Assembly (NCBI GenBank): GCA_013314775.1
Contig: JABUFB010000015.1
Span: 62,001 to 126,000 of the forward strand
From: Armatimonadota bacterium
GTDB lineage: Bacteria; Armatimonadota; Zipacnadia; Zipacnadales; JABUFB01
DNA: 64,000 nt
Direction: 5' to 3'
Shown: one piece after another, positions 1-64,000 of the stretch
Position numbering within the stretch: the stretch's first letter is position 1
Layout: each line of letters opens with the position of its first letter
Translations under genes and position numbers: made by a program
Notes under the pieces: generated by a model
What the model saw: only the letters and a program-made list of their open reading frames with translations
Told to the model about the DNA's origin: nothing
The model's database searches: none

Positions 1-1049
1 TGGCTGGGGAGTGGCGTGGTGGAGAGCGTACCACGCCGGACGCGATCGAGCTTCAGCGGCTGCTGGCCGAGATGCATCAGTGCGGCGTCACGCACGTATC
101 GATGGAAGTATCCTCACACGCCCTGGACCTTGACAGGGTTGTCAGGTGCAGGTTTGCCGGCGGGATCTTTACCAATCTTACTCAGGATCACCTTGACTAC
201 CACGTAAGTTTGGATGAGTATCTGCAGGCAAAGTTGCGCTTGTTCACGGCCTGCGCCGATGAGTCCGATCCCCGGCATCCGATGGTGGCCGCGATCAACG
301 CGGACGACCCGGCGGGCCGGCAGGTGGCCCAGGCCGCCCGGGCCCGGGTGATTATGTATGGCACCAACGGCGGCAGCGAAGTCCGGGCGCGCAGTATCAG
401 CCTTGGGCCGAACGGGTCCCAGTTTGAGTTGCTGATCGGGCGCAAGGCAGCTGCCGTCGAGCTGAAGATGCCCGGGCATTTCAACGTGTACAATGCGCTG
501 GCGGCAGCCGCATGCGCCTACGGATTGGGCGTCGAAATGGGGGACATCATCGCCGGCCTGGAAGCTTTGGAGGCGGTTCCGGGCAGGTTCGAGCGGGTCT
601 CGGGAGCGCGGGATTACGCGGTCATCGTGGACTACGCCCACACACCGATGGCTCTCGACAATATTCTCAGGGCCGCGCGGAACATCGGTCCAAAGCGCAT
701 CATCTGTGTAATGGGCTGCGGGGGCGACCGCGACAGGGGCAAACGGCCGAAGATGGGCAAGGTGTCCGCGGATCTTGCGGACATCACAATTGTGACCAGC
801 GATAACCCGCGGTCCGAAGACCCACTGGCGATCATCGAGGACATCAAAGGCGGTCTCACCGGTGGGACCTACGAAGTGGTGCCGGATCGCAGGGAAGCTA
901 TCTTCAGGGCGGTTGAGCTTGCCGAACCTGGAGATATAGTGGTTATTGCAGGTAAGGGCCATGAAACTTATCAAGAGTTCGCCGATCACCGTATTGACTT
1001 TGATGACCGGATTGTGGCAAGAGAGGCTATCGAGGCGCGGGAGGCGTAA
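1..1049 (+). CDS. murE: UDP-MurNAc-tripeptide synthetase MurE, 5'-truncated by the window edge
   Basis: The reading frame is open from base 3 and lacks the N-terminal part of the enzyme. MurE adds the third stem residue to UDP-MurNAc-L-Ala-D-Glu in the cytoplasm. Visible family motifs are TTPDAIELQ and SMEVSSHALDLDRV, then TNLTQDHLDYH, DYAHTPMALDNIL, GCGGDRDRGKRPKMG and AGKGHETYQ. The segment DNPRSEDP carries the DNPR signature that in known MurE enzymes selects meso-diaminopimelate over lysine, so a DAP-type peptidoglycan is inferred. It is the first gene of a mur/fts run on the same strand. Identification is secure; only the amino terminus cannot be judged. Confidence 0.97.
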   Translation, partial: AGEWRGGERTTPDAIELQRLLAEMHQCGVTHVSMEVSSHALDLDRVVRCRFAGGIFTNLTQDHLDYHVSLDEYLQAKLRLFTACADESDPRHPMVAAINADDPAGRQVAQAARARVIMYGTNGGSEVRARSISLGPNGSQFELLIGRKAAAVELKMPGHFNVYNALAAAACAYGLGVEMGDIIAGLEALEAVPGRFERVSGARDYAVIVDYAHTPMALDNILRAARNIGPKRIICVMGCGGDRDRGKRPKMGKVSADLADITIVTSDNPRSEDPLAIIEDIKGGLTGGTYEVVPDRREAIFRAVELAEPGDIVVIAGKGHETYQEFADHRIDFDDRIVAREAIEAREA

Positions 1050-1118
1050 AGCTCCGCGGCACCCCGCGGCTCAAGCCGGGATGTGCCGACTGTTCGTAGA
1101 ACGCGTGGGACGAGACCG

Positions 1119-2492
1119 ATGACCCCCCACTCACTCCAGCAGATAGCAGATGCGTGCAAGGGCGTACTGCTTGACGCAGACCCCGAAACCAAAGTCAGGA
1201 ACGTGACCACCGACACCCGCGAGCTCGTCGCGGGTGACCTTTTCGTCGCGCTCGTGGGCGAGAAGCACAACGGCCATGACTACGTGGCCCGTGCGATGGA
1301 GTTGGGCGCGGTGGCCGCAGTGGTGAGTCGCAGCAACGAACTCGCCTCCCCGCGGATCGTGGTGGAGGATACGCTCCGGGCATACGGAGAGATCGGTGGT
1401 CTGGCGCGAAATGACGCGACCGCAACGGTGATCGCCATCACCGGTTCTGCGGGGAAGACTACCACGAAGGACATGACGGGCACCATTGCCCATCTTGCGG
1501 GACCGTCCCTGGTGACGCCAGCCACTGAGAATAATGAGGTGGGCGTCCCAAGGCTTCTGCTCAGACTGACGCCCGAACACCGTTACTGTGTGGCCGAGCT
1601 TGCCATGCGCGGCCCGGGGGAGATCGGGTACCTGGCACGCATTTGCAGGCCTCACATCGGGGTCATCACCAACATTGGCGATGCCCATGTGGGGCGCCTG
1701 GGAAGCCGGGAGGCAATTGCACAGGCGAAGGGTGAACTGCTGGCGGCGCTGCAGCCGGACGGCGTTGCGGTACTCAATGCGGATGACTTTTTCTATGGGC
1801 TATACACCCAACTCGCGCCGTGCAAAGTCTTCTCTTTCGGACTGGGAGATGCGCGGGATTCGGAACTGCATGTCACGGCGACCGATGTGCGCGCGCAGGG
1901 AGTAGAACCGGCGCGGTTTCGGCTGGTGTTGGGAGACGCGTCTTTCCCGGTTGCACTTCGGGTGCCGGGGATACACAATGTGCGCAATGCTCTGGCATCC
2001 GCCGCAGCCGCGCTGGCGGCGGGGATCGAAGCAGGCACGATCGTGGCGGGCCTGGAGGACTACGAGGGGTCGCGGATGAGGTCGCAGGTAGTCAAGGCCC
2101 CGAGTGGACTGACGATCATCAACGACGCCTACAATGCAAGCCCGCTGTCTACGCCGCAGGCGCTGGATATGCTGGGCCAGTGCAGTGGCCGGCGCGTGTT
2201 CGTGTTCGGCGACATGCTAGAGCTGGGTGTGGAATCCGAGGCCGCCCACCGGGAGATCGGCAGGTTGGCGGCAAGACGCGGGGTGGACTGGCTCATCACG
2301 GTTGGACCGGATGCGGCCTTCGCGGCGCAGGAGGCAGACCTGGCGGGCGTGCAAGCGAACACGGTCGAGACCGTGGAGGAAGCACTAGAACTTCTCCGCG
2401 GTGCGTTGGAACCTGGTGACACGGTGTTGGTCAAGGCTTCGCGCGGGATGGCGCTGGAACGCATTGTCGAGGGGCTGCTTGCCGATGTCTGA
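1119..2492 (+). CDS. murF: UDP-MurNAc-pentapeptide synthetase MurF
   Basis: MurF ligates D-Ala-D-Ala to the UDP-MurNAc tripeptide using ATP. The ATP loop ITGSAGKTTTKDM is followed by TENNEVGVP, the domain-linking NAD segment and NDAYNASPLS, all in the family order, and the length of about 457 residues is normal. I chose the ATG at 1119 (MTPHSLQQIADACKG) because alignable sequence begins there; an in-frame GTG at 1083 would add 12 residues without family similarity. The gap after murE is about 70 bases, and the 3' end overlaps mraY by 8 bases, suggesting translational coupling in the murein operon. Confidence 0.96.
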   Translation: MTPHSLQQIADACKGVLLDADPETKVRNVTTDTRELVAGDLFVALVGEKHNGHDYVARAMELGAVAAVVSRSNELASPRIVVEDTLRAYGEIGGLARNDATATVIAITGSAGKTTTKDMTGTIAHLAGPSLVTPATENNEVGVPRLLLRLTPEHRYCVAELAMRGPGEIGYLARICRPHIGVITNIGDAHVGRLGSREAIAQAKGELLAALQPDGVAVLNADDFFYGLYTQLAPCKVFSFGLGDARDSELHVTATDVRAQGVEPARFRLVLGDASFPVALRVPGIHNVRNALASAAAALAAGIEAGTIVAGLEDYEGSRMRSQVVKAPSGLTIINDAYNASPLSTPQALDMLGQCSGRRVFVFGDMLELGVESEAAHREIGRLAARRGVDWLITVGPDAAFAAQEADLAGVQANTVETVEEALELLRGALEPGDTVLVKASRGMALERIVEGLLADV

Positions 2493-3465
2493 TTGGATGC
2501 TGGCTGCGGGAGCCTTCATCCTGGCCGCCGCGTTAAGCTCTTGGGCCACCTTGCTCATGCTGCCGTGGCTGCGGCGGGTGTGCGCCGGACAGCATGTGCG
2601 TGAGGACGTGCCGGACACCCATCTGGAGAAGGCCGGCACCCCCTCCATGGGCGGCATACCGATGCTGCTCGGAACGCTACTGGCGGCTCTCATTTTCCTG
2701 GCCGTGGGCGACTGCCTGACGGTTCAGTTCTGGGCCTGCGCACTGCTTGTGGTGGGTTTTGCACTGGTCGGTCTTGCAGATGACGTCCGGAAACTCGGGA
2801 ATGTGAAATCCAAAGGCATCCTGGCGCGGTACCGTATCCTCGCGGAGATCCTGATCGCCGCCGGGTTCCTGTACTTGCTTCAGATGCGGGGCGAAGCGCC
2901 GGAGAATCCATGGTGGATGGGCAGTGCAACGTGGCCGGTTGGGGTCGCGTTGGCGTTCCGGTTGTTCGTCATCCTGGGGTCCGGCAACGCCCTCAATCTC
3001 ACGGACGGGCTGGACGGGCTGGCCGCAGGGCTTACCGCCATTGCGTCCGTCGCGCTGGGCGCGATGTGCCTTTGGATGGGTTCGCTGGAGCTTGCAGTCT
3101 GGACGATGGCCGTGGGTGGGGGAGCAGCGGGGTTCCTGCTACTCAACTCCAAACCCGCGAGCGTCTGGATGGGTGACGTGGGTAGCCTCGGACTGGGGGC
3201 GGCGCTGTCGTCGACTGCGGTGAGCGCCGGCATCGAGATCTTCTACGCCATCGCCGGGCTGGTCTTCGTGGCCGAGGCCGGGTCGGTGATTCTCCAGGTC
3301 ATCAGCTTCAAATCCACCGGCAAGCGGATCTTCAAGATGTCGCCGCTGCATCATCACTTCGAACTGTGCGGAATGAAGGAGCAGGCGGTCGTGAGCCGAT
3401 TCTGGCTGGCAGGCATTGTCTTCGGGGCGATCGCGGTGGGCGTGTTCGTGTTGGCCAGAGGATGA
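2485..3465 (+). CDS. mraY: phospho-MurNAc-pentapeptide translocase MraY
   Basis: MraY transfers phospho-MurNAc-pentapeptide to undecaprenyl phosphate, making lipid I in the cytoplasmic membrane. The 326-residue product has about ten hydrophobic helices and the family signatures GTPSMGGIPML near the N terminus, ADDVRKL, NLTDGLDGLAAGLT and HHHFELCGMKE near the C terminus. The chosen ATG overlaps the last codons of murF; a longer in-frame extension to 2401 lies wholly inside murF and is rejected. The short gap to murD (3466-3554) holds only degenerate GTGAATAG-like strings. Confidence 0.97.
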   Translation: MSDWMLAAGAFILAAALSSWATLLMLPWLRRVCAGQHVREDVPDTHLEKAGTPSMGGIPMLLGTLLAALIFLAVGDCLTVQFWACALLVVGFALVGLADDVRKLGNVKSKGILARYRILAEILIAAGFLYLLQMRGEAPENPWWMGSATWPVGVALAFRLFVILGSGNALNLTDGLDGLAAGLTAIASVALGAMCLWMGSLELAVWTMAVGGGAAGFLLLNSKPASVWMGDVGSLGLGAALSSTAVSAGIEIFYAIAGLVFVAEAGSVILQVISFKSTGKRIFKMSPLHHHFELCGMKEQAVVSRFWLAGIVFGAIAVGVFVLARG

Positions 3466-3554
3466 GGACCGTAGTGAATAGCGAATAGAGGAAAGACGTC
3501 GCGGGGCGAAGGCAGTGAACGGCGAAACGTGAATACAGGACGGATGCGGACGGC

Positions 3555-4976
3555 ATGAAGTCGGAAGCGCAGCACTGTCTATACACCGGGCCCAGGGATG
3601 TGACCGGGCAGCGGATCGCGGTCCTCGGAATGGCGAGGACAGGCGCGGCCGCAGTGCGGTTTCTTGTGTCTCGGGGCGCCGATGTTTTCGCACTGGACCT
3701 GCGGCCGGAAGCTGACTGGTCCGACGACTCCCGGGCGGCAGGCAGGCTTGCAAAGCGCATCGTCGCGCCGTACGAGTCGATCGACGAACTCCTGCCCCTT
3801 GATGCGCTGGTGATCAGCCCCGGGGTGCCGACAGAGGCGCCCATCGTTCGGGCGGCGCGGGAATCTGGCGCGGAGATCATCGGCGAGGTCGAACTCGCGT
3901 ACCGGTTCTCTCAGGCGCCGATGGTCGCAGTCACCGGGACTTGCGGGAAAGGCACAACAGTGACCAGTCTCGGGGCCATGCTTCATGCCGCCGGGGCGCC
4001 TCACGCGGTGGCCGGGAATATCGGCAGCCCGCTCATCGACTTTGCCGAGGGGTCTGTGTGTCTCGACTGCATCGTGGCGGAGATCAGCAGCTTCCAGCTT
4101 GAGACGACCACCCATTTCCACCCCTGGATCTCGGTCTTGTTGAACATCACCGAGGATCATCTGGAGCGCTACGCAGATTTCCAGGCATACGTGCAGGCCA
4201 AGCGCCTGATCTTCCGCAACCAGACGAGTGAAGATTGGGCGATTCTCTGCGTAGATGACCCACAGGTTCGGGAAATTGCGAGGGATCTGTCCGGGCCGAA
4301 GGTGCTCACGGTCTGCCTGGAGGACCCCACGGCGAATGCGCGGTTGGACGGGGACGCACTGGTGGTTCAGTTGCCGGGTGCAGCGCCGGAGGCCTTGGCG
4401 CACAGGCGCGATATCCAGCTGCCCGGGGAGCATCACCTGATCAACACCCTCGCGGCGGCTCTCGCGGCGCGGATCCTTGGAGTTCCGCCGGACAGGTTCC
4501 CGGAAGCGGTCCGGGGGTATCGCCCTGCACCGCACCTGATGACGCTCGTGGCTGATTACGGCGGCGTGCGGTATATCGATGATTCGAAGGCGACCAATCC
4601 GGCGTCGGCAATCGCGGACCTGCTGTCGATTGATGGACCGGCGATCGTGATCGCAGGGGGCAAGGAGAAGGACACGGACTTCGCCGAATACGGGGCGCTT
4701 CTCGCAAAGAAGGCAAAGCACGTGTTCCTGATGGGTGAGTGCGCGCAGAGGATCATGGATGCGATGGGTGATCCGTCCCGATGCACCGTGGTGACCTCCA
4801 TGGACGAAGCGGTGGCCGGAGCGATTGCGGTGGCCCAGGCTGGGGACACGGTAACGCTGTGTCCGGCGTGTTCCTCGCTGGATATGTTCGCAAGTTACGC
4901 CGCCCGGGGTGACGAATTCGCCCGGGCGGTGAGGGAGCGGGTGGGCCGAGATGGTAAGGGAGGCCGCTCTGCCTAG
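3555..4976 (+). CDS. murD: UDP-MurNAc-L-alanine:D-glutamate ligase MurD
   Basis: MurD adds D-glutamate to UDP-MurNAc-L-Ala. The N-terminal Rossmann-like part reads AVLGMARTGAAAVRFL and contains LVISPGVP. The central ATP loop is VTGTCGKGTTVTSL (usually GTNGKST), and NITEDHLERY, SSFQLETT, YIDDSKATNP and the glycine-rich IAGGKEKDTDF follow. The Cys in place of Asn and the Gly in place of Ser in the loop deviate mildly from the textbook form but leave the GK-T core intact. At 473 residues it is of normal length, and its last 26 bases overlap ftsW. Confidence 0.95.
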   Translation: MKSEAQHCLYTGPRDVTGQRIAVLGMARTGAAAVRFLVSRGADVFALDLRPEADWSDDSRAAGRLAKRIVAPYESIDELLPLDALVISPGVPTEAPIVRAARESGAEIIGEVELAYRFSQAPMVAVTGTCGKGTTVTSLGAMLHAAGAPHAVAGNIGSPLIDFAEGSVCLDCIVAEISSFQLETTTHFHPWISVLLNITEDHLERYADFQAYVQAKRLIFRNQTSEDWAILCVDDPQVREIARDLSGPKVLTVCLEDPTANARLDGDALVVQLPGAAPEALAHRRDIQLPGEHHLINTLAAALAARILGVPPDRFPEAVRGYRPAPHLMTLVADYGGVRYIDDSKATNPASAIADLLSIDGPAIVIAGGKEKDTDFAEYGALLAKKAKHVFLMGECAQRIMDAMGDPSRCTVVTSMDEAVAGAIAVAQAGDTVTLCPACSSLDMFASYAARGDEFARAVRERVGRDGKGGRSA

Positions 4977-6168
4977 GCACAGGACATCGCCACGCGGCGG
5001 GGTGCGGGCGTGGGTTGCGCGGACATTTGTCTTCGGGCCGACGGACAAGACGTACCGGCGCCTTCTGTTGGTGATGGTGCTTCTGGGCCTGGGTGCAGTG
5101 TTGTCTGCCACCTTCCCTTTGGCCGATAAGAGCCTGAACGCCGACGACCAGCATGAGTTCGTCACCAAGCAACTCTCGTTCGGGGGAGTCGGGCTTCTGG
5201 TCATGCTGGGTACGAGTTACCTCGCTCCTGCGGCGCTGGTTGGCATCGCCCGCTGGGCATTTCCGCTGGGCCTGCTGACCATGCTGATGTGCCGGGTCTC
5301 ACCTTGGGCGCACTATGTAGACGGTTGCTGGGGCTGGCTGAAATTCGGGGAAGGGAAGACTGTGCAGCCCAGCGAGATGGTGAAGGTCTTCTACGTGGCA
5401 TTTCTTGCGATGCTCATGGCCTCCGATCGACGCCAGGCGACCGACTGGCCCGCGCAGAAGAGAGTCTGGATTCAGGCGCTGTTAGCGATGGGAGCTATGT
5501 GCGGCACGCTGCTGATCCAGCAGGACCTCGGGATGATCTTTGTTGTGTTCGCCACAACCCTCGCGATCCTCTTCCTGCGGGGAATCCCGTGGTGGCAATT
5601 GGTTGGCCTGGCAATCAGCCTCGGTACGGCGGGAGGTCTCCTGGCCCGGGCACTTTTCCCGGAACGCTGGGAGCGGGTGCTGGTATTCCTGGATCCGTTC
5701 GTCAGATACCGCGAGGGCGGGGAGCATGTGCGGCAGATGCTTGGGACCCTTGCGCGGGGCGGCGTGCAGGGATCGGGGCTGGGGATGTGCCCTGACAAGT
5801 GGGGCGCGCTCCCCACACCTCACACTGACTCGATCTTCTGCGTGGTGGGTGCGGAACTGGGGCTATTCGGCGCGCTCCTGGTTCTGGGACTGGTGTTCAT
5901 GCTCGCAAATCGCAGCCTGAGAATCGGCCTGCGTTCCGGGGACATCACGGCGTGGTACCTTGCATCGGGCATGGGCTTGCTGCTGGCAATTCAGGCGGTG
6001 ATCAATATCGCTGTGGCCACGGCGATGATGCCCTGCACCGGGCTGACGCTGCCCTTCATCAGCGCTGGTGGAAGCAGTCTCGTGGCATCGCTCACCGCGG
6101 CCGGTGTGGTGCTTGCCGTGTCGAGGATGGCCTGCCGTGGCGAAGGACGTGACCCGGATTGCGGGTAG
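4951..6168 (+). CDS. ftsW: FtsW/RodA/SpoVE-family septal glycosyltransferase
   Basis: A polytopic SEDS protein of 405 residues, expected to polymerise lipid II at the division site with a partner class B PBP. It shows about ten membrane helices, the cytoplasmic GEGKTVQPSEMVKVF stretch, the QQDLGMIFVVF helix, and the C-terminal PTPHTDSIFCVVGAELG and PFISAGGSSL motifs that mark this family. Location between murD and murG is the usual place for ftsW rather than rodA. The start at 4951 lies inside murD, and the 3' end overlaps murG by 10 bases. Confidence 0.94.
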   Translation: MVREAALPRHRTSPRGGVRAWVARTFVFGPTDKTYRRLLLVMVLLGLGAVLSATFPLADKSLNADDQHEFVTKQLSFGGVGLLVMLGTSYLAPAALVGIARWAFPLGLLTMLMCRVSPWAHYVDGCWGWLKFGEGKTVQPSEMVKVFYVAFLAMLMASDRRQATDWPAQKRVWIQALLAMGAMCGTLLIQQDLGMIFVVFATTLAILFLRGIPWWQLVGLAISLGTAGGLLARALFPERWERVLVFLDPFVRYREGGEHVRQMLGTLARGGVQGSGLGMCPDKWGALPTPHTDSIFCVVGAELGLFGALLVLGLVFMLANRSLRIGLRSGDITAWYLASGMGLLLAIQAVINIAVATAMMPCTGLTLPFISAGGSSLVASLTAAGVVLAVSRMACRGEGRDPDCG

Positions 6169-7250
6169 CGCTGATGGGCGGCGGGACTGCGGGACACCTG
6201 TTCCCGTCGATTGCCGTTGCACAACGCCTCGTGGATGATATGGGTGCGGAGGTGCTGTTCATCGGGGCGGAGGGGCGGCTCGATGAACGCATTCTGTCCG
6301 AGCAGGCGATGGCCTTCGAGCTCATCCCCGCCCGGCCTTTCCCCTACGGCATTTCACTCGACGCAGCCCGCGCAATATGGGCGCTGCTCCGCAGCATACG
6401 GCGTTGTCGGAAAATCCTGCAGGCCTTCCGGCCCGATGTCGTTTTCGGTTCCGGCGGGTATGTGAGCGTGGCTGGAGTCATCGCGGCCTCGCAGCTTGGT
6501 ATTCCCAGCGTCTGCCACGCGTCGGATGCCCACCCGGACCGGGCGAACCGCTTGCTTGCGCGCTGGGCAACGCGGATCACCACCCACTTCGAGGTCGCTG
6601 CGGCGAGTTTCCCGCCTGACAAGACAACGGTAGTTGGCCAACCCGTGCGCAAAGCTTTCGCCCAGATAACTCGGGAAGACGCCCGGTCTGCGCTTGGAAT
6701 CCCAGGCGACGCATTCGTGCTGCTGGTATCGGGGGGGAGCCAGGGTGCGCGCACGCTCAACGACGCCACGGCCGGCGCTCTTGCGAATATTCTCGAAGAC
6801 CCCGGGACGCACGTGGTGCATTTCACTGGCACCTTGGACAGAGAGGAAGTGCAAGCGCGGACGGCGGGCGTGGTGGGCAGGGAGCGATATCATTGCCACG
6901 AGTTCTGCGAGACTCCCTGGGTGCCGATCGCCGCGGCCGACCTGTGTCTCACGCGCGGTGGGGCCAGCAGTCTGGCGGAGGTCTCGCTGCTGGGCGTGCC
7001 GATGATCATCGTGCCGTACCCTTACGCCGCAGCTCACCAAAGGATGAATGCAGAGCCTTTCGAGAAAGCCGGTGCGGCGCTGGTGATCGAAAACGCGGAC
7101 CTCACTGCAGACCGCCTCGCGCTGGAAGTCGAGCGGCTGCGGTCCGCGCCGAAGATACTGCGCGAAATGTCCGATGCGGCGCGCAGTGTGAGCCGGCCGG
7201 ACGCAGCCGATAGGATCGCGGCGATCATTGCGGAACTGGCGGGAGGATAG
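6159..7250 (+). CDS. murG: UDP-GlcNAc:undecaprenyl-pyrophosphoryl-MurNAc-pentapeptide transferase MurG
   Basis: MurG converts lipid I to lipid II on the inner membrane face. The N-terminal loop GGGTAGHLFPSIAVA, the central SGGSQGARTLND and the C-terminal TRGGASSLAEVSLLGVPMIIVPYPYAAAHQ are diagnostic GT28/GT-B signatures. Length is 363 residues. The start codon is TTG at 6159, which gives the canonical MRVALMGGGTAGH opening; the next ATG would delete the first strand. The murein run ends here: murC, murB, ddl and ftsQ, which often follow, are not in the window. Confidence 0.96.
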   Translation: MRVALMGGGTAGHLFPSIAVAQRLVDDMGAEVLFIGAEGRLDERILSEQAMAFELIPARPFPYGISLDAARAIWALLRSIRRCRKILQAFRPDVVFGSGGYVSVAGVIAASQLGIPSVCHASDAHPDRANRLLARWATRITTHFEVAAASFPPDKTTVVGQPVRKAFAQITREDARSALGIPGDAFVLLVSGGSQGARTLNDATAGALANILEDPGTHVVHFTGTLDREEVQARTAGVVGRERYHCHEFCETPWVPIAAADLCLTRGGASSLAEVSLLGVPMIIVPYPYAAAHQRMNAEPFEKAGAALVIENADLTADRLALEVERLRSAPKILREMSDAARSVSRPDAADRIAAIIAELAGG

Positions 7251-7354
7251 TGCATAGGGAATAGATACGAATAAGGCACGGTGGAACGGCTGAAAGCCGG
7301 GGGCCAAATTGGGGCTCGCCTGGCGTGTTCCGCTCGTGTTCCGAGGGGAATCCG

Positions 7355-8389
7355 GTGACCGCGATGGCTTGGTCGATTTCTGCTTCCGCGCTCATGTTTG
7401 TCATCCTCACCACCTGCATTGCGCAGGGTGCTGGAGGCGAGACAATGCCCGAGCCGCCGCAGTACAAGTGGGAGTGCGTGACACTGAAGGCGGATTTCGC
7501 GGGACGTGACGGCGCCGGAGCGATCACGTTCAACGGGCGCATGTGGTTGCTGGGTGGATGGAATCCAGGAGACAAGGTGCACTTCCCGAACATCTGCAAC
7601 AGCGAAGTGTGGTCCTCGGTGGACGGGAAGACGTGGACCCTCGAGAACCCGCAGGCACCGTGGGAAGGCCGGCACACGGCCGGCTATGTGGTACACAAGG
7701 GCCGGATGTGGGTCGTTGGAGGGGACGCGAACCAGCGGCATTACCAGAACGACGTCTGGTCCAGCGCGGACGGGGTCAACTGGGAGCTGGTAACCGACAA
7801 CGTGCCCTGGGGGAACCGTGTCCTGCATCACACGGTGGCCTTCGACGGGAAGATCTGGGTGATGGGTGGGCAGAATCTCACCCAGTATGTGCCTGCGGAG
7901 GAGGAGATCTTCTACAACGACGTCTGGTGCTCCGAGGATGGCGCCAACTGGACGCGAGTAATTGAGCATGCGCCGTGGAGCCCGCGCGGGATGATCGGGG
8001 GCGGGGCGGTGCTCAACGGGCGTATGTGGCTTCTGGGCGGCGGCACCTATGACACGCCGAAGAGGCCGGAGCGGCTCTTCTACAACGAGGTCTGGAGCAC
8101 CGCTGACGGCGTGAACTGGGAGCTTCACAATGCGAACCCGCCGTGGAAGCCGAGGCAGTACCATGATGTGGCGGTGTTCGACGGGCGGCTCTGGGTGACC
8201 CAGGGCTGGAACCATGGCAACCGCAATGATGTGTGGCATTCGGCGGACGGGGTGAACTGGTACGAGGTGCCCGACACGCCGTGGGCTGTGCGCCACGCGT
8301 CGAGCCTGTTTGTGCATGACAATGCCCTGTGGGTAGTTGCGGGCAACAACATGTTCCCGGACGTGTGGAAGCTGACCCGGGTGGATTAG
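7355..8389 (+). CDS. secreted kelch-repeat (galactose-oxidase-like beta-propeller) protein
   Basis: A 344-residue protein with a hydrophobic N-terminal segment (SASALMFVILTTCIAQG) that reads as a signal peptide. The rest consists of about six kelch-type repeats, each with GRMWLLGG/GRMWVVGG and NDVWSSADGVNWE modules, so a beta-propeller is expected. GTG at 7355 is preferred because a GAGGGG ribosome site sits just upstream; an in-frame ATG at 7364 is an alternative. No catalytic residues of galactose oxidase are recognisable, so a binding or structural role is as likely as enzymatic activity. It is convergent with the next gene. Confidence 0.8.
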   Translation: MTAMAWSISASALMFVILTTCIAQGAGGETMPEPPQYKWECVTLKADFAGRDGAGAITFNGRMWLLGGWNPGDKVHFPNICNSEVWSSVDGKTWTLENPQAPWEGRHTAGYVVHKGRMWVVGGDANQRHYQNDVWSSADGVNWELVTDNVPWGNRVLHHTVAFDGKIWVMGGQNLTQYVPAEEEIFYNDVWCSEDGANWTRVIEHAPWSPRGMIGGGAVLNGRMWLLGGGTYDTPKRPERLFYNEVWSTADGVNWELHNANPPWKPRQYHDVAVFDGRLWVTQGWNHGNRNDVWHSADGVNWYEVPDTPWAVRHASSLFVHDNALWVVAGNNMFPDVWKLTRVD

Positions 8390-8427
8390 GGCCCAGTGAT
8401 CCGAGACAGCACAGTTTCGGGGCCGCC

Positions 8428-9318
8428 TCAGTCAGGCAGCTTCGGCGAATCCGACGGATTGACGGGCAGGGTGGCCCAGAGCGCATCAAGCCCGGCGTCC
8501 GTGACGTACAGCCGACCGCGCAGGCGCACGGTCTGGCCCGGCGGGCAGTCCGGCCACTGTGGGTCGCAGTGCAGGCAGGGGATCCAGCCGTTGCTCATGA
8601 GCGAGACGCCTCGCTCCCACGACAGGGCGATGACCCGCTTGCCGTCGTGGGCAGTGGTTGCGATCACCGGGTAGTCGCCGCGTTCGGGGCAGCAGTACCA
8701 GCACCCCTCGAGCTTCGAGTGCGGGGCCATCCCACCCGTGCCCACTCCCGTGGTGATCCAGGGCCCTCTGTCCGGGTTCATCACCTGGTGGGTCGTGCCC
8801 GCAAGTGCGAGCCACCTTCCCCCCGAATGGATATGCGTCCGCGTCAGGTCTCCTTGCGAAAAAGCAGGGGAAGTGTTCTGCATCAGGCAGAACTGGGTGT
8901 TGATGTCAGTGAGGGGCCTATGTGTCTCGTTGCGCACCCAGAAGTCGAAGTCCACTCGCCCGTCTCCGGGGATGGCCGAGGCACCGAAGCTCACGCCATT
9001 GGGCAACCGCAAGTCATACGAGAGCGCCCCTGTCTGGTCATCGCGCCGCCAGTCAGGGAGGCGTTCGGCGGCCACAACCGGGGGCATGTCGGCGCGCACG
9101 TGGTCGATGAACAGCAATCCGAGGTCGCAGGCGAGGGTTTCGGGTATGCGCAGGGCAAGTCGCCCGGCATCTTCCCAGGGCAGGTGGATCTCCACCGCCT
9201 GGAAGCCCGTTAGTGCCGGATCGCGGGGGTAGGGCGTGAGCGCGGGCACCAGCGGCGCCGCGCTGCCACATGCCGCCCAGAGATACGGAATGGTGAGCAG
9301 CCCGATTGTCGGTCGCAT
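8428..9318 (-). CDS. exported protein of unknown function
   Basis: The 296-residue product begins with a short hydrophobic stretch ending in WAAC, compatible with a lipoprotein signal (Cys about residue 17) or a simple signal peptide. The mature part is rich in beta-strand-like sequence and aromatic residues, and contains a cysteine cluster CWYCCPERGD followed by CLHCDPQWPDCPPG, which may form disulfides outside the cell. I do not recognise the family. It lies downstream of, and in the same direction as, the transporter gene at 9350-10402, with about 30 bases between them, so cotranscription is plausible. Confidence 0.65.
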   Translation of the reverse strand: MRPTIGLLTIPYLWAACGSAAPLVPALTPYPRDPALTGFQAVEIHLPWEDAGRLALRIPETLACDLGLLFIDHVRADMPPVVAAERLPDWRRDDQTGALSYDLRLPNGVSFGASAIPGDGRVDFDFWVRNETHRPLTDINTQFCLMQNTSPAFSQGDLTRTHIHSGGRWLALAGTTHQVMNPDRGPWITTGVGTGGMAPHSKLEGCWYCCPERGDYPVIATTAHDGKRVIALSWERGVSLMSNGWIPCLHCDPQWPDCPPGQTVRLRGRLYVTDAGLDALWATLPVNPSDSPKLPD

Positions 9319-9349
9319 TCCGCACTCCCCTCATTCGGGCGCCCGGCCC

Positions 9350-10402
9350 CTACAGCTGACGGGCCAGGGCCTGCACCGCGAGGCTTGTGGCTGCGACGAT
9401 GATCCAGACCAACAGGCCCAGGAGGATCGGCCGGGCACCGGTCTTCACGATCTTCCGCATGTTCGCACCCAGGCCCACACCGGCGAGAGCGACCACGATC
9501 AGGTGCTTGCCGGCGATGCCGCAGTACCCCGCGAACTGCTCCCCGAACACCCCCGCCGTGTTCAGCACAGACAGCGCCAGGAAGCCGAGGATGAACCAGG
9601 GGATAGTCTTGCCCAGGTCGCATTTCGTGTCGGAACAGCGGCGGCGGCTCATAAGAAACGCCAGCCCGATGCAGATTGGGACGATCATCGTGGTGCGCGC
9701 GAGTTTGGTCACCGTCGCGTAATCGCCGGCGTCCTGCCCGTACGAGTAAGCGGCAGCGACGACCGATGAAGTGTCGTTGATGGCGGTGCCGGCCCAGAGG
9801 CCGAAGCCCGTCTGGCTCATGGCCATGAGATGTCCCAGCACGGGGAAGATGATGACCGCGACGACGTTGAAGAGGAAGACGGTGGAGATTGAGAAAGCGA
9901 TTTCGTCGTCGTCGGCATCCACGATGGGCGCCACGGCGGCAATCGCCGACCCGCCGCAGATCCCGGTGCCCACTCCGATGAGTCCGGTGAGGGTAGCACC
10001 CACTTTCAGAGCCCGGCCCAGAAGCCAGGCCGCCGCGAGCGCTGACGTAAGCGTGATCAGCATTACCGCCAATGACTCTTCGCCCGTCTTCACCACCTGC
10101 ATGAGGCTCAGACTGCCGCCCAGGACGATGATGGCAGCCTGGAGAACCTTCTTGCTGCAGAACCTGGTGCCGGGCTGGGTGGCGGCAGGTAGTCGCAGGA
10201 AATTGGCGACTGCAATGCCCAGGAGTATCCCGAATACCGGGGCGCCCACGATGGGGACAAGGTGGCCCAGTGCCACGGCGACGGCGGCGATTGCAACGCA
10301 CAGGGCTATCCCGGGAAGCGCGGACGCGCTCTGCCGGCGTGCTTCGCGTTCGGTTGTTGTTTCAGGTGCGGGATTGGCTGGCTCGGAACTCAACGCGGAC
10401 AC
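9350..10402 (-). CDS. YeiH/UPF0324-family (putative sulfate exporter) membrane protein
   Basis: A 350-residue protein with a polar 25-residue N terminus and about ten membrane helices. The segments GAPVFGILLGI, LQAAIIVLGGSLS, GVGTGICGGSAIAAVAP and GTAINDTSSVVAAAYSYG match the UPF0324/YeiH family, whose members are annotated as putative sulfate or taurine-related anion exporters; the substrate here is unknown. The start codon is GTG (complement of bases 10400-10402). It stands beside a degraded amidohydrolase on the same strand. Confidence 0.85.
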   Translation of the reverse strand: MSALSSEPANPAPETTTEREARRQSASALPGIALCVAIAAVAVALGHLVPIVGAPVFGILLGIAVANFLRLPAATQPGTRFCSKKVLQAAIIVLGGSLSLMQVVKTGEESLAVMLITLTSALAAAWLLGRALKVGATLTGLIGVGTGICGGSAIAAVAPIVDADDDEIAFSISTVFLFNVVAVIIFPVLGHLMAMSQTGFGLWAGTAINDTSSVVAAAYSYGQDAGDYATVTKLARTTMIVPICIGLAFLMSRRRCSDTKCDLGKTIPWFILGFLALSVLNTAGVFGEQFAGYCGIAGKHLIVVALAGVGLGANMRKIVKTGARPILLGLLVWIIVAATSLAVQALARQL

Positions 10403-10414
10403 CTCAGTCGTTTT

Positions 10415-10738
10415 TCAGCACGGTCTGCAGGCAGGATGGATGCGCTTCCCGGTGAGGTCCGTCGCTTTCGGCGACAGTGACCGCCCACCGAGATCGATGA
10501 TGCTGGTGCGGTCGTCACACAATGCATCGCTGTCCAGCCGTGAGCCGACGGCCTGGATCCGCCCGTTCTTCACGGCAACGGCTTCCGCAACTGGTGCGGA
10601 AGAGCTCATCGTGAAAAACGGGCCGTTTACGAACACACTGTCCGCGGCGGTTCTCGGTTGCGCGAACACCTTGCCCGTCCCCGCCAGTGCAAGTCCTGCC
10701 GCGTCTCCCAATGTCCTGAGCATCGTGCGCCCATTCAT
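10415..10738 (-). pseudogene. N-terminal remnant of a YtcJ-like amidohydrolase
   Basis: The reading frame encodes about 107 residues: a signal-like start (MNGRTMLRTLGDAAGLALAG) and then DSVFVNGPFFTMSSSAPVAEAVAVKNGRIQAVG, the typical small beta-sandwich that opens metal-dependent amidohydrolases of the YtcJ type. The frame ends shortly after IDLGGRSLSP, exactly where the TIM-barrel HxH metal site should begin, so the catalytic domain is missing. A residual HPACRPC tail leads into the transporter gene 12 bases on. A truncation by deletion is inferred; a functional short protein seems unlikely. Confidence 0.7.
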
Positions 10739-10930
10739 GTCCGTGCCCCCTGTGAGACGCAGCAATGGATGCGACCAACCGACAGTTCAGGATACTCCTG
10801 GAGGGGAATGAGGGCAAGGCGCGGGAAGGTCGCCCGGGGCACGGGCGAGAAAAGCCCCATGCTGGAGATCGGCCGGCGTCCCAGGCCGAAGAGTACTCTA
10901 CGGAGCAGGACAGCTGAGGTGCGACACCTG

Positions 10931-13063
10931 ATGCGCATTCCCATGCCGATTCTCATCGCCGCTTCCGCCGTGACCCTGGGCAGTCTCCTCACCGGCAGTT
11001 GCGCCCGGGCGCAGGATGACTTCGAAACCCAGCGCAAGGAGATGCTCAACCGCCAGCGCCGGGTCATCCTGAACAACGACGGGTGCGACTGTCTGTATTT
11101 TCCAAAGAGCAAGGAGATCACTCCGGAAAACTTCCTGGAGCTGCGCACCACCGCCCTTGCCGGGACCCACGTGGACACGGTCTTCTACTGCACCATCAGC
11201 GCGGGGTTTAGCAACTTCACCCACAACACGCAGGTGGGCAACATCCTGGAAAAGAGCTTCGACCCCGACGCGAAGGACCACAACATCACCCGGCAGCTCA
11301 TCGACCAGGGCAACGACTGCCTGAAGCTCGTGGTGGACTTCTGCCACGCGAATGACATGGAATGTTTCTGGTCGATGCGCATGAACGACACCCACGACGG
11401 CGCGCACAGGCCAGACGCGCCTTACCCGCTCTTTCCGCCGCTGAAGGAGCAGCACCCGGAATGGCTCGTGGGCGAGTACGGGAAGAAGCCGCGGTACAGT
11501 TCGTGGACATCGGTGGACTACACGGTGCCGGAGATCCGCGATCTGGCCTTCCGGTTCATCGAGGAAGTCTGCCAGAACTACGACGTGGACGGCGTTGAGC
11601 TGGACTTCTTCCGGCACATGAACTTCTTCAAGAGCACCGCAAATGGAAACCCAGCCAGTCAGGAAGAGCTGGACATGATGACGGATCTCATGCGCCGCGT
11701 GCGTGCGATGACGGAGCGCGAAGGCCGCAGGCGGGGCAGGCCGATTCTGGTCGCGGTGCGGGTGGTGGACTCGGTTGATTACAGTCGGCTCGTGGGCATC
11801 GACCTGGAGAAATGGCTGGCTGAGGGGCTCGTGGATATTCTCATCGCTACCTGCTACTTCCAGCTGAACCCGTGGGAGTACCTGGTGGACCTGGGGCACA
11901 AGTACGGGGTGAAGGTCTATCCCGGTCTGAGCGAGAGCCGGGTCCGCGGGGAGATACCCCCGCTGAGACGACAGTCGCAGGAGAGCTACCGGGCTCGCGC
12001 GGCGCGGGTGTGGCAGTCGGGTGCGGACGGGGTGTACCTGTTCAACTTTTTCAACCCGAAAGCGCCGATGCTCAGCGAACTTGGAGACCCGGAGCTCCTC
12101 AGCAGACTGGACAAGCTCTACTTCACCACCGTGCGCAATGGTGATCCGAACAACTACGTGCCCGACGGAGTTCGCTTCCAGAACATTCCCATTGTGACCC
12201 CGGAGAACGCTGCGACGGTCGAGCCGGGGACAGAGAGAAAAATCACTCTCCAGATCGGCGACGACTTCGCAGCCCAGCAGGCCGCTGGTCTCGCACCTGA
12301 AGTGACGGCACGGATCGTGGCGATGGGTAGCGACCACATGGGGGTGTCGGTGAACGGCCATCCCCTCACCTGTACCGGCCAGGACGGCGCATGGAGCCTG
12401 TATGCCCTGCAGCCCCAGTGGCTGAAGCCCGGTGCCAACGAGTTCTCGTTCACTACCCGGGAGAAGCAAGCCGCGCCGGGACAAGATGCCTGGAATGTTG
12501 AGTGGACAGCGGAGAAGGTCCCCGCCGCGCCGTGGTATCACGACGCGTACAAGAAAGACGTAACCGTGGCTGAGCTTCGGGACGGCGCACTGCTTGTGGC
12601 CGACCGTGGTGAAGGCGGTGGGGAATACCTTTACTTCTACTACCCGTGGGCGGCATCCAGCGAGCTTGAAAATGTGGTCGAGGCCGAGGCGAAAGTGGTG
12701 TCGGGCTGGAACACCATCATCATCAGCGACGGAAAGTCCACGGAGCGCCTGTCGCTCTATCCGGACCGGGTCGAACTGTACAGTGGCAAGCTGCGGCACA
12801 TGATGGACACCACCGACCGCTTCCACACATACCGGGTGTCGGTCAAGGGCTCGGATATCAAGGTCTGGGTGGACGGAGAGCTGGTGATCGACGGAACAGG
12901 CAAGTTCACCGCGCCCAGCGCCGGCGGACGCAACACGGTTCAGTTTGGTGCGGCCAATAGCCCGGAGAAAGGTGAGGCGCTCTGGAAATCTGTGCGGTTC
13001 ACCACCCCGGCGTCGGCGGTGTATGACCTGGCGGTGTCGGTGAAGTACCCGAAGCCCGAGTGA
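10931..13063 (+). CDS. secreted GH10-like (GHL10-type) TIM-barrel protein with C-terminal beta domains
   Basis: A 710-residue protein with a signal peptide (MRIPMPILIAASAVTLGSLL, then SCARAQ). The N-terminal 430 residues look like the glycosyl-hydrolase-like 10 fold: CFWSMRMNDTHDG, then DVDGVELDFFRH, whose acidic pair is a candidate catalytic site, and GVKVYPGLSESR with GADGVYLFNFF on later strands. The last 200 residues contain a laminin-G/concanavalin-like piece (GWNTIIISDGKSTERLSLY, VWVDGELVIDGTG). I chose the ATG at 10931 because it directly opens the signal peptide; the upstream in-frame extension antisense to the amidohydrolase remnant has no merit. Substrate unknown. Confidence 0.8.
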   Translation: MRIPMPILIAASAVTLGSLLTGSCARAQDDFETQRKEMLNRQRRVILNNDGCDCLYFPKSKEITPENFLELRTTALAGTHVDTVFYCTISAGFSNFTHNTQVGNILEKSFDPDAKDHNITRQLIDQGNDCLKLVVDFCHANDMECFWSMRMNDTHDGAHRPDAPYPLFPPLKEQHPEWLVGEYGKKPRYSSWTSVDYTVPEIRDLAFRFIEEVCQNYDVDGVELDFFRHMNFFKSTANGNPASQEELDMMTDLMRRVRAMTEREGRRRGRPILVAVRVVDSVDYSRLVGIDLEKWLAEGLVDILIATCYFQLNPWEYLVDLGHKYGVKVYPGLSESRVRGEIPPLRRQSQESYRARAARVWQSGADGVYLFNFFNPKAPMLSELGDPELLSRLDKLYFTTVRNGDPNNYVPDGVRFQNIPIVTPENAATVEPGTERKITLQIGDDFAAQQAAGLAPEVTARIVAMGSDHMGVSVNGHPLTCTGQDGAWSLYALQPQWLKPGANEFSFTTREKQAAPGQDAWNVEWTAEKVPAAPWYHDAYKKDVTVAELRDGALLVADRGEGGGEYLYFYYPWAASSELENVVEAEAKVVSGWNTIIISDGKSTERLSLYPDRVELYSGKLRHMMDTTDRFHTYRVSVKGSDIKVWVDGELVIDGTGKFTAPSAGGRNTVQFGAANSPEKGEALWKSVRFTTPASAVYDLAVSVKYPKPE

Positions 13064-13130
13064 GCGCACAGCTGACGATAGCGCGGAGGCGAGTGGTGCC
13101 CGCGGGCTTCGAGTCCACGGGCACGTCTAC

Positions 13131-14075
13131 TTACGGCTCCGGCGGATCCGCGATGGCCCTGATGCTCAGATCGCGTATCTGTATCGCCGCATGATAGGGG
13201 CCGGGGGCCTCCCAGCCCAGGCTGAACCCTGTGAGGCGGAAGTCCTCGATGTTGCGCGAAGTCGGCAGGTGCCCTCGTGACCACGCCTCCTCGAGACCCT
13301 TGCGGATCAACGGAACCAGGTCGGCGGAAAGCGTGGTCCATTCCCCGCTGTGCACGCTCGTGCCCGTGTATGCCTCGCCGCCGGGCGTGTAGATGAACTT
13401 CTGATGGGCCTGATCCGGGGCCATGAAAGGCTTCGCGAACTCCGTCCGGTTGTCGTAGACCGGGATGCCGAACCACAGGAAATCCCCGTATCCTTCAGAG
13501 GCGCGGTTACGGTTCTGAACGGTGATAAATCCCACGAACTGAATAGCGTGGCGATTGCGCACGATGCCCTCATGCGGCCCGGCCTCGCACTTGAGCAGCT
13601 TCGCCTCGAGGTGGAAGAGCAGGCGGGAGAAGTCGGTCAGGCGGGGCATGCCGTCGAGCTCCTGCGAGACGAGAAGGTGCGGCCAGGGCTCGGGCGGCAC
13701 CCGCAGGTGTTCCCCGTATTCAGCGATTGCATTCACTCCCAGTGACAGGTCGGCGAGCGATGTCTCGGGTTCGCCGAAGATGATGGACTTGCCCTCGTTC
13801 CGGAACTCGACTGAGCCTTCGGGGCCGGCGATCGGCTCCGCGCCCAGGAGCGTGAAGCGGCTGTGCCACTGGGCCAGTTCCCAGACGGGTTCGGCTGGAG
13901 CCCCGGGGGGCTGGAGAGTGCCGGTACGGACCTTCCTGCCAGGCGCGGGGTCGAGGACATGAAAACCCTTGCGGAATGATGGATCGCGCAGAAGTTCGGT
14001 GCCGGGGGGCTCCTGCGCGCGCACGAGGCAGGACAGACCCAAGGCGAGCATGATCATTATGGGCAGGATAGGCAT
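13131..14075 (-). CDS. secreted protein of unknown function
   Basis: A 314-residue product with a clear signal peptide (MPILPIMIMLALGLSCLVRAQ). The start at 14075 is supported by an AGGAGAAC ribosome site immediately before it; the frame stays open a further 82 codons upstream without meaning. The mature region is beta-rich (FRKGFHVLDPAPGRKV, DFLWFGIPVYDNRTEF, IQIRDLSIRAI) and resembles carbohydrate-binding jelly-roll proteins in style, though I cannot assign a family. It points away from the oxidoreductase gene that starts at 14245 and is convergent with the GH10-like gene. Confidence 0.65.
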   Translation of the reverse strand: MPILPIMIMLALGLSCLVRAQEPPGTELLRDPSFRKGFHVLDPAPGRKVRTGTLQPPGAPAEPVWELAQWHSRFTLLGAEPIAGPEGSVEFRNEGKSIIFGEPETSLADLSLGVNAIAEYGEHLRVPPEPWPHLLVSQELDGMPRLTDFSRLLFHLEAKLLKCEAGPHEGIVRNRHAIQFVGFITVQNRNRASEGYGDFLWFGIPVYDNRTEFAKPFMAPDQAHQKFIYTPGGEAYTGTSVHSGEWTTLSADLVPLIRKGLEEAWSRGHLPTSRNIEDFRLTGFSLGWEAPGPYHAAIQIRDLSIRAIADPPEP

Positions 14076-14244
14076 GTGTTCTCCTGGTTCCGGCAATGGC
14101 GACGGCGGATGATAAGTCTCGAGTAACAATACGACTTCCTCGAATGGCTGCGCTATGCCTTCCCGGAAGGACTCATCCACGGCGTGGAGAAATGCGGCTG
14201 AATTTCGTGTCGACGGATAAGTCTCAGGCCCCGGGAGGCCGCAC

Positions 14245-15309
14245 ATGTCAGAGAAACTGCGCGCAGCAATCATCGGTTGTGGCAGGCCGTACAACCACAA
14301 AGAACGGACCGGTTCGGGCATGGCCCACCTGCATGCCGCAGGTTATACCAGCCGCGAGGATGTGGAGCTTGCAGTCCTGTGCGACATCAAGCCCGAGAAC
14401 GCACAGGCCTTCGCAGAGCAACATTGCCCCAACGCCGCGATCTACACGGACATGAAGAAGATGCTCAAGCAGGAGAAGCTGGACCTGGTGAGCGTCTGCC
14501 TGTGGCCGCACCTTCATGCCCCGGCGGTGATCGCCTGTGCCAAAGCCGGTGTCAAGGCGGTGCATTCCGAGAAGCCCATGGCGCCCACCTGGGGCGAGGC
14601 AGTCAGGATGGCTGCGGAGTGCGAGAAGAGCGGTACGCAACTGACCTTCAACCACCAGCGTCGGTTCCTCGCGCCTTTTCGGAAAGCGCGGGAGCTTGTC
14701 CGAGAGGGTGCTATCGGCAAGCTGGTCCGGCTGGAGGGATCGTGCTCGAATATGATCGACTGGGGCACTCATTGGCTCGACATGTTCTTCTTCATGAACG
14801 AAGAGATCCCCGCGATCTGGGTGCTCGGGCAAATCGATGCGCGCGAGTTCCACCAGGTCTTCGGTCTGCCCTACGAGCACCAGGCAATCTGCGAGATCAA
14901 GTTCGAGAATGGAGTGCGGGGCTTGTTGTTCACGGGCGAAGATTCCGACATTGGGTGCCAGATCCGGCTCACCGGAGAAGAAGGGGTCATAGAACTGCGC
15001 AATGAGGATCCGCCGCTGTGGGTGCGCGCGGGCGGCGCGAAGTGGAAGAACCCCAAGGTGACGGAGAGCCTGCATGGAGGGCACGCAGTGAGCATGGCGA
15101 TCTGGGACATGATCGACGCGCTCAAGGGCGGCTATGAACCCGAGCTCTCGGCACGCAAGGCATTGCAGGCCACGGAGATCATCTTTGCGACCTATGAATC
15201 CAGCCGCAGGCGCGGGCGCGTCGACCTGCCGCTGAAGACGAAGGACTCGGCGTTTCTGTCCATGCTCGAGTCCGGGGAACTCAAGCCAAAGAAAGCGGCA
15301 AAGAAGTAG
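14245..15309 (+). CDS. Gfo/Idh/MocA-family NAD(P)-dependent oxidoreductase
   Basis: A 354-residue protein with an N-terminal Rossmann fold (AAIIGCGRPYNHKERTG, AVLCDIKPENAQAFAE) and the family motif SEKPMAPTW at the usual EKP position, followed by FNHQRRFLAPFRKA and the C-terminal beta sheet (GSCSNMIDWGTHWLDMFFFMN). Such enzymes oxidise sugars, inositols or related polyols, or remove sugars; the substrate cannot be read from sequence. There is a possible GGAGG site in CCCGGGAGGCCGCAC before the ATG. It converges with another member of the family, separated by a hairpin. Confidence 0.9.
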   Translation: MSEKLRAAIIGCGRPYNHKERTGSGMAHLHAAGYTSREDVELAVLCDIKPENAQAFAEQHCPNAAIYTDMKKMLKQEKLDLVSVCLWPHLHAPAVIACAKAGVKAVHSEKPMAPTWGEAVRMAAECEKSGTQLTFNHQRRFLAPFRKARELVREGAIGKLVRLEGSCSNMIDWGTHWLDMFFFMNEEIPAIWVLGQIDAREFHQVFGLPYEHQAICEIKFENGVRGLLFTGEDSDIGCQIRLTGEEGVIELRNEDPPLWVRAGGAKWKNPKVTESLHGGHAVSMAIWDMIDALKGGYEPELSARKALQATEIIFATYESSRRRGRVDLPLKTKDSAFLSMLESGELKPKKAAKK

Positions 15310-15314
15310 GGGAG

Positions 15315-15344
15315 AGGCCGGGAGCGGCTGCCCGTCCCCGGCCT
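15315..15344. terminator. hairpin between convergent oxidoreductase genes
   Basis: AGGCCGGG (15315-15322) pairs perfectly with CCCGGCCT (15337-15344), with further pairing possible inside the loop. It lies in the 51-base gap between two convergent genes, so it could end transcripts from both sides. There is no uridine run, so the assignment rests on position and stem only. Confidence 0.45.
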
Positions 15345-15360
15345 GACGATCAGCTCACCT

Positions 15361-16398
15361 CTATTGCCCGAAACCGCTCTTGCGCTTGGCGATCTGGGTG
15401 ATGCGCACGACCTCCAGCGCTTGTTCGGGCGTCACGATGAGCTTGCCTTTCTCGCGCAGGACGGACCAGACATTGTCATAAAAGTCGCCGATGGACGGGG
15501 CGGTGGATGGCACCTCCTCCGACTGCCAGGGAAGCTGGTCATCGTTTCCGTATTCCCGATCGGGGTGGGGTGCTTCGACGACCTTTAGCGGCTTCACGGC
15601 TTTCTTATCGAACCACTGGATCTTGCTGGTGGAGCCGTCCGATACCAGCGTGCCGTGGCTGCCGAGGACTGTCCACTTGGGCTCGGAGAACTTGCAGACC
15701 GACGAGACTTCCATGTCGTACACTCGGCCGTTGGCGGCTTTCAGGAGCAGCTTCACGTGGTCTTCGGCATCACCCGCGGCGGCGATGTGTTTGAGGTCGC
15801 AGAAGACTTCGGTCACTGGCGCTCCGAGAAACTGCAGGCCCGCGTCGATGAAATGGGAGCAAGTATTGTTCATGACGCCGCCGTGGTGTGAGAGCATCGT
15901 CTGCCAGTCGTTACGGCGGCTGAAGTCCAGGGCTCGCATACGGATCTCGAACACGTCGCCGATTCGTTTCGTGCGGATGATATCGAGAATATGCAGAGTA
16001 TCCGGGCGGAAGCGGGTGTTGTGGTGGACGAAGAGGATGCCCGGTGACTTCTCGGCGGCCTGCACCAGGCTCCGGGCCGCCTGGTAGCTGTCGGAGATCG
16101 GCTTCTCGCAGACGACGTGGCGGCCTGCGCGAAGTGCGTCCTTCGATACGGGCACGTGGGTGTCGGAGAACGTGGCGACAACCACCACCTCGGCATCGGC
16201 GGACTTGAGCAAGGCGCGGTGATCGGGGTACTGCTCGCAGCCCAGCTCGGCCGCCACTGCTGCGCAACGCTCGGGGATGAGATCTGTGACCGCGGTGATC
16301 TGGAAACGCTCATCATTGCGAAGTCGAGCGACGTGAATATTGTAGCCCGACCGTCCGAGACCGACGATTGCGACCTTGATCGGCGTCCTGCGCGCCAT
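15361..16398 (-). CDS. Gfo/Idh/MocA-family NAD(P)-dependent oxidoreductase
   Basis: A 345-residue Rossmann protein: VAIVGLGRSGYNIHVARL at the N terminus, VVVVATFSDTHVPVSKDALRAG, then CEKPISDSYQ with the EKP lysine, and VHHNTRFRPD and NNTCSHFIDAGLQFLG in the C-terminal domain. An AGGAG site precedes the ATG. The second domain ends with an acidic AEDHVKLLLKAANGRVYDMEVSS sheet as in sugar dehydrogenases. It diverges from the URO-D-like gene at 16515 and is a distant paralogue of the gene at 14245. Substrate unknown. Confidence 0.9.
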   Translation of the reverse strand: MARRTPIKVAIVGLGRSGYNIHVARLRNDERFQITAVTDLIPERCAAVAAELGCEQYPDHRALLKSADAEVVVVATFSDTHVPVSKDALRAGRHVVCEKPISDSYQAARSLVQAAEKSPGILFVHHNTRFRPDTLHILDIIRTKRIGDVFEIRMRALDFSRRNDWQTMLSHHGGVMNNTCSHFIDAGLQFLGAPVTEVFCDLKHIAAAGDAEDHVKLLLKAANGRVYDMEVSSVCKFSEPKWTVLGSHGTLVSDGSTSKIQWFDKKAVKPLKVVEAPHPDREYGNDDQLPWQSEEVPSTAPSIGDFYDNVWSVLREKGKLIVTPEQALEVVRITQIAKRKSGFGQ

Positions 16399-16514
16399 TT
16401 CCTGGCTCCTTGAGTTGAGCTGAATTGCCCCGGGTGTCGGGCAGAATTCGCTGTTGCCGCAGGCCTAACCTCTTCTGACGAATCACGATTATCCACCGCG
16501 AAAGGCCCAGACGG

Positions 16515-17558
16515 ATGACCTCAAAGGAACGCGTCCTTGCCACCATTCGCCGCGAGCCCGTCGATCGCCCCTGCGTAGATTACGGCGCCAATGCCGACGT
16601 GACCCAGATGCTGTGCGAGCGGCTCGGGTTGCAGGATGGTGAGGCGCTCCGCAAGGCACTCGGAGTGGATCTGCGCAATCTCGTGAGCGCCGCGCCATAT
16701 GTGGGCGAACCCCGGCCGCCCATGGCCGACGGCACCCCGGTAAGCTATTGGGGCATTCCGGACAGCAAGGGCACGTACTCGTCCACAGTCTACAATCCCC
16801 CGCTTGCCCACGCCGAGACAGTCGCCGATGTAGAGGCCTTTCACTGGCCCGATGCGGATGACTTCGATTACAGTAACCTGCGCGCGACGTGCGAAGGGCT
16901 GTCGGAGTATGCGCTCTGCGGAGGGGCGTGGAGCCCGCTCCTGTGCACGGCCATGCACCTGACGGGCATGGAGGAGTTCTTCCTGCTGATGGCGATGAAG
17001 CCGAAAGTGGCCGAAGCGATCCTGAGCCACCTTTCGGACTTTTTCTACGAGTACAGCCGCCGATACTTTGAGGCGACCCGCGGGGTGCTGGACATCTTCT
17101 TTATGGGCGATGATTTCGGCACTCAGACCGGGCCGATGATCAGTCTAAGAATGTTCCGAAGGTTCCTGGTGCCCCACCTCAAACGCCTCTACGGGCTGGC
17201 AAAAAAGCACGACCTGCTGGTGATGATGCACTCGTGCGGCAGTGTGCGGGCGCTGATCCCGGACATGATCGACGCAGGGATGGACATTCTCGACCCGGTC
17301 CAGGTTCGAGCTGCGAGCATGGAGCCGGAACGCCTGAAGAAAGACTTCGGCAGGGACATCACCTTTCATGGATCTATCGACACCCAGCAGACCTTGCCAC
17401 GCGGGACGGTGAAAGACGTTGAGGAGGAGGTGCGGTCGCGGCTGGAGCTGTTCGAGGACGGCGGGTTCATCTGTTGCGGCAGCCAGGATTATATGATCGA
17501 CATCCCGGCGGAAAACCTCTTGGCGATCTACCGGACGTGCGGGAGTGCGGAAGTGTAG
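16515..17558 (+). CDS. uroporphyrinogen-decarboxylase-superfamily protein (methyltransferase-like)
   Basis: A 347-residue protein opening MTSKERVLATIRREPVDRPCVD, the standard beginning of non-heme URO-D family members (MtaA/MtbA-like corrinoid methyltransferases and catabolic relatives). DDFGTQTGPMISLRMFRRFLVPHLKRL, VMMHSCGSVRALIPDMIDAGMDILDPVQ and FHGSIDTQQTLPRGT match the barrel strands of that group, including the HSCG metal-binding region. It is not a haem-pathway HemE: the arginine-rich substrate motif of true HemE is absent. Its neighbours suggest sugar or C1 catabolism. Confidence 0.8.
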   Translation: MTSKERVLATIRREPVDRPCVDYGANADVTQMLCERLGLQDGEALRKALGVDLRNLVSAAPYVGEPRPPMADGTPVSYWGIPDSKGTYSSTVYNPPLAHAETVADVEAFHWPDADDFDYSNLRATCEGLSEYALCGGAWSPLLCTAMHLTGMEEFFLLMAMKPKVAEAILSHLSDFFYEYSRRYFEATRGVLDIFFMGDDFGTQTGPMISLRMFRRFLVPHLKRLYGLAKKHDLLVMMHSCGSVRALIPDMIDAGMDILDPVQVRAASMEPERLKKDFGRDITFHGSIDTQQTLPRGTVKDVEEEVRSRLELFEDGGFICCGSQDYMIDIPAENLLAIYRTCGSAEV

Positions 17559-17629
17559 GGGACAAGGCGACTGAGACGGGCCAAAGCGACTACCTGCGGT
17601 CGCCCCGCGAAGTCGTGATCCGTTTCGAT

Positions 17630-17838
17630 GGAAGGCGTTCGCGGGCAAGCCTGCTCCTACAATGTATTGTGGCGCCTGCGAGATGCTCGACCTCTGCGTC
17701 GCTGAGGACGCCCGGCCGCAGGCCCCCGAGCCCCCGGTTTCAACCCCGGGCACCGACGGCAAACGGCGGCGTCGAGACACCCGCCCTACGCGGATGAAGG
17801 ATACCGGGTTTCAACCCGGGGCACCGACGACCAACGGC
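17630..17838. repeat. REP-like palindromic repeats in an 880-base gene-free region
   Basis: No gene is seen between 17559 and 18442. Within it, a segment around 17635-17665 resembles REP elements of other genomes (GCGGGCAAGCCTGCTCC). Two related units follow: CCGGTTTCAACCCCGGGCAC near 17734 and CCGGGTTTCAACCCGGGGCA near 17805, about 70 bases apart, each followed by CCGACG and a variant of CAACGGC. CCGGGTT pairs with AACCCGG, so each unit can fold. These look like dispersed intergenic repeats, not CRISPR repeats. Confidence 0.5.
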
Positions 17839-18116
17839 TGAGCGGCAATCGGGGGGGGACGTGTGCTGTGGCATGAGTTCCGAGTCAGCGCGCGTGACAG
17901 AGCGAGGCGGTTCATGGCACGTCCCGCCGAGCCCCACGTGTGGCGCGCCTGAGGCTTCGCGCCGACCCCAAGAAGCAGCCCCCGCTGGCGGTTAGCGGAA
18001 GCCCATCGAGTGGTCTCGACGGACAATCTAGGAGCAATTCACATTACCGACCTCCGTAACCGCACGCGTCTGCTAAGCGAAGTAAGTGACGTTGGCGGAA
18101 AACGCGTCTGAAAGCC

Positions 18117-18145
18117 TTGACAGAGGCGCTTTCCATGGGTATTGT
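18117..18145 (+). promoter_or_regulatory. sigma70-type promoter immediately before the CRISPR-like repeat
   Basis: TTGACA (18117-18122) and TATTGT (18140-18145) are separated by exactly 17 bases. Transcription would start within the first repeat at 18147 and read toward the cas operon. A perfect -35 with canonical spacing at this point is unlikely to be chance in GC-rich DNA, and it is consistent with the end of a CRISPR leader. Confidence 0.6.
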
Positions 18146-18146
18146 C

Positions 18147-18255
18147 TGTCCAAGCCTCATCTCCCCGCGGGGGATTGAAACACCCCGGACCTCCCTATAG
18201 CCGCCAGGTTAGCTTTCGCTGCCGAAGCCTCGCATCTCCACGTGGGATCTGGGGC
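18147..18255 (+). CRISPR. vestigial CRISPR: one good repeat, one spacer-sized gap, one degenerate repeat
   Basis: The first unit (18147-18181) contains CTCCCCGCGGGGGATTGAAAC: a CCCCGCGGGG palindrome followed by the ATTGAAAC end that is the classical 8-base 5' tag left by Cas6. A second, degenerate unit starts 73 bases later (18220-18255) and shares TG-CC-AAGCCTC, ATCTCC and GGAT-TG in the same order with a 2-base insertion. The 38-base interval 18182-18219 is the size of a spacer. Period, orientation toward the cas operon and the promoter in front all fit a nearly lost array. With only two units the call is provisional. Confidence 0.55.
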
Positions 18256-18442
18256 TCTATCGGCAAACGGGCCATACCAAATAGCAGGATCTGGCGCCTG
18301 GGGCAGAGATTCTCAGAGAAAAACTGCACTGCCGGAAGGAGTGCCTGACGGTCTGGGCGAATGAGCACTATATGCGGATACCGGGGCCGCATTGTAGGTT
18401 TCCCACGCAATTCAACGTAATCCATAGCTGCTGAACGGGGGG

Positions 18443-20173
18443 ATGAAGCTGGACACCCAAGCACGCCCCGCGAACGAACGCAGAGCCTTGTTGGCGGTGG
18501 ACACCGACCGCGTGCAGGACTACGTGTATGAGTCCGCGCGATTGCCGGAAGTCCGCGGCGCCAGCGCACTATTGGACTGGCTGGGGGAAGCGGTGCGCCA
18601 CCTCCTGGAGCGCGGTCCGGGAGGCGTTCTGGACACGCTTACTGATAGCCGCGGGAACCGTCTCTCGCTCGATCCGCGAGAGGACGTTACCGACTTCACT
18701 GGAGCCTACGTTCCCGAACCTGTGAAGGGCCGGACACAAGCGGTCCTCGATGACCTTCAGGCACTACTCCCCACTGGCGGCGCCATCGATGTGGTCTACT
18801 CCGCCGGCGGCAGCCTCCTGGCCGTCGTCCCCTACGACCAGGCCGACGCGATCGGCGAGTGCCTGACGCGGCTATACCGGGACGTCACCCTCGTTGCGAG
18901 CGCCACCTACGCCTTCGTCCCCTACGACGACAGCCAGTTCCAGCACTGCTTCCGCGTCCTCGGTCGCGAACTGCGTCGCAAGAAGGACCGCGAACCGCAG
19001 GCAGTCTCGTCGGAATTCCTCCCCGGAGCCCGGGAAGAGCGATGCTCCTCCTGCGACCTGCGGGTGAGTATCGGGCAGTACGTCCGCGACTGGATATCCA
19101 ACGACCGTCCGAGGCCCATCTGCGCGGCGTGCCGGATCAAGATTCAGGCCAGAAACCTGCCTAAGATGGCTGAGAAGCTCCGAGACACGGCCAAGGAGAT
19201 GGGAAAGGACTGGGCGGGCATATACCCATTCGCCCAGGACCTCGAGGATGTGGCTGCCCGGTGCGACTCTGACGACGGGTCACGTGAGCGGAAGTACGTG
19301 GCCGCTATCTATATGGACGGGGACGGCATGGGTGGGCGAGTGGAGAGTCAGGCCACGAGCGCAGCGAACCTCGGCCTCTTCTCCCAGCGACTTGGCGAGG
19401 CCATGGAACGCGCCGTTCTGGGGACGCTGGTGCGCCTGCACCCCCCCATTGAGCATAAGGAGTGGCCATTCCAGATCGTGTACATCGGCGGAGACGACCT
19501 CTTCCTGCTAGTCCCGGCTGCGCGAGCGCTGGACGTCTCCCGAGCTATTGCGCAGCGATTTGCTCAGCTGATGGCCGAGTATGCTCTGACCGTCTCCGCC
19601 GGCGTCGTCATGTGCCACCCCCATTACCCGATCTACTTCCTCCACCGCATGGCCAAGGCGCTCTGCGCCAGCGCCAAGCGCAGAGGCGGTGGTGGCGTGG
19701 ACTTCGAAATCTTGCGTTCGGGTGCGGTCGCCAGCACGGACCCGGCGAAGTTGCGACAGCGCATAACTGCTGTGGTTGGCGGGGGTACAGACCGAGTAGA
19801 AGGTCGGTCACTAACGATGCGGCCGTACACCTGGAGCGATCTGGACCGTCTGCTCGCAGTCTACCGAGACCTCCGGAGTGCCGACTATCCCAAGGGCCAA
19901 CTGATCTCGATGGCGTCGGAGGCCCTGAAGAGCCGGCTTGAGGGATCCAGCCTGTATGTGTACCAGGTTGCCAGGGCACAGAGGGAAGAGCGAGCCGCCC
20001 TCACACGCGTCGCGAGCGAGCTGTGTGCCTCCGCGCCTCCTCCGTGGCGAGTCACGGAGCTGGACGCGCGCGACGGTGTACGCCGCCTGTGTTACTCCAC
20101 CATGCTGGGCGATCTGGTGGAGATGTACGGCGTGGTCAAGAAGGAGGCCCCCAGTGATACGCCATGTGATTGA
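18443..20173 (+). CDS. cas10: HD-less Cas10 large subunit of a type III CRISPR complex
   Basis: A 576-residue Cas10/Cmr2-like protein. It opens straight into the first palm domain (LLAVDTDRVQDYVYESARLPEVRGASALLDWLG) with no HD nuclease domain in front, so the DNase activity of classical Cas10 is absent. A zinc finger uses C201/C204 and C227/C230. The palm acidic motif MDGDGMGG has D292 and D294, and the cyclase motif YIGGDD has GGDD at 349-352, intact, so cyclic oligoadenylate synthesis is predicted. The ATG follows a GGGGGG ribosome site. It is the first gene of the operon, and its end overlaps the next RAMP by 20 bases. Confidence 0.92.
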   Translation: MKLDTQARPANERRALLAVDTDRVQDYVYESARLPEVRGASALLDWLGEAVRHLLERGPGGVLDTLTDSRGNRLSLDPREDVTDFTGAYVPEPVKGRTQAVLDDLQALLPTGGAIDVVYSAGGSLLAVVPYDQADAIGECLTRLYRDVTLVASATYAFVPYDDSQFQHCFRVLGRELRRKKDREPQAVSSEFLPGAREERCSSCDLRVSIGQYVRDWISNDRPRPICAACRIKIQARNLPKMAEKLRDTAKEMGKDWAGIYPFAQDLEDVAARCDSDDGSRERKYVAAIYMDGDGMGGRVESQATSAANLGLFSQRLGEAMERAVLGTLVRLHPPIEHKEWPFQIVYIGGDDLFLLVPAARALDVSRAIAQRFAQLMAEYALTVSAGVVMCHPHYPIYFLHRMAKALCASAKRRGGGGVDFEILRSGAVASTDPAKLRQRITAVVGGGTDRVEGRSLTMRPYTWSDLDRLLAVYRDLRSADYPKGQLISMASEALKSRLEGSSLYVYQVARAQREERAALTRVASELCASAPPPWRVTELDARDGVRRLCYSTMLGDLVEMYGVVKKEAPSDTPCD

Positions 20174-20927
20174 TGTCCGGATGCGTCTGGACACGTCCCT
20201 GCTCATCGCATCAGGCAGCCCTCGCTGGGGCGCTGATCTGGCGACCACGGTGGATGAAGAAGGGTACCCCGTCATCCCGGGGACGAGCCTGCGAGGGCGA
20301 CTGAGGCACATCACCCGGGGCGTCGCCAGGGCGATAGGGTTGTTCACGTGCGATGAGCCCACTCCTGAACGAATGTGCGGCAGCAACCAGCCCGATGCAG
20401 ACCAACCCGGCGTTGCTTCAGTGCTCGGTTCCGAGGGAGCGCCAATCCGTGTCTGCCCGGTCTGTCGGCTCTTCGGTAGCCCCGGGGCTCTGCCGTCGAG
20501 GGTCATGGTATCGGATGTGCGCCTGAAAAAGCCGGGCAAAAAAAAGGACGAGATCCCAGCTCATCAGTTCACCCGGGTCCGCAATCACGTCGCGATCAAC
20601 CGGAAGAGACGAACCGCGGAGCATGGCAAGCTATTCGCAGTTGAGGCGAGCTCGCCCGGACTGGCTTCGGTGAGCTACGAGGGCAGCGTGACTGTATCGC
20701 TGCCGCCCGAGGACCAGGCGCTCATGGGCCTGCTCGTGGCGGCGATGTGTCAGCTTTACGCGGTAGGCGGCCACAACACTCGAGGCTACGGGTGGCTGGT
20801 TGATCCGAGTGTCGGTTTCCGGCCGGATACAGAAAGCGTATTGACCTTCAGATGCCAGACCTATGACCGTGGACAGGCAGAGTCCGACCTGCACGCTCTG
20901 CGCCAACTGGCAGGTGAGGACGCATGA
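20154..20927 (+). CDS. Csm3-like Cas7 RAMP, first copy
   Basis: A 257-residue RAMP protein starting at a GTG inside cas10, with AAGGAGG eight bases upstream that decides the start. The Csm3 core is present: GYPVIPGTSLRGRLRHITR, then VCPVCRLFGSPGALPSRVMVSDV and late GGHNTRGYGW. D28 lies 12 residues before the VIPG motif, the spacing of the catalytic aspartate in characterised Csm3, so target-RNA cleavage is possible. It would form part of the backbone binding crRNA. Four bases overlap with the Csx10-like gene. Confidence 0.88.
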   Translation: MIRHVIDVRMRLDTSLLIASGSPRWGADLATTVDEEGYPVIPGTSLRGRLRHITRGVARAIGLFTCDEPTPERMCGSNQPDADQPGVASVLGSEGAPIRVCPVCRLFGSPGALPSRVMVSDVRLKKPGKKKDEIPAHQFTRVRNHVAINRKRRTAEHGKLFAVEASSPGLASVSYEGSVTVSLPPEDQALMGLLVAAMCQLYAVGGHNTRGYGWLVDPSVGFRPDTESVLTFRCQTYDRGQAESDLHALRQLAGEDA

Positions 20928-22279
20928 TCCGTGACGCCTACCGCTACGTACTCGACAGTCCCATGCACGCTGGTACCCGCAAGCCATACGGCCGGTTCAT
21001 GGAGTGCGCGGACTACGTTCCGGGCAGCGTCGTGCGCGGAGCCTGCGCCGAAGTGATCCTGAAGCACTGTCCGAACCGGCGGCCAGGCGACGACAATCCC
21101 GAATGCCCACGCGAGACTGCCAACTGCCCCGCGTGGGACGGTGAACAGGGCCGCTGTCTCTTCACGGAGATGTTCGAGGGTGACAGTGCCCTCCTATTCT
21201 CCAACGCTTACGCCATGCCGTGTCGAGATGATGCCCTGCCCAATTCGCGTCCCGCGCCACTGACACTGCGGCAGTGTTCCCTGCATCCTGGGTCAGTGGG
21301 CGAGTACGAACGCAGGCTGGCCCACGCTGATGCGGAAGACAGTGTCCACATGGAGGACCCGCCCCACGGGCTGTGGGACACGCTGATCTCCGGCTATGCT
21401 CTTGAGTGCCGAGAGCGCCTCGCACTCGACGAAGGCAAGATTCCGCAGAGCCCCAGCACCCCAGAGCAGGCGACGCAGGATGATGTGGACCATGGCAGCA
21501 AGTGTCCCCGTTGTCTTTCGAAGGCTGAGCCGGTGAGGGGCTATGTGCTTCAGGTCCGCGAAGGGAGTCGAACGTACTGGATGAGTTGCACGCCCGGCGT
21601 ACAGCGCCGGGTGCACGTAGCCCTCAATCGCAGCCGAAGGTCCGCGGAGGAGGGTCTGCTCTTCTCGCGGGAGTCCGTCCATTGTGGCAGCAAGTTCTGT
21701 GGCGACGTTATCGGTCCAGAGGGCCGGGAAGACCTTCTCAGGGCGGTGTCGCGCGCTTTCGGGCCCGGCAGTGAGTCCGTCGTGGTCTTCGGCAGGGGGG
21801 GATCGGCTGGGTTGGGACGTACGCGGACCATTTGCATGGGCCGGGAGCACGACGACTCACTCCGCAGCAGACTGTGCGATCTCGATAAGGCCGTCCAGGA
21901 TGTGGCGCCGCGTCCGGGCTATGTCTATTTCTCCATTGATGCCTGGTCAGCACTGGTCGCTTGCCCGGGCGTCCCACCCGACTGGGCGAGGACGCTGGGG
22001 CTGAGCGGCGTCGAAACAGTTTTCGTTCGGCAGGCGGTCACTACAGTCTCCGGCTGGTCCAACATGCCCCGCCAAGGGGAGTTCGGTCAGCGTGAGGCAC
22101 GCTCGGCGGTCGCAGCAGGGAGCGTCTATCTGTGCGCTTTCCAAGGGAAAATAGATGAACTGGCAGACGCGCTAGAGAACCTGGAAGACGGGGGGGTCGG
22201 AGACTGGCGCGAGATGGGGTACGGACGCGTGGAGTTCAGTTCACCGATCCACCTAATGTGCGCTACGCGCGGGACTTAG
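20924..22279 (+). CDS. csx10: Csx10-like RAMP of a type III-D-like complex
   Basis: A 451-residue protein. The N terminus has DYVPGSVVRGACAEVILKHC, the Csx10-type 'YIPGSxLRGALA' element. The middle has HVALNRSRRSAEEGLLFSRESVHCGSKFCGDVIG, as in the second RAMP repeat, with GRGGSAGLGRTRTI after it. The C terminus reads GGVGDWREMGYGRVEF, the glycine-rich loop of Csx10/Cas5-like proteins. In known type III-D complexes Csx10 caps the crRNA 5' end. Two internal CxxC pairs (near CPRC) may bind zinc. Family assignment is by motif only, but the gene's place directly after cas10 and a Csm3-like gene supports it. Confidence 0.75.
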   Translation: MIRDAYRYVLDSPMHAGTRKPYGRFMECADYVPGSVVRGACAEVILKHCPNRRPGDDNPECPRETANCPAWDGEQGRCLFTEMFEGDSALLFSNAYAMPCRDDALPNSRPAPLTLRQCSLHPGSVGEYERRLAHADAEDSVHMEDPPHGLWDTLISGYALECRERLALDEGKIPQSPSTPEQATQDDVDHGSKCPRCLSKAEPVRGYVLQVREGSRTYWMSCTPGVQRRVHVALNRSRRSAEEGLLFSRESVHCGSKFCGDVIGPEGREDLLRAVSRAFGPGSESVVVFGRGGSAGLGRTRTICMGREHDDSLRSRLCDLDKAVQDVAPRPGYVYFSIDAWSALVACPGVPPDWARTLGLSGVETVFVRQAVTTVSGWSNMPRQGEFGQREARSAVAAGSVYLCAFQGKIDELADALENLEDGGVGDWREMGYGRVEFSSPIHLMCATRGT

Positions 22280-22292
22280 GAGGACCAACCAT

Positions 22293-23003
22293 ATGGACAA
22301 GCACTCCGCCGCATCAGAGAAGCAACCATGCATCCTGGTGGCCACACTGGGCAAGAGCCCCGGGGTGGTGACCACGACCATTGACGCGCTGTATGAGCGG
22401 GGATATGAGACGCAGATGGTCCATTGCCTCGCGCTCCCTAGAGCCGGCGTCACACGTGTTGGAAACGAGCTATTCCGGACCGAGGAAGACCCGCGTGTCG
22501 ATGCCATAGAGCGGATGCTGTTTAACCGTGCAACGGACGACAACGCATGGACGCAGAGATACCCGTGGAATCCAGAGCTTCATTGGCACGTGCTGAACAT
22601 CGAACGGCCAGACCTGGTCGACAGTGATGACCACTTCCGGTTCTTCCAGGGTTGCGCAAGGGTGCTGGCGGATGTGGAGACACAAGTGGGGGAGAACGGT
22701 GAGCTGACAGGCTGGCTCAGCCTTGCGGGGGGTCGGAAGTCCATGTCGGCCCTGGCGCATACGGCATCCTTCTTCTTCGCGCCGTCACTTCGGCTGTGTC
22801 ATGTGACTGTCACCCATGACTATCAAGAGACGCACGATCACCACTGGCACCCTCCAAGTGGTGAAAGGACATTCATCGAATTGCCGACGCCAGCGATGAT
22901 CAGGCAACAGCTTAGTCCAGATATCCAGACTGCGCTCTTGAAAGCCACCTTTGAAGCGAGCAGCTTCGATGACTGGTACGACCGACAACTATATCTATCA
23001 TGA
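22293..23003 (+). CDS. CARF-domain protein of the NE0113/Csm6-N type, no HEPN: candidate ring nuclease or sensor
   Basis: A 236-residue protein opening with CILVATLGKSPGVVTTTIDALYERG (split here: LVATLGKSP, GVVTTTIDAL), the first loop of the Cas_NE0113 CARF family, and LAGGRKSMSAL at residues 144-154, the second ligand loop. CARF domains bind cyclic oligoadenylates. There is no C-terminal HEPN motif (R-x4-6-H in a helical domain), so it cannot be a Csm6 RNase; degradation of the messenger (ring nuclease) or signal relay is inferred. The ribosome site TTAGGAGG is strong. Its stop overlaps the ATG of the membrane protein that follows (ATGA), linking the two translationally. Confidence 0.8.
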   Translation: MDKHSAASEKQPCILVATLGKSPGVVTTTIDALYERGYETQMVHCLALPRAGVTRVGNELFRTEEDPRVDAIERMLFNRATDDNAWTQRYPWNPELHWHVLNIERPDLVDSDDHFRFFQGCARVLADVETQVGENGELTGWLSLAGGRKSMSALAHTASFFFAPSLRLCHVTVTHDYQETHDHHWHPPSGERTFIELPTPAMIRQQLSPDIQTALLKATFEASSFDDWYDRQLYLS

Positions 23004-24274
23004 ATGAACCCATGTCAAACGCAGACTGTCCGGAGTCCAGCGTCCCTGCGGCGGACCTGACACTCTCTTCTCGCTACGTGACCGAGGCCGCTGCTAGAAT
23101 AAGGGATGCTCAGATCACAAAGGGCACCCTAAGCGAGAAAGACAGACTCGTGAAGGGACTCATGGAGTCACTGTTGCGTGAGTGGGAAGGCCGGGAGCCT
23201 TCGAGGCAAGCCGGTGGCGGAGGTGACCTCGCCCAGTCCGGAGGGCACTGCGCCAAAGTTGATCTCGAACGGAAAAAGGAACACCTGCGCCAATGTAGGC
23301 CAGTTCTTCTGTTACTCGCCATTGGTCTTTCGGCTTCGGAGTACCACCAACGCGAAGCTCACACCGCTTTCCGCTGGTTACTCGAGTGTATTGGAAAGAG
23401 CAAGCAACTCGAGTGTATTGGAAAGAGCAAGCAAACGGCGGAGATTGCCTGGTGCGCCCGAACATGGCTTCAGCATGCCATCGGTCGAACCCGCGTGACA
23501 CGACGCGAGGAGCAGGATATTAGCGACCTCATTCTGGGCGAAGACAGCTCTCCGGTCGTACGTGATGCGATCCTGGCCGACGGTCGGTTCATGGACCTTC
23601 TCATCTCGGAGTGGCTCTTGAGGCGGCGTCTGGATCTGCCGACGGCGTGGCGATGCGAGTTCGCCAGAAGCAGAGCCGCATTCGGTGTCTGCCGCCACTT
23701 GCACTGGCCGTGGCTCCTGGGGGCCACAGTCGTCCTGGCCCTGCTTGCATGGCTATTGCCTGTCGCGGCTCTTTTTCTTGCGGTCGCCTGGGGAATACTG
23801 GTGGTCCTGAGCCCGAAGTTCGGCCGCGTCTGGGCGCCAAGGCTCCTCGCCTCCGTCATGATTGGCTGGCTCGCGTTGAGCACCACCGGGTGGGCCTGGG
23901 AATTCGCCGCGGAGCAGCGCCACGCCACATGCTGTGCGATCACCGATGCGCTGCTCGTGTGCGCCGGTCTGTGGTACGTTCTGTTTGGTGAGGTCGGCAG
24001 GCATATCAGTCTCGGGGAAAGCACGGTGGAACGTCGGGAACTGACCCGTCGCGCAGGGGTGATTTGGCTGGTCGGTGCCCTGCATGCGCTGTCCGCGGGC
24101 CTCCTCGGCATCACACTGGTTGGATGTGTGACAGATACCGTTACGGGAAACCATCTGCTGGCCCCGCTGGTCAGCTCGTCCGTGACTATCCTGAAACTGT
24201 CGCCCTTTGCACTGACGATTGGCTTGCTAACCCAGACGCTCTGGGAACGTGATGCTGTGACAGAGCCGCTTTGA
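23000..24274 (+). CDS. unrecognised multi-pass membrane protein inside the type III CRISPR operon
   Basis: A 424-residue protein. The first 230 residues are soluble, charged and mainly helical. About six hydrophobic segments follow (roughly 238-255, 256-272, 281-299, 309-330, 352-377, 385-414). I recognise no family, no CARF fold and no nuclease motif. The ATG overlaps the stop codon of the CARF gene and the gene is cotranscribed with the complex subunits, so a role in the CRISPR response, such as a membrane-damaging or anchoring effector, is inferred. Residues 128-145 are a perfect tandem duplication of LECIGKSKQ encoded by identical DNA. Confidence 0.8.
   Translation: MNEPMSNADCPESSVPAADLTLSSRYVTEAAARIRDAQITKGTLSEKDRLVKGLMESLLREWEGREPSRQAGGGGDLAQSGGHCAKVDLERKKEHLRQCRPVLLLLAIGLSASEYHQREAHTAFRWLLECIGKSKQLECIGKSKQTAEIAWCARTWLQHAIGRTRVTRREEQDISDLILGEDSSPVVRDAILADGRFMDLLISEWLLRRRLDLPTAWRCEFARSRAAFGVCRHLHWPWLLGATVVLALLAWLLPVAALFLAVAWGILVVLSPKFGRVWAPRLLASVMIGWLALSTTGWAWEFAAEQRHATCCAITDALLVCAGLWYVLFGEVGRHISLGESTVERRELTRRAGVIWLVGALHALSAGLLGITLVGCVTDTVTGNHLLAPLVSSSVTILKLSPFALTIGLLTQTLWERDAVTEPL
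23381..23434 (+). repeat. perfect 27-bp tandem duplication within the membrane-protein gene
   Basis: The 27 bases at 23381-23407 are repeated without change at 23408-23434. In frame this duplicates nine residues, LECIGKSKQ. Both copies start with an XhoI-like CTCGAG. Absence of any difference implies a recent event. Confidence 0.95.
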
Positions 24275-24299
24275 ACGCACCACAGGGGAGTGATGCCGC

Positions 24300-24800
24300 G
24301 TGGAGCAGGACCTGTATGCACTGCGGGAGGAGCTGGACGCCAGGAACCGTCTCGCAGCGCGTTTCGGCGAGATCGTTGAGCGGTCTGCCGCCGCCGTTCT
24401 CGCATTGGAGAACGCCAACTCTTTCCCTGACCTCAAGACACAGCTGAGCGGTCTGCTCGGGGTCGCAGCCCTGGCCCAGGACCCGCGTGAAGTACGCGCA
24501 TTCCTCATGTACCAGATTGCGCGGAAGAAGGAGTGGGGCGCGCTCGGCCAGGCCATACTCGCCGAACTGAAGGAGGCTGAAAAGCTGCCCGGGGTGTCCG
24601 ATGCAGGCTCCAGTCCACAGCGTGTGATGGAGGCCGTGCGTGCCTACTTGGGCCATGTGCGCCGCCTCTACACCTACGTCCAAAGGGCAGACAATTCTGA
24701 ACAAGTAGGGAGGTGGCAGCATGTTCGAGACCTTGCAGGCGACCGCGCGCCTCAGCGCCAAGCTCAGGGTGGTCAGCGCGATCAGGATCGGCGCAGGTAG
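24300..24800 (+). CDS. Csm2/Cas11-like small subunit
   Basis: A 166-residue, almost entirely helical protein starting at GTG. Helices such as FLMYQIARKKEWGALGQAILAEL and YLGHVRRLYTYVQR resemble the Csm2 fold, which forms the inner filament of type III complexes. Its position between other subunit genes supports that role. The last 27 residues (after about 24715) overlap the next gene in another frame and look unlike protein (RQAQGGQRDQDRRR), so the ancestral stop may have been just before 24721. Family identity is by composition and motif and is moderately sure. Confidence 0.65.
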   Translation: MEQDLYALREELDARNRLAARFGEIVERSAAAVLALENANSFPDLKTQLSGLLGVAALAQDPREVRAFLMYQIARKKEWGALGQAILAELKEAEKLPGVSDAGSSPQRVMEAVRAYLGHVRRLYTYVQRADNSEQVGRWQHVRDLAGDRAPQRQAQGGQRDQDRRR

Positions 24801-25521
24801 AGACACCAGCATCGACGCCAGCGACCTTCCCGTGGTGCGGGACCTGTTTGGCAGGCCGTTCATCCCGGGCTCCAGCATCAAAGGCGTCGTCCGGAGCTAC
24901 GTCGAGCGCATTGTTCGCACCGTGGCGTGTCCCGAGCGAAAGGCTTGGGCTACCTGCAATCCAACCGCCAGAGATGGCGGATGCGTGACGTCGATTACCA
25001 ACATGGACGACCAGCAGATCCACGACGCCCACTGCCCGGTCTGCAGGCTCTTCGGCTCGCCCTGGCTCGCGTCGAAGGTTGCCTTTGCTGATGCCACCGT
25101 GGTCGGCGAGACCTGGTTTGGTAGATACCTGATTCGGGACGGCGTCTCCATCGATCGCGACACCGGAACCGCCGCAGATGCCCGTAAGTTCGACTTCGAG
25201 ATCGTCCCTGGCGGGACTGAGTTCAACTTCCAGCTGCGAGCCGACAACGCTTCTGACCGGGAGTTGGGTTTGCTCTACCTCGGCATATCGGCGCTCCAGC
25301 GCAAGGAGCTTGCACTGGGGGGCATGACCAGCCGTGGTCCGGGGCTAATTGAGCTGGTTGAGCCCGAGTGGAAGTGCACGCGGTTTGACCCATCCGCCGA
25401 CGATCTCGTCGCTGGGCTTCTCGGGTCTGGAGGCAGCCCGGTAGGGCCTGACGACCTGGAAGAGTGGGCTCGAGAAGCAATCGATTGTCTCAGAAGGGGG
25501 GAAGAATTGTGCACCGAGTAG
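24721..25521 (+). CDS. Csm3-like Cas7 RAMP, second copy
   Basis: A 266-residue protein and the clearest Csm3 of the four. The sequence ASDLPVVRDLFGRPFIPGSSIKGVVRSYVERI contains D35, matching the catalytic Asp33 of S. thermophilus Csm3, then the GSSIKG crRNA loop. CPVCRLFGSPWLASKVAFADA is the shared CxxCRLFG element; GVSIDRDTGTAADARKFDFEIVPGG and GGMTSRGPGLIE complete the fold. It starts at an ATG after GGGAGG and ends 13 bases into the next RAMP gene. Confidence 0.9.
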   Translation: MFETLQATARLSAKLRVVSAIRIGAGRDTSIDASDLPVVRDLFGRPFIPGSSIKGVVRSYVERIVRTVACPERKAWATCNPTARDGGCVTSITNMDDQQIHDAHCPVCRLFGSPWLASKVAFADATVVGETWFGRYLIRDGVSIDRDTGTAADARKFDFEIVPGGTEFNFQLRADNASDRELGLLYLGISALQRKELALGGMTSRGPGLIELVEPEWKCTRFDPSADDLVAGLLGSGGSPVGPDDLEEWAREAIDCLRRGEELCTE

Positions 25522-26501
25522 TCGTCAACGAAGCTTTCGTCAGGCTGAAGATCACGCCTGACGGACCGGTGCTCATCAAAGCAGGTGATGCCCTGTCGGG
25601 CATCCAGCCCGACCTGCCCGATATGGCATTCGTGCGCACGTTCCACCGCGGACGCGAAACAGTCTACTTCCCCGGCTCATCGCTCAAGGGAGTGATCCGC
25701 AGCCACTGCGAACGCATCGTGCGCACCTGCGTGCCGCTCAGCGAGGATAGCCCCGCAGCCTGCGATCCACTTTTCGACAAGCTTGAGCGGGGCGGCCCTC
25801 GCATCCATCCAAAGGAAAAGCGCGTCGTCTCGTGCTGCAAGTGGTTACAGGAGCGTCACAAGAACGCCGATGGTTGGGAGATGTATGCGCGATCGTGCTT
25901 CGTCTGCAGGCTGTTCGGCAACACCAGCCTCGCTTCCCACAGCAGCTTCGGCGACGCGGTCCCGATCGACGGGCTCGCCGACGATGATGACCCGAACCTG
26001 ACCGAGGAACGCAACGGGGTAGCCATCGATCGCATCTACGGATCAGTCGCGGGAGGAGCGCTGTTCCAGTTTGAGGTGGTAACGCGCGGTACCTTCGAGG
26101 CCACGATCCAACTGAGGAATTTCACCTGTGCCCACCTGGGCCTGATCGGACTGGCGCTTAGGGACCTCAATGACCAGCGCCTCCTGGTAGGTTTTGGCAA
26201 GTCAAGAGGGCTGGGGCGCGTGAAGGCAGAGGTTGCGTCCGTGACCCTGCGTCGCTGGGCGCCGCTGGATTCTGGCAATCAGAGGCTTGTTGGCTTCCTG
26301 GACCCCTCCGTCGAACAGCGCTACAGACTTGGCCTGTCCGATGTCGCGCTGGCAAATGACCGCATGGACCTGCCTGTCGCTTTCAAACCCGACGATCTCG
26401 GCATCGATACCGCCGAGATTAGCGGAGATGCATTGAAGCTTCTCTGGACCAATGCGGCGGAAAATTGGGCATCCGCCGCGCAGTCGATGGGAGGTGGGTA
26501 G
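25509..26501 (+). CDS. Csm3-like Cas7 RAMP, third copy
   Basis: A 330-residue RAMP beginning at GTG 25509, with AGGGGGG upstream and overlap with the previous stop. VYFPGSSLKGVIRSHCERIVRT is the crRNA-binding loop. CFVCRLFGNTSLASHSSFGDA, GVAIDRIYGSVAGGALFQFEVV and VGFGKSRGLGRVKAEV follow in Csm3 order. D38 precedes the FPG motif by 15 residues and may be the cleavage residue. An insertion of about 30 residues with two cysteines (CCKWLQERHKN) and a C-terminal extension of about 90 residues make it longer than typical Csm3. Confidence 0.87.
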   Translation: MHRVVVNEAFVRLKITPDGPVLIKAGDALSGIQPDLPDMAFVRTFHRGRETVYFPGSSLKGVIRSHCERIVRTCVPLSEDSPAACDPLFDKLERGGPRIHPKEKRVVSCCKWLQERHKNADGWEMYARSCFVCRLFGNTSLASHSSFGDAVPIDGLADDDDPNLTEERNGVAIDRIYGSVAGGALFQFEVVTRGTFEATIQLRNFTCAHLGLIGLALRDLNDQRLLVGFGKSRGLGRVKAEVASVTLRRWAPLDSGNQRLVGFLDPSVEQRYRLGLSDVALANDRMDLPVAFKPDDLGIDTAEISGDALKLLWTNAAENWASAAQSMGGG

Positions 26502-27539
26502 GTGGTCCACGACGGCGATCAGGTCAGCGCAGCCTACAGCTTCGTGCCGTTTCCCGAGCAGCATGCAAGGGGTCTCGAACCGGCTGGACACCATATCGTA
26601 TTCGTGAAGGGTCGCGTTTCGGGCGAGATCCGAGCGGTACTCTTCGCATTGACGCCTATCCATATCGGGTCAGGACGTGAACGACTGCGCAGTGACAGCG
26701 CCCCTCCAATCGTCAAGGGTGCAATGAGGTCCTGGGTACGCAATCCACAGTCAGATGGCGGATCGGCACGCACAGGGGCGAACCGGCTCATCATACCGGG
26801 CATGTCCATCAAAGGAGCAGTCCGCTCAGTCTTTGAGGCCATCACGGGCTCGTGCGTATGCATATCGAAAGCGGGTGGTGTCGACCGAGCATGCGTGAGC
26901 AGAGAGCACCAGCGCGATCTGTGCCCCGCGTGCCGTGTCTTCGGGGCAATGGGCTACCAGGGCAATCTGCACTTTTCAGATGCCGTACCCGCCCGGGACA
27001 AGGAAACAGGCAAGCCGCAGGTGACGGTCCGTGTGGCTGCCTTGCCACACATGTGGCCACCGGTGAGCACGAGCGACCGGTACAATCCGATCCAGGGCCG
27101 GAAGTTCTACAGGCATGGTCGTCTACGGTCGGGCCCAGTGCCGGTCGAGGTCGCTGATAAGGGATCGCGTTTCGACGTGCGAATCGGCTTTGAGGCACTC
27201 ACCGAGTCGGAGCTGGGTTGCCTGCTATTGGCTCTTGGCGCGAAACGGCCCTCAACCGGCAACCGAATCCTGCTGAAGCTCGGCGGCATAAAATGCGCCT
27301 GCTGCGGCAGCGCTCAGTTCATCGAGATGGGGGCGCGCTTGTGGACCGAACAAGACTGGCTGGCTTTCGACCGCGCCCCGCAGCCCATGACCGCCGAGGA
27401 CTACGGACGGTACCTCGCCGCAGCCGAGGAGCTCCTTTCCGATGGTGGCGCGCAGTTCGAAAGGCTTGCGGAGATCATGGATTTCCCACGAGACCTGAAC
27501 CAACTGGAGTTGTGCGGCTATGAGGAAGCGGCACCTTGA
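26502..27539 (+). CDS. RAMP protein of the TIGR03986-like ('YNFVP') group
   Basis: A 345-residue protein whose N terminus AAYSFVPFPEQ matches the opening of RAMPs annotated as TIGR03986, found in type III-D-like loci. PIHIGSGRERL is the beta-hairpin before a long insertion; NRLIIPGMSIKGAVRSVFEAITG is the crRNA loop; LCPACRVFGAMGYQGNLHFSDA is the CxxCRxFG element. D85 sits 12 residues before IIPG, as in active Csm3, though the flanking sequence differs. A second CxxC pair is CACCGSAQF near residue 266. The start codon is GTG directly after the preceding stop. Confidence 0.8.
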   Translation: MVHDGDQVSAAYSFVPFPEQHARGLEPAGHHIVFVKGRVSGEIRAVLFALTPIHIGSGRERLRSDSAPPIVKGAMRSWVRNPQSDGGSARTGANRLIIPGMSIKGAVRSVFEAITGSCVCISKAGGVDRACVSREHQRDLCPACRVFGAMGYQGNLHFSDAVPARDKETGKPQVTVRVAALPHMWPPVSTSDRYNPIQGRKFYRHGRLRSGPVPVEVADKGSRFDVRIGFEALTESELGCLLLALGAKRPSTGNRILLKLGGIKCACCGSAQFIEMGARLWTEQDWLAFDRAPQPMTAEDYGRYLAAAEELLSDGGAQFERLAEIMDFPRDLNQLELCGYEEAAP

Positions 27540-27894
27540 CGATACTGAATGGGCTCACGCCGAGCGCATTGCCAACGAACTGCATCGTGCCGGGTGCGAC
27601 CACAATGAGTTGCGCAAGGTCCTCGGAATGACCCGCGAAGCCCAGAGCGCCGCCACCATGGAGAGCATTATGGAGCTGCAGAAGCTGCGCCTGCAGCATC
27701 GGCGTTCGCTCGCCCGCAGTTCGTCCACGAGCGGCTACTGGGAGACGGTCTACCAGGCGACCAGACCCCTCGCATCCATGGCCCCGGATCGCGCAGCGCT
27801 GGTGCTAGGCTGGGCGGTGCGCATCCTGATGGGTAAGCCGCGCACGCTCACCACAGGGGGGCGCAAGCAATGGCAGCAGAACAGGGGACGGTGA
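27520..27894 (+). CDS. small helical protein of the CRISPR operon, unknown
   Basis: A 124-residue basic, helical protein (AERIANELHRAGCDHNELRKVLGM, MESIMELQKLRLQHRRSLARSS). The ATG overlaps the stop of the preceding RAMP and the end overlaps the next gene by 25 bases, so it belongs to the operon. It could be an additional Cas11-like filament subunit or a chaperone for the membrane protein that follows; I find no family motif. The start is fixed by the overlap and by lack of another in-frame start close by. Confidence 0.65.
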   Translation: MRKRHLDDTEWAHAERIANELHRAGCDHNELRKVLGMTREAQSAATMESIMELQKLRLQHRRSLARSSSTSGYWETVYQATRPLASMAPDRAALVLGWAVRILMGKPRTLTTGGRKQWQQNRGR

Positions 27895-28898
27895 CTTCCG
27901 GCACATCTATCACACGCCGAACCGTCTGGGAATGGCTATGGTTGACGCGTGGAAGGCAACCACCTTGGTCCGGGCTGAAGGGCGGCACGCGTCCCTATCG
28001 GGGCGGTTGGTTGCACCTGGTGCCTCTACTGCTGCCCCCGCCCGCTGTTGGCCTCCTAATCTGGCTTTCTCAGTGCGGAGGTCAGTTCGTACGCGACGTC
28101 GTATTCGGCGCGCTCGCGACCCTCTTGGCGGCTTTTGCCTCCTTCGTTTGGTACCAGCGGAGATCGACAGCCGCGCGACGCGCAAAGCGAAAGCTAATCG
28201 ACGCGTCCACAACCTGCGCCGAGGAGCGCATGCTTCAGAACTTGTTGCAGGATCCACAGGCTGATCCGACAGAGACCGTGAAGCATCTCAAGCGGATCTC
28301 GCCACGCCTGCGAAGACAGTTGGCCGACGAGAAGATTCTTGATGAAATCAAGGCGATGGTCAGCACTAGCCCCGGGCCACTGCTGGACGGTATGCGCCTC
28401 GACCTGTGGAGGGACCGTTTCTTCGGGGATGTGTCCTTCGGGTGTGACGGCGACGAAGAGCTTGGTCTCCCTGTCTGCGATGTCCTTGTCGAATGGTCGC
28501 GTCTGATCGAGCTCGCTCGACAGGCGCAGGCCCTGCGAAGGCGGACGCTCCTGCGAGCCTGCTTGCGGAGCGCCGAGGCGGCCATCGCGCCTCTCTTATA
28601 CGTGGACACAACAATGCTCCCCGGGCTCTGCCTGCTGCTTTCAGCAGAGATAGACCCAGAGCACCAGCTGCGCTTGGGGGCAATCCATTACTCCCAGGTC
28701 CGCTATCACGAACGGTTCTGCCTTAGGGAAGACCCTGATATGTGTCTCGGTTGCCCCCGGAAGACCGCGGCGTCCGCACAGCAGCCAAGGAAAGACGCCG
28801 TACCACCGGTCGAAGACACGTTCTTCCCCGCCTGCTACCCCTCACCCCTCCACAACCACCTGCCCCATGCCCACGGTGGTCTTACGCCCGACCCCTGA
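27870..28898 (+). CDS. unrecognised two-helix membrane protein ending the CRISPR operon
   Basis: A 342-residue protein with a basic N terminus, two hydrophobic helices (about 48-68, 76-95) in hairpin arrangement, then a long soluble helical domain (LIDASTTCAEERMLQNLLQDP, SRLIELARQAQALRRRTLLRACLRSAEAAIAP) and a Cys pattern CLREDPDMCLGCPRK near residue 291 that could bind a metal. No nuclease or CARF motif is visible. The translation overlap with the gene before it ties it to the type III operon. The last 35 residues, rich in Pro and His, run into a decayed gene and may be read-through after loss of the original stop. Confidence 0.72.
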   Translation: MAAEQGTVTSGTSITRRTVWEWLWLTRGRQPPWSGLKGGTRPYRGGWLHLVPLLLPPPAVGLLIWLSQCGGQFVRDVVFGALATLLAAFASFVWYQRRSTAARRAKRKLIDASTTCAEERMLQNLLQDPQADPTETVKHLKRISPRLRRQLADEKILDEIKAMVSTSPGPLLDGMRLDLWRDRFFGDVSFGCDGDEELGLPVCDVLVEWSRLIELARQAQALRRRTLLRACLRSAEAAIAPLLYVDTTMLPGLCLLLSAEIDPEHQLRLGAIHYSQVRYHERFCLREDPDMCLGCPRKTAASAQQPRKDAVPPVEDTFFPACYPSPLHNHLPHAHGGLTPDP

Positions 28899-29323
28899 GT
28901 ACCCCGCGAAGCGCGCCATCAGCGCCGCCGCCCGCGTGGACCGGACCGACCAGGAGCTTTACGTGGGATTCCAGTGCCAATGACAGCGGCGTGGCGAACC
29001 TGAAGCGGCGGGTCACCGAGCGTGACGGCGCAGTCTGGAACGATGACTGCGTCGAAATGTTCCTGGATCCCACGGGCGGTCGAGGGGAGTACCTGCATTT
29101 CATCGCCAACGTGTCCGGAGCCCAGTACGACGAGCGCGGGGCGGACTCGTCCAGGGATCGTTTCCGGATCGCCCGGACGTGTGTCTCGCAGGGCGTGGAT
29201 GTGGAGCCTGAAAACTGGTACCATGTGGCATACACCCATCGTGCGGAGCCCAACGGCCCGAGGCCTTACGGGGAGACCGGCAAGACCCACGTAGACCGCT
29301 TCTTCCTGGTGGCGGCTGAGTAG
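28867..29323 (+). pseudogene. frameshifted CBM9-like carbohydrate-binding remnant
   Basis: Two frames together make one domain. From 28867 one reads YPAKRAISAAARVDRTDQELYVGFQCQ and a stop at 28981. From about 28976, one base shifted, the sequence continues ANDSGVANLKRRVTERDGAVWNDDCVEMFLDPTGGRGEYLHFIANVSGAQYDERG (split in text: VWNDDCVEMFLDP, EYLHFIANVSGAQYD), the hallmark of family 9 carbohydrate-binding-like domains. The normal C-terminal helix and strands are replaced by unrelated sequence. Upstream it has lost its parent enzyme at the end of the CRISPR operon. Bases 29324-29524 contain nothing recognisable. Confidence 0.7.
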
Positions 29324-29524
29324 GCGTGCACGACCTGGTGCCCCGTGCGCGATGGAGCGGCGGCAAATACACGCGCTGCGACCATCCGTCCCGCGAGTAC
29401 GACAGGCCGCACAGGTGGATCCAGGCAGGGAAGGGAATACCGGCCACGCCGAGACCTGGTTTCATCATGATGCCGTTTCAGTGGTCGGGCAAGCAGGGCG
29501 AGTACCCTCAGAGGAGGTCTTTCC

Positions 29525-32500
29525 ATGCTGACGCGACTCATGACTGCAGTTCTGCTGGCAGGTCTGCTCGTCCCGGTGGTCGCTGAGCCGCAGGACCTTG
29601 TGGTAGACCCCTTCACGGATGCGCACGGATGGCAGGTGGGTGGCGCACGGGTGGGTTACCGGTTGGGCCGCAGTGGGCTGGAGGCCTCCCGCGAGAAATC
29701 CCCACCAGGGTGGGATGGCGCCCTGAAGCTGGTCTGCGACTTCAGCGAGAGGCGTTCGCGGGTGTCGGCGTATCACACGGGGCCTGCCATTCCGGGTGTC
29801 TGCCAAGACCTGGCTTTCTGGCTTTACGCCGAGGGGGGCGGCTCCGATCTGAAGTTGTCTTTGGAGGACGCGCGGGGTCGCTGGTTCGAGCGCGCTCTCG
29901 GTTCAGTGGACTGGACGGGCTGGCGTCAGATACGCGTTGAGGTGGGTTCCGGAGCGGACTGGCGCCCGCTTCTCCGGCGGGGCGAAGAACTTCTGCCGAT
30001 TCTGCACCCTGTGAACCTGCGCCAGATCGCCTTCCAGCGCCACGCTGACGCCGAGGAAATGCAGACCTATTACCTGGGGGCTCTGACGGCGCGGTGTGAC
30101 GTCCTTGCCGCGGACCGCGTCGAGGCTGCGGTTCTGACGGACCGCCCGGGCAACCTCTTTGAACTGGGGGAGATTGCCCGGATGACTGTTGCATTGTCGA
30201 ATTCGGGACAGGAGCCGGTGACGGGTCAGCTTGTGCTTCCGGAGGTCGCGACGGAGCCCAGGGATGTGAGTCTTCTGCCGGGCACCGCAACGGAGGTCAC
30301 CGTTGGTCTGCCGACGGATCGCCTCGGCTCCCACAGTGTCCGCATCCTCCTCGTCACCGCAGACCGCACCCGGGAGTGGACAGCGCGCTACGCCGTCACC
30401 CGTGCCGTGGCTGAGCGCCCCGCCGACACGGACGCCATGTTCGGTGCCTGCGGCAATTGGGTCGGTTTTCAGGCGGAGCAGCGTCCCCTGGTGCCGAGGC
30501 TGAATCGCGATGCCGGGATACGGTGGACGCGGTTTGGTATCGTCTGGCCCCTGGTCAACCCACGAGAGGGACTGTTCGCATGGAACGTGCCGCAGCGCGT
30601 GGACGGGGCCGTGGGAAGGGCGCTGTCCGCGCTGGAGACCGGGCTCAGCCGGCCCCACGCCGAGGCGCTCAACTGCCCCGATGCGGTGACCATTGCGCTC
30701 TGGACCCGTTGCGCCGGGGCGAATGGCGCGTGGCAGTTCCTGCTGAGCAAGTGGGAGAGCGGTGGCCCGCGCAACTATGGGGTGTATCTGCACGCGCAGA
30801 CGGGCGAGTTCCACTTTACGGGTACGTTCACAGCACTTGCAGGGAAATGGTCGGACTTCGGCGCGGGCGTCCGGGGCTGGGGAGACAACTGGCGTCATTG
30901 GGCCGCGAGTTACTCGCGCGAGGCGAGACAGGTGCGGCTGTATGCGGACGGTGCGCTGGTGCGGCAGTACGAGATAGACGGCGGCGACCTCGCTACGAAT
31001 GATGGGCCGTTGACCCTGGGCAGCGGCTTCCCGGGCGACATGGATGAGGTGATGATTTACCGTCGGGCGCTGAGCGGCGCGGAGGTGGCCGCTCTGGCAG
31101 CCAGGAAGGCGCCGCCGATGGAGGGGCTGGTGGCATGGTGGGACGGGGAGGGCGACGGGCGGGCAGTGGAGGACCGCTCGGGGAATGGACTGGACATTGT
31201 GGGAACCGAGCCCCACAACAAGGACACCGCCCGTGCGGCGCTCGCGGTCGGCATCAAGACGCTGGCGCAGTTGACGCATCCTCCCGCCTGGGCAGCCATC
31301 CGAGTCGGCGCCTCCAAGCCGAAGCCAGAAGCCTGGGCAGCGTATGTCGAGGGCGTCGTACGGGAGTACCGAGACGTGATCCAGCACTGGGAGATCTGGA
31401 ATGAGCCCAACAACCCAGTGTTCTGGAAGCCCAAGCCGGACCCGCAGGAGTACATGGACGTCCTGAGAGTTGCTTATGAGGCGGCCAAGCGCGGCAACCC
31501 CGACTGCACCGTGCTGATGCCCGGCCTCGCGGGACCGTGCGAGGGGCGTTATGGAATCGACTTCCTGGACGCGCTGCTGGAGCAGGGAGCGGCGCGGTAT
31601 TGCGATGCCATCTCCGTCCATCCATACCGGCACGGAACACCTGAGGAGACCGATCTGGAGGGGGACCTGCGGCACATCATGGAGATGGCCGAACGCAACG
31701 GCGGGCGGCGTCCGCTGTGGTTCACGGAATGGTCCTGGCCGACCCAGATACCGGGAGGGTCAACCGAGGAACGCCAGGCCCGCCTGCTGGCACGGGCGTA
31801 TGTGATCGCTCTTGGTACAGGCAGCGTGGAGCGGTTCTTCTGGTTCCGCTTGCACGACTCTGGGACCGACCGGTTCTATGATGAGGACAACTACGGCCTT
31901 TGCTACTCGGACCTCACGCCCAAACCTGCCTACTTTGCGCACAAAACGATAGCCGAGCTTCTCGAGGGAGCACGACCGGAGGCGAGTTGGGACCTGGGGC
32001 CGAAGGCCATGGGGCGGTGCTTCCGCACCCCGCGGGGCCGGGTCGCCGCCCTGTGGTGCCCCAAAGGGACGGAAACAGTGGCAGTTGACGTGGGCGAACG
32101 GTCGGTGCAGGTCGTCGACTTGATGGGGAACGAGCGGACCGTGGCCACGCGGGATGGGGTCCTGGTGCTGGAGGTCGGGGAGGACATGCAGTACCTATCG
32201 GGGCTGCCGGAGACAGCAGGGCCACGGGGCGCGCTAGTGGTGGCAAGTCCCATCAGGCTGCGTCCAGGTGAGAACGGCGTAGTGCCAGTCGCCATTGCGA
32301 ACCCGCTCCCAGGGGAAGAGCGGGGGGTGATCCGCCTGGAGGGAATTGAGCACACATTCACGGCGCCAGGTCGCGGGAAGGTGGAACTTGCCCTGCCCGT
32401 ACAAGTGGGCGACAATGCGCCTGTGGGCTGGCTGGAACTGCCCCTGCAAGTGCACTTCCTGGGACTGGACCTGAAACTGACGGCGCGGGTCGGCGTCCGG

Positions 32501-33127
32501 GGAACCGCCGATGATGCGGGCCCGGTGGGGGTCTGGCATCTGGACGAAGGAGTGGGCGAGGTCCTGACTGACAGCTCCGGTATGGGCCACCACGGCTCTG
32601 TGACGCAGCCGGAGTGGGTGGAGGGCAAGGCGGGGAGGGGGTTGCGCTTCCGCGGCGACGGCTATGCCGTGGTACCCGATGCACCCGCTCTCGACCTGCG
32701 GGATGAAGTCACGCTGGCCTTCTGGCTCAGACCGGAGGCAGATACCGGCACGTGGCAGTTCCCAGTGACGAAATACCGGGAGACCGACAAGCTGCGCAAC
32801 TACGGGGTCTACCTGTGGCCAGGCCGCCTCTCCCCGTGCTTCTCGGCCTCCCTAGAACACGGAGCCAGCCGTAATACCGACGTGGTATCCCTGGTCCGCC
32901 TGACGCCGGGACAGTGGTACCACCTGGTGATGACTTACTCAATGTTTGATGAAACCGTGCGGCTCTATGTGGACGGGGAGACTGTTGCGGAGTGGAGAAC
33001 ACAGGAGGGGGCCATGCTGACCAACGATGAGCCACTGCGTATCGGGACAGGGACCGCAGGGGTCATTGACGAGGTTGTGGTCTACCCGCGTGCTCTATCT
33101 GCGGAGGAGATCCGGGGGCTGATGTAG
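29525..33127 (+). CDS. very large secreted glycoside-hydrolase-like protein with inserted and terminal LamG domains
   Basis: The 1200-residue product has a signal peptide (LTRLMTAVLLAGLLVPVVA), a jelly-roll-like N-terminal domain to about 190, and a TIM barrel of the GH39/GH5-like clan starting near 320 (IRWTRFGIVWPLVNP). The barrel is interrupted at about residue 355 by a LamG-like insert and resumes near 565 (VGIKTLAQLTHPPAW), with HWEIWNEPNNP giving the acid/base E627 and WFTEWSWPT the nucleophile E735. A terminal LamG domain spans about 995-1200 (LRNYGVYLWPG, VDEVVVYPRALSAEEIRGL-like ending). It should act outside the cell on a polysaccharide; the substrate is unknown. Confidence 0.85.
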   Translation: MLTRLMTAVLLAGLLVPVVAEPQDLVVDPFTDAHGWQVGGARVGYRLGRSGLEASREKSPPGWDGALKLVCDFSERRSRVSAYHTGPAIPGVCQDLAFWLYAEGGGSDLKLSLEDARGRWFERALGSVDWTGWRQIRVEVGSGADWRPLLRRGEELLPILHPVNLRQIAFQRHADAEEMQTYYLGALTARCDVLAADRVEAAVLTDRPGNLFELGEIARMTVALSNSGQEPVTGQLVLPEVATEPRDVSLLPGTATEVTVGLPTDRLGSHSVRILLVTADRTREWTARYAVTRAVAERPADTDAMFGACGNWVGFQAEQRPLVPRLNRDAGIRWTRFGIVWPLVNPREGLFAWNVPQRVDGAVGRALSALETGLSRPHAEALNCPDAVTIALWTRCAGANGAWQFLLSKWESGGPRNYGVYLHAQTGEFHFTGTFTALAGKWSDFGAGVRGWGDNWRHWAASYSREARQVRLYADGALVRQYEIDGGDLATNDGPLTLGSGFPGDMDEVMIYRRALSGAEVAALAARKAPPMEGLVAWWDGEGDGRAVEDRSGNGLDIVGTEPHNKDTARAALAVGIKTLAQLTHPPAWAAIRVGASKPKPEAWAAYVEGVVREYRDVIQHWEIWNEPNNPVFWKPKPDPQEYMDVLRVAYEAAKRGNPDCTVLMPGLAGPCEGRYGIDFLDALLEQGAARYCDAISVHPYRHGTPEETDLEGDLRHIMEMAERNGGRRPLWFTEWSWPTQIPGGSTEERQARLLARAYVIALGTGSVERFFWFRLHDSGTDRFYDEDNYGLCYSDLTPKPAYFAHKTIAELLEGARPEASWDLGPKAMGRCFRTPRGRVAALWCPKGTETVAVDVGERSVQVVDLMGNERTVATRDGVLVLEVGEDMQYLSGLPETAGPRGALVVASPIRLRPGENGVVPVAIANPLPGEERGVIRLEGIEHTFTAPGRGKVELALPVQVGDNAPVGWLELPLQVHFLGLDLKLTARVGVRGTADDAGPVGVWHLDEGVGEVLTDSSGMGHHGSVTQPEWVEGKAGRGLRFRGDGYAVVPDAPALDLRDEVTLAFWLRPEADTGTWQFPVTKYRETDKLRNYGVYLWPGRLSPCFSASLEHGASRNTDVVSLVRLTPGQWYHLVMTYSMFDETVRLYVDGETVAEWRTQEGAMLTNDEPLRIGTGTAGVIDEVVVYPRALSAEEIRGLM

Positions 33128-34947
33128 ACAAAGACGCCCGAGTGTAACCGGATGGCAGATGGAACACCGTTCTCATGCGCGTGATCGCTCCTGCTCGGTT
33201 CAGCATCGTCACTCGTGGAGCGCGCGGCCCGGGCGCTGCTGCTGGGGGACTTCGAAGTTTCCGGGCGGGGAGCGGTGCCACGGGGCGCGCTGCGGGAAGA
33301 GGTTGGCGGGACGGCGGTCCTATCAGGGCTGGCGCTGGAGCTGCAGGGGGCAGGGCGCGCGCATGCAGCGGCTGACCTCTGCGATGGAGGCCCCGGAATG
33401 ATCGATGCGCCCGGTTCCGTTGGTCCCCAGTTCGCCCTGCCCTTGGGAGACACATCAAGCTGGCACAGGGCGAAATGGAAGCCATCCAGCTTGTGGTCTA
33501 CAGCCGAGACCGCAGCCTGCACAATTGCCAACTAGCGGGCGAGCGTCTCGCCGGTCCCGGCGAGGCGTTTCTGGCTGCGCCCGAAGTGTCCGTGGTCGGC
33601 TCGTTCCTCACGGGGAAACCCGGGACCTACCCGGTTGACTACGACGGCTGGCACGCGGACGTGCTGCTGCCACCCGCACCGGTTGACATCCCGGCGGGTG
33701 ACTTCCAGGCATTCTGGGTCCGAATTCGCGCGCCCAGAGACCAGCCTCCCGGCACCTACCGCGGCGAAGTCAGGATCCGGGCGGGCTCGGAGGTCACCAT
33801 TGCTTTCCCGTTGGCCGTGACTGTCTGGCCCTTCGCGCTGCCCGAACGGCCTTCGCTGGACAACGCGCTGAGTTTCGATGAAGGGCAAGTGGCGGCAGTC
33901 TACGGGAAGCCTGACAGGGAAATGGTGCGCAGGTATGCGGAGTTCCTGCTGCGCAACCGCATCGAGTTCACCAGCATCTACCGCAAAACCCCGCCCGACC
34001 TCGAGCTCCTGGCTGAGCTGCACCACAATGTGCGGCCCTTCCGCTTCAACATACTGGGCCTCAACCGCTACATGGCCGAGATCAGCCCTCAGGAGTCGGA
34101 GCCGCACGTCAGCTTCGTGCTGAGTCAGCTGCGTAACGTTGTGCCGGAGTTGGACAAGAGGGGCCTGCTGAAGTATGCCTACCTGTACGGGTTCGACGAG
34201 TTGCCACCGTCCAGGGCGCAGGACATCGCGCGGATTGCCGGCGCCATCCATGGCGAGTTCCCTGAGTTACCGATCCTGACCACTGCCGCAGACCCGGCCT
34301 ACGGCGCCGATGGGGTCCTGAGTGAGGCGATCGCCGCGTTCTGCCCTGGCGTTGCGAGCTACGATCTCGAGCGTGCGGACCTCGCGCGCGCCAAAGGCAA
34401 GAAGGTCTGGTGGTACTTCTGTCAGGGAGCCTACCTCCCGAACATCAACTGGTACCTGCAGTACCCGCTTATTGACGTTCGCATGCTGTTCGGCACGATG
34501 GCCGCGCGTTATCGCCCCGACGGAGTGCTCTACTGGTCCATCAATTCCTGGACCAACGGCGGCCTTGCCCGGCCCCTTGAGGGCGGGCCGCTGTTTCCTG
34601 ACATCGCCCCCGGTTGGAAGGGCGATCACGGGGAGGGCCTGCTGGTGTACCCCGGGCCGGACGGACCGCTGTCTTCGGTGCGGCTTGAGAATGTGCGGGA
34701 CGGGTTAGAGGATTTTGAGTACTACACGTTGCTCCGCCAACGGGTTCAGGCCCTAGCAGAGATGAAGCAGTTTTCTGATCCCGGGGCCGCCCCACTGCTG
34801 CAGTCGGCGCGGCGCTTGATGGCGGTTCGCCCTCACTTGGTGGCAGACAAGACGCGGTTCAGTCGCGACCCGGCGACCCTGAGGGCGGAGCGAGAGCGCA
34901 TCGCAAGCACGATTGTAGCTCTGGGTGAGTTGCTACGGGCCGAATGA
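33128..34947 (+). CDS. DUF4091-type glycoside-hydrolase-like protein, probably frameshifted near its N terminus
   Basis: An open frame with ATG at 33475 encodes 490 residues matching DUF4091 proteins: an N-terminal beta domain (FQAFWVRIRAPRDQPPGTYRGEV), a barrel (LLRNRIEFTSIYRK, YGFDELPP, VWWYFCQGAYLPNINWY) and the C-terminal hallmark LENVRDGLEDFEYYTLLRQRV. The same frame upstream reads GRHIKLAQGEMEAIQLVVYSR, the conserved start of the beta domain, but has no start codon before a stop at 33373. A plausible N terminus (VERAARALLLGDFEV from 33215) lies in another frame, so a single indel near 33450 is inferred. Bases 33128-33214 hold nothing recognisable. Confidence 0.75.
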
Positions 34948-35061
34948 ACCGCTTGATGAGTGGATGGGGATCGTGCATCGTCTCAGTACCGGCGAAGCGC
35001 AGGCGCACTGACCGACCAGGAAACGAGATGCGCCGCGACCGCGGACCGGAAGGGGATCACA

Positions 35062-37482
35062 GTGAAGCGTGTGTCAATGGCTGATCGGGGGACAATTGTC
35101 GGCGGCGTGTTGCCGTTCGTCCGTGCACGTCTTGGTGCTCTGGCCGTCTGGGCGACAATTCTCGCACCGTTGCCGGCGATTCCGGGTGTTGCAGGAGCCG
35201 ACGTTGCGCCTCATCCCGAGTGGCGCAACTCGCTGGTCCCGCGCGGCCAGTCAGGCCCGATGCTCACGCTGGCGCAGAGCGGGAAGACCGCCTACACGAT
35301 CCTGGTTCCGGGACGCCCGACCGGCCCGGAGCAGAAGGCCGCCGAGGATCTCGCGAAGTGGCTTGGCGAGATGACGGGTGCGACCTTCCGCATCGTTCGG
35401 GAGCGCCCTGGCTATCGAGTCACAGGACGCGAAATCAGCATCGGAAACACCCGCTTCGCTTTGCGCACCGGGGTCGCGAAACCCGAGACCGACCTCAGCC
35501 GCTGCGGTTACAGCATCGCCGTCAGAGGCAGCTCCCTGTTCATCCTGGGCGGGCGGCAGCGCGGGGTCATCAACGGCGTGTACTGCCTGCTGGAGGAGGA
35601 CCTCGGCTGCCGTTGGTATGCCCCCGGAACGCAGTACATCCCCCGGCGATCTACACTGCGGTTCAGACCCGTTCAGCGCACTTACGTCCCGGCCCTTGAG
35701 GACCGCCGCGACCCCTACAACGCCGACACGATGTTTGACGTGGACTGGTCGCTGCGTAACAAGACCCTGGGCGCCTGGGCGAAGGTCCCGCCGGAGTGGG
35801 GTGGCCATCCCGGCTGGCCGGGGGCGCATACCTTCCAGCGCTATGTGCCTCCATCGCTCTTCGGCGACCATCCGGAGTACTTCGCCGAAGTGGCCGGCAC
35901 CAGGAACCCCGCCCAGCCCTGCCTGAGCAACCCGGACGTTCTTGCCCTGGTCATTCGACAAGTGCGCGCCCAACTGCGGGACCGGCCTGAGACGCGAGTA
36001 CTGGATATCTCGCTCAACGACCTGCCTCCCAGCTCCTACTGCACTTGCCCGGACTGCAAGCGTCTCACCGCGGCAGAGGGTAGCTTCATGGGTCCGCTCC
36101 TGCAGTTCATCAACGCAGTGGCGGACGCGATCAAGGATGACTACCCTGAGACCAAAATCAACACCCTCGCCTACCAGGGAACGGTTGCCCCGCCGAGGAC
36201 AATCAAGCCCCGGCCCAACGTATGCTTCTGGCTCTGCACTGATGCCCGCTGGTCGCGGCTCAATGACTATGTGGGGGACATCGAGGCCATCAGGAAGGCC
36301 TTCGAGGGATGGAGCGCCCTGGGAGCCAACATCATCGTCTGGGACTACCCGTCCTCCTTCCATTATCTGCAGATCAACCACAACATGCCGGTCTACCAAA
36401 GGAATCTACAATTCTACATCAGGCACGGCGCGACCGGGGTGATGTACCAGTACGCCGATGCGGAGTCTAACCACGGCGCGGACCACAGCTTCATGCTGAG
36501 CTGGACCGTCGCGAAACAGATGTGGGACCCATCCCGCGACACGTGTGCGCTGATCCGCGACTTCAACTACGGCTACTATGGGGCCGCCGCGCCGTACATG
36601 CAGCAGTACGACGACATGCTGTGGGAGGCGTGGGAGCAGTGGAGCAAGGACAAGAGCCACAGCCCCATTGATCGAGCCTTTGTCGCGCGGGGGTGGAGGC
36701 TACTGAAACAAGCGGAAGCGCTGGCGCAGGGCGACGAGGCGCTGACCAAGCGCATCAAGACCGCGCAACTGCCGCTCATGTACACCATGGCAACTTACGG
36801 CCCAGGCCAGGACTCCGAGGCGTTGGACCTGGACGACTTCGAGAAAACCGCTCGCGACGCCGGCATGCGCTACATCCACATTGATGGCGCCGGGCCGAAC
36901 GTGGACCGCTACTTCGCGAAGCTGCGGGAGTTGTTCGCTGTCAAAGTGGACGACATCGGGTGGGTGGAACTGAGCGATGCCTGGCGGTTCGCTCGCGATC
37001 CCGGCGATGTGGGACTGGAGCAGCGGTGGTTCGCGGCGGACTTCGACGACACCCAATGGACGACGATCAGCTCGGACCGGGGCTGGGAGGAGCAGGGCTT
37101 CGCAGGCTACGACGGATACGGCTGGTACCGGCAGATCGTCGAAGTGCCCGCAGACGTGCTGGCGCGGGATGACCTCAAGATGCTGTTCCTGGCTGTGGAC
37201 GAGCAGGCGGAGGTGTTCATCAACGGTGAGAAGGTCTTCGAGCACACAACCGCCTCGACGGGTCGGAGCGTGGCGGCGCTCTGGAAGCAGCCTTTCATGT
37301 TCGACCCGAAGCCGTGGCTGAAACCGGGGCGCAACGTACTGGCAGTGCGTGTGCATGACTCCACGATGCAGGGAGGCATCTGGCGGCCGCATTACTTCGC
37401 CTGGGGCAAGGGCCTGACAGCCGACAACTTCGAGGACGTGGTCAGGATCCGGGGCGAAGCCTCGGGTGCCGCGGGCCGCTGA
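35062..37482 (+). CDS. secreted DUF4838/GH67N-like protein with C-terminal sugar-binding jelly roll
   Basis: An 806-residue protein. A GTG at 35062 with the GGAAGGGGATCA ribosome site is favoured over an upstream in-frame start. A signal peptide (VRARLGALAVWATILAPLPAIPGVAGA) is followed by an alpha-glucuronidase-type N domain (EQKAAEDLAKWLGEMTG, FILGGRQRGVINGVYCLLEEDLGCRWYAPG), then the DUF4838 barrel (LDISLNDLPPSSYCTCPDCKRL, VWDYPSSFHYLQINHNMPVY, SWTVAKQMWDPSRD). The last 130 residues form a GH2-like galactose-binding fold (WYRQIVEVPADVLARDDLKM, EVFINGEKVFEH). No catalytic pair can be named with confidence. It follows the DUF4091 gene in the same direction. Confidence 0.85.
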   Translation: MKRVSMADRGTIVGGVLPFVRARLGALAVWATILAPLPAIPGVAGADVAPHPEWRNSLVPRGQSGPMLTLAQSGKTAYTILVPGRPTGPEQKAAEDLAKWLGEMTGATFRIVRERPGYRVTGREISIGNTRFALRTGVAKPETDLSRCGYSIAVRGSSLFILGGRQRGVINGVYCLLEEDLGCRWYAPGTQYIPRRSTLRFRPVQRTYVPALEDRRDPYNADTMFDVDWSLRNKTLGAWAKVPPEWGGHPGWPGAHTFQRYVPPSLFGDHPEYFAEVAGTRNPAQPCLSNPDVLALVIRQVRAQLRDRPETRVLDISLNDLPPSSYCTCPDCKRLTAAEGSFMGPLLQFINAVADAIKDDYPETKINTLAYQGTVAPPRTIKPRPNVCFWLCTDARWSRLNDYVGDIEAIRKAFEGWSALGANIIVWDYPSSFHYLQINHNMPVYQRNLQFYIRHGATGVMYQYADAESNHGADHSFMLSWTVAKQMWDPSRDTCALIRDFNYGYYGAAAPYMQQYDDMLWEAWEQWSKDKSHSPIDRAFVARGWRLLKQAEALAQGDEALTKRIKTAQLPLMYTMATYGPGQDSEALDLDDFEKTARDAGMRYIHIDGAGPNVDRYFAKLRELFAVKVDDIGWVELSDAWRFARDPGDVGLEQRWFAADFDDTQWTTISSDRGWEEQGFAGYDGYGWYRQIVEVPADVLARDDLKMLFLAVDEQAEVFINGEKVFEHTTASTGRSVAALWKQPFMFDPKPWLKPGRNVLAVRVHDSTMQGGIWRPHYFAWGKGLTADNFEDVVRIRGEASGAAGR

Positions 37483-38419
37483 GACGAGAGGAGACATCTG
37501 CCAAGTTATCCCCCACGCCCACCGCGCTTCAAGACGGTACTGAAGTTAGGCCCCGGGCACCGGGCCGGACACTGCGTGAGTACCTGATCACTGTGTGCCG
37601 TCAGACAGGGGCGGGAGTGATGAGCTATAAGCAGTTCAGGCCGGAACAGACCGGCGCGACGCCTCACCAGGCGGTGACCCGGTACCAACACACCGTGAGC
37701 GCGGACGGGAAGATGCACCCGGACCGCATCAGGCCTATGGCAGGGCAGAACTACGTGTAGGGTCGAGTTCCTGATTGCGCTGGATCAGACTGATCCCATG
37801 TACAACTCACCGGTGAGCAGCTCAAGAAGGCGCCCCTTGCGTCGGTGGGCTCGGAGACTTCCCGCGTTCACAGCACGGACTGCAGACCGCCCCTTGCCCA
37901 TCGGCCTACGGTCTTAGCCCGCCCTATGCACAAACTCTCGCGCGATGGCCTGGAGCGTGGCCGTCTGGCGGTCTCGATGGTGCATCCGTCGGGGTGTCGA
38001 GGCGGATGGTGCCACAAAGCAGGTGCGAGCAGGTCTGCTGTGTCAAAACGAGCTCGTTGAGCCCCTGCTCGCCGTGCAGCAGGCGCGCTCAGGCTGCCGG
38101 GTTGTCACCCGGTTGAGATGAGAAGCGGAAAGGTCATCGGGGCCAGGGATGGACCAAATGCGGCGAGGGTTTGTGTGGGTACCGGGAGTTGCCCCACGTC
38201 GCGCAAGGCACTTCGCGGCAGGTCTTCGTGGGGCCGGCCGGACGCCAGGTGCAGCCAGAAGCGGCGGGTGTAGATCCGCGTACCTGACGGTCCTGCAGAA
38301 GGATTCAGCAGCGTCGCGGCGAAGGACTACCAGTCGCATTCCCCACACAGCGCCGCTCCCTTCGGCATTTGCCCCTGCGCGGGGCGGGATGGTGCGGGGC
38401 TCTTCCGGGAGAGGCATCG
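37483..38419. other. 937-base region without a supported gene
   Basis: No convincing CDS, RNA gene or repeat is seen. A 46-codon frame (37620-37760, MSYKQFRPEQTGATPHQ at its start) has a GGGAG-like site in front but no recognisable relatives; I leave it uncalled. Other short frames on both strands are arginine-rich and look like noise. The last 60 bases contain a possible ribosome site GGGAGAGG for the CHAT gene. Confidence 0.5.
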
Positions 38420-41400
38420 ATGTCGGCCAAGGCCAGGCACGTCGCCGCGCTTCTTTTCATGCTTTCCCTCTGGGCGCCCACTGCCCATCCCGCCACTGCT
38501 GCACCGCTCGACGACCTGCGGACGCTGTTCACCGCCGATCCGGCCCTTGCGTTCCAGCAGGCTGCGGACCTCCTCGACGCATGCTTGGCTACGGAGGATC
38601 TTGCTCAGGCGCTGGAAGTGTTCCGGGTGGTGGGTAGCCGGGCCGCGCAACTGCAGGCTTGGGCTCCGTGGGACGCGATGGCGGCTCGTGTCGAACCGAT
38701 GGCGCGCCAACGGGGCGACTGGAAGGCGGTGGAGGAACTGCTGACCGCCCGGGTCCAGTGCCAGGTCTACGTCCCGGGTGGGCTGCGCCCTCCGTACTGG
38801 GGTAGGGGGCAGCATTTCGTCCGCTTGTTCGAGGCTGCGCGCCAAGCGCGGCAGAAAGCCGGGCTTCCCCCGAGCGCTTCGTCCTACGAAGGGCTCTACG
38901 AGGAACTCCGGGCGCTCAGCGAGGCCGACCCGGCGAGCTACTGGATCGAGACCCAACCTGTCTCGGCCATACTCCTGCCCATCATCCGGACTGTGGAGGA
39001 GGCCGGCGCGGCGGCCCAGTATTCTGACATGCATCGCGGTGTGTTGCGCCTCATCCAGCAGCTTGAGGGCGCCCTTGATGCCGGGGGGAGTGATCTGTCG
39101 CTGCGCGACTACACGCGGCTTGCCCACTACATCGGAACTCACATTGGGCAGCCGGGCGGCGAAGCAGTGGTGCCCCCTCTGCGCCAACTGGTGGACCGTT
39201 GCGGCGATGCGAACACCGGCGGAATGACGCTGGAGGGAGTTATGGAAGCCTGCGCCCGGCGGTGGTCCGGTCGAGACGACGTCTTCCGGGACACATTCTA
39301 CTGGAGCCTCACGCATTTCCGTCCTGCGAGGCACCAGCCACCGGTCGCAGGGGTCGGGCTATGGTGCCAGAAGCTGGCAGTCTTCGGGCGCGAGGGTGAA
39401 GCGGTGACGCTGGTGCACCGGCTGATGGGGATGGCTGCACAACGTGGCCCTGGTCTCCCTGCCTGGGGCGCCCATCGATTGCTGTGGCGCGGCTCGCCCG
39501 ACAGCGTCCTGCAGCAGGTACTCGACCTAACGGTGCGCGAGGGGTGCGACATGGCCACCAACCCTCCGAACTGGTACCCTCACCCCCCTCTCACTTTCGT
39601 CAAGGACTTTGCGGGGCAGGTCTCGGAGATCACGCGTCTCGCTCCCGACGAGCGGCGTCCCGTCTGGGCCCGCAAGTGCGCCGAGGCGCTGCAGGACATG
39701 GCGCTTTCGCTGGAGGACGCTGCAGCGGTCGCTGACGGACTCAATCGGGCGGCGGATGTCTACGAGCAAGGCAGCTGGACAGATCCCGCGGAAGAATGTC
39801 GGGCGCTGGCAGCAGCGATTGCGTCGAGTGACCCGACCGCACTTCTGCAATCGGGCCTCATGGCCGCACGCTCTGCCGCATCCGCAGGTGATTGGGGCGC
39901 CGCTATCCGACGGCTTGCCGACGTCACTGCCGCCACGCAAGGGCCCTCAGTGGAACTGCTCCAGGCTGCGCTGCTACTGCAGGAAGCGTACCTGCGCCTG
40001 GGCAGGGCCGACGATGCTGAGCGGTGGTTCACGCGGGCACATCAACTGGTTCACTCTCTGCCTCTCAGCGCCGCTGAGAAGGCGAATTACCTGGTATCGA
40101 TGGCAGCGCTGTGTGACCTGGCGACTGGGGATGCGGCCTGCATTGAGCGCAAGACCTTCCTGTTGCAGCAGGCCGAGGCCGCGGCGAAGGAAGCGGGGCT
40201 CGACCTGCTGCGGGAGAAAATCAGCAGTCAACTGGCCGATGTCGCCCTGGTCGGTGGAGACCTGGAGACGGCGAAGACCGCGCTGATCCAGATCGTGGAT
40301 CGCACCGAGACCAGACGGGAGCAACTCGCATTCGACCCAGTGTTGCGCCAGCACTGGTTTGCTGACAACATCGGCCCTTACCGGAAGCTGATGCGGGTCG
40401 CCGCGCTGACGAACGATCCGTTGCTTGCGCTGTCTTGCGCTGAGCGCATGCGGGCGAGGGCACTGGTGGATCAGCTCTCGTGGCAGAAGGTAGATATGGC
40501 GGTGAACCTGGCGCCGGAAACGCAAGAGCGTCTCAAGCGACTGCGGGCGATGCGAAAAGAGGCCTACGGGCTCCTGCAGCAGGCGCTTGGGGGAGGAAAG
40601 CCTGAGGTCGAGACGGATGACCTGCGCGGGAAGTACATGCCCATCCGCGGCCAGTACATGCCGATCCGTGGGATGTATATGCCCATCCGCGGGCCACTGG
40701 ATCGAAACGTCCTGGCCAGTGAGGCAGACATCGCACACCTGAAGGAGCTGCTGGGTAAGCTGGCCAGCGAAGAAGCGGCCATCGAGTCGGCAGTCCGCGA
40801 GCAGGTTCCAGCCTACGAGATGGCCAGCGCGACGCGGGTCCCGACGGGACAGGAGATAGCAGATGCGGTGGCGGCCCACCCGAAGCTGGGCGTTCTTCAC
40901 TACACCTTCACGGACCAGGGCCTGGCAGTGGTGGCGATGGGGCCGGGTGGCGGGCCGAAAGTCGCGCACATTGAAGTAAGCGGGGATGCGCTGTGGGAGC
41001 GTATCGGCAAGTTCCGAGAGATGATCTGGGAACGCAAGGTGGAGGCCTTTCAGGAAGCCGCGGACCTGTTCACGCTACTGGTCTTGCCGGTGTATGGCGT
41101 CCTTCCGGGGGCGGAACGGGTCTGGGTCATCGCCGACGGGGCTCTGCAACTCGTGCCCTTTGGGGCTCTGTTGGGCCTGGACAAGGTCTTTTTGGCATAC
41201 CATTGCGCAGTGGCCACTGCTCCGTCCCTCTCGCTGGCGCTCGTGTCTCGTGGGGAACGCCCGGCCGCCGGGAAGCCCGCGTTGGTGGTGGCGGCCCCGG
41301 ATACGGGTGCATTGTCTCTGGCCGGAGATGACACCCGTGGCAAGTACATGCCGATCCGGGGGATGTACATGCCGGTCCGGGGAGCCTACATGCCAATCCG

Positions 41401-42001
41401 CGGCGAGGAGGGCGTGAGCAGCGCTCTGACTGCCATGGCGATGATCCCCCTGCCCGGTGCGAAGGCCGAGGGCGAGGCCATTGCGGACATGATTCCGGGG
41501 TCTGAACTTGTCAGCGGCAAGGAGGCAACCAAGGAGCGATTGCTTGCCGAGGGCAGCGACTGCGGCTTGCTGCACATAGCTACCCACGGCTACGCCGACC
41601 CGGATTTCCCGGAGTTCTCCGGCCTGTTGCTGGCTTCCGGCGATGATGTGAAGCCATACGATGTGCTGACAGCCCAGGAGGTCTACACGTGGCCGCTGAA
41701 GGCGCGGCTGGTCACCCTGTCGGCATGTCAGACGGCGCTGGGCAAGGACGTGGAGGGTGAGGGACTTCTCGGTCTGTCGCGGGCATTCATCTATGCCGGA
41801 GCGCAGGACGTGCTGTGCAGCCTTTGGCCGGTGTCGGACGAGAGCACGAAGACGCTGATGACCGCGTTTTACAAGGGCCTGGCGGAAGGCCAGTCGGTCG
41901 AGAACGCGCTGCGCAGTGCTCAGAGGGCGCTGATGCAGGTGACAGAGACCAATCACCCGTTCTTCTGGGCAGGCTTTACGGCGGTGCGAGGCCCTGAGTG
42001 A
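38420..42001 (+). CDS. secreted or exported TPR-CHAT peptidase with two YMPIRG heptad-repeat blocks
   Basis: A 1193-residue protein opening with a signal peptide (HVAALLFMLSLWAPTAHPATA). A helical TPR-like region follows to about 700, then a linker and a C-terminal CHAT (clan CD cysteine peptidase) domain with H1056 in HIATHGYADP and C1103 in LSACQTALG. Two insertions are unusual: residues 738-758 consist of KYMPIRG, QYMPIRG, MYMPIRG, and residues 975-995 of KYMPIRG, MYMPVRG, AYMPIRG, each preceded by DDxRG. The first lies between TPR linker and CHAT; the second lies in a loop within CHAT, after LVVAAP. ATG 38420 follows GGGAGAGG. Target unknown. Confidence 0.88.
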   Translation: MSAKARHVAALLFMLSLWAPTAHPATAAPLDDLRTLFTADPALAFQQAADLLDACLATEDLAQALEVFRVVGSRAAQLQAWAPWDAMAARVEPMARQRGDWKAVEELLTARVQCQVYVPGGLRPPYWGRGQHFVRLFEAARQARQKAGLPPSASSYEGLYEELRALSEADPASYWIETQPVSAILLPIIRTVEEAGAAAQYSDMHRGVLRLIQQLEGALDAGGSDLSLRDYTRLAHYIGTHIGQPGGEAVVPPLRQLVDRCGDANTGGMTLEGVMEACARRWSGRDDVFRDTFYWSLTHFRPARHQPPVAGVGLWCQKLAVFGREGEAVTLVHRLMGMAAQRGPGLPAWGAHRLLWRGSPDSVLQQVLDLTVREGCDMATNPPNWYPHPPLTFVKDFAGQVSEITRLAPDERRPVWARKCAEALQDMALSLEDAAAVADGLNRAADVYEQGSWTDPAEECRALAAAIASSDPTALLQSGLMAARSAASAGDWGAAIRRLADVTAATQGPSVELLQAALLLQEAYLRLGRADDAERWFTRAHQLVHSLPLSAAEKANYLVSMAALCDLATGDAACIERKTFLLQQAEAAAKEAGLDLLREKISSQLADVALVGGDLETAKTALIQIVDRTETRREQLAFDPVLRQHWFADNIGPYRKLMRVAALTNDPLLALSCAERMRARALVDQLSWQKVDMAVNLAPETQERLKRLRAMRKEAYGLLQQALGGGKPEVETDDLRGKYMPIRGQYMPIRGMYMPIRGPLDRNVLASEADIAHLKELLGKLASEEAAIESAVREQVPAYEMASATRVPTGQEIADAVAAHPKLGVLHYTFTDQGLAVVAMGPGGGPKVAHIEVSGDALWERIGKFREMIWERKVEAFQEAADLFTLLVLPVYGVLPGAERVWVIADGALQLVPFGALLGLDKVFLAYHCAVATAPSLSLALVSRGERPAAGKPALVVAAPDTGALSLAGDDTRGKYMPIRGMYMPVRGAYMPIRGEEGVSSALTAMAMIPLPGAKAEGEAIADMIPGSELVSGKEATKERLLAEGSDCGLLHIATHGYADPDFPEFSGLLLASGDDVKPYDVLTAQEVYTWPLKARLVTLSACQTALGKDVEGEGLLGLSRAFIYAGAQDVLCSLWPVSDESTKTLMTAFYKGLAEGQSVENALRSAQRALMQVTETNHPFFWAGFTAVRGPE
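40631..40693 (+). repeat. first YMPIRG block: three 21-bp coding repeats
   Basis: Three consecutive 21-base units encode KYMPIRG, QYMPIRG and MYMPIRG. Codon use differs between units (CCC/CCG, CGC/CGT), so protein sequence rather than DNA has been conserved. The flanking DDLRG is repeated before the second block as DDTRG. Confidence 0.97.
41342..41404 (+). repeat. second YMPIRG block within the CHAT domain
   Basis: Three 21-base units encode KYMPIRG, MYMPVRG and AYMPIRG in the loop between an early CHAT strand and the helix beginning GAKAEGEAIADM. One Ile is replaced by Val. The block lies about 650 bases after the first and has the same length and the same lead-in. Confidence 0.97.
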
Positions 42002-42065
42002 GGGGCCGCATTTTTGTCGCCGCAGGTTGCTGTCGATCACCGCAGTGTGCGCGAGGGAGTATCAC

Positions 42066-45000
42066 TTGCCACAGGAGCACCATTGCCCTGCGTGCGGTCG
42101 CGCGATTGCACCCGACGACCGCTTCTGCGGCCGCTGTGGGACCGCGGTTGCGGATAAGCCGGCGTCGGCTCCCCGGGCTGCCCGGGCTTCGCTCGGCGAG
42201 GTGTTCGCCCACCTGCGTTCCGGTGAGCAGCGGCCCGCTACCATTCTCATGACTGACGTCTCTGGGTTCAGCAGTCTCGCGGAAGGCGTGGAGCCCGAGT
42301 GGTTGTACCACCTGATCAACCAGGTGTTCGAAGAGCTGGTCGACTGCCTCGTTGCCCACGGCGCCCACATCGACAACTACGTGGGTGATGAGATCGTTGC
42401 GCTCTTCGGGGTCCCCTTCGCCCAGGAGAAATCCGCGGTGCGAGCCATCCTCGCCGCCCTGTCCATGCGGGAACGCCTGGACCGCCTGAACCGGGCAGGA
42501 CGGTTCGGGAACGTGCCTCTGGGCATCCACACCGGGATCAATGCGGGGCCCGTGATGGTCGGTCCCGTGGGGCACCGCGAACACGCCGACTACACCGTGA
42601 TCGGCGACACGGTGAACGTGGCCAAGCGGCTGGAGAGTGAGGCCCCGGTGGGGGAGGTGTACGTCAGCAGGGCAGTGCGTGACGCCGCGGCAACTGAGAT
42701 CGATTTCGAGTCGGTCGGCAGTGTGTCGCTACGGGGACGCCGGGAGCCTGTGGAAGTCTTCCGGGTGCTTGGGGCGCGGCGAAGGTCGAAGGCTTCACTG
42801 AGCAGCGAGGCGTCACCTGCCCGGGCGACAGTCCCTCGGGAACGAGAACTGGCCGAGTTGTCGCGACTGTCGGAGGAGGCCAGCTCAGGCAACGTGCGGG
42901 TCGCCTGCGTGACAGGCCCGCCCGGCATCGGCAAGTCGGCGCTGGTGGCTCACTGGCTGCAGAGCAACGCGCTCTCGGATTTCCGGATCCTCTCCGCCTT
43001 CTGCCACGCTTGCGGTCAGCAGTTCCCGCTACTTCCCTTGGCAGACATACTCTCCCAAGTCACCGGGCTCCGCGTGGAAAACTGGCCGCCCCAGGTGGTG
43101 GGGGACTTTGGGGCGGGGTTGGCCGCTCTGGGGCTGGCGGAATCTCACCGCCGATCGTTGTGCGGTGCGCTCAGCCACTTCTCTGTCCGCCCTCATCAAT
43201 ATGAGGCCTCGGATGCCCAGGGGCTGGGTGAGAGTCTGGCTGCGCTGATTGGGAGAATCACCGCTTCCGGCCCGGTTTGCCTGGTGCTGGAGGACATTCA
43301 CTGGTGCGACGAGGGCACACAACAGGTGCTGGTTGAGGCGCTGGCCAGTTACTCGCGCTGGCCCCTGCTGGTTTTGCTGACCGCGCGCCCTCCACTGCCC
43401 GACTGGATGATGGCGGCGCTGCCTGTCACACTCGTGGACGTGCGACCACTTGCGCGGCGGGCGATGGAACAGTTGGTGGCGTCCTGGGCATCGCCGCAGA
43501 TTCTCCCAGCTACAACAGTGCGGGCAATCTGCGACCGGGCGGACGGCCATCCGTATTTCGCGCGCGAACTGGTGCGGGCGTTGCGTGAGCGCGCCACACC
43601 TTCTGCCGGATCAGACGGGGGACTGCCGGACACACTTCAGGAGCTGTTCCTCTCCAGGCTTGACAGCCTGCCGCTGCCCCTGCGCCAGACCGTTCAGGCT
43701 GCCTCGGTGGTCGGGGAACCTTTCTCGGCGTCCTTATTGGCCTCCTGTCTGGAGGGCGACGTGCCTGTCTCCGATGGCATCCTGTGGCAGGCCGCTCAAG
43801 CCGGCCTGCTAAGGCCGGGTAGCGGGGCTGGACAGTATGTCTTCGGCCCGCGCCTTCTGTTTGATGCTGCGTACGCCACGATCCCTCCTTCACGCCGGCG
43901 CGACCTGCACGCGAGGATCGCGACTCATCTGGCTGGGCAGCTGAGCACTATGGGCGCATCTGCAGTGCATGCGGCAGCACACCATGCTTATCTGGGCTAT
44001 GGAGACGAGCGTGCCCTGGACCTGCTGATGCGTTCCGCCGAGCAGTACCGGGCGCAGTACGCAAACCGCCATGCGATCCAGGCGGCCGGCAGAGCGCTGG
44101 AGATAATCGTTTCTCTACCCGATCCCGCGACCCGACTTGTGCAGCGACTGGAAGCGTTGTTGTTGCTTGCTCAATCGCACCAGGTTGTCGGGGAGTTGGG
44201 TGCGGCAGAAGGGGCACTTGCAGAGGCTGAGGTTCTCGCTGAGGACTGCACGGATTGCGAGATCAATGGGCGCATCGCGCTGGCATCGGCGACACTGCAG
44301 TGGATGCAAGGCGACCTGAGCAAGGCGAGCGCAGGCTTCGCGCGGGCGCATCAGATGTGGGAGGCACTGGGTAACGCGACCCGCGCCGCCCAGGCGTTGG
44401 TTGGCGGCGGATTGTGCGCCGGGCAGTCAGGTGACCGGGAAGGCGCGCTGGCGCTGTTCGAGCGCGCGGCCGCCGACCCGCGCGTGGAACCCTGGGTACA
44501 CGCGGCTGCGGTCAATAACGCGGGCATCATGTTGCTTGAGGACGGACGGTACGAGGAAGCGGAGCCCTACCTTAGCGCTGGGCTTGACGCGAACGAGCGG
44601 GATGACGATCGGCGGGGGCGCGCGCAGTCGAAGACGAGCCTGGGCGAACTCAACTACCGGCGGGGCCGCCTCGACGTTGCTCGAGAATTGCTGGAGCAGG
44701 CCGTCGCAGAAGCCGGCGAGATCGAGGATGCATCGTGTCTGCCCCTGGCGACGGCATACCTGGCGCGGGTGCTGTCCGCCTCGGGTGGCGCGTCTGTGGC
44801 ACGGTCTTTGCTGGCAGCAATCGCCCGGGATGTCGAAGTGCTCCAGCCCGACGTGGAAGCCCCCTTGCGGGTGGCAGAACTCGAGGCCACGCTCCCCTGC
44901 GCCGTGGTCGCAGCGGACCAGGCCGCCCGCGCCCAGGCGCGCGGCCTGCGAGCTCTTAGCAATTGGCCCGCCTGCCCTGGCCAGGTCAGCGCCGTCTGCC

Positions 45001-45281
45001 AGAATGCCTACGTGGAGATCCTGTGCGTGGGCGTTGAAGGAGCCCTGCTCTCCGGACACCGCACCACCGGCCCGTGGTTCGACAGGCTGCGCGATCATGC
45101 AGACTCCGCCGTGGATGTCCATCTCCGCAGGTATGCGGAATGGCTCCTGAGCCTTGCTGACCAGGGCCAGGAAGTTCCGCCTTTCGCGGACCAGCCGCAG
45201 TCTGACAGCGTTTCCGCGACCGATCCCGGAACCATCTTCAATGTCCGGGCTCGGCGCCTGCGCGAGGCGCTGGGCCGGTGA
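42066..45281 (+). CDS. class III adenylate/guanylate cyclase fused to an ATPase and TPR region
   Basis: A 1071-residue cytoplasmic protein. It starts with a zinc ribbon (CPACGR, FCGRCG), then a class III cyclase domain with ILMTDVSGFSSLAE, DNYVGDEIVALFG (metal aspartates) and YTVIGDTVNVAKRLES. An AAA/STAND-like ATPase follows with Walker A VTGPPGIGKSALV and Walker B LVLEDIHWCDE, then repeated TPR-like helices to the C terminus. TTG 42066 is chosen because GAGGGAG lies eight bases before it; an in-frame TTG at 42027 would add 13 residues. It follows the CHAT gene by 64 bases in the same direction, suggesting a shared transcript. Confidence 0.88.
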   Translation: MPQEHHCPACGRAIAPDDRFCGRCGTAVADKPASAPRAARASLGEVFAHLRSGEQRPATILMTDVSGFSSLAEGVEPEWLYHLINQVFEELVDCLVAHGAHIDNYVGDEIVALFGVPFAQEKSAVRAILAALSMRERLDRLNRAGRFGNVPLGIHTGINAGPVMVGPVGHREHADYTVIGDTVNVAKRLESEAPVGEVYVSRAVRDAAATEIDFESVGSVSLRGRREPVEVFRVLGARRRSKASLSSEASPARATVPRERELAELSRLSEEASSGNVRVACVTGPPGIGKSALVAHWLQSNALSDFRILSAFCHACGQQFPLLPLADILSQVTGLRVENWPPQVVGDFGAGLAALGLAESHRRSLCGALSHFSVRPHQYEASDAQGLGESLAALIGRITASGPVCLVLEDIHWCDEGTQQVLVEALASYSRWPLLVLLTARPPLPDWMMAALPVTLVDVRPLARRAMEQLVASWASPQILPATTVRAICDRADGHPYFARELVRALRERATPSAGSDGGLPDTLQELFLSRLDSLPLPLRQTVQAASVVGEPFSASLLASCLEGDVPVSDGILWQAAQAGLLRPGSGAGQYVFGPRLLFDAAYATIPPSRRRDLHARIATHLAGQLSTMGASAVHAAAHHAYLGYGDERALDLLMRSAEQYRAQYANRHAIQAAGRALEIIVSLPDPATRLVQRLEALLLLAQSHQVVGELGAAEGALAEAEVLAEDCTDCEINGRIALASATLQWMQGDLSKASAGFARAHQMWEALGNATRAAQALVGGGLCAGQSGDREGALALFERAAADPRVEPWVHAAAVNNAGIMLLEDGRYEEAEPYLSAGLDANERDDDRRGRAQSKTSLGELNYRRGRLDVARELLEQAVAEAGEIEDASCLPLATAYLARVLSASGGASVARSLLAAIARDVEVLQPDVEAPLRVAELEATLPCAVVAADQAARAQARGLRALSNWPACPGQVSAVCQNAYVEILCVGVEGALLSGHRTTGPWFDRLRDHADSAVDVHLRRYAEWLLSLADQGQEVPPFADQPQSDSVSATDPGTIFNVRARRLREALGR

Positions 45282-45638
45282 CGGGGACCTCCCCAGGCTT
45301 GACCGAGCGTTGAAGCTCCGTGCGCTGCGTGACAACTCCTCATCAGGGCCCACGGAGCTACCCCCTCAGGGCTTGGTTTGGGGGACAACCTACCGTTCTC
45401 CGAACAAGGCTAGCTCCCTGCGTTCTCACCAGAACTCACGCCCCAGCATTCGACTTTCTTTCGGATTCAACAGCAGGAGAACTTGCCCGCGACGTCGTAT
45501 CTCATAATCGAATGGCATGGTATTCCGTCATCTCTGCGCGGAAGACGTCCCTTGCTTCCCTCTGCTTGATGCCAGGCGCTGGCCTGTCATTTGGAGTTGG
45601 AGCCCTGTGGGCTTCGCAATCTCTGGAGGAGGACGACC
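45282..45638. other. gene-free stretch before the prepilin gene
   Basis: No CDS is supported in these 357 bases. The sequence becomes locally AT-richer around 45440-45530, where a promoter for the prepilin gene might lie, but no good -35/-10 pair is seen. A GGAGGAGG ribosome site ends the stretch. Confidence 0.4.
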
Positions 45639-46388
45639 ATGCAAAGACGCGGATTCACGCTCATCGAGTTGTTGGTCGTGATTGCGATCATCGCAATCCT
45701 GGCGGCGATTTTGTTCCCCGTGTTCGCCCGGGCCCGGGAGAAGGCCCGGCAAGCAAGTTGTCTGTCCAACCTCAAGCAGATCGGCCTTGCGTTCATGATG
45801 TACGCTCAGGACTATGACGAGTGCTGGGGTTTCACAACCTGGTATGACTGCTACGACGCTTCCAACAACTGGCGACCGGGCGCGATGGGCTGGGCAATCT
45901 CCCTGCAGCCGTACATCAAGAACCGGCAGATGCTAGTCTGCCCAAGCGACGCGGAGAAGGCGTGCTTTTCCAAGCCGGGTGGCAACCAGGGCTACTTCCC
46001 CATGCTCCAGGCTGCGGGCTACAACCCCGCATCCGACACTCAGCCCGACCTTGCCGCCGCCTTCCCGCTGAGCTACGCCGCCAACGTGTACCTGGGCTGG
46101 AGCCAGAACGCCAACTCGATGGCTCAGATCCAGAACCCGGCAAGGTGCTTCCTTGTTTCGGAGCTGGGCAAGGGCAGTTACGCATACTCAGTGTGGTACA
46201 TGTACCCTGGGTACGGGACGCCGACCCGATGGGAAGCGGGGGCCCGGCATAATGAAGGCCGCAACTACGCCTTCTGCGACGGGCATGCCAAGTGGACCAA
46301 GGAGCTCTGCGCGGCGGGTACGGCGGCCGGCACGGTTCTGACGACCTATCAGAACGCAGGTGTTTACACCTACCCGTCAACTCCATAG
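45639..46388 (+). CDS. type II/IV pilin-like (DUF1559) prepilin
   Basis: A 249-residue prepilin. A short basic leader MQRRG is cut before [20 protein letters not shown], the N-methylation helix, followed by [24 protein letters not shown] and the DUF1559 core with [14 protein letters not shown] and a C-terminal [11 protein letters not shown]. This exact style is abundant in Armatimonadota and Planctomycetes and is the main taxonomic clue in the window. The ATG is fixed by GGAGGAGG seven bases upstream. A separate transcript is likely, since a terminator follows. Confidence 0.95.
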
Positions 46389-46408
46389 AGCAATCTTGTT
46401 ACTACTTC

Positions 46409-46451
46409 AGGGCGGTGCCGGCGAGCGAAACGGCCGCACCGCCCTTTCTCT
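46409..46451 (+). terminator. rho-independent terminator after the prepilin gene
   Basis: AGGGCGGTGC (46409-46418) pairs with GCACCGCCCT (46436-46445), a 10-base stem with a 17-base loop, followed by a T-rich TTTCTCT. It lies 20 bases after the prepilin stop. Confidence 0.75.
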
Positions 46452-46489
46452 CGGTGGCACTCTCCCGTGTCACCGCATGGAGGCGAGCC

Positions 46490-47974
46490 ATGCTCCGCGC
46501 GTTCCGGTATTGCCCCCAATTCGTGCTTTCAGTCCTCGTGGTCGCGCTCTTTTCGGCAGCCGACGCCGCCATTGTAGTCCAGCCTTACCTGCAGAACCCG
46601 ACCGAGACCACCATGGACATTCTTTGGTGGACTGACACGGAATGCGCTGACAACCGAGTGGAGTATGGTGACGGCTGGCAATCCCGGGTTGACGTCACAC
46701 CCGTTTTCGTGCCGACGATGGGGCGCTACCTGTGCCAGGCGACAATCACCGGCCTTGCCCCCGGGACACCATACCCCTACCGGGTGATCTCGGGCGAGGA
46801 GACCAGCGGTGAGTACACTTTCGCCACCTCGCCTTCTGCCGACCAGGCAGCAGTGCACGGGGTGCACATTGGCATACTGGGGGACGGGAGGACGGATAAC
46901 GAGGCCGTCCGCCGGCGACACCGCCAGATCGCGCACCTCGCTCGAAGTCGCGGTGCCGACTTGCTTTTCGAGATCGGTGACATGGTCTACGACGGATCTC
47001 GGGCACACTGGGACTTCCTGATGCAGCGGGTCCTGACTACGAGCGACCCCGAGAACGCAGACTGCCCAACGGCGAGCTTCGTGCCCTACTTGATGGCAGT
47101 GGGAAACCATGAAATCTACGGTGGGGAGGGAGGCTACGCGAAGGGCGGACTGGCCGATACCATGCCGCGGTATCAGGCTATCGTAAGCAATCCCGACAAC
47201 GAGACCACGGATCCTCGTTGGGCGGAGCGATACTACAGCCTGAAGTATGGGCCGATTACGTTCATCGTGCTGGATGCGAACAACACCAGTGCCGACGAAC
47301 TGGACAATCACCGTGATATCCCCGATGGGTTCAGCCCCGACTGGGAGCCAGGCAGCGAGCAGTACCTATGGATGCTTGAGCGCCTGGAGCAAGCGCGGTC
47401 GGAGTCTGCGTTCACCATCGTCATGTCGCACCCCGCGTCCTACAGCCGAGGGGTTCACGGGACCAGTGACAATCCTGGCACCGACTACCAGACGGGTTAC
47501 GAATTGCGTACACTGGACCCGGTATTCCGGCAGTACGGGGTTGATGCGGTAATCCAATCACACGACCATCTGGTGGAGCACTGCGTCACAGGACCTCCCG
47601 GCTGGTGGAGACAGAAGGGGGCGTTCGAGCCGGAACATCCCCAGCACTCCGCCTGGCTGGACGATCCCGCAAACCTGAACTACCTGGTGATCGGCAATTC
47701 AGGTGAGGCCAGCCGCGGGGCGCACCCCAACTGGGCTGACTGGATGGATATCCATCGCGATGACCCTGAGGCACCAGTCGGAACATTCTACTCACGGTTC
47801 TTCTACCCGTGGGTGGGATTGAGCCAGATGGCCAGCTACCTTGACCTGCGCGTGATCAAGCGCGGAGCGACCTGGGAAGCCACTTTCTCAATAGTGCGCC
47901 GGGACGACGATACAGGCGAAGTGGCTGAGTTCAATGAGTTCATTCTGACCCGTCGCGACCCCGTCGGGGGCTGA
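46490..47974 (+). CDS. secreted purple-acid-phosphatase-like metallophosphoesterase
   Basis: A 494-residue protein with a signal peptide (YCPQFVLSVLVVALFSAADA), an N-terminal fibronectin-like domain (VVQPYLQNPTETTMDILWW, GLAPGTPYPYRVISG) and a calcineurin-like phosphoesterase domain. Metal ligands are visible in order: GILGDGR, FEIGDMVYDG, MAVGNHEIYG, VMSHPASY and QSHDHLVEH. This arrangement is that of purple acid phosphatases, releasing phosphate from esters in the periplasm or outside. The ATG has GGAGGCGAG before it. Confidence 0.9.
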   Translation: MLRAFRYCPQFVLSVLVVALFSAADAAIVVQPYLQNPTETTMDILWWTDTECADNRVEYGDGWQSRVDVTPVFVPTMGRYLCQATITGLAPGTPYPYRVISGEETSGEYTFATSPSADQAAVHGVHIGILGDGRTDNEAVRRRHRQIAHLARSRGADLLFEIGDMVYDGSRAHWDFLMQRVLTTSDPENADCPTASFVPYLMAVGNHEIYGGEGGYAKGGLADTMPRYQAIVSNPDNETTDPRWAERYYSLKYGPITFIVLDANNTSADELDNHRDIPDGFSPDWEPGSEQYLWMLERLEQARSESAFTIVMSHPASYSRGVHGTSDNPGTDYQTGYELRTLDPVFRQYGVDAVIQSHDHLVEHCVTGPPGWWRQKGAFEPEHPQHSAWLDDPANLNYLVIGNSGEASRGAHPNWADWMDIHRDDPEAPVGTFYSRFFYPWVGLSQMASYLDLRVIKRGATWEATFSIVRRDDDTGEVAEFNEFILTRRDPVGG

Positions 47975-48238
47975 GAATCTCGAAAAGAGCGGAGCCGGAT
48001 CGCCCGCGCCCGGTTTGGTAGGTGGCAGACACTTTCACGACGACCTGGAAAAAACCCGTGACCGCAGTCACTCACGCCCTATGCTCCACCAGCGCTTAGC
48101 CCTGCCGGCGCTACCCACCCCCTGGGCGCTGCCAACCTCCCTGCCCGCTGAAACCCATGAATGTTGCTTGCTCACCGATCCTCACTGGCAACTATTGCCG
48201 CCACGGAAAGCACCGGCGAAAAATCTTTCCTATGATGC
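47975..48238. other. gene-free stretch before arsR
   Basis: About 260 bases between a phosphatase gene and the arsR promoter. I see no gene or RNA structure; a short frame (48015-48242) is not supported. Base composition falls toward AT near 48210-48270 where the promoter begins. Confidence 0.4.
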
Positions 48239-48267
48239 TTGACAACGCTATAATATATGGTTATATT
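48239..48267 (+). promoter_or_regulatory. arsR promoter overlapping an ArsR-type operator
   Basis: TTGACA (48239-48244), a 17-base spacer and TATATT (48262-48267) form a strong sigma70 promoter. The inverted repeat AATATA (48252-48257) and TATATT (48262-48267), with a 4-base centre, overlaps the -10 box, so bound ArsR would block RNA polymerase. The ATG lies 12 bases after the -10, giving a leader of only a few bases. Confidence 0.75.
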
Positions 48268-48279
48268 GCCAAGTAGACT

Positions 48280-48588
48280 ATGAAAACTGTTAACGACGCC
48301 GACTACAAACGACGTGCCCAGGTTCTGAAAGCGCTCGGCCACCCCAGTCGCCTCGCCATGGTTGAGTCTCTGTTGCAGGGGGAGAAATGCGTCTGCGAAC
48401 TGCAGGAGTTGGTCGGTTCGGATATGTCCACCGTCTCCAAGCACCTGTCGGTTCTGCGGAACGCAAATCTCGTGGCCGATCGCAAGGAAGGCCTCAAGGT
48501 GTATTACAGCCTGCGGATGCCGTGCGTCGCACGGTTTTTCGAATGCGTTGACGAAGTCCTCGGGAGCAAATCCGGATTCCCGAGCTGA
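48280..48588 (+). CDS. arsR: ArsR-family metalloregulatory repressor
   Basis: A 102-residue winged-helix repressor. VLKALGHPSRLAMVESLL is the start of the family fold. GEKCVCELQELVG contains the ELCVCDL-type cysteine pair (C46/C48 approximately) that binds As(III), and MSTVSKHLSVLRNANLVADRKEGLKVYYSLRM is the recognition helix and wing. No ribosome site is present, consistent with near-leaderless expression from the promoter at 48239. It probably controls the ArsP-like permease and redox genes downstream and represses itself through the overlapping operator. Confidence 0.93.
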   Translation: MKTVNDADYKRRAQVLKALGHPSRLAMVESLLQGEKCVCELQELVGSDMSTVSKHLSVLRNANLVADRKEGLKVYYSLRMPCVARFFECVDEVLGSKSGFPS

Positions 48589-48768
48589 TCCGGCGACGCG
48601 GAATGCTCGCCGAGAAGGTCCTTCATATTTGCCTGTTATGCCAAACAACCACCTGCGCTGATGCCGAATGGCCTCGGCGGCCCCGGGCGAGCGGGATCGG
48701 TCTGCTCGGATACCCGGCAGATAGCTGCAGCTCCAAACACACTCGACAAGTAATCGTGGTGATCTCTG

Positions 48769-49947
48769 TTGTCCGATCGAGCGAAGTTCCTCGTTATCCT
48801 TGCCGTCTTCCTCGTCTGTTACTTCATTCCGCTGCAGCACCCTCGCGTTCAGAGCGCCATCTGGGACATGTTCCTGATGCTCCAGGACTACGCCCAGAAA
48901 CACGTGCTCTTCTGCCTGGTGCCCGCGTTCTTCATCGCAGGCGCGATTGCCGTCTTCATCAGCCAGGCGTCAGTTCTCAAGTACTTCGGCCCCAAGGCCA
49001 ATAAGGTGTTGTCGTACGGCGTCGCCTCCGTCTCGGGCACGGTGCTTGCAGTCTGCTCGTGCACGGTCTTGCCCCTGTTCGCGGGCCTGTACACGCGGGG
49101 AGCGGGTATTGGTCCGGCCACCGCCTTCCTGTACTCCGGCCCGGCGATCAACGTCCTTGCCATCATCCTCACCGCCAGGATTCTCGGCTTCGAGATGGGC
49201 ATCGCCCGCGCAGTCGGTGCGGTCGTCTTTTCCATCGTGGTCGGTCTGTCGATGCACTTCCTGTTCCGCAAGGATGAGGAGAAGCGCGCCGCTGAGACCG
49301 AAGCCGCTTTCGGAGACATGGATGACGATGAGGTGCGGCCCCTTTGGCAGACGGCGGCGTATGTGGCCACAATGGTCTTCATCCTCATCTTCGCGGCGTG
49401 GGCGAAGCCTGCAGAGCAATCGGGCTTCTGGTGGGAAGTGTACAAAATACACTGGTTCATCGTGCTGCCGCTCCTGGCAATCCTGGGCCTCATGCTCTGG
49501 CGCTGGTTCTCCCGCGAGGAGATCAGCGAGTGGACCAGTGCCACCTGGGGTTTCGCCGCCCAGATCATGCCCCTGCTATTCGTGGGCGTGCTCGCCGCGG
49601 GCCTGCTTTTGGGCATGCCGGGCAGCGACAACGGGCTGATCCCCAACGAATGGGTGGCGAAGTTGGTGGGTGGAAACTCCCTGCGGGCCAATTTCTTCGC
49701 ATCCATCGTGGCGGCATTCATGTATTTCGCGACCCTCACCGAAGTTCCCATTCTCCAGGGCTTGATGGGCAGCGGCATGGGCAAGGGCCCGGCACTGGCG
49801 CTTCTTCTGGCCGGCCCTGCGCTCTCATTGCCCAACATGCTGGTGATCCGCAGCGTCCTGGGAACGAAGAAGACATTAGCGTTTGTTACAATTATCGTCG
49901 TCTTGGCGACACTGACTGGAATGATTTACGGAGCCATCGCGGCATAG
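48769..49947 (+). CDS. ArsP/DUF318-family permease
   Basis: A 392-residue membrane protein (COG0701 type) with about eight to ten helices. SVSGTVLAVCSCTVLPLFAGLY carries the conserved CSCTVLP motif, and the mirrored TEVPILQGLMGSGMGKGPALALLLAGPALS the second half. In characterised relatives (ArsP) this exports trivalent organoarsenicals. The start is TTG at 48769. The loop between halves carries an acidic DMDDDEV. Its location after arsR and before a thioredoxin-like gene supports a role in metalloid export; the substrate is inferred. Confidence 0.85.
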   Translation: MSDRAKFLVILAVFLVCYFIPLQHPRVQSAIWDMFLMLQDYAQKHVLFCLVPAFFIAGAIAVFISQASVLKYFGPKANKVLSYGVASVSGTVLAVCSCTVLPLFAGLYTRGAGIGPATAFLYSGPAINVLAIILTARILGFEMGIARAVGAVVFSIVVGLSMHFLFRKDEEKRAAETEAAFGDMDDDEVRPLWQTAAYVATMVFILIFAAWAKPAEQSGFWWEVYKIHWFIVLPLLAILGLMLWRWFSREEISEWTSATWGFAAQIMPLLFVGVLAAGLLLGMPGSDNGLIPNEWVAKLVGGNSLRANFFASIVAAFMYFATLTEVPILQGLMGSGMGKGPALALLLAGPALSLPNMLVIRSVLGTKKTLAFVTIIVVLATLTGMIYGAIAA

Positions 49948-49965
49948 CCTGAAGGAGGCCTGACA

Positions 49966-50208
49966 ATGACGATCCAGATTCTGGGCACGGGCTGCCCGAA
50001 GTGCAAGAAACTTGCCGAGAACACCGAGGCCGCTTTGAAATTGGCAGGTGTGGAAGCGCAGATCGAGAAGGTCACCAGTGTGGCCGAAATCGCGAAGTTT
50101 GGCGCGATGTTCACCCCTGCGCTGGCAATCGATGGAAAGCTCAAGGTCGCGGGGAAGGTATTGCCGCCGGAAAAGATAGCTGAGCTAATCAAGTCCAGCG
50201 AGACCTGA
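49966..50208 (+). CDS. small thioredoxin-like protein (redox-active disulfide protein 2 type)
   Basis: An 80-residue thioredoxin-fold protein: MTIQILGTGCPKCKKLAENTEAAL has the redox CPKC, and FGAMFTPALAIDGKLKVAGKV the cis-proline segment. This small family (like MTH895) usually lies beside COG0701 permeases, as here, 18 bases downstream. It likely reduces or delivers thiol-bound metalloid to the permease. GAAGGAGG is the ribosome site. Confidence 0.93.
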   Translation: MTIQILGTGCPKCKKLAENTEAALKLAGVEAQIEKVTSVAEIAKFGAMFTPALAIDGKLKVAGKVLPPEKIAELIKSSET

Positions 50209-50249
50209 GAATGCGCGCGGAGAGCGTGCCAGAAAGAGAGGCTCCGATC

Positions 50250-51053
50250 ATGTCACAGCTTGCCGACTTACGCATCGCCTGCGTGGGTAGTGGAATCATG
50301 GGAGGGTTGCTCGTCAAGCAGCTGGTGGGCGCCGGTGCCGTGCCAGCATCGAATGTCGTCTGCTCGGACAAGGACGAGGACAAGCTGGCGGCGCTGGCGG
50401 GGTCCCTTGGCGTCAGAACGACGTCCGACAATGCGGAGGCGGCCGCACTTGCGGACGTGGTCATCGTCGCCGTTCCGCCCCCAGCGGTACTGCCCGTGCT
50501 GGCCGAGGTCGCGCCGGCACTGGGTGCGGGTAAGCTCGTCATCTCCGTGGCGGCCGGGGTCACTCTGGCTGCGATGGAGCGCGCGGTCCCCGAAGGCGTA
50601 CACCTGGCACGGGTTATGCCGAACACCCCCTCGCTGGTCGGCGAGGGCATGAACACCTTCGTTTGTGCGCCCGGAATGCCACAGGACCTGCGCATGGTGC
50701 TGGACGCTATGCTCGAGATCTGGGGCGAGAGCCTGGAGATCGACGAAGGTCTGCTCAATGCGTTCTGCGCGCTTCTGGCTGTGGGCCCGACCTATCTTTT
50801 CCCAATGGCGGGCCAGTTGATCGAGTCGGCGCAAGCGGCCGGGATCTCCGCGTCGGACGCCCGTGTCTGCACAGCGCAGCTTTTCGTCGGCGTCGGCGCC
50901 TTGCTTCGGGACACAGATGCCGATGTGGATGCTCTGCTCAATATGATCAGCATGCAGCCGATGGACGCAGCCGCTGTGCGAAAGCTTGTCGGCGACGCAT
51001 ACTGCGCGGTCAGCGGCAAGCTTGCCGACGTGCAGTCCAAGCTGTCGGGCTAG
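50250..51053 (+). CDS. proC: pyrroline-5-carboxylate reductase family protein
   Basis: A 267-residue protein with a Rossmann start LRIACVGSGIMGGLLVKQLV, VVIVAVPPPAVLPVLAEV, ISVAAGVTLAAMERAV, RVMPNTPSLVGEGMN and the C-terminal helical ProC dimerisation region. It would reduce P5C to proline with NAD(P)H. ATG 50250 is preferred over an in-frame start 13 codons earlier. Its place between a thioredoxin-like gene and a thioredoxin fusion is unusual for a proline gene, so either it serves general metabolism from this operon or it acts on another imine substrate. Confidence 0.85.
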   Translation: MSQLADLRIACVGSGIMGGLLVKQLVGAGAVPASNVVCSDKDEDKLAALAGSLGVRTTSDNAEAAALADVVIVAVPPPAVLPVLAEVAPALGAGKLVISVAAGVTLAAMERAVPEGVHLARVMPNTPSLVGEGMNTFVCAPGMPQDLRMVLDAMLEIWGESLEIDEGLLNAFCALLAVGPTYLFPMAGQLIESAQAAGISASDARVCTAQLFVGVGALLRDTDADVDALLNMISMQPMDAAAVRKLVGDAYCAVSGKLADVQSKLSG

Positions 51054-51078
51054 CTAACCACACGAAGGAGAATACCAC

Positions 51079-52305
51079 ATGCGCAAGACCGCAGTGAGTG
51101 CTTTGCTGTGCGCGGTAGTGCTGTTCGGCTCCGGGGCAAGCGGCGTCCTGGGCGCAGACGCGCCGGCCAAGCAGGCGCTTCCCCGGCTAATTGACCTCGG
51201 GGCCGGGGAATGCATCCCCTGCAAGAAGATGGCTCCGATCCTCGAGGCGCTGAAGACTGATTTCGCAGGACAGTTCGACGTGGAGTTCATTGATGTCTGG
51301 AAGACCCCCACTGCGGGGGAGAAGTACGATATTCGCCTCATCCCTACGCAGATCTTCTTCAGCCCAGAGGGCAAGGAACTGTTCCGCCACGAGGGCTTTT
51401 TCTCCCGCGAAGACATCCTCGCCAAGTGGCGTGACCTGGGCTTCACTTTCGCCGATGGAGCGAAGACAATCAGCCGCTGGACGCCGGCTGTTGCGGACAC
51501 CCGCGCGCCGCAGGACATCTGCTACATGTGCGACGGGGACATTGATCCGCGTCTGAAGGTGACGGTGAGCACGCAGAAGGGTGACGTCAACCTGTCAGGC
51601 ATGCACCATTTCTTCGTGATGATCTCATGCCTCACATCAGACGTCGCGTCCACGGAAGGCAGCGCGAAAGTCGCGGACTGGGCTACCGGCGAAATGGTTC
51701 CGGTTCAATCAGCGGTGTATCTGTATACACTCGATGAGACTACCGGCCGGCCCATCGTGAAAGCCTTCGCGCAGCGCGAAGCGGCGGCCGCACAAAGGAA
51801 CGCTGAGGGCGGCAGCATCATCGGCTACGATGTTCTCAAGAGCAAGGAGTTGGCTAGCCGCTGTGGGTTTTGCGACCGCGCGGTCTATCCTGAAGACGCT
51901 GCTTTGGTGAAGGTCGGTGGGGTCTATACATGGGGCTGCTGTTCGCATTGCGCCGTGGGCGTGGCCGCGCGGACCGGCGCCGACATTGAGGTGCATGCGA
52001 AAGACCCCGTCACCGGTGAGCCGATCGTGGTCCGGACGCTCAACGGGAGCGTGGAATCGATTGAGCCTCCGACGGCTGTGGCATGGTACGGCCAGCTCAC
52101 CAAGCCCGATGGTAGCCATGTGTCAGCCGGGTGCTTCCACCAGGGGTTCTTCGTGTCACCCGAGAGCCTGCAGAAGTGGTTGGACGCCAATCCGCGCGAG
52201 ACGGGCGAGATGATCACCATTCACAAGGCTCTGGCGGACAAAATGGCCCTATCGCCACAACAGATCCAGAAAGCCTGCAAGATCGGGGAATGTGCCCCGA
52301 AGTAG
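51079..52305 (+). CDS. secreted thioredoxin fused to two cysteine-rich modules
   Basis: A 408-residue protein with a signal peptide (AVSALLCAVVLFGSGASGVLGA), a thioredoxin domain with CIPC (GECIPCKKMAPILEAL, RLIPTQIFFSPEGKELFRHEG), then a module with CYMCDGDIDPRLKVTV, and another with CGFCDRAVYPEDAALVKVGGVYTWGCCSHC. The last two resemble NosL-like or other periplasmic metal-binding modules, but I cannot assign a family. AAGGAG precedes the ATG. It likely handles metal or thiol chemistry in the periplasm, with electrons from the CcdA homologue encoded 4 kb downstream. Confidence 0.8.
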   Translation: MRKTAVSALLCAVVLFGSGASGVLGADAPAKQALPRLIDLGAGECIPCKKMAPILEALKTDFAGQFDVEFIDVWKTPTAGEKYDIRLIPTQIFFSPEGKELFRHEGFFSREDILAKWRDLGFTFADGAKTISRWTPAVADTRAPQDICYMCDGDIDPRLKVTVSTQKGDVNLSGMHHFFVMISCLTSDVASTEGSAKVADWATGEMVPVQSAVYLYTLDETTGRPIVKAFAQREAAAAQRNAEGGSIIGYDVLKSKELASRCGFCDRAVYPEDAALVKVGGVYTWGCCSHCAVGVAARTGADIEVHAKDPVTGEPIVVRTLNGSVESIEPPTAVAWYGQLTKPDGSHVSAGCFHQGFFVSPESLQKWLDANPRETGEMITIHKALADKMALSPQQIQKACKIGECAPK

Positions 52306-52346
52306 GGGTAGGCGCGACGCCCCAGGACAGCGAGGAGATAACCGAG

Positions 52347-52748
52347 ATGGCTGATTGCTGCAGCAAACCCACTAATGCGGTGAGTGATTGTGCCTGCTCT
52401 GGCGACAATGTGCTCATTTTCGCCTGCAGCGGCGGGTCGAATGTCGGTCAACTGACAAACGAAGCTGCGAAGAAGCTGGACCAGGAGGGCTTGGGTAAGT
52501 TCTACTGTTTGGCCGGTATTGGTGGAGACATCGAGGCGATGAAAGTGAACGCCGCGGGAGCCGACAAGATCATCGCCCTCGACGGTTGCGGTGTTGCCTG
52601 CGCGAAGATGACCCTGGAGCGTGCGGGACTGCCTATCTCCTGTTATCTGGTAGTGACTGACGAGGGGATTGAGAAAGGGCATCATTTCGAGATGTCTTGC
52701 GAGCAGTTGGACGCGATCTGCGGCCGCGTCCGGGATATCCTCCCCTGA
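52347..52748 (+). CDS. DGC-domain putative zinc-binding protein, copy 1
   Basis: A 133-residue cytoplasmic protein with a Cys-rich N terminus (MADCCSKPTNAVSDCACSGD) and the DGC-domain core: IFACSGGSNVGQLTNEAAKKL, KFYCLAGIGGDIEAM, IALDGCGVACAKMTLERAG. The family is annotated as putative zinc-binding and is often found near arsenic and redox genes; its biochemical role is not established. It may sequester metalloid through its many cysteines. It has a GAGGAGATAACCGAG ribosome region before the ATG and a paralogue directly after it. Confidence 0.85.
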   Translation: MADCCSKPTNAVSDCACSGDNVLIFACSGGSNVGQLTNEAAKKLDQEGLGKFYCLAGIGGDIEAMKVNAAGADKIIALDGCGVACAKMTLERAGLPISCYLVVTDEGIEKGHHFEMSCEQLDAICGRVRDILP

Positions 52749-52775
52749 TGCTGCGGGTGGAGAGAGGTGAGGGCG

Positions 52776-53174
52776 GTGAGCAAGCAGTGTCTCTGTGAAC
52801 CAGCGGAAGTGCTGATCGTGCCATGTGGCGGAGCGTCGAACTGTGGCCAGGCCACCAGTGAAGCGGCAGTTCAGCTCACGCGGGAGGGTGTGGGGGAGAT
52901 CTTCTGCCTGGCCGGCCTGGCAGCCCACATCCCCGAAATGATTGAGACTGCCCGGCAAGCGCGACGCGTCTGTGTTGTGGACGGCTGTAGCCTGCAATGC
53001 GCGCGAAAGACTGTGGAACACGCGGGCATCACGGTCACGGATCATTTGGACCTCTCGCGCGAAGACGTCCCCAAGGCTCGCGATTTTCAGAGGGTGCAGC
53101 AGAACGTGTTGTTCACGGTCAAGCTGATGAAGCAGATGCTCAAAGAGGAGCCGAAGGGAGTTGATGAGAGATGA
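52776..53174 (+). CDS. DGC-domain putative zinc-binding protein, copy 2
   Basis: A 132-residue paralogue of the preceding protein: LIVPCGGASNCGQATSEAA, IFCLAGLAAHIPEM and VVDGCSLQCARKTVEHAG give the same C-(G)-x, C-L-A-G, DGC pattern. The Cys-rich leader is reduced to CLCEP. GTG 52776 is favoured because GAGG lies about eight bases before it; an in-frame GTG at 52767 adds three residues. The tandem arrangement suggests a heterodimer or stepwise relay. Confidence 0.82.
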   Translation: MSKQCLCEPAEVLIVPCGGASNCGQATSEAAVQLTREGVGEIFCLAGLAAHIPEMIETARQARRVCVVDGCSLQCARKTVEHAGITVTDHLDLSREDVPKARDFQRVQQNVLFTVKLMKQMLKEEPKGVDER

Positions 53175-53557
53175 GCGTTGACCGGGGCAAGCGAGGCCTG
53201 CTGCTGTGCGTCTGCCAGGGTACCTGCCCTTCTTTCCACCAGATGAACGTCTTCGAGGTGCTCAACGCATTGCGGCGGGAAAAGCTCATTGACTGGGTGG
53301 GCATACACCCGCAACTCTGTGCGGATGACGGCGACACCTACCTGAAAGATCTGCTCCGCGGTGTGGATGATCTTGAGCAGTTATACGTGGCTGGTTGCGA
53401 TCCAACGATGCAGAAGAAGATGTACCGTTTCGCCTTCGACGAGGCAGGCTTCGATCCGGCCAAACACAAGGGCGTGGACATCCGCAATATGACCACCGAC
53501 CAGGCCATAGCCGCGATCAAGCAGCTGATCGCCGAGACCGAGGCCCAGGATGCTTGA
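53171..53557 (+). CDS. HdrA-like iron-sulfur/thiol protein without FAD domain
   Basis: A 128-residue protein matching only the N-terminal module of heterodisulfide reductase subunit A: LLLCVCQGTCPSFHQMN, IHPQLCADDGDTYLKDLL, and LYVAGCDPTMQKKMYRFAFDEAG. Cysteines at these three places are the ones conserved in HdrA. The flavin domain is missing, so it cannot by itself be a reductase. It overlaps the preceding gene by four bases and precedes a ferredoxin, so transfer between ferredoxin and thiols is inferred. Confidence 0.8.
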   Translation: MSVDRGKRGLLLCVCQGTCPSFHQMNVFEVLNALRREKLIDWVGIHPQLCADDGDTYLKDLLRGVDDLEQLYVAGCDPTMQKKMYRFAFDEAGFDPAKHKGVDIRNMTTDQAIAAIKQLIAETEAQDA

Positions 53558-53569
53558 GGAGGACGGTCA

Positions 53570-53773
53570 ATGGCCGCGAACTGGTTCCCCACGATCGACG
53601 ACGAGAAGTGTGTCCAATGCCTTCAGTGCGTCAACTTCTGCCCCCACGGGGTCTACGAAGAGCGTGACGGCTCGCCGGTTGTGGTCAAGCCGGAGGCGTG
53701 CGTAGAGTTCTGCCGAGGGTGTCAGAAGATATGTGATGCCCATGCCATTTTCTTCCCGGGAGATGTGCGTTGA
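53570..53773 (+). CDS. two-cluster 4Fe-4S ferredoxin-like protein
   Basis: A 67-residue protein. The first cluster motif is CVQCLQCVNFCP; the second is CVEFCRGCQKICDA, both with four cysteines. It would carry electrons, most likely to the HdrA-like protein encoded 12 bases upstream. GGAGGACGGTCA precedes the ATG. Its stop overlaps the TTG start of the DUF169 gene. Confidence 0.88.
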   Translation: MAANWFPTIDDEKCVQCLQCVNFCPHGVYEERDGSPVVVKPEACVEFCRGCQKICDAHAIFFPGDVR

Positions 53774-54540
53774 TTTCGAATCTGCGAGAAGCTGCCGGTA
53801 CTCTGAAGAGCGTCCTTGGTCTGACATCGGAGCCTGTCGCCGTCAAGTTTCTGACTGATGCGCAGCAGGTAAGTGGCTATGAAGCCCTGCCGAACCGGCG
53901 CTATTGCCAGATGATCATGCAGGCGCGGCGAGGGCAGAAGGTCATCCTGACAGCCGAAAACATCGCCTGTCCGGCGGCCGCGGCAGCATTCGGGTTCAAG
54001 CCGCTCCCACCCAAACTCGCCTCGGGCGAGATGCTGGCCGCCTTCGGCATCTTCGGCAGCCCAGAGGCAGGGAAGGCGACCGTCGACTCAATGCGACGCC
54101 TGAAACAGGGCGAGTATGCGGCTGTGGCTCTCAGTCCGCTGGAGAAAGCCGATTACGAGCCGGACGTGGTTGTGGTCGAGGCTGCCATCGAGCAGCTCAT
54201 GTGGATCGCCTTGGCCGCCCGCTACGAAACAGGGGGGAGGGCCGAGTTCACGACGGCCATTCTCCAGGCCACCTGCGAGGACACCACCGTATTGCCCTTC
54301 CTCACCGGTGAACTCAACGCAACCCTGGGCTGCTATGGATGTCGGGAAGCGACAGATATGGGGTCGGAGGAGACGGTCATCGGCTTCCCCGGTGGGCTGC
54401 TGGATGCTGTGGTTCGTGGCCTGCACGAACTTGGGCGAAAGGCGCTTCCGCGGGTTCGCGCAAAAGGCGCTTACCAGCGTCTGGCAGGCTGTGTCGTTGG
54501 AGACACCAATGAAACAACAAGGAGCGCGTCGTCCACATGA
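53770..54540 (+). CDS. DUF169-family protein
   Basis: A 256-residue protein starting at TTG within the ferredoxin stop. EPVAVKFLTDAQQV, RYCQMIMQARRGQKVILTAENIACPAAAAAFGF and TLGCYGCREATDMG with VIGFPGGLLD are typical of DUF169, a family of unknown function common near thiol and anaerobic redox genes. Conserved cysteines in CP and CYGC may bind a metal or cluster. The last residues (ETTRSASST) overlap the next gene by four bases. Confidence 0.82.
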   Translation: MISNLREAAGTLKSVLGLTSEPVAVKFLTDAQQVSGYEALPNRRYCQMIMQARRGQKVILTAENIACPAAAAAFGFKPLPPKLASGEMLAAFGIFGSPEAGKATVDSMRRLKQGEYAAVALSPLEKADYEPDVVVVEAAIEQLMWIALAARYETGGRAEFTTAILQATCEDTTVLPFLTGELNATLGCYGCREATDMGSEETVIGFPGGLLDAVVRGLHELGRKALPRVRAKGAYQRLAGCVVGDTNETTRSASST

Positions 54541-55040
54541 AGGGTACGCAAGTCGTAGCGTTGATTGTGGTGCTGATCGTGATTGCCGGAGTGGTTGTCG
54601 CAAAGAGCAGACGCGGAGAGCAGCCAAGCGGCCCGCCTGTCCCCGTGGAGAGCGTCGCTGCTCCGGATGCGGCGCCGCCGGCCGAGACAGAAGCCGCCGA
54701 CACCGCCCCCGCCGACGAGACTGATACGGCAGCAGAAGCGAGCGCCGACACCGGTGAACAGTTGCCCAAACTGCTCGAACTGGGCTCGGTCGGCTGTAAG
54801 CCCTGCGAATACATGGCGCCGATCATTGATTCGCTCGAGAAAGAACTTGCCGGCAAGGTGTTCGTGAAATTCTACGACGTCAATGAGAACTCGGCCATCG
54901 CTGAGCAGTACCAGATCATGACTATTCCCACACAGATCTTCCTCGATGCCGAGGGCAAAGAGCTGTTCCGCCACATTGGCGTTTTCGAGAAAGAGGAGAT
55001 CCTGGCGAAGCTCAAAGAACTCGGGATGCTGAAGGAGTGA
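54537..55040 (+). CDS. membrane-anchored thioredoxin-like protein
   Basis: A 167-residue protein with an N-terminal signal anchor (VVALIVVLIVIAGVVVA), an acidic Ala/Pro linker (roughly 30-75), and a periplasmic thioredoxin domain with CKPC (SVGCKPCEYMAPIID) and the TIPTQIFLDAEGKELFRHIG cis-Pro region. The thioredoxin domain closely resembles that of the fusion protein at 51079. It would be re-reduced by the CcdA homologue encoded next, five bases away. Confidence 0.9.
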   Translation: MKGTQVVALIVVLIVIAGVVVAKSRRGEQPSGPPVPVESVAAPDAAPPAETEAADTAPADETDTAAEASADTGEQLPKLLELGSVGCKPCEYMAPIIDSLEKELAGKVFVKFYDVNENSAIAEQYQIMTIPTQIFLDAEGKELFRHIGVFEKEEILAKLKELGMLKE

Positions 55041-55044
55041 CCCA

Positions 55045-55731
55045 ATGGACGGTCTCATGCAGACGCTGGAACAGGCCATGAAGGAGTCTTCATGGCTGGT
55101 GGTCCCCCTTGTATTCCTGGGGGGGGCAGCCACCGGGATGAACCCGTGCGTATACCCCACGATCCCCGTGATCATCGGCTTCATCTCGGGACAGCAGACA
55201 CATACAAAGGCCCGTGGCCTGGCGCTGGCGCTGACTTTTGTGCTGGGGCTTGCCATCACCTATGTGGTCCTCGGTGTCACGGTGGGGTTCATCGGTGATG
55301 TCCTCGGCCTGTCGCGCACCGGGTGGATGTACATCGTCGCTGCGATCTGCATTGTCGTCGGCTTGAACATGGCGGGGCTGCTGCCCATCAACTTCTCCAC
55401 CTGGGCCCCCGGACAGTCGAAATGGTCGGAGATGAGCGGTTTCGCCGGGGCCCTGGTTCTCGGAATGCTCTTTGGCCTGGTGGCCAGCCCCTGCGCGATG
55501 CCGATCCTCACCCTGATCCTTGCACTCATCGCCTCGAAGGGCGAGGTCGCTTACGGATCGGTGCTCATGTTCGCTTACGCCGTGGGCCACGGTCTGCCGC
55601 TCATTATCATCGGCACGGTTGCCGGCGCACTCACCAGCCTGGAGCGTTTCACCGGCTACTCCGTCATCATCCAACGCGTGGGCGGATGGCTGCTCATCGT
55701 GGTCGGAGCGTACTTTATCTGGACCGCCTGA
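55045..55731 (+). CDS. ccdA: CcdA/DsbD-like transmembrane thiol transporter
   Basis: A 228-residue protein with six membrane helices. The two key cysteine positions are in GMNPCVYPTIPVIIGF (helix 1) and VASPCAMPILTLILALI (helix 4), exactly as in CcdA. It transfers electrons from cytoplasmic thioredoxin across the membrane to periplasmic thioredoxins, here probably those at 51079 and 54537. The arrangement with a thioredoxin gene directly before it is typical. Confidence 0.93.
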   Translation: MDGLMQTLEQAMKESSWLVVPLVFLGGAATGMNPCVYPTIPVIIGFISGQQTHTKARGLALALTFVLGLAITYVVLGVTVGFIGDVLGLSRTGWMYIVAAICIVVGLNMAGLLPINFSTWAPGQSKWSEMSGFAGALVLGMLFGLVASPCAMPILTLILALIASKGEVAYGSVLMFAYAVGHGLPLIIIGTVAGALTSLERFTGYSVIIQRVGGWLLIVVGAYFIWTA

Positions 55732-55768
55732 GCCTTGATCTCGGGCGAATCACGAGAGGCCGATCCGC

Positions 55769-55942
55769 TTGGGTTCCTGGAAGCTGCTGTTGCTCATTGC
55801 CCTGCTGTTCTGTCTTGTCTCCGGGTTATTCGACCCGGCCGAAACGCGAGACGATGATGCAAGCTGTGGTTGTGCTTTCACACCAGGTACACTCACCCAG
55901 CCGGGGCGTCATCCCGGCGAAACTATTCACTATGTGAGGTAA
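55769..55942 (+). CDS. small single-pass or secreted peptide with CGC
   Basis: A 57-codon frame starting at TTG 55769 encodes a hydrophobic segment (LGSWKLLLLIALLFCLVSGLF split as LLLLIALLFCLV) and a polar tail with ASCGCAFTPG. A GAGAGG lies about nine bases before the TTG and the frame fits the gap between ccdA and the next gene exactly, with six bases to spare. It is too short for firm prediction but has the look of a real small membrane protein possibly serving the redox relay. Confidence 0.5.
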   Translation: MGSWKLLLLIALLFCLVSGLFDPAETRDDDASCGCAFTPGTLTQPGRHPGETIHYVR

Positions 55943-55948
55943 AGACCC

Positions 55949-56314
55949 ATGACACGAGTGCTGCTCACGCTGTTGATCCTTGTTGTTTCCGTCACTGTTT
56001 TCGCCGCCGATGTTCCCGTGAAGGTGTATGTTGACGGCAAGCTTCAAACCTACAGCCCTCCGGCCATACTGCGCGGAGGGTCAGTCTACGTTCCCCTGCG
56101 CGCGGGAGCGAAATCACTGGGTATCGATGTGAAGTGGATCGCGGCCAGCCAGACTGCTCAGATCTGCACGGATATTGGCTGCACGCTCATCCCGAAGAGC
56201 GATGGCATCATCGTCAATGGCAGCCTGCTTCTGCCGCTGCGGAAGATGGGCGAGGCCACCGGCGCGAAAGTCAGCTGGGACCCAGCAGAAAAGGCCGTGC
56301 GGATCAATAAGTGA
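55949..56314 (+). CDS. secreted copper-amine-oxidase-N-like domain protein
   Basis: A 121-residue protein with a signal peptide (LLTLLILVVSVTVFAA) and the stalk domain found at the N terminus of copper amine oxidases: VYVDGKLQTYSPPAILRGGSVYVPLRAGAKSLGIDVKW and a second half GIIVNGSLLLPLRKMGEATGAKVSWDP. Two such half repeats make one domain. Such domains occur in many Firmicutes/Armatimonadota exported proteins; the binding role is unknown. It ends the operon-like run that began at 48769. Confidence 0.85.
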   Translation: MTRVLLTLLILVVSVTVFAADVPVKVYVDGKLQTYSPPAILRGGSVYVPLRAGAKSLGIDVKWIAASQTAQICTDIGCTLIPKSDGIIVNGSLLLPLRKMGEATGAKVSWDPAEKAVRINK

Positions 56315-56400
56315 GCGTTGCCTGCCGCACGCGCGGGTAGACGCCGCAAATGATCGACCTTGCTCAAGGTCACTGCGCGAGTTGGACTCGAAGGGGCTGA

Positions 56401-56802
56401 AGCAATACGCAGCCGGAATCCGTCGCGCGGTACAGGCACGCGGCTCGCATCCTCAAAGGGCTTGCGAACGAGACACGGCTGGCGATCCTTAACTGCCTCG
56501 CTGATGGCGAGTGCTGTGTGAGCGAACTGGCCGAACGTCTCGGTGTCGATCAGCACAGCATCTCCAGCCATCTGGCCGTACTTCGCGCGCAGGGGATTGT
56601 GAGCCAACGGCGAGATGGCATGCGTATGCGATATTGAGCGAATACCCCCTGCGCGCTCAGATTTTGCGACTGCATGGAACATGTGTGCGACAGGGGCCGA
56701 GGCCTGGCCCCTTCGAGTGACGCACGCCCCAACGGAGGCATCGATTGGGTACCGTTACTGGAACGATTCAAGCTGGCGTTTGCGGGTTCGTTACGAGCGT
56801 GA
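56401..56802 (+). pseudogene. decayed ArsR-family repressor with in-frame TGA
   Basis: The frame from 56401 reads ARILKGLANETRLAILNCLADGECCVSELAERLGVDQHSISSHLAVLRAQGIVSQRRDGMRMRY, clear ArsR wing-helix sequence (given here in parts: GECCVSELAERLG, HSISSHLAVLRAQG). It then meets TGA at 56635-56637. Beyond the stop the same frame continues ANTPCALRFCDCMEHVCD, which aligns with the C-terminal helix of the ArsR at 48280 (RMPCVARFFECVDEV). No in-frame start precedes the domain. A nonsense mutation plus loss of the start is inferred. Confidence 0.75.
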
Positions 56803-57071
56803 CGGCCACGTCCGAAGACCAACAGCATGTGTGCTTTGAGGTGGACAGCACCTGCAGCACCATCAAGGCCCTGGCTGGCACACTGCCCGATGTGGACACG
56901 TATGCCGAAATCGGGGCAGGCTTCGATGGAGAGCTGTGGTCAGCGATCCGATCCTGGCTGAAGGGATGCTGCAGCGGGTGCGTCGTTCCTTCCGGGCTGT
57001 TCAAAGCCATGCAGATAGCCGCAGGGGTCGCCCTGCCCGTGGCTGCCGGAATGGAGTTCACCAAAGAGTGA
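56745..57071 (+). CDS. small conserved Cys-rich protein (DUF6951-like)
   Basis: A 108-residue protein starting at TTG 56745 with CGGAGG seven bases before it. VTGTIQAGVCGFVTSVTATSED, DSTCSTIKALAG and CCSGCVVPSGLFKAMQIAAGVALPVAAGMEF have the pattern of a small conserved family with Cys in a CGF motif, in S-x-C and in CPVPSG-like positions. I associate it with DUF6951, which is uncharacterised. It overlaps the dead arsR frame. A metal-binding or thiol role is inferred from its neighbourhood. Confidence 0.6.
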   Translation: MGTVTGTIQAGVCGFVTSVTATSEDQQHVCFEVDSTCSTIKALAGTLPDVDTYAEIGAGFDGELWSAIRSWLKGCCSGCVVPSGLFKAMQIAAGVALPVAAGMEFTKE

Positions 57072-57210
57072 AGGATGGCGATGTTGCTGGGCGCTCAGCC
57101 GCATAGGCCTGATATCTGCGGACAGAGTGTATTATCCAGGGACACAAGACGCATCACGAACTTGGACAAATATGACCTGATGCGCTTCTAACAAAGAGAA
57201 GGCCTGAGCG

Positions 57211-57640
57211 ATGACGAAAGTGTTGATCGCGGTGGGCGCATGCCTGATCCTGTCTATTGCCGCAATGGCCGATCCCCAGGTTCAATTCCCAATCACCACA
57301 AATGACAACAGTGTTGACCAAGTAGGCGTTCGGATCAGGACCCGCCGGCCGTGGAAGACCCGCCAGGCACGCTGAGCGCCGAACTGTCTCCGGCCCCGTT
57401 GCCCGACGAACTGCTGCCGCGAGCCTACGCTGAGCGCCCTGAAATGCTGGCGGCGGAAGCCCAGATCGCGCGTTACGACGCCAAACAGCATCAAGCGGCT
57501 GCCGGTCTTCAACCGGAGGTGCGGGCCATCGCAAGTTACTACCTGGAGGGCACATCACTCTCCCTGAACTACGCCAACTGGTATCTCGGAGTGCGAGCGT
57601 CCCTTCCGCTGCGCGATTCCGTCGCTCCGGAGAGCCCAAC
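57211..57640 (+). pseudogene. remnants of a TolC-like outer-membrane efflux protein
   Basis: A start with signal peptide (MTKVLIAVGACLILSIAAMA, 57211 on) breaks off at 57375. A second frame from about 57351 reads [49 protein letters not shown], which matches the periplasmic helical hairpin of TolC-type proteins (LxxRPELxAAEAQIxAA, A-x-L-PxV). The remaining strands and second half are absent. It is a deletion remnant between the ars units, suggesting that an RND-like or Cus-like exporter was lost. Confidence 0.6.
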
Positions 57641-57665
57641 GCACCCTGGACGCCGCGCCCAAGGG

Positions 57666-57704
57666 TTGACAATACCGCGTCATTGGTTTATCGTAGAATT
57701 ACGA
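57666..57704 (+). promoter_or_regulatory. promoter and operator of the second arsR
   Basis: TTGACA (57666-57671), 17 bases, TATCGT (57689-57694) form the promoter. The palindrome ATCGTA-GAAT-TACGAT (centred 57697-57698; 14-base core TCGTAGAATTACGA at 57691-57704) overlaps both the -10 box and the start codon ATG at 57704. The message would be almost leaderless, and bound repressor would block transcription. The same core in reverse orientation recurs at 58075. Confidence 0.8.
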
Positions 57705-58054
57705 TGAAACAGACCAACACACCGAATCCGCTCGAGTGTTGCAACCCCATCGATGGTGCAACGGATGCGCCTCAGTGGCCCAATCGGGACGATGAACTGG
57801 CGGCGCTTGCCAAGGCCCTGGCCCATCCAGCCCGCGTGCGAATTGTGCGCTACCTGCTGGCTCAGGAGGAAGGGAGCTGCATCTGCGGGGATATTTGTGA
57901 ACAGGTTCCTCTCGCCCAATCAACAGTATCGCAACACTTGAAGGTGCTCAAGCGTGCGGGCCTGATCCACGGGCGCGTTGACGGACCTCGGGTCTGCTAC
58001 TGCGTTGATCGCTCTCGGCTTGTAAGGATGCGGGAACTTCTGGGGGGGCTGTGA
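57704..58054 (+). CDS. arsR: ArsR-family metalloregulatory repressor, second copy
   Basis: A 116-residue winged-helix repressor with an N-terminal extension bearing [68 protein letters not shown] shows the family fold (in parts: [26 protein letters not shown]) with cysteines C49/C51-like in CICGDIC. It differs from the repressor at 48280 in sequence and in operator. It most probably controls itself and the downstream AhpD-like, Usp, ACR3, ArsM and ArsC genes, because its operator is present before and after its own gene. Confidence 0.92.
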
Positions 58055-58074
58055 TCCGGTTTTGCCCTCATTCA

Positions 58075-58088
58075 TCGTAATTCTACGA
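58075..58088. promoter_or_regulatory. second ArsR operator, inverse copy of the first
   Basis: TCGTAATTCTACGA is the exact reverse complement of the core at 57691-57704. It lies 20 bases after the arsR stop and 12 bases before the start of the AhpD-like gene, so it could control a promoter there or form a repression loop with the first site. Confidence 0.8.
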
Positions 58089-58099
58089 AAGACGAAGAG

Positions 58100-58453
58100 A
58101 TGCACCACACGAACAGTCCCCATCAGGCCCCAATGTTCACAGCGCAGGTCGCTGAGCTCGTCTTTGTCGGGGCGTCAATCGGCGCCAACTGCGAACTGTG
58201 CCTGCGGTGGCACCACAAGCACGCCAGGGAACTCGGAGTGTCCGATAGGGACATGGCGAGCGCGGTCTCCGTCGCCCAGATGGTGAAGGAGATGCCTGCC
58301 AGGCGCGTGCTCGCCCTTGCGGATCGCCTGGGAATAAGCGACGACCCGGGTGACGATGTTTCGCCATGTTGTGTCAATAGCGATGCACCGTGTTGCTGTG
58401 CGGACGATGACGAAGACGGGCTGTGCTGCGGCGATGAGACGGACGGTGCCTGA
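58100..58453 (+). CDS. AhpD/carboxymuconolactone-decarboxylase-like protein with Cys-rich tail
   Basis: A 117-residue protein. LVFVGASIGANCELCLRWHHKHARELG contains the CxxC-x3-H element (CELCLRWHH) of AhpD-type peroxidase/CMD proteins. The C-terminal 35 residues are very acidic and rich in Cys (SPCCVNSDAPCCCADDDED, CCGDE), unlike the family. The tail could bind As(III) or another soft metal. It is the first gene after the second operator. Confidence 0.82.
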   Translation: MHHTNSPHQAPMFTAQVAELVFVGASIGANCELCLRWHHKHARELGVSDRDMASAVSVAQMVKEMPARRVLALADRLGISDDPGDDVSPCCVNSDAPCCCADDDEDGLCCGDETDGA

Positions 58454-58507
58454 CCCGCAGATGCCAATGGATCATCTCTGACAAGCTAAGCAGAGGAGGC
58501 GTGTGGT

Positions 58508-59401
58508 ATGTTTTCACGAGCGCTGGTCGGAGTGGATTTCTCGGAGCCGTCGGCGGCGGTTCTGTCATGCCTGCCGCGTCTCGCGCCCGCAGGGCTGCGC
58601 GAAATAGTCTTGGGCCATGTGGTTTATGTAGCCAACACCCCGGGCCTGGAGACCATGCTGCAGGACTGGGCGAATCCTCAGTTGGCCAGGGAGGCCGAGA
58701 AGCTGAAGGCGGCCGGTTTCGCGGTAACAACCGACATCCGCCTGGGTGTGCCCGCAGTGGTGCTTTCCGAAATGGCGGAAGCCCATGATGTTTCGGTCAT
58801 CGTAGTTGGCTCCCACGGTCGCAGCGCCCTTGGCCGTGTTCTTCTTGGTAGCGTATCCTCCGGGGTTATGCACCAGACGCACCGTCCCGTTCTCTTGATT
58901 CGGGTACAGATCTGTGAGACGGAGGCCGGCTCCAGCTGTGAGGCGCCGTGCTCCAACCTGTTCGGCCATATCTTGTTCGCCACGGATTTCTCGTACGGCA
59001 GTAAGCACGCGTTCAGCCGGCTCAAGCAGATAGTGGCCGCGACGAAAGCCAAATGCACCCTTCTGCATGTGCAGGACAAAGCCGTAATGAAGCACCAAAT
59101 GGCCCGCCTGGATGAGTTCAACGCGACCGACTCGGCCCGTCTTCACGACCTCAAGAAGGAGCTGGAGGCAGTTGGCGCTGCGGGTGTTGACATCCGCATC
59201 GAACTGGGCTCTCCCGCGCGCCTGATCACTGAACACGCCGGCACGGATGATCATACTCTGGTCGTCATGAGCACCCGAGGACGCGGTGCTCTGGCCGAGG
59301 TCATGGTCGGGAGCATCGCTATGAATGTGGCCAGACTCTCTCCCATCCCGGTCCTCTTCATCCCGGCACCTGAGCAGCCCCACGCAGGCGGGAGCGACTA
59401 A
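58508..59401 (+). CDS. tandem universal stress protein
   Basis: A 297-residue protein with two Usp domains. The first has LVGVDFSEPSAAVLS and VVGSHGRSALGRVLLGSVSSGVMHQTHRPVLLIR; the second HILFATDFSYGSKHAFSRL and VMSTRGRGALAEVMVGSIAMNVARLSPIPVLFIP. Both contain the G-2x-G-9x-G(S/T) ATP-binding pattern. Usp genes are common beside arsenic exporters; its role in the response is not defined. A Cys-containing linker CETEAGSSCEAPC joins the domains. Confidence 0.88.
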   Translation: MFSRALVGVDFSEPSAAVLSCLPRLAPAGLREIVLGHVVYVANTPGLETMLQDWANPQLAREAEKLKAAGFAVTTDIRLGVPAVVLSEMAEAHDVSVIVVGSHGRSALGRVLLGSVSSGVMHQTHRPVLLIRVQICETEAGSSCEAPCSNLFGHILFATDFSYGSKHAFSRLKQIVAATKAKCTLLHVQDKAVMKHQMARLDEFNATDSARLHDLKKELEAVGAAGVDIRIELGSPARLITEHAGTDDHTLVVMSTRGRGALAEVMVGSIAMNVARLSPIPVLFIPAPEQPHAGGSD

Positions 59402-59450
59402 GGTGTCACGCGGCAGGCGCAGTAGTCGGCGGAGGCATCTATGACCCAGC

Positions 59451-59485
59451 CGATGCGACTCGGACGCAGCGCCCGAGTCGCATCG
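59451..59485. terminator. perfect 13-bp inverted repeat between usp and the arsenite exporter gene
   Basis: CGATGCGACTCGG (59451-59463) pairs with CCGAGTCGCATCG (59473-59485) across a 9-base loop. No T-run follows, so it could be an attenuating hairpin, a protein-binding palindrome or a poor terminator. Confidence 0.45.
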
Positions 59486-59580
59486 AACTTGGACGCATTG
59501 CACACTGAGCGCGTCCCTGCCCGGCCGAAAGCGGGACGCACGTGGCGATCGCAAGCACAATACTGAGAGGTTCTTACGTC

Positions 59581-60660
59581 ATGTCACCCAGCATCGTTCA
59601 GCGCCTTTCCTTCCTGGACCGGTACCTCACTCTGTGGATCTTCCTGGCCATGGGCTTCGGGGTCGCTCTCGGGTACCTGCTCCCGGACCTGGTGCATGCG
59701 GTGAACGCCGCCTCGCAGGTGGGCACCACCTCGATCCCACTCGCAATCGGCCTGATCCTTATGATGTACCCGCCCCTTGCCAAGGTGAAGTACGAAGAGC
59801 TCGGTGGGGTTTTCCGCAATGGTAAGGTCCTCGCCCTGTCTCTCGTCCAGAACTGGATCATCGGACCCGTGCTCATGTTCCTGCTGGCGATCGTTTTCCT
59901 CCGGGGATACCAGGAATACATGTATGGGCTCATCATGATCGGGCTGGCGCGCTGCATCGCCATGGTCATAGTCTGGAATGAGCTGGCGGAAGGCGACACC
60001 GAGTACTGCGCAGGCCTGGTGGCGTTCAACAGCATCTTCCAGGTCCTCTTCTTCTCTGTCTACGCGTACGTGTTCATCACAGTACTCCCGCCGCTCTTCG
60101 GCATCGAGGGAACCACTGTGTCCGTGACCATGGGCCAGATCGCCCAGAGCGTCTTCATCTACCTGGGCATCCCATTCCTGGCAGGGCTCATCACCCGGTT
60201 TGCGCTCATCAGGGCCAAGGGGCGCGAGTGGTACGAGCATCAGTTCATCCCGCGCATCAGCCCTGTCACGCTGATCGCCCTCCTGTTCACCATCGTGGTC
60301 ATGTTCTCTCTCAAGGGCGAAGTCATCGTTGAGCTGCCGCTGGACGTCCTGCGCATCGCCGTCCCCTTGCTCATCTACTTCGTGGTGATGTTCCTGGTCT
60401 CGTTCTTCATGAGCATGAGAATCGGGGCAACTTACGGCCAGACGGTCACACTGTCTTTCACCGCTGCCAGCAACAATTTCGAGCTCGCCATCGCCGTGGC
60501 GGTGGCGGTCTTCACAATCTCATCCGGCGAGGCCTTCGCCGCCGTCATCGGGCCCCTGGTGGAAGTGCCGGTACTCATCGGTCTTGTCAACGTGGCCCTG
60601 TGGCTGCGGAAACGCTACTTCCCGACCGAGACCCTATCACCAAGTCTGGCCTGTGAGTAA
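59581..60660 (+). CDS. acr3: ACR3-type arsenite exporter
   Basis: A 359-residue membrane protein with ten helices. [25 protein letters not shown] is the standard opening; [34 protein letters not shown] (with the essential Cys) and [18 protein letters not shown] are the ACR3 signatures. It extrudes As(III) using the proton motive force. ATG 59581 is favoured by GAGAGG about ten bases before it; the in-frame start at 59542 adds 13 residues. Confidence 0.95.
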
Positions 60661-60670
60661 GGAGACAGCC

Positions 60671-61483
60671 ATGGACGACATCAAGCAAGTTGTGCGCGAC
60701 AACTACGGGGAGATCGCTCGGCGGAATGCGGAGGGCCGCCGCGAGGGCATCGTGACGCGCTCCGACGCGGTTGCCATCGGCTACGACGAGACTGATCTCA
60801 CGAGCGTACCGGAAGGCGCTAATATGGGGCTCGGCTGCGGGAACCCGACCGCAATCGCGGGTCTCAAGCCAGGCGAGACCGTGCTCGACCTCGGTTCCGG
60901 CGGAGGATTCGACTGCTTCCTTGCCGCGAATGCAGTCGGGCCCGAAGGCCGAGTCATCGGCGTGGACATGACAGAGGCGATGATTTGCGCCGCCCGTGCC
61001 AACGCCGAGAAGGGCGGCTACCACAACGTAGAGTTCCGCCTGGGCGAGATTGAGGCTCTGCCGGTGGACAGCAGCTCGGTGGATGTCATCATCAGCAACT
61101 GCGTCATCAACCTCGTGCCTGACAAGGCCGCGGCTTTCGCCGAGGCCTTCCGGGTGCTGAAGCCCGGCGGGAGGCTCCACGTGTCCGACATCGTGCTGGG
61201 AGGTGACGCGCCGCAGGAGATACTCGAAAGCGTTGCCGCCTACGTTAACTGCGTGGCCGGAGCCGTCAGCCGCGAGGAGTACCTGAGCAGGATGGCGGAA
61301 GCGGGGTTCGTTGACATCACCGTCGAGTGTGAGAAGGATGCCGCCAATTTGCTCAACGGCTGCTGTTCCACCGATGACGGCGAGGGCTGCTGCTGTTCTT
61401 CGTGCGATGCCCTGCCCGAAGCGCCCGAGGGGCTTGTGATATCGATTACGGTGAGCGCAACGAAACCGACTGGAAGTGAGTGA
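60671..61483 (+). CDS. arsM: arsenite S-adenosylmethionine methyltransferase
   Basis: A 270-residue methyltransferase. [36 protein letters not shown] joins the conserved cysteine site (GLGCGNP) to SAM motif [14 protein letters not shown] has the second As-binding Cys, and [14 protein letters not shown] the third. It methylates trivalent arsenic, feeding products to exporters such as ArsP. A Cys cluster ([17 protein letters not shown]) near the C terminus resembles the tail of the AhpD-like protein and exists in some ArsM proteins as extra binding ligands. AAGGAGA precedes the ATG. Confidence 0.95.
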
Positions 61484-61489
61484 TTCCGC

Positions 61490-61924
61490 GTGGCGCAACT
61501 GAAAGTGCTCTTCCTTTGCACCGGCAATTCCTGCCGCAGCCAGATGGCCGAAGGTTGGGCCCGGGCGCTCAAGGGCGACGTGATCGAGCCCTACTCGGCG
61601 GGTATTGAGACCCACGGGATGAACCCCAACGCAATCAAGGTGATGGCTGAAGCGGGGGTGGACATCTCCGGACAGCGATCGAAGCACGTGGACGAGCTTG
61701 ACGGGATCGAGTTTGACTATGTGGTTACCGTATGCGACAACGCCCACGAGTCCTGCCCCCTGTTTCCAGGAAAGACGAAAGTGGTCCACAAGGGGTTCGA
61801 CGATCCTCCGCGGCTGGCCAGAGACGCAGCCACTGAGGAGGAGGCCCTCGGCCACTACCGCCGGGTGAGGGACGAGATCCGGGAGTTCGTGGAGACCTTG
61901 CCGGACGCACTTGATGGTCCGTAG
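61490..61924 (+). CDS. arsC: arsenate reductase, low-molecular-weight phosphatase type
   Basis: A 144-residue enzyme with the P-loop CTGNSCRSQMAEGW at the N terminus, catalytic cysteine first, and VCDNAHESCPLFPG carrying the C-terminal redox cysteines of thioredoxin-coupled ArsC. It reduces As(V) to As(III) with thioredoxin as donor, which suits the thioredoxin-rich neighbourhood. The start is GTG, six bases after the arsM stop. Confidence 0.94.
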   Translation: MAQLKVLFLCTGNSCRSQMAEGWARALKGDVIEPYSAGIETHGMNPNAIKVMAEAGVDISGQRSKHVDELDGIEFDYVVTVCDNAHESCPLFPGKTKVVHKGFDDPPRLARDAATEEEALGHYRRVRDEIREFVETLPDALDGP

Positions 61925-61991
61925 GGTCCAGCGGCCCTGGATCCGGCGAGGCATGGTATCGGCCCTGCAAGCCACCAGATGACGATTATTC

Positions 61992-62020
61992 CGGGACTGC
62001 TTCCGGCAGAAGCAGTCCCG
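61992..62020. terminator. 12-bp hairpin after arsC
   Basis: CGGGACTGCTTC (61992-62003) pairs with GAAGCAGTCCCG (62009-62020) with a 5-base loop. It lies 68 bases after the end of the ars run and could terminate it; there is no T-tail. The rest of 61925-62141 holds nothing else I can support. Confidence 0.5.
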
Positions 62021-62141
62021 CGATTGCTGCCCGGTGCCGGGCCATCCGGCACCAGATCACCTTCCCGCAATGGCCGAACAAGTGGCAGGGACGGTATTTT
62101 GAGACACTGCGAGTAGGTGGGAGAGAACACCGAGGAGACTT

Positions 62142-62504
62142 TCACATTCTGCCGCGTGCTGCGAAAGTTTCAAAACAGGCCGTGCTGGGGCGGCAGAAAC
62201 AGGGGCTCAAGCGGCGGACGCAGATTGTGCGGAAGTCTGCCACAAGTCCAGCTGGAAGTCTCGACAGGCTTCTTTGCCGCGACGCCTGCTCCACCATTGC
62301 CTTCTCCCGATCTTGGTCTTCGTCCGGCAACGCCTTCAGTGACCACAGGTCGCGGCAGCCCACGATCCGGTGGAAGTTCTTTTCCGTCTCAAAGAGCGCC
62401 GTTGCGGTCCAGCGCAGAAGGACAATCACGGGGCGAGAGCGAACTGACGTCCAGGCTACGGCCGGTCCGACGCCGTGGGTAATCTGGACGCGTCCGCCCC
62501 ACAC
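62142..62504 (-). mobile_element. C-terminal remnant of an IS256-family-like transposase
   Basis: The frame encodes RWTATALFETEKNFHRIVGCRDLWSLKALPDE at roughly 62313-62426 (in parts: ALFETEKNFHRI, GCRDLWSLKAL), which matches the end of a mutator/IS256-type transposase (RWVAxALxExEKxFRRIxGYRDLxxL). The catalytic DDE part is missing and the flanking translation has no similarity, so it is a scar. No inverted repeats could be identified. Confidence 0.55.
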
Positions 62505-62542
62505 CGTTTCGGCTGTGCACGGATCGGGAGGTCAGAAAACCG

Positions 62543-64000
62543 ATGCGGCGCCGTCTCGCTCGACTCGTTGCCGGCAGCAACCTGACGGCCATGATCTGCT
62601 TCACGTACCTCTGCATGAGCATTGCCTGGGTGTACCTGGCAGAGTTGATCACACAAGTTTACATCGCCCCAGAGACCAGGGCGCGCTTTGCACATGCAAG
62701 CGGCATCCTCTTCGCCGTCGTGTCGACTCTGGCGATATTCCTCCTGTACGGAAGGTCCGAAAGACGCCTAAGGGCTCAGGAAGCACACTATCGCACCATT
62801 GTGGAGACCACCCGAGATGGCATTTGGCTTCTGAACCTGGACGGGATCACCACCTATGCGAACCACAGACTGGCCGAGATGCTGGGTTATGGCAGAGAAG
62901 ACCTGATCGGCGAACCCATCAGTCGTTTCGTAGATCTGCAGAATGCTCCAGACCTCGTCAATTGCCTGCGAGCTGTCCCCGGCGAGTGCGTGGAAAGCTC
63001 ACAGATCGAGCTGCAGCGTGCGGATGGCACCTCCTGCTGGGCAATCTTCAGTGCCGCTCCTCTTCTTGATGGGGACGGCCGAGCAGCGGGCACAATCGGC
63101 GTCGTTACAGACGTCACCGATCACAGGCGCGCCGAGAGTGCCCAACGGCTGGCGGCGGTGGGGCAGCTCGCGGCAGGCGTTTCCCACGAGTTCAACAACA
63201 TTCTGGCCGGGATGCTCATGCAAGCAGAACTCCTGGCGATGCGAGACCAGTCAGGAGCCTCGGCGCGACTGGTGGAAACAGTCAGAACCGGCGCCGAGCG
63301 GGGCGGGGTGCTGTGCAAACAACTCATGACTTTCGCGCAGCCGACGAGCGCGCGGAAGGAGGAGGTTGTCGTCGAGCAAGTGATAGAGGCCGCCTTGCGG
63401 CTCACGTCCCCGCAACTGCGAGGAACGGATATCCGCGTTGAGAGGCAGTTCGCAGCAGATCCAAAGGTGGTCCACGGAGACCCCACACAACTCGAGCAGG
63501 TGTTTGCCGAGTTATTCATCAATGCGGCGCACGCCATGCCTCGGGGCGGAGTCCTGACCATCTCTACTCTAGCCAAGGATGGTCCCCAGGGGGTCCCGTG
63601 GCTGGAGGTGGCCGTGCATGACACCGGTGAGGGAATGACCCCGGACCAGGTGTCTCGCGTTTTCGAGCCTTTCTTCACCACCAAAGGGCGCCTGGGCGAA
63701 AGCGAGGTTGCGGGCTCAGGTCTGGGGTTGTCCGCCGCCCATGGCATCGTGACCGCACACGGAGGGCGGTTACACGTCAAGAGCACCCCGCGCAAGGGCT
63801 CCACCTTCACCGTTGAGCTGCCTTGCGCTGTGGCGAAGCAGACCGAGCCGGCGCCGATGCCCTTCAAACCGGAGCGGCTGTCTGGCAAGGGATGTCGGGT
63901 GCTGGTCGCCGACGATGAAGAGGAAGTGCGCAGTTCTCTCGAGCAGATTCTCACTATCGCGGGCTATGCCGTCACAACCGCCTGCGACGCGAAGGACGCA
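62543..64000 (+). CDS. PAS hybrid sensor histidine kinase, 3'-truncated by the window edge
   Basis: From ATG 62543 the frame is open to the window end (486 codons). Two N-terminal hydrophobic segments (MICFTYLCMSIAWVYLAEL, ILFAVVSTLAIFLLYG) are followed by a PAS domain (YRTIVETTRDGIWLLNLDG, EMLGYGREDLIGEP), the phosphorylation helix LAAGVSHEFNNILAGM, the ATPase with FINAAHAMPRGG, VHDTGEGM and GSGLGLSAAHGIV, and the start of a receiver domain (RVLVADDEEEVRSSLEQIL). The signal is unknown. GGGAGG lies about 11 bases before the ATG. Confidence 0.9.
   Translation, partial: MRRRLARLVAGSNLTAMICFTYLCMSIAWVYLAELITQVYIAPETRARFAHASGILFAVVSTLAIFLLYGRSERRLRAQEAHYRTIVETTRDGIWLLNLDGITTYANHRLAEMLGYGREDLIGEPISRFVDLQNAPDLVNCLRAVPGECVESSQIELQRADGTSCWAIFSAAPLLDGDGRAAGTIGVVTDVTDHRRAESAQRLAAVGQLAAGVSHEFNNILAGMLMQAELLAMRDQSGASARLVETVRTGAERGGVLCKQLMTFAQPTSARKEEVVVEQVIEAALRLTSPQLRGTDIRVERQFAADPKVVHGDPTQLEQVFAELFINAAHAMPRGGVLTISTLAKDGPQGVPWLEVAVHDTGEGMTPDQVSRVFEPFFTTKGRLGESEVAGSGLGLSAAHGIVTAHGGRLHVKSTPRKGSTFTVELPCAVAKQTEPAPMPFKPERLSGKGCRVLVADDEEEVRSSLEQILTIAGYAVTTACDAKDA

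Follow-up and report, generated by a model that had tools for sequence, protein, structure and literature searches.

Matched arrays of YMPIRG heptads in two loops of a putatively exported TPR-CHAT peptidase of Armatimonadota

Investigation of a CHAT-domain gene in the window, a 64,000-nucleotide stretch of an Armatimonadota contig (JABUFB010000015.1), revealed two matched blocks of tandem YMPIRG heptads, a paired feature that is real and conserved and, as far as could be found, undescribed. Since the two loops that carry the blocks are kept together in relatives, the heptads are probably a docking or switching device and not a chance repeat. That the matched arrays act as paired docking or gating elements controlling a separase/Csx29-like protease is a mechanism we infer and to which we give an even chance.

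The CHAT protein and its two heptad blocks

The open reading frame P0001 (positions 38420-42001, forward strand as for all features given here) encodes a putatively exported TPR-CHAT protein of 1193 aa from the ATG, as read from the ORF call, the Pfam CHAT match and the fold match to Csx29 and separase. The CHAT domain (PF12770, 41060-41986, residues 881-1189, E 1.7e-66, 225 bits) contains the catalytic His1056 (HIATHG, 41585-41587) and Cys1103 (LSACQT, 41726-41728), both invariant across the aligned CHAT set; profile match and His/Cys pair place the protein among the CHAT peptidases of clan CD, and from its sequence it is predicted to be a catalytically complete cysteine peptidase. A putative signal peptide was read by eye at residues 1-27 (MSAKARHVAALLFMLSLWAPTAHPATA, 38420-38500), similar N-termini are found in homologs from three other genomes (G026a, G002 and G035), and the protein thus seems to be exported. 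It is encoded by the only CHAT gene in the whole 6.1-Mb genome. Of the PADLOC defence models, only BovA was matched, weakly and partially (21 bits, residues 1048-1175), over a stretch that corresponds to the generic CHAT core.

Block A (40616-40693, residues 733-758) consists of DDLRG followed by the heptads KYMPIRG, QYMPIRG and MYMPIRG (40631-40651, 40652-40672 and 40673-40693; residues 738-758), and block B (41327-41404, residues 970-995), in the CHAT beta1-alpha1 loop, consists of DDTRG followed by KYMPIRG, MYMPVRG and AYMPIRG (41342-41362, 41363-41383 and 41384-41404; residues 975-995). The original prediction had placed the heptads at exactly these residues, led in both blocks by DDxRG, and this observation stands with the small correction that one of the six has PVRG for PIRG; it had also put one block outside and one inside the CHAT domain, and the Pfam limits of 881-1189 do leave block A outside and block B inside. 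The heptad pattern had six matches in the window DNA versus none in 100 dinucleotide shuffles, and across the 6.1-Mb genome it was found in blocks A and B only (six matches; reversed-pattern control, none). Chance and a DNA-level repeat are ruled out by the shuffles, the genome count and the divergence of the codons.

Regarding the fold, AlphaFold models were obtained for residues 480-1193 (pTM 0.75) and for the full-length protein (pTM 0.55). The best structural match is Csx29 (Z 29-31), followed by separase (Z 26 to 5fc2_B and 5u1s_A; VIA-align to 5fc2_B, rmsd 3.3 over 295 residues), with further matches to gingipain (Z 19) and SAVED-CHAT (Z 17.6). Block A lies between helices 699-722 and 768-795, at the tip of the helical hairpin that connects the TPR region with the peptidase, while the beta1-alpha1 loop that holds block B borders the active site in caspase-type folds. 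In a comparison of 87 CHAT ORFs of the phylum, loop A has about 40-50 aa in the heptad clade versus a median of 12 aa in 54 other CHAT proteins, the beta1-alpha1 loop has 60-63 aa versus a median of 32 aa elsewhere, and both YxPxRG arrays are absent from the non-clade proteins of this set. Both blocks are modelled as exposed flexible loops in the two runs, with a pLDDT of 33-40 for block A and 30-42 for block B in the full-length model and similarly low values (about 30-40) in the shorter one.

Distribution and conservation of the heptads

A protein search of 61 related genomes detected close homologs in G026 (two), G035 (two) and G002 and fragments in G023 and G025, and one further homolog, from another family (G064), came from scanning 291 Armatimonadota genomes with the heptad pattern. 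The co-occurrence of heptads and CHAT domains, for which the original prediction had proposed to search, was seen for every array in the 291 genomes: all tandem YxP[IV]RG arrays sit in CHAT genes, confined to one monophyletic clade (reversed control, none) that has a support of 100/100 in a tree of 67 proteins. The blocks could also have proved peculiar to the window protein, which would have told against the original prediction, and yet the motif is present at six other homologous loci in four other assemblies, which rules out an assembly artefact of one genome. Both blocks are present in all six genes sequenced at both sites, with numbers of heptads in A and B of 3+3 in the window, 2+3 in each of G026a, G026b, G035a and G035b, and 2+2 in G064; the G002 gene is interrupted by a contig break within block A. 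The residues xRG stand before each block in all cases seen.

A scan that covered 84,980 species genomes detected the motif in six CHAT stretches, from MAG records of Candidatus Zipacnadia and Armatimonadetes bacterium CG2_30_59_28, as well as in four stretches that are non-CHAT. These four matches outside the Armatimonadota, and one viral match, were rejected as short or doubtful frames or as having PVSG for PVRG. A search for tandem P[IV]RG without the Tyr was likewise set aside, as its additional matches were non-CHAT and the reversed control gave similar numbers. No tandem array was detected in the region in six CHAT loci from Cyanobacteria, Actinomycetota and Bacteroidota plasmids (CHAT frame read in five), and two viral relatives only were found for deepening the alignment.

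Several heptad-CHAT genes of MAGs contain frameshifts, at a T-run in L225 (G064), a GC-dinucleotide run in L224 (G035) and a C10 run in L226 (G026), which represent assembly errors or a slippage-prone gene. In L082 (G065, contig C318, 1849-2630), a CHAT gene of the same lineage has the sequence immediately ahead of block A fused to that immediately behind block B, so that both blocks and half of the peptidase are missing; this is a decayed copy or a misassembly.

Regarding sequence conservation, none of the 32 heptads from seven homologous genes departs from Y, P, R and G, while the codons vary, a count to be read with the fact that the search pattern itself demanded Y, P, [IV/M], R and G, so that fully degenerate copies beside the arrays would go uncounted. 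The second position is M in 27 heptads, I in 4 and T in 1 (YTPIRG, the final heptad of G026b), the fourth is I in 23 and V in 9, and the linker residue is free. The pN/pS of the heptads is about 0.12, a pooled pairwise count over related repeats that is indicative only. The selection at the protein level that had been claimed for the window gene is thereby borne out across its relatives. These data also bear on neutral slippage, in which repeat-tolerant loops would have gained functionless tandem copies: the copy number does vary (2-3), and other units are repeated in other CHAT loops, such as the 13-mers of L180 (G051), but strong conservation with diverged codons is seen in two array types, the same motif is kept at two distant sites, and both sites are kept in six of six genes, which makes this explanation highly improbable.

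The two blocks have changed together in G064, where all four heptads of both blocks read YIPIRG, with Ile at a position that the pattern left free. Such a coupled M-to-I change at sites about 230 residues apart suggests one common binding surface for both arrays; gene conversion between the blocks is a possible alternative source of the joint change.

Candidate roles of the arrays

Other CHAT proteins carry a second type of array at the position of block B, in their beta1-alpha1 loop. The tandem RPIxxPx pattern is present in four of the 291 Armatimonadota genomes (G057, G132, G160 and G161; control, zero), in CHAT proteins L087, L085 (G057), L256 (G132), L257 (G160) and L258 (G161), as 4-9 perfect tandem heptads of the form RPI[DI]xP[SE] (RPID[TQ]PS type). 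Here R and I are invariant in 44 of 44 heptads, with heavily diverged codons that include both AGR and CGN for Arg, and pN/pS is 0.30. These genes lie in a clade distant from the YxPxRG clade in the 67-protein tree and have no YxPxRG block at the hairpin; the distant position and the different motif indicate an independent origin. The separate rise of two unlike heptad arrays in one loop, beta1-alpha1, suggests that CHAT enzymes are commonly controlled there.

RPI arrays in viral contigs were also inspected and are not CHAT. Three RPI proteins from family f21 have signal-peptide-like N-termini as well. Repeats of other kinds were observed in L171 (G084), a distant CHAT protein whose hairpin region (VLVRGQRPPVRGGEVLVRGQRPPVRDGIVLVRGQKPPIRE, residues ~532-577) has [VI]RG at seven-residue intervals and whose CHAT loop has no array, and in L180 (G051), where units of 13 residues (PGNAAVPxAPSTP) are repeated in tandem in another CHAT loop (residues ~501-555) and the usual catalytic motifs of the ORF were absent in a scripted scan.

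Docking or gating at the beta1-alpha1 loop fits all array types, and this class of explanation is fairly supported. A precedent is separase, in which disordered inserts serve as docking sites for partners and obstruct the active site (PMC10317155). By the proposed mechanism, both arrays of the window protein would bind the same surface, be it on a partner that they share, on one another or in the TPR groove of the protein itself; the two or three heptad copies would provide avidity, and docking would open or shut the active site in the manner of the disordered inserts and autoinhibitory loops of separase. On binding, pairs of heptads may adopt a hairpin of the sequence Y-M-P-[IV]-RG-x-Y-M-P in which RG forms the turn.

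A special case of docking is the cohesive pairing put forward in the original prediction. In the form considered here, blocks A and B would each be a beta-hairpin (strands YMP[IV] and xYMP joined by the turn RG, Tyr of one strand facing Pro of the other) and would pair in the same molecule or across molecules, which would lock the CHAT domain or build up oligomers. AlphaFold did return a hairpin in block A (746-749/752-755) in both models and one in block B (983-986/989-992) in the full-length model, where both follow the layout YMP[IV]-RG-xYMP in the same register, but at a pLDDT of about 30-40 these hairpins are a hint, and block B is not a hairpin in the shorter model. No member has fewer than two heptads in either block, and two are what a hairpin needs as a minimum; the joint M-to-I change in G064 is likewise in keeping with pairing. 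Against it, a three-strand meander of 5-residue strands and 2-residue turns would, by our reasoning, run into a conflict of hydrogen-bond parity, and the RPIDQPS arrays of the same loop contain two Pro in each heptad and have no second block to pair with. Pairing between blocks is thus not a general role of such arrays, and for the window protein it is considered unlikely.

The other mechanism of the original prediction, autoprocessing, in which the CHAT domain would cut its own sites between the Arg and Gly of PIRG and so release or activate the peptidase, is less probable still. Its basis stands in part, as Arg and Gly are invariant in all 32 heptads, the peptidase core is flanked by the flexible blocks, and Arg-specific enzymes that cleave themselves are known in clan CD. 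In the alignment at the Trp motif, Lys1144 (41849-41851) takes the Trp+8 position of the P1-Arg-binding Asp of separase, a position held by Arg in G026b and Ser in G064. The mapping uses published residue numbers (PMC9729208, PMC10317155): the separase Asp at the conserved Trp+8 is D2070 in human and D2151 in Chaetomium (PMC10317155), and Csx29, which cuts its substrate after a non-Arg residue, has K670 at this position (PMC9729208). The Asp of WxVxD was tried as the separase S1 Asp and rejected, as the published mapping falls four residues later, on the Lys. Separase itself self-cuts in a disordered insert (PMC10317155), and the acids left as possible S1 anchors are Asp1140 and Glu1017 (in the invariant LPGxxxE), the latter near the position of gingipain Asp163 (PMC4626109), so that Arg cleavage could still occur even though the main supporting residue is missing. 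Autoprocessing is weakened by the replacement of this Asp and by the RPI arrays of the same loop, in which Pro follows nearly every Arg and cleavage there is therefore unlikely; an invariant P5 Tyr and P3 Pro in four to six copies are also more than a cut site needs.

Returning to docking or gating, a candidate for the partner pathway is encoded next to the CHAT gene. After a gap of 25 nt follows a gene (42027-45281) for a protein with zinc ribbon, class III adenylate/guanylate cyclase, AAA and TPR regions (Pfam), which would be a likely pathway partner. Full-length orthologs of this cyclase (49-52% identity) were detected in G064, G025 and G026 among 14 genomes searched, and the ortholog lies directly 3' of a heptad-clade CHAT gene in four of the four genomes having one (these three and the window), although the contigs of G025 and G026 hold only the CHAT C-terminus and the blocks are not visible in them; the G026 tail beside the cyclase is a letter-for-letter match to the tail of G026a. 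Two observations tell against this reading: heptads are present in G035 and G026b with no adjacent cyclase ortholog, and the CHAT proteins have signal-peptide-like N-termini while no export signal is evident in the cyclase protein, so that a direct complex is not obvious. The upstream neighbours are glycoside-hydrolase-like, forming a sugar-active run (29525-37482) of a Laminin_G_3/Glyco_hydro_cc protein, GH123 and DUF4838 with a GH2 N-domain, and downstream of the cyclase are a DUF1559 pseudopilin-like protein, a purple acid phosphatase-like protein and an ArsP_1 permease (45591-49947). None of the seven neighbouring genes scanned with Pfam is a Cas gene, including Cas7-11 and Csx30.

A broader reading would see in these proteins an undescribed CHAT regulatory class, whose tandem heptad arrays lie in a loop bordering the active site and arose two or more times, each time with another motif; one clade would have an array at a second site too, the two acting as a matched pair and linked to an adjacent nucleotide cyclase. 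We put this forward tentatively, as somewhat less probable than the paired docking or gating of the window protein.

Comparison with known systems

To our knowledge, the way in which bacterial CHAT proteases are switched on has been established for very few cases (Craspase and SAVED-CHAT), and a conserved motif that is repeated in two defined loops offers a direct way into this regulation. A description of the YMPIRG module was not found in the literature searched, in agreement with the original prediction, which knew of no module of this kind. As an analogy only, the C-terminal domain of RNA polymerase II is a docking array of disordered tandem heptads with Tyr1 and Pro3; it has no homology to the YMPIRG arrays and, unlike them, is eukaryotic, phosphorylated and much longer. 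The CHAT proteins with RPI arrays (G057, G132, G160 and G161) share the loop, the seven-residue tandem arrangement and the constraint at the protein level, but differ in motif.

Csx29 of the type III-E CRISPR system (Craspase), which works bound to Cas7-11, has in common with the window protein the TPR and CHAT architecture, the His/Cys dyad and a Lys at the position of the separase S1 Asp. No heptad arrays are known in Csx29, whereas the window protein has two, lacks a Cas gene among the scanned neighbours and is putatively exported. Separase (clan CD, C50) has the same caspase-like fold with a TPR-like region, but differs in its Arg-binding Asp (Lys in the window protein), in inserts that are not tandem heptads, and in its securin partner, the like of which is not known for the window protein. 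The likeness extends to flexible regulatory inserts near the peptidase, including a beta1-alpha1 insertion (PMC4626109, PMC10317155), and the YMPIRG loops parallel the regulatory inserts of the eukaryotic enzyme.
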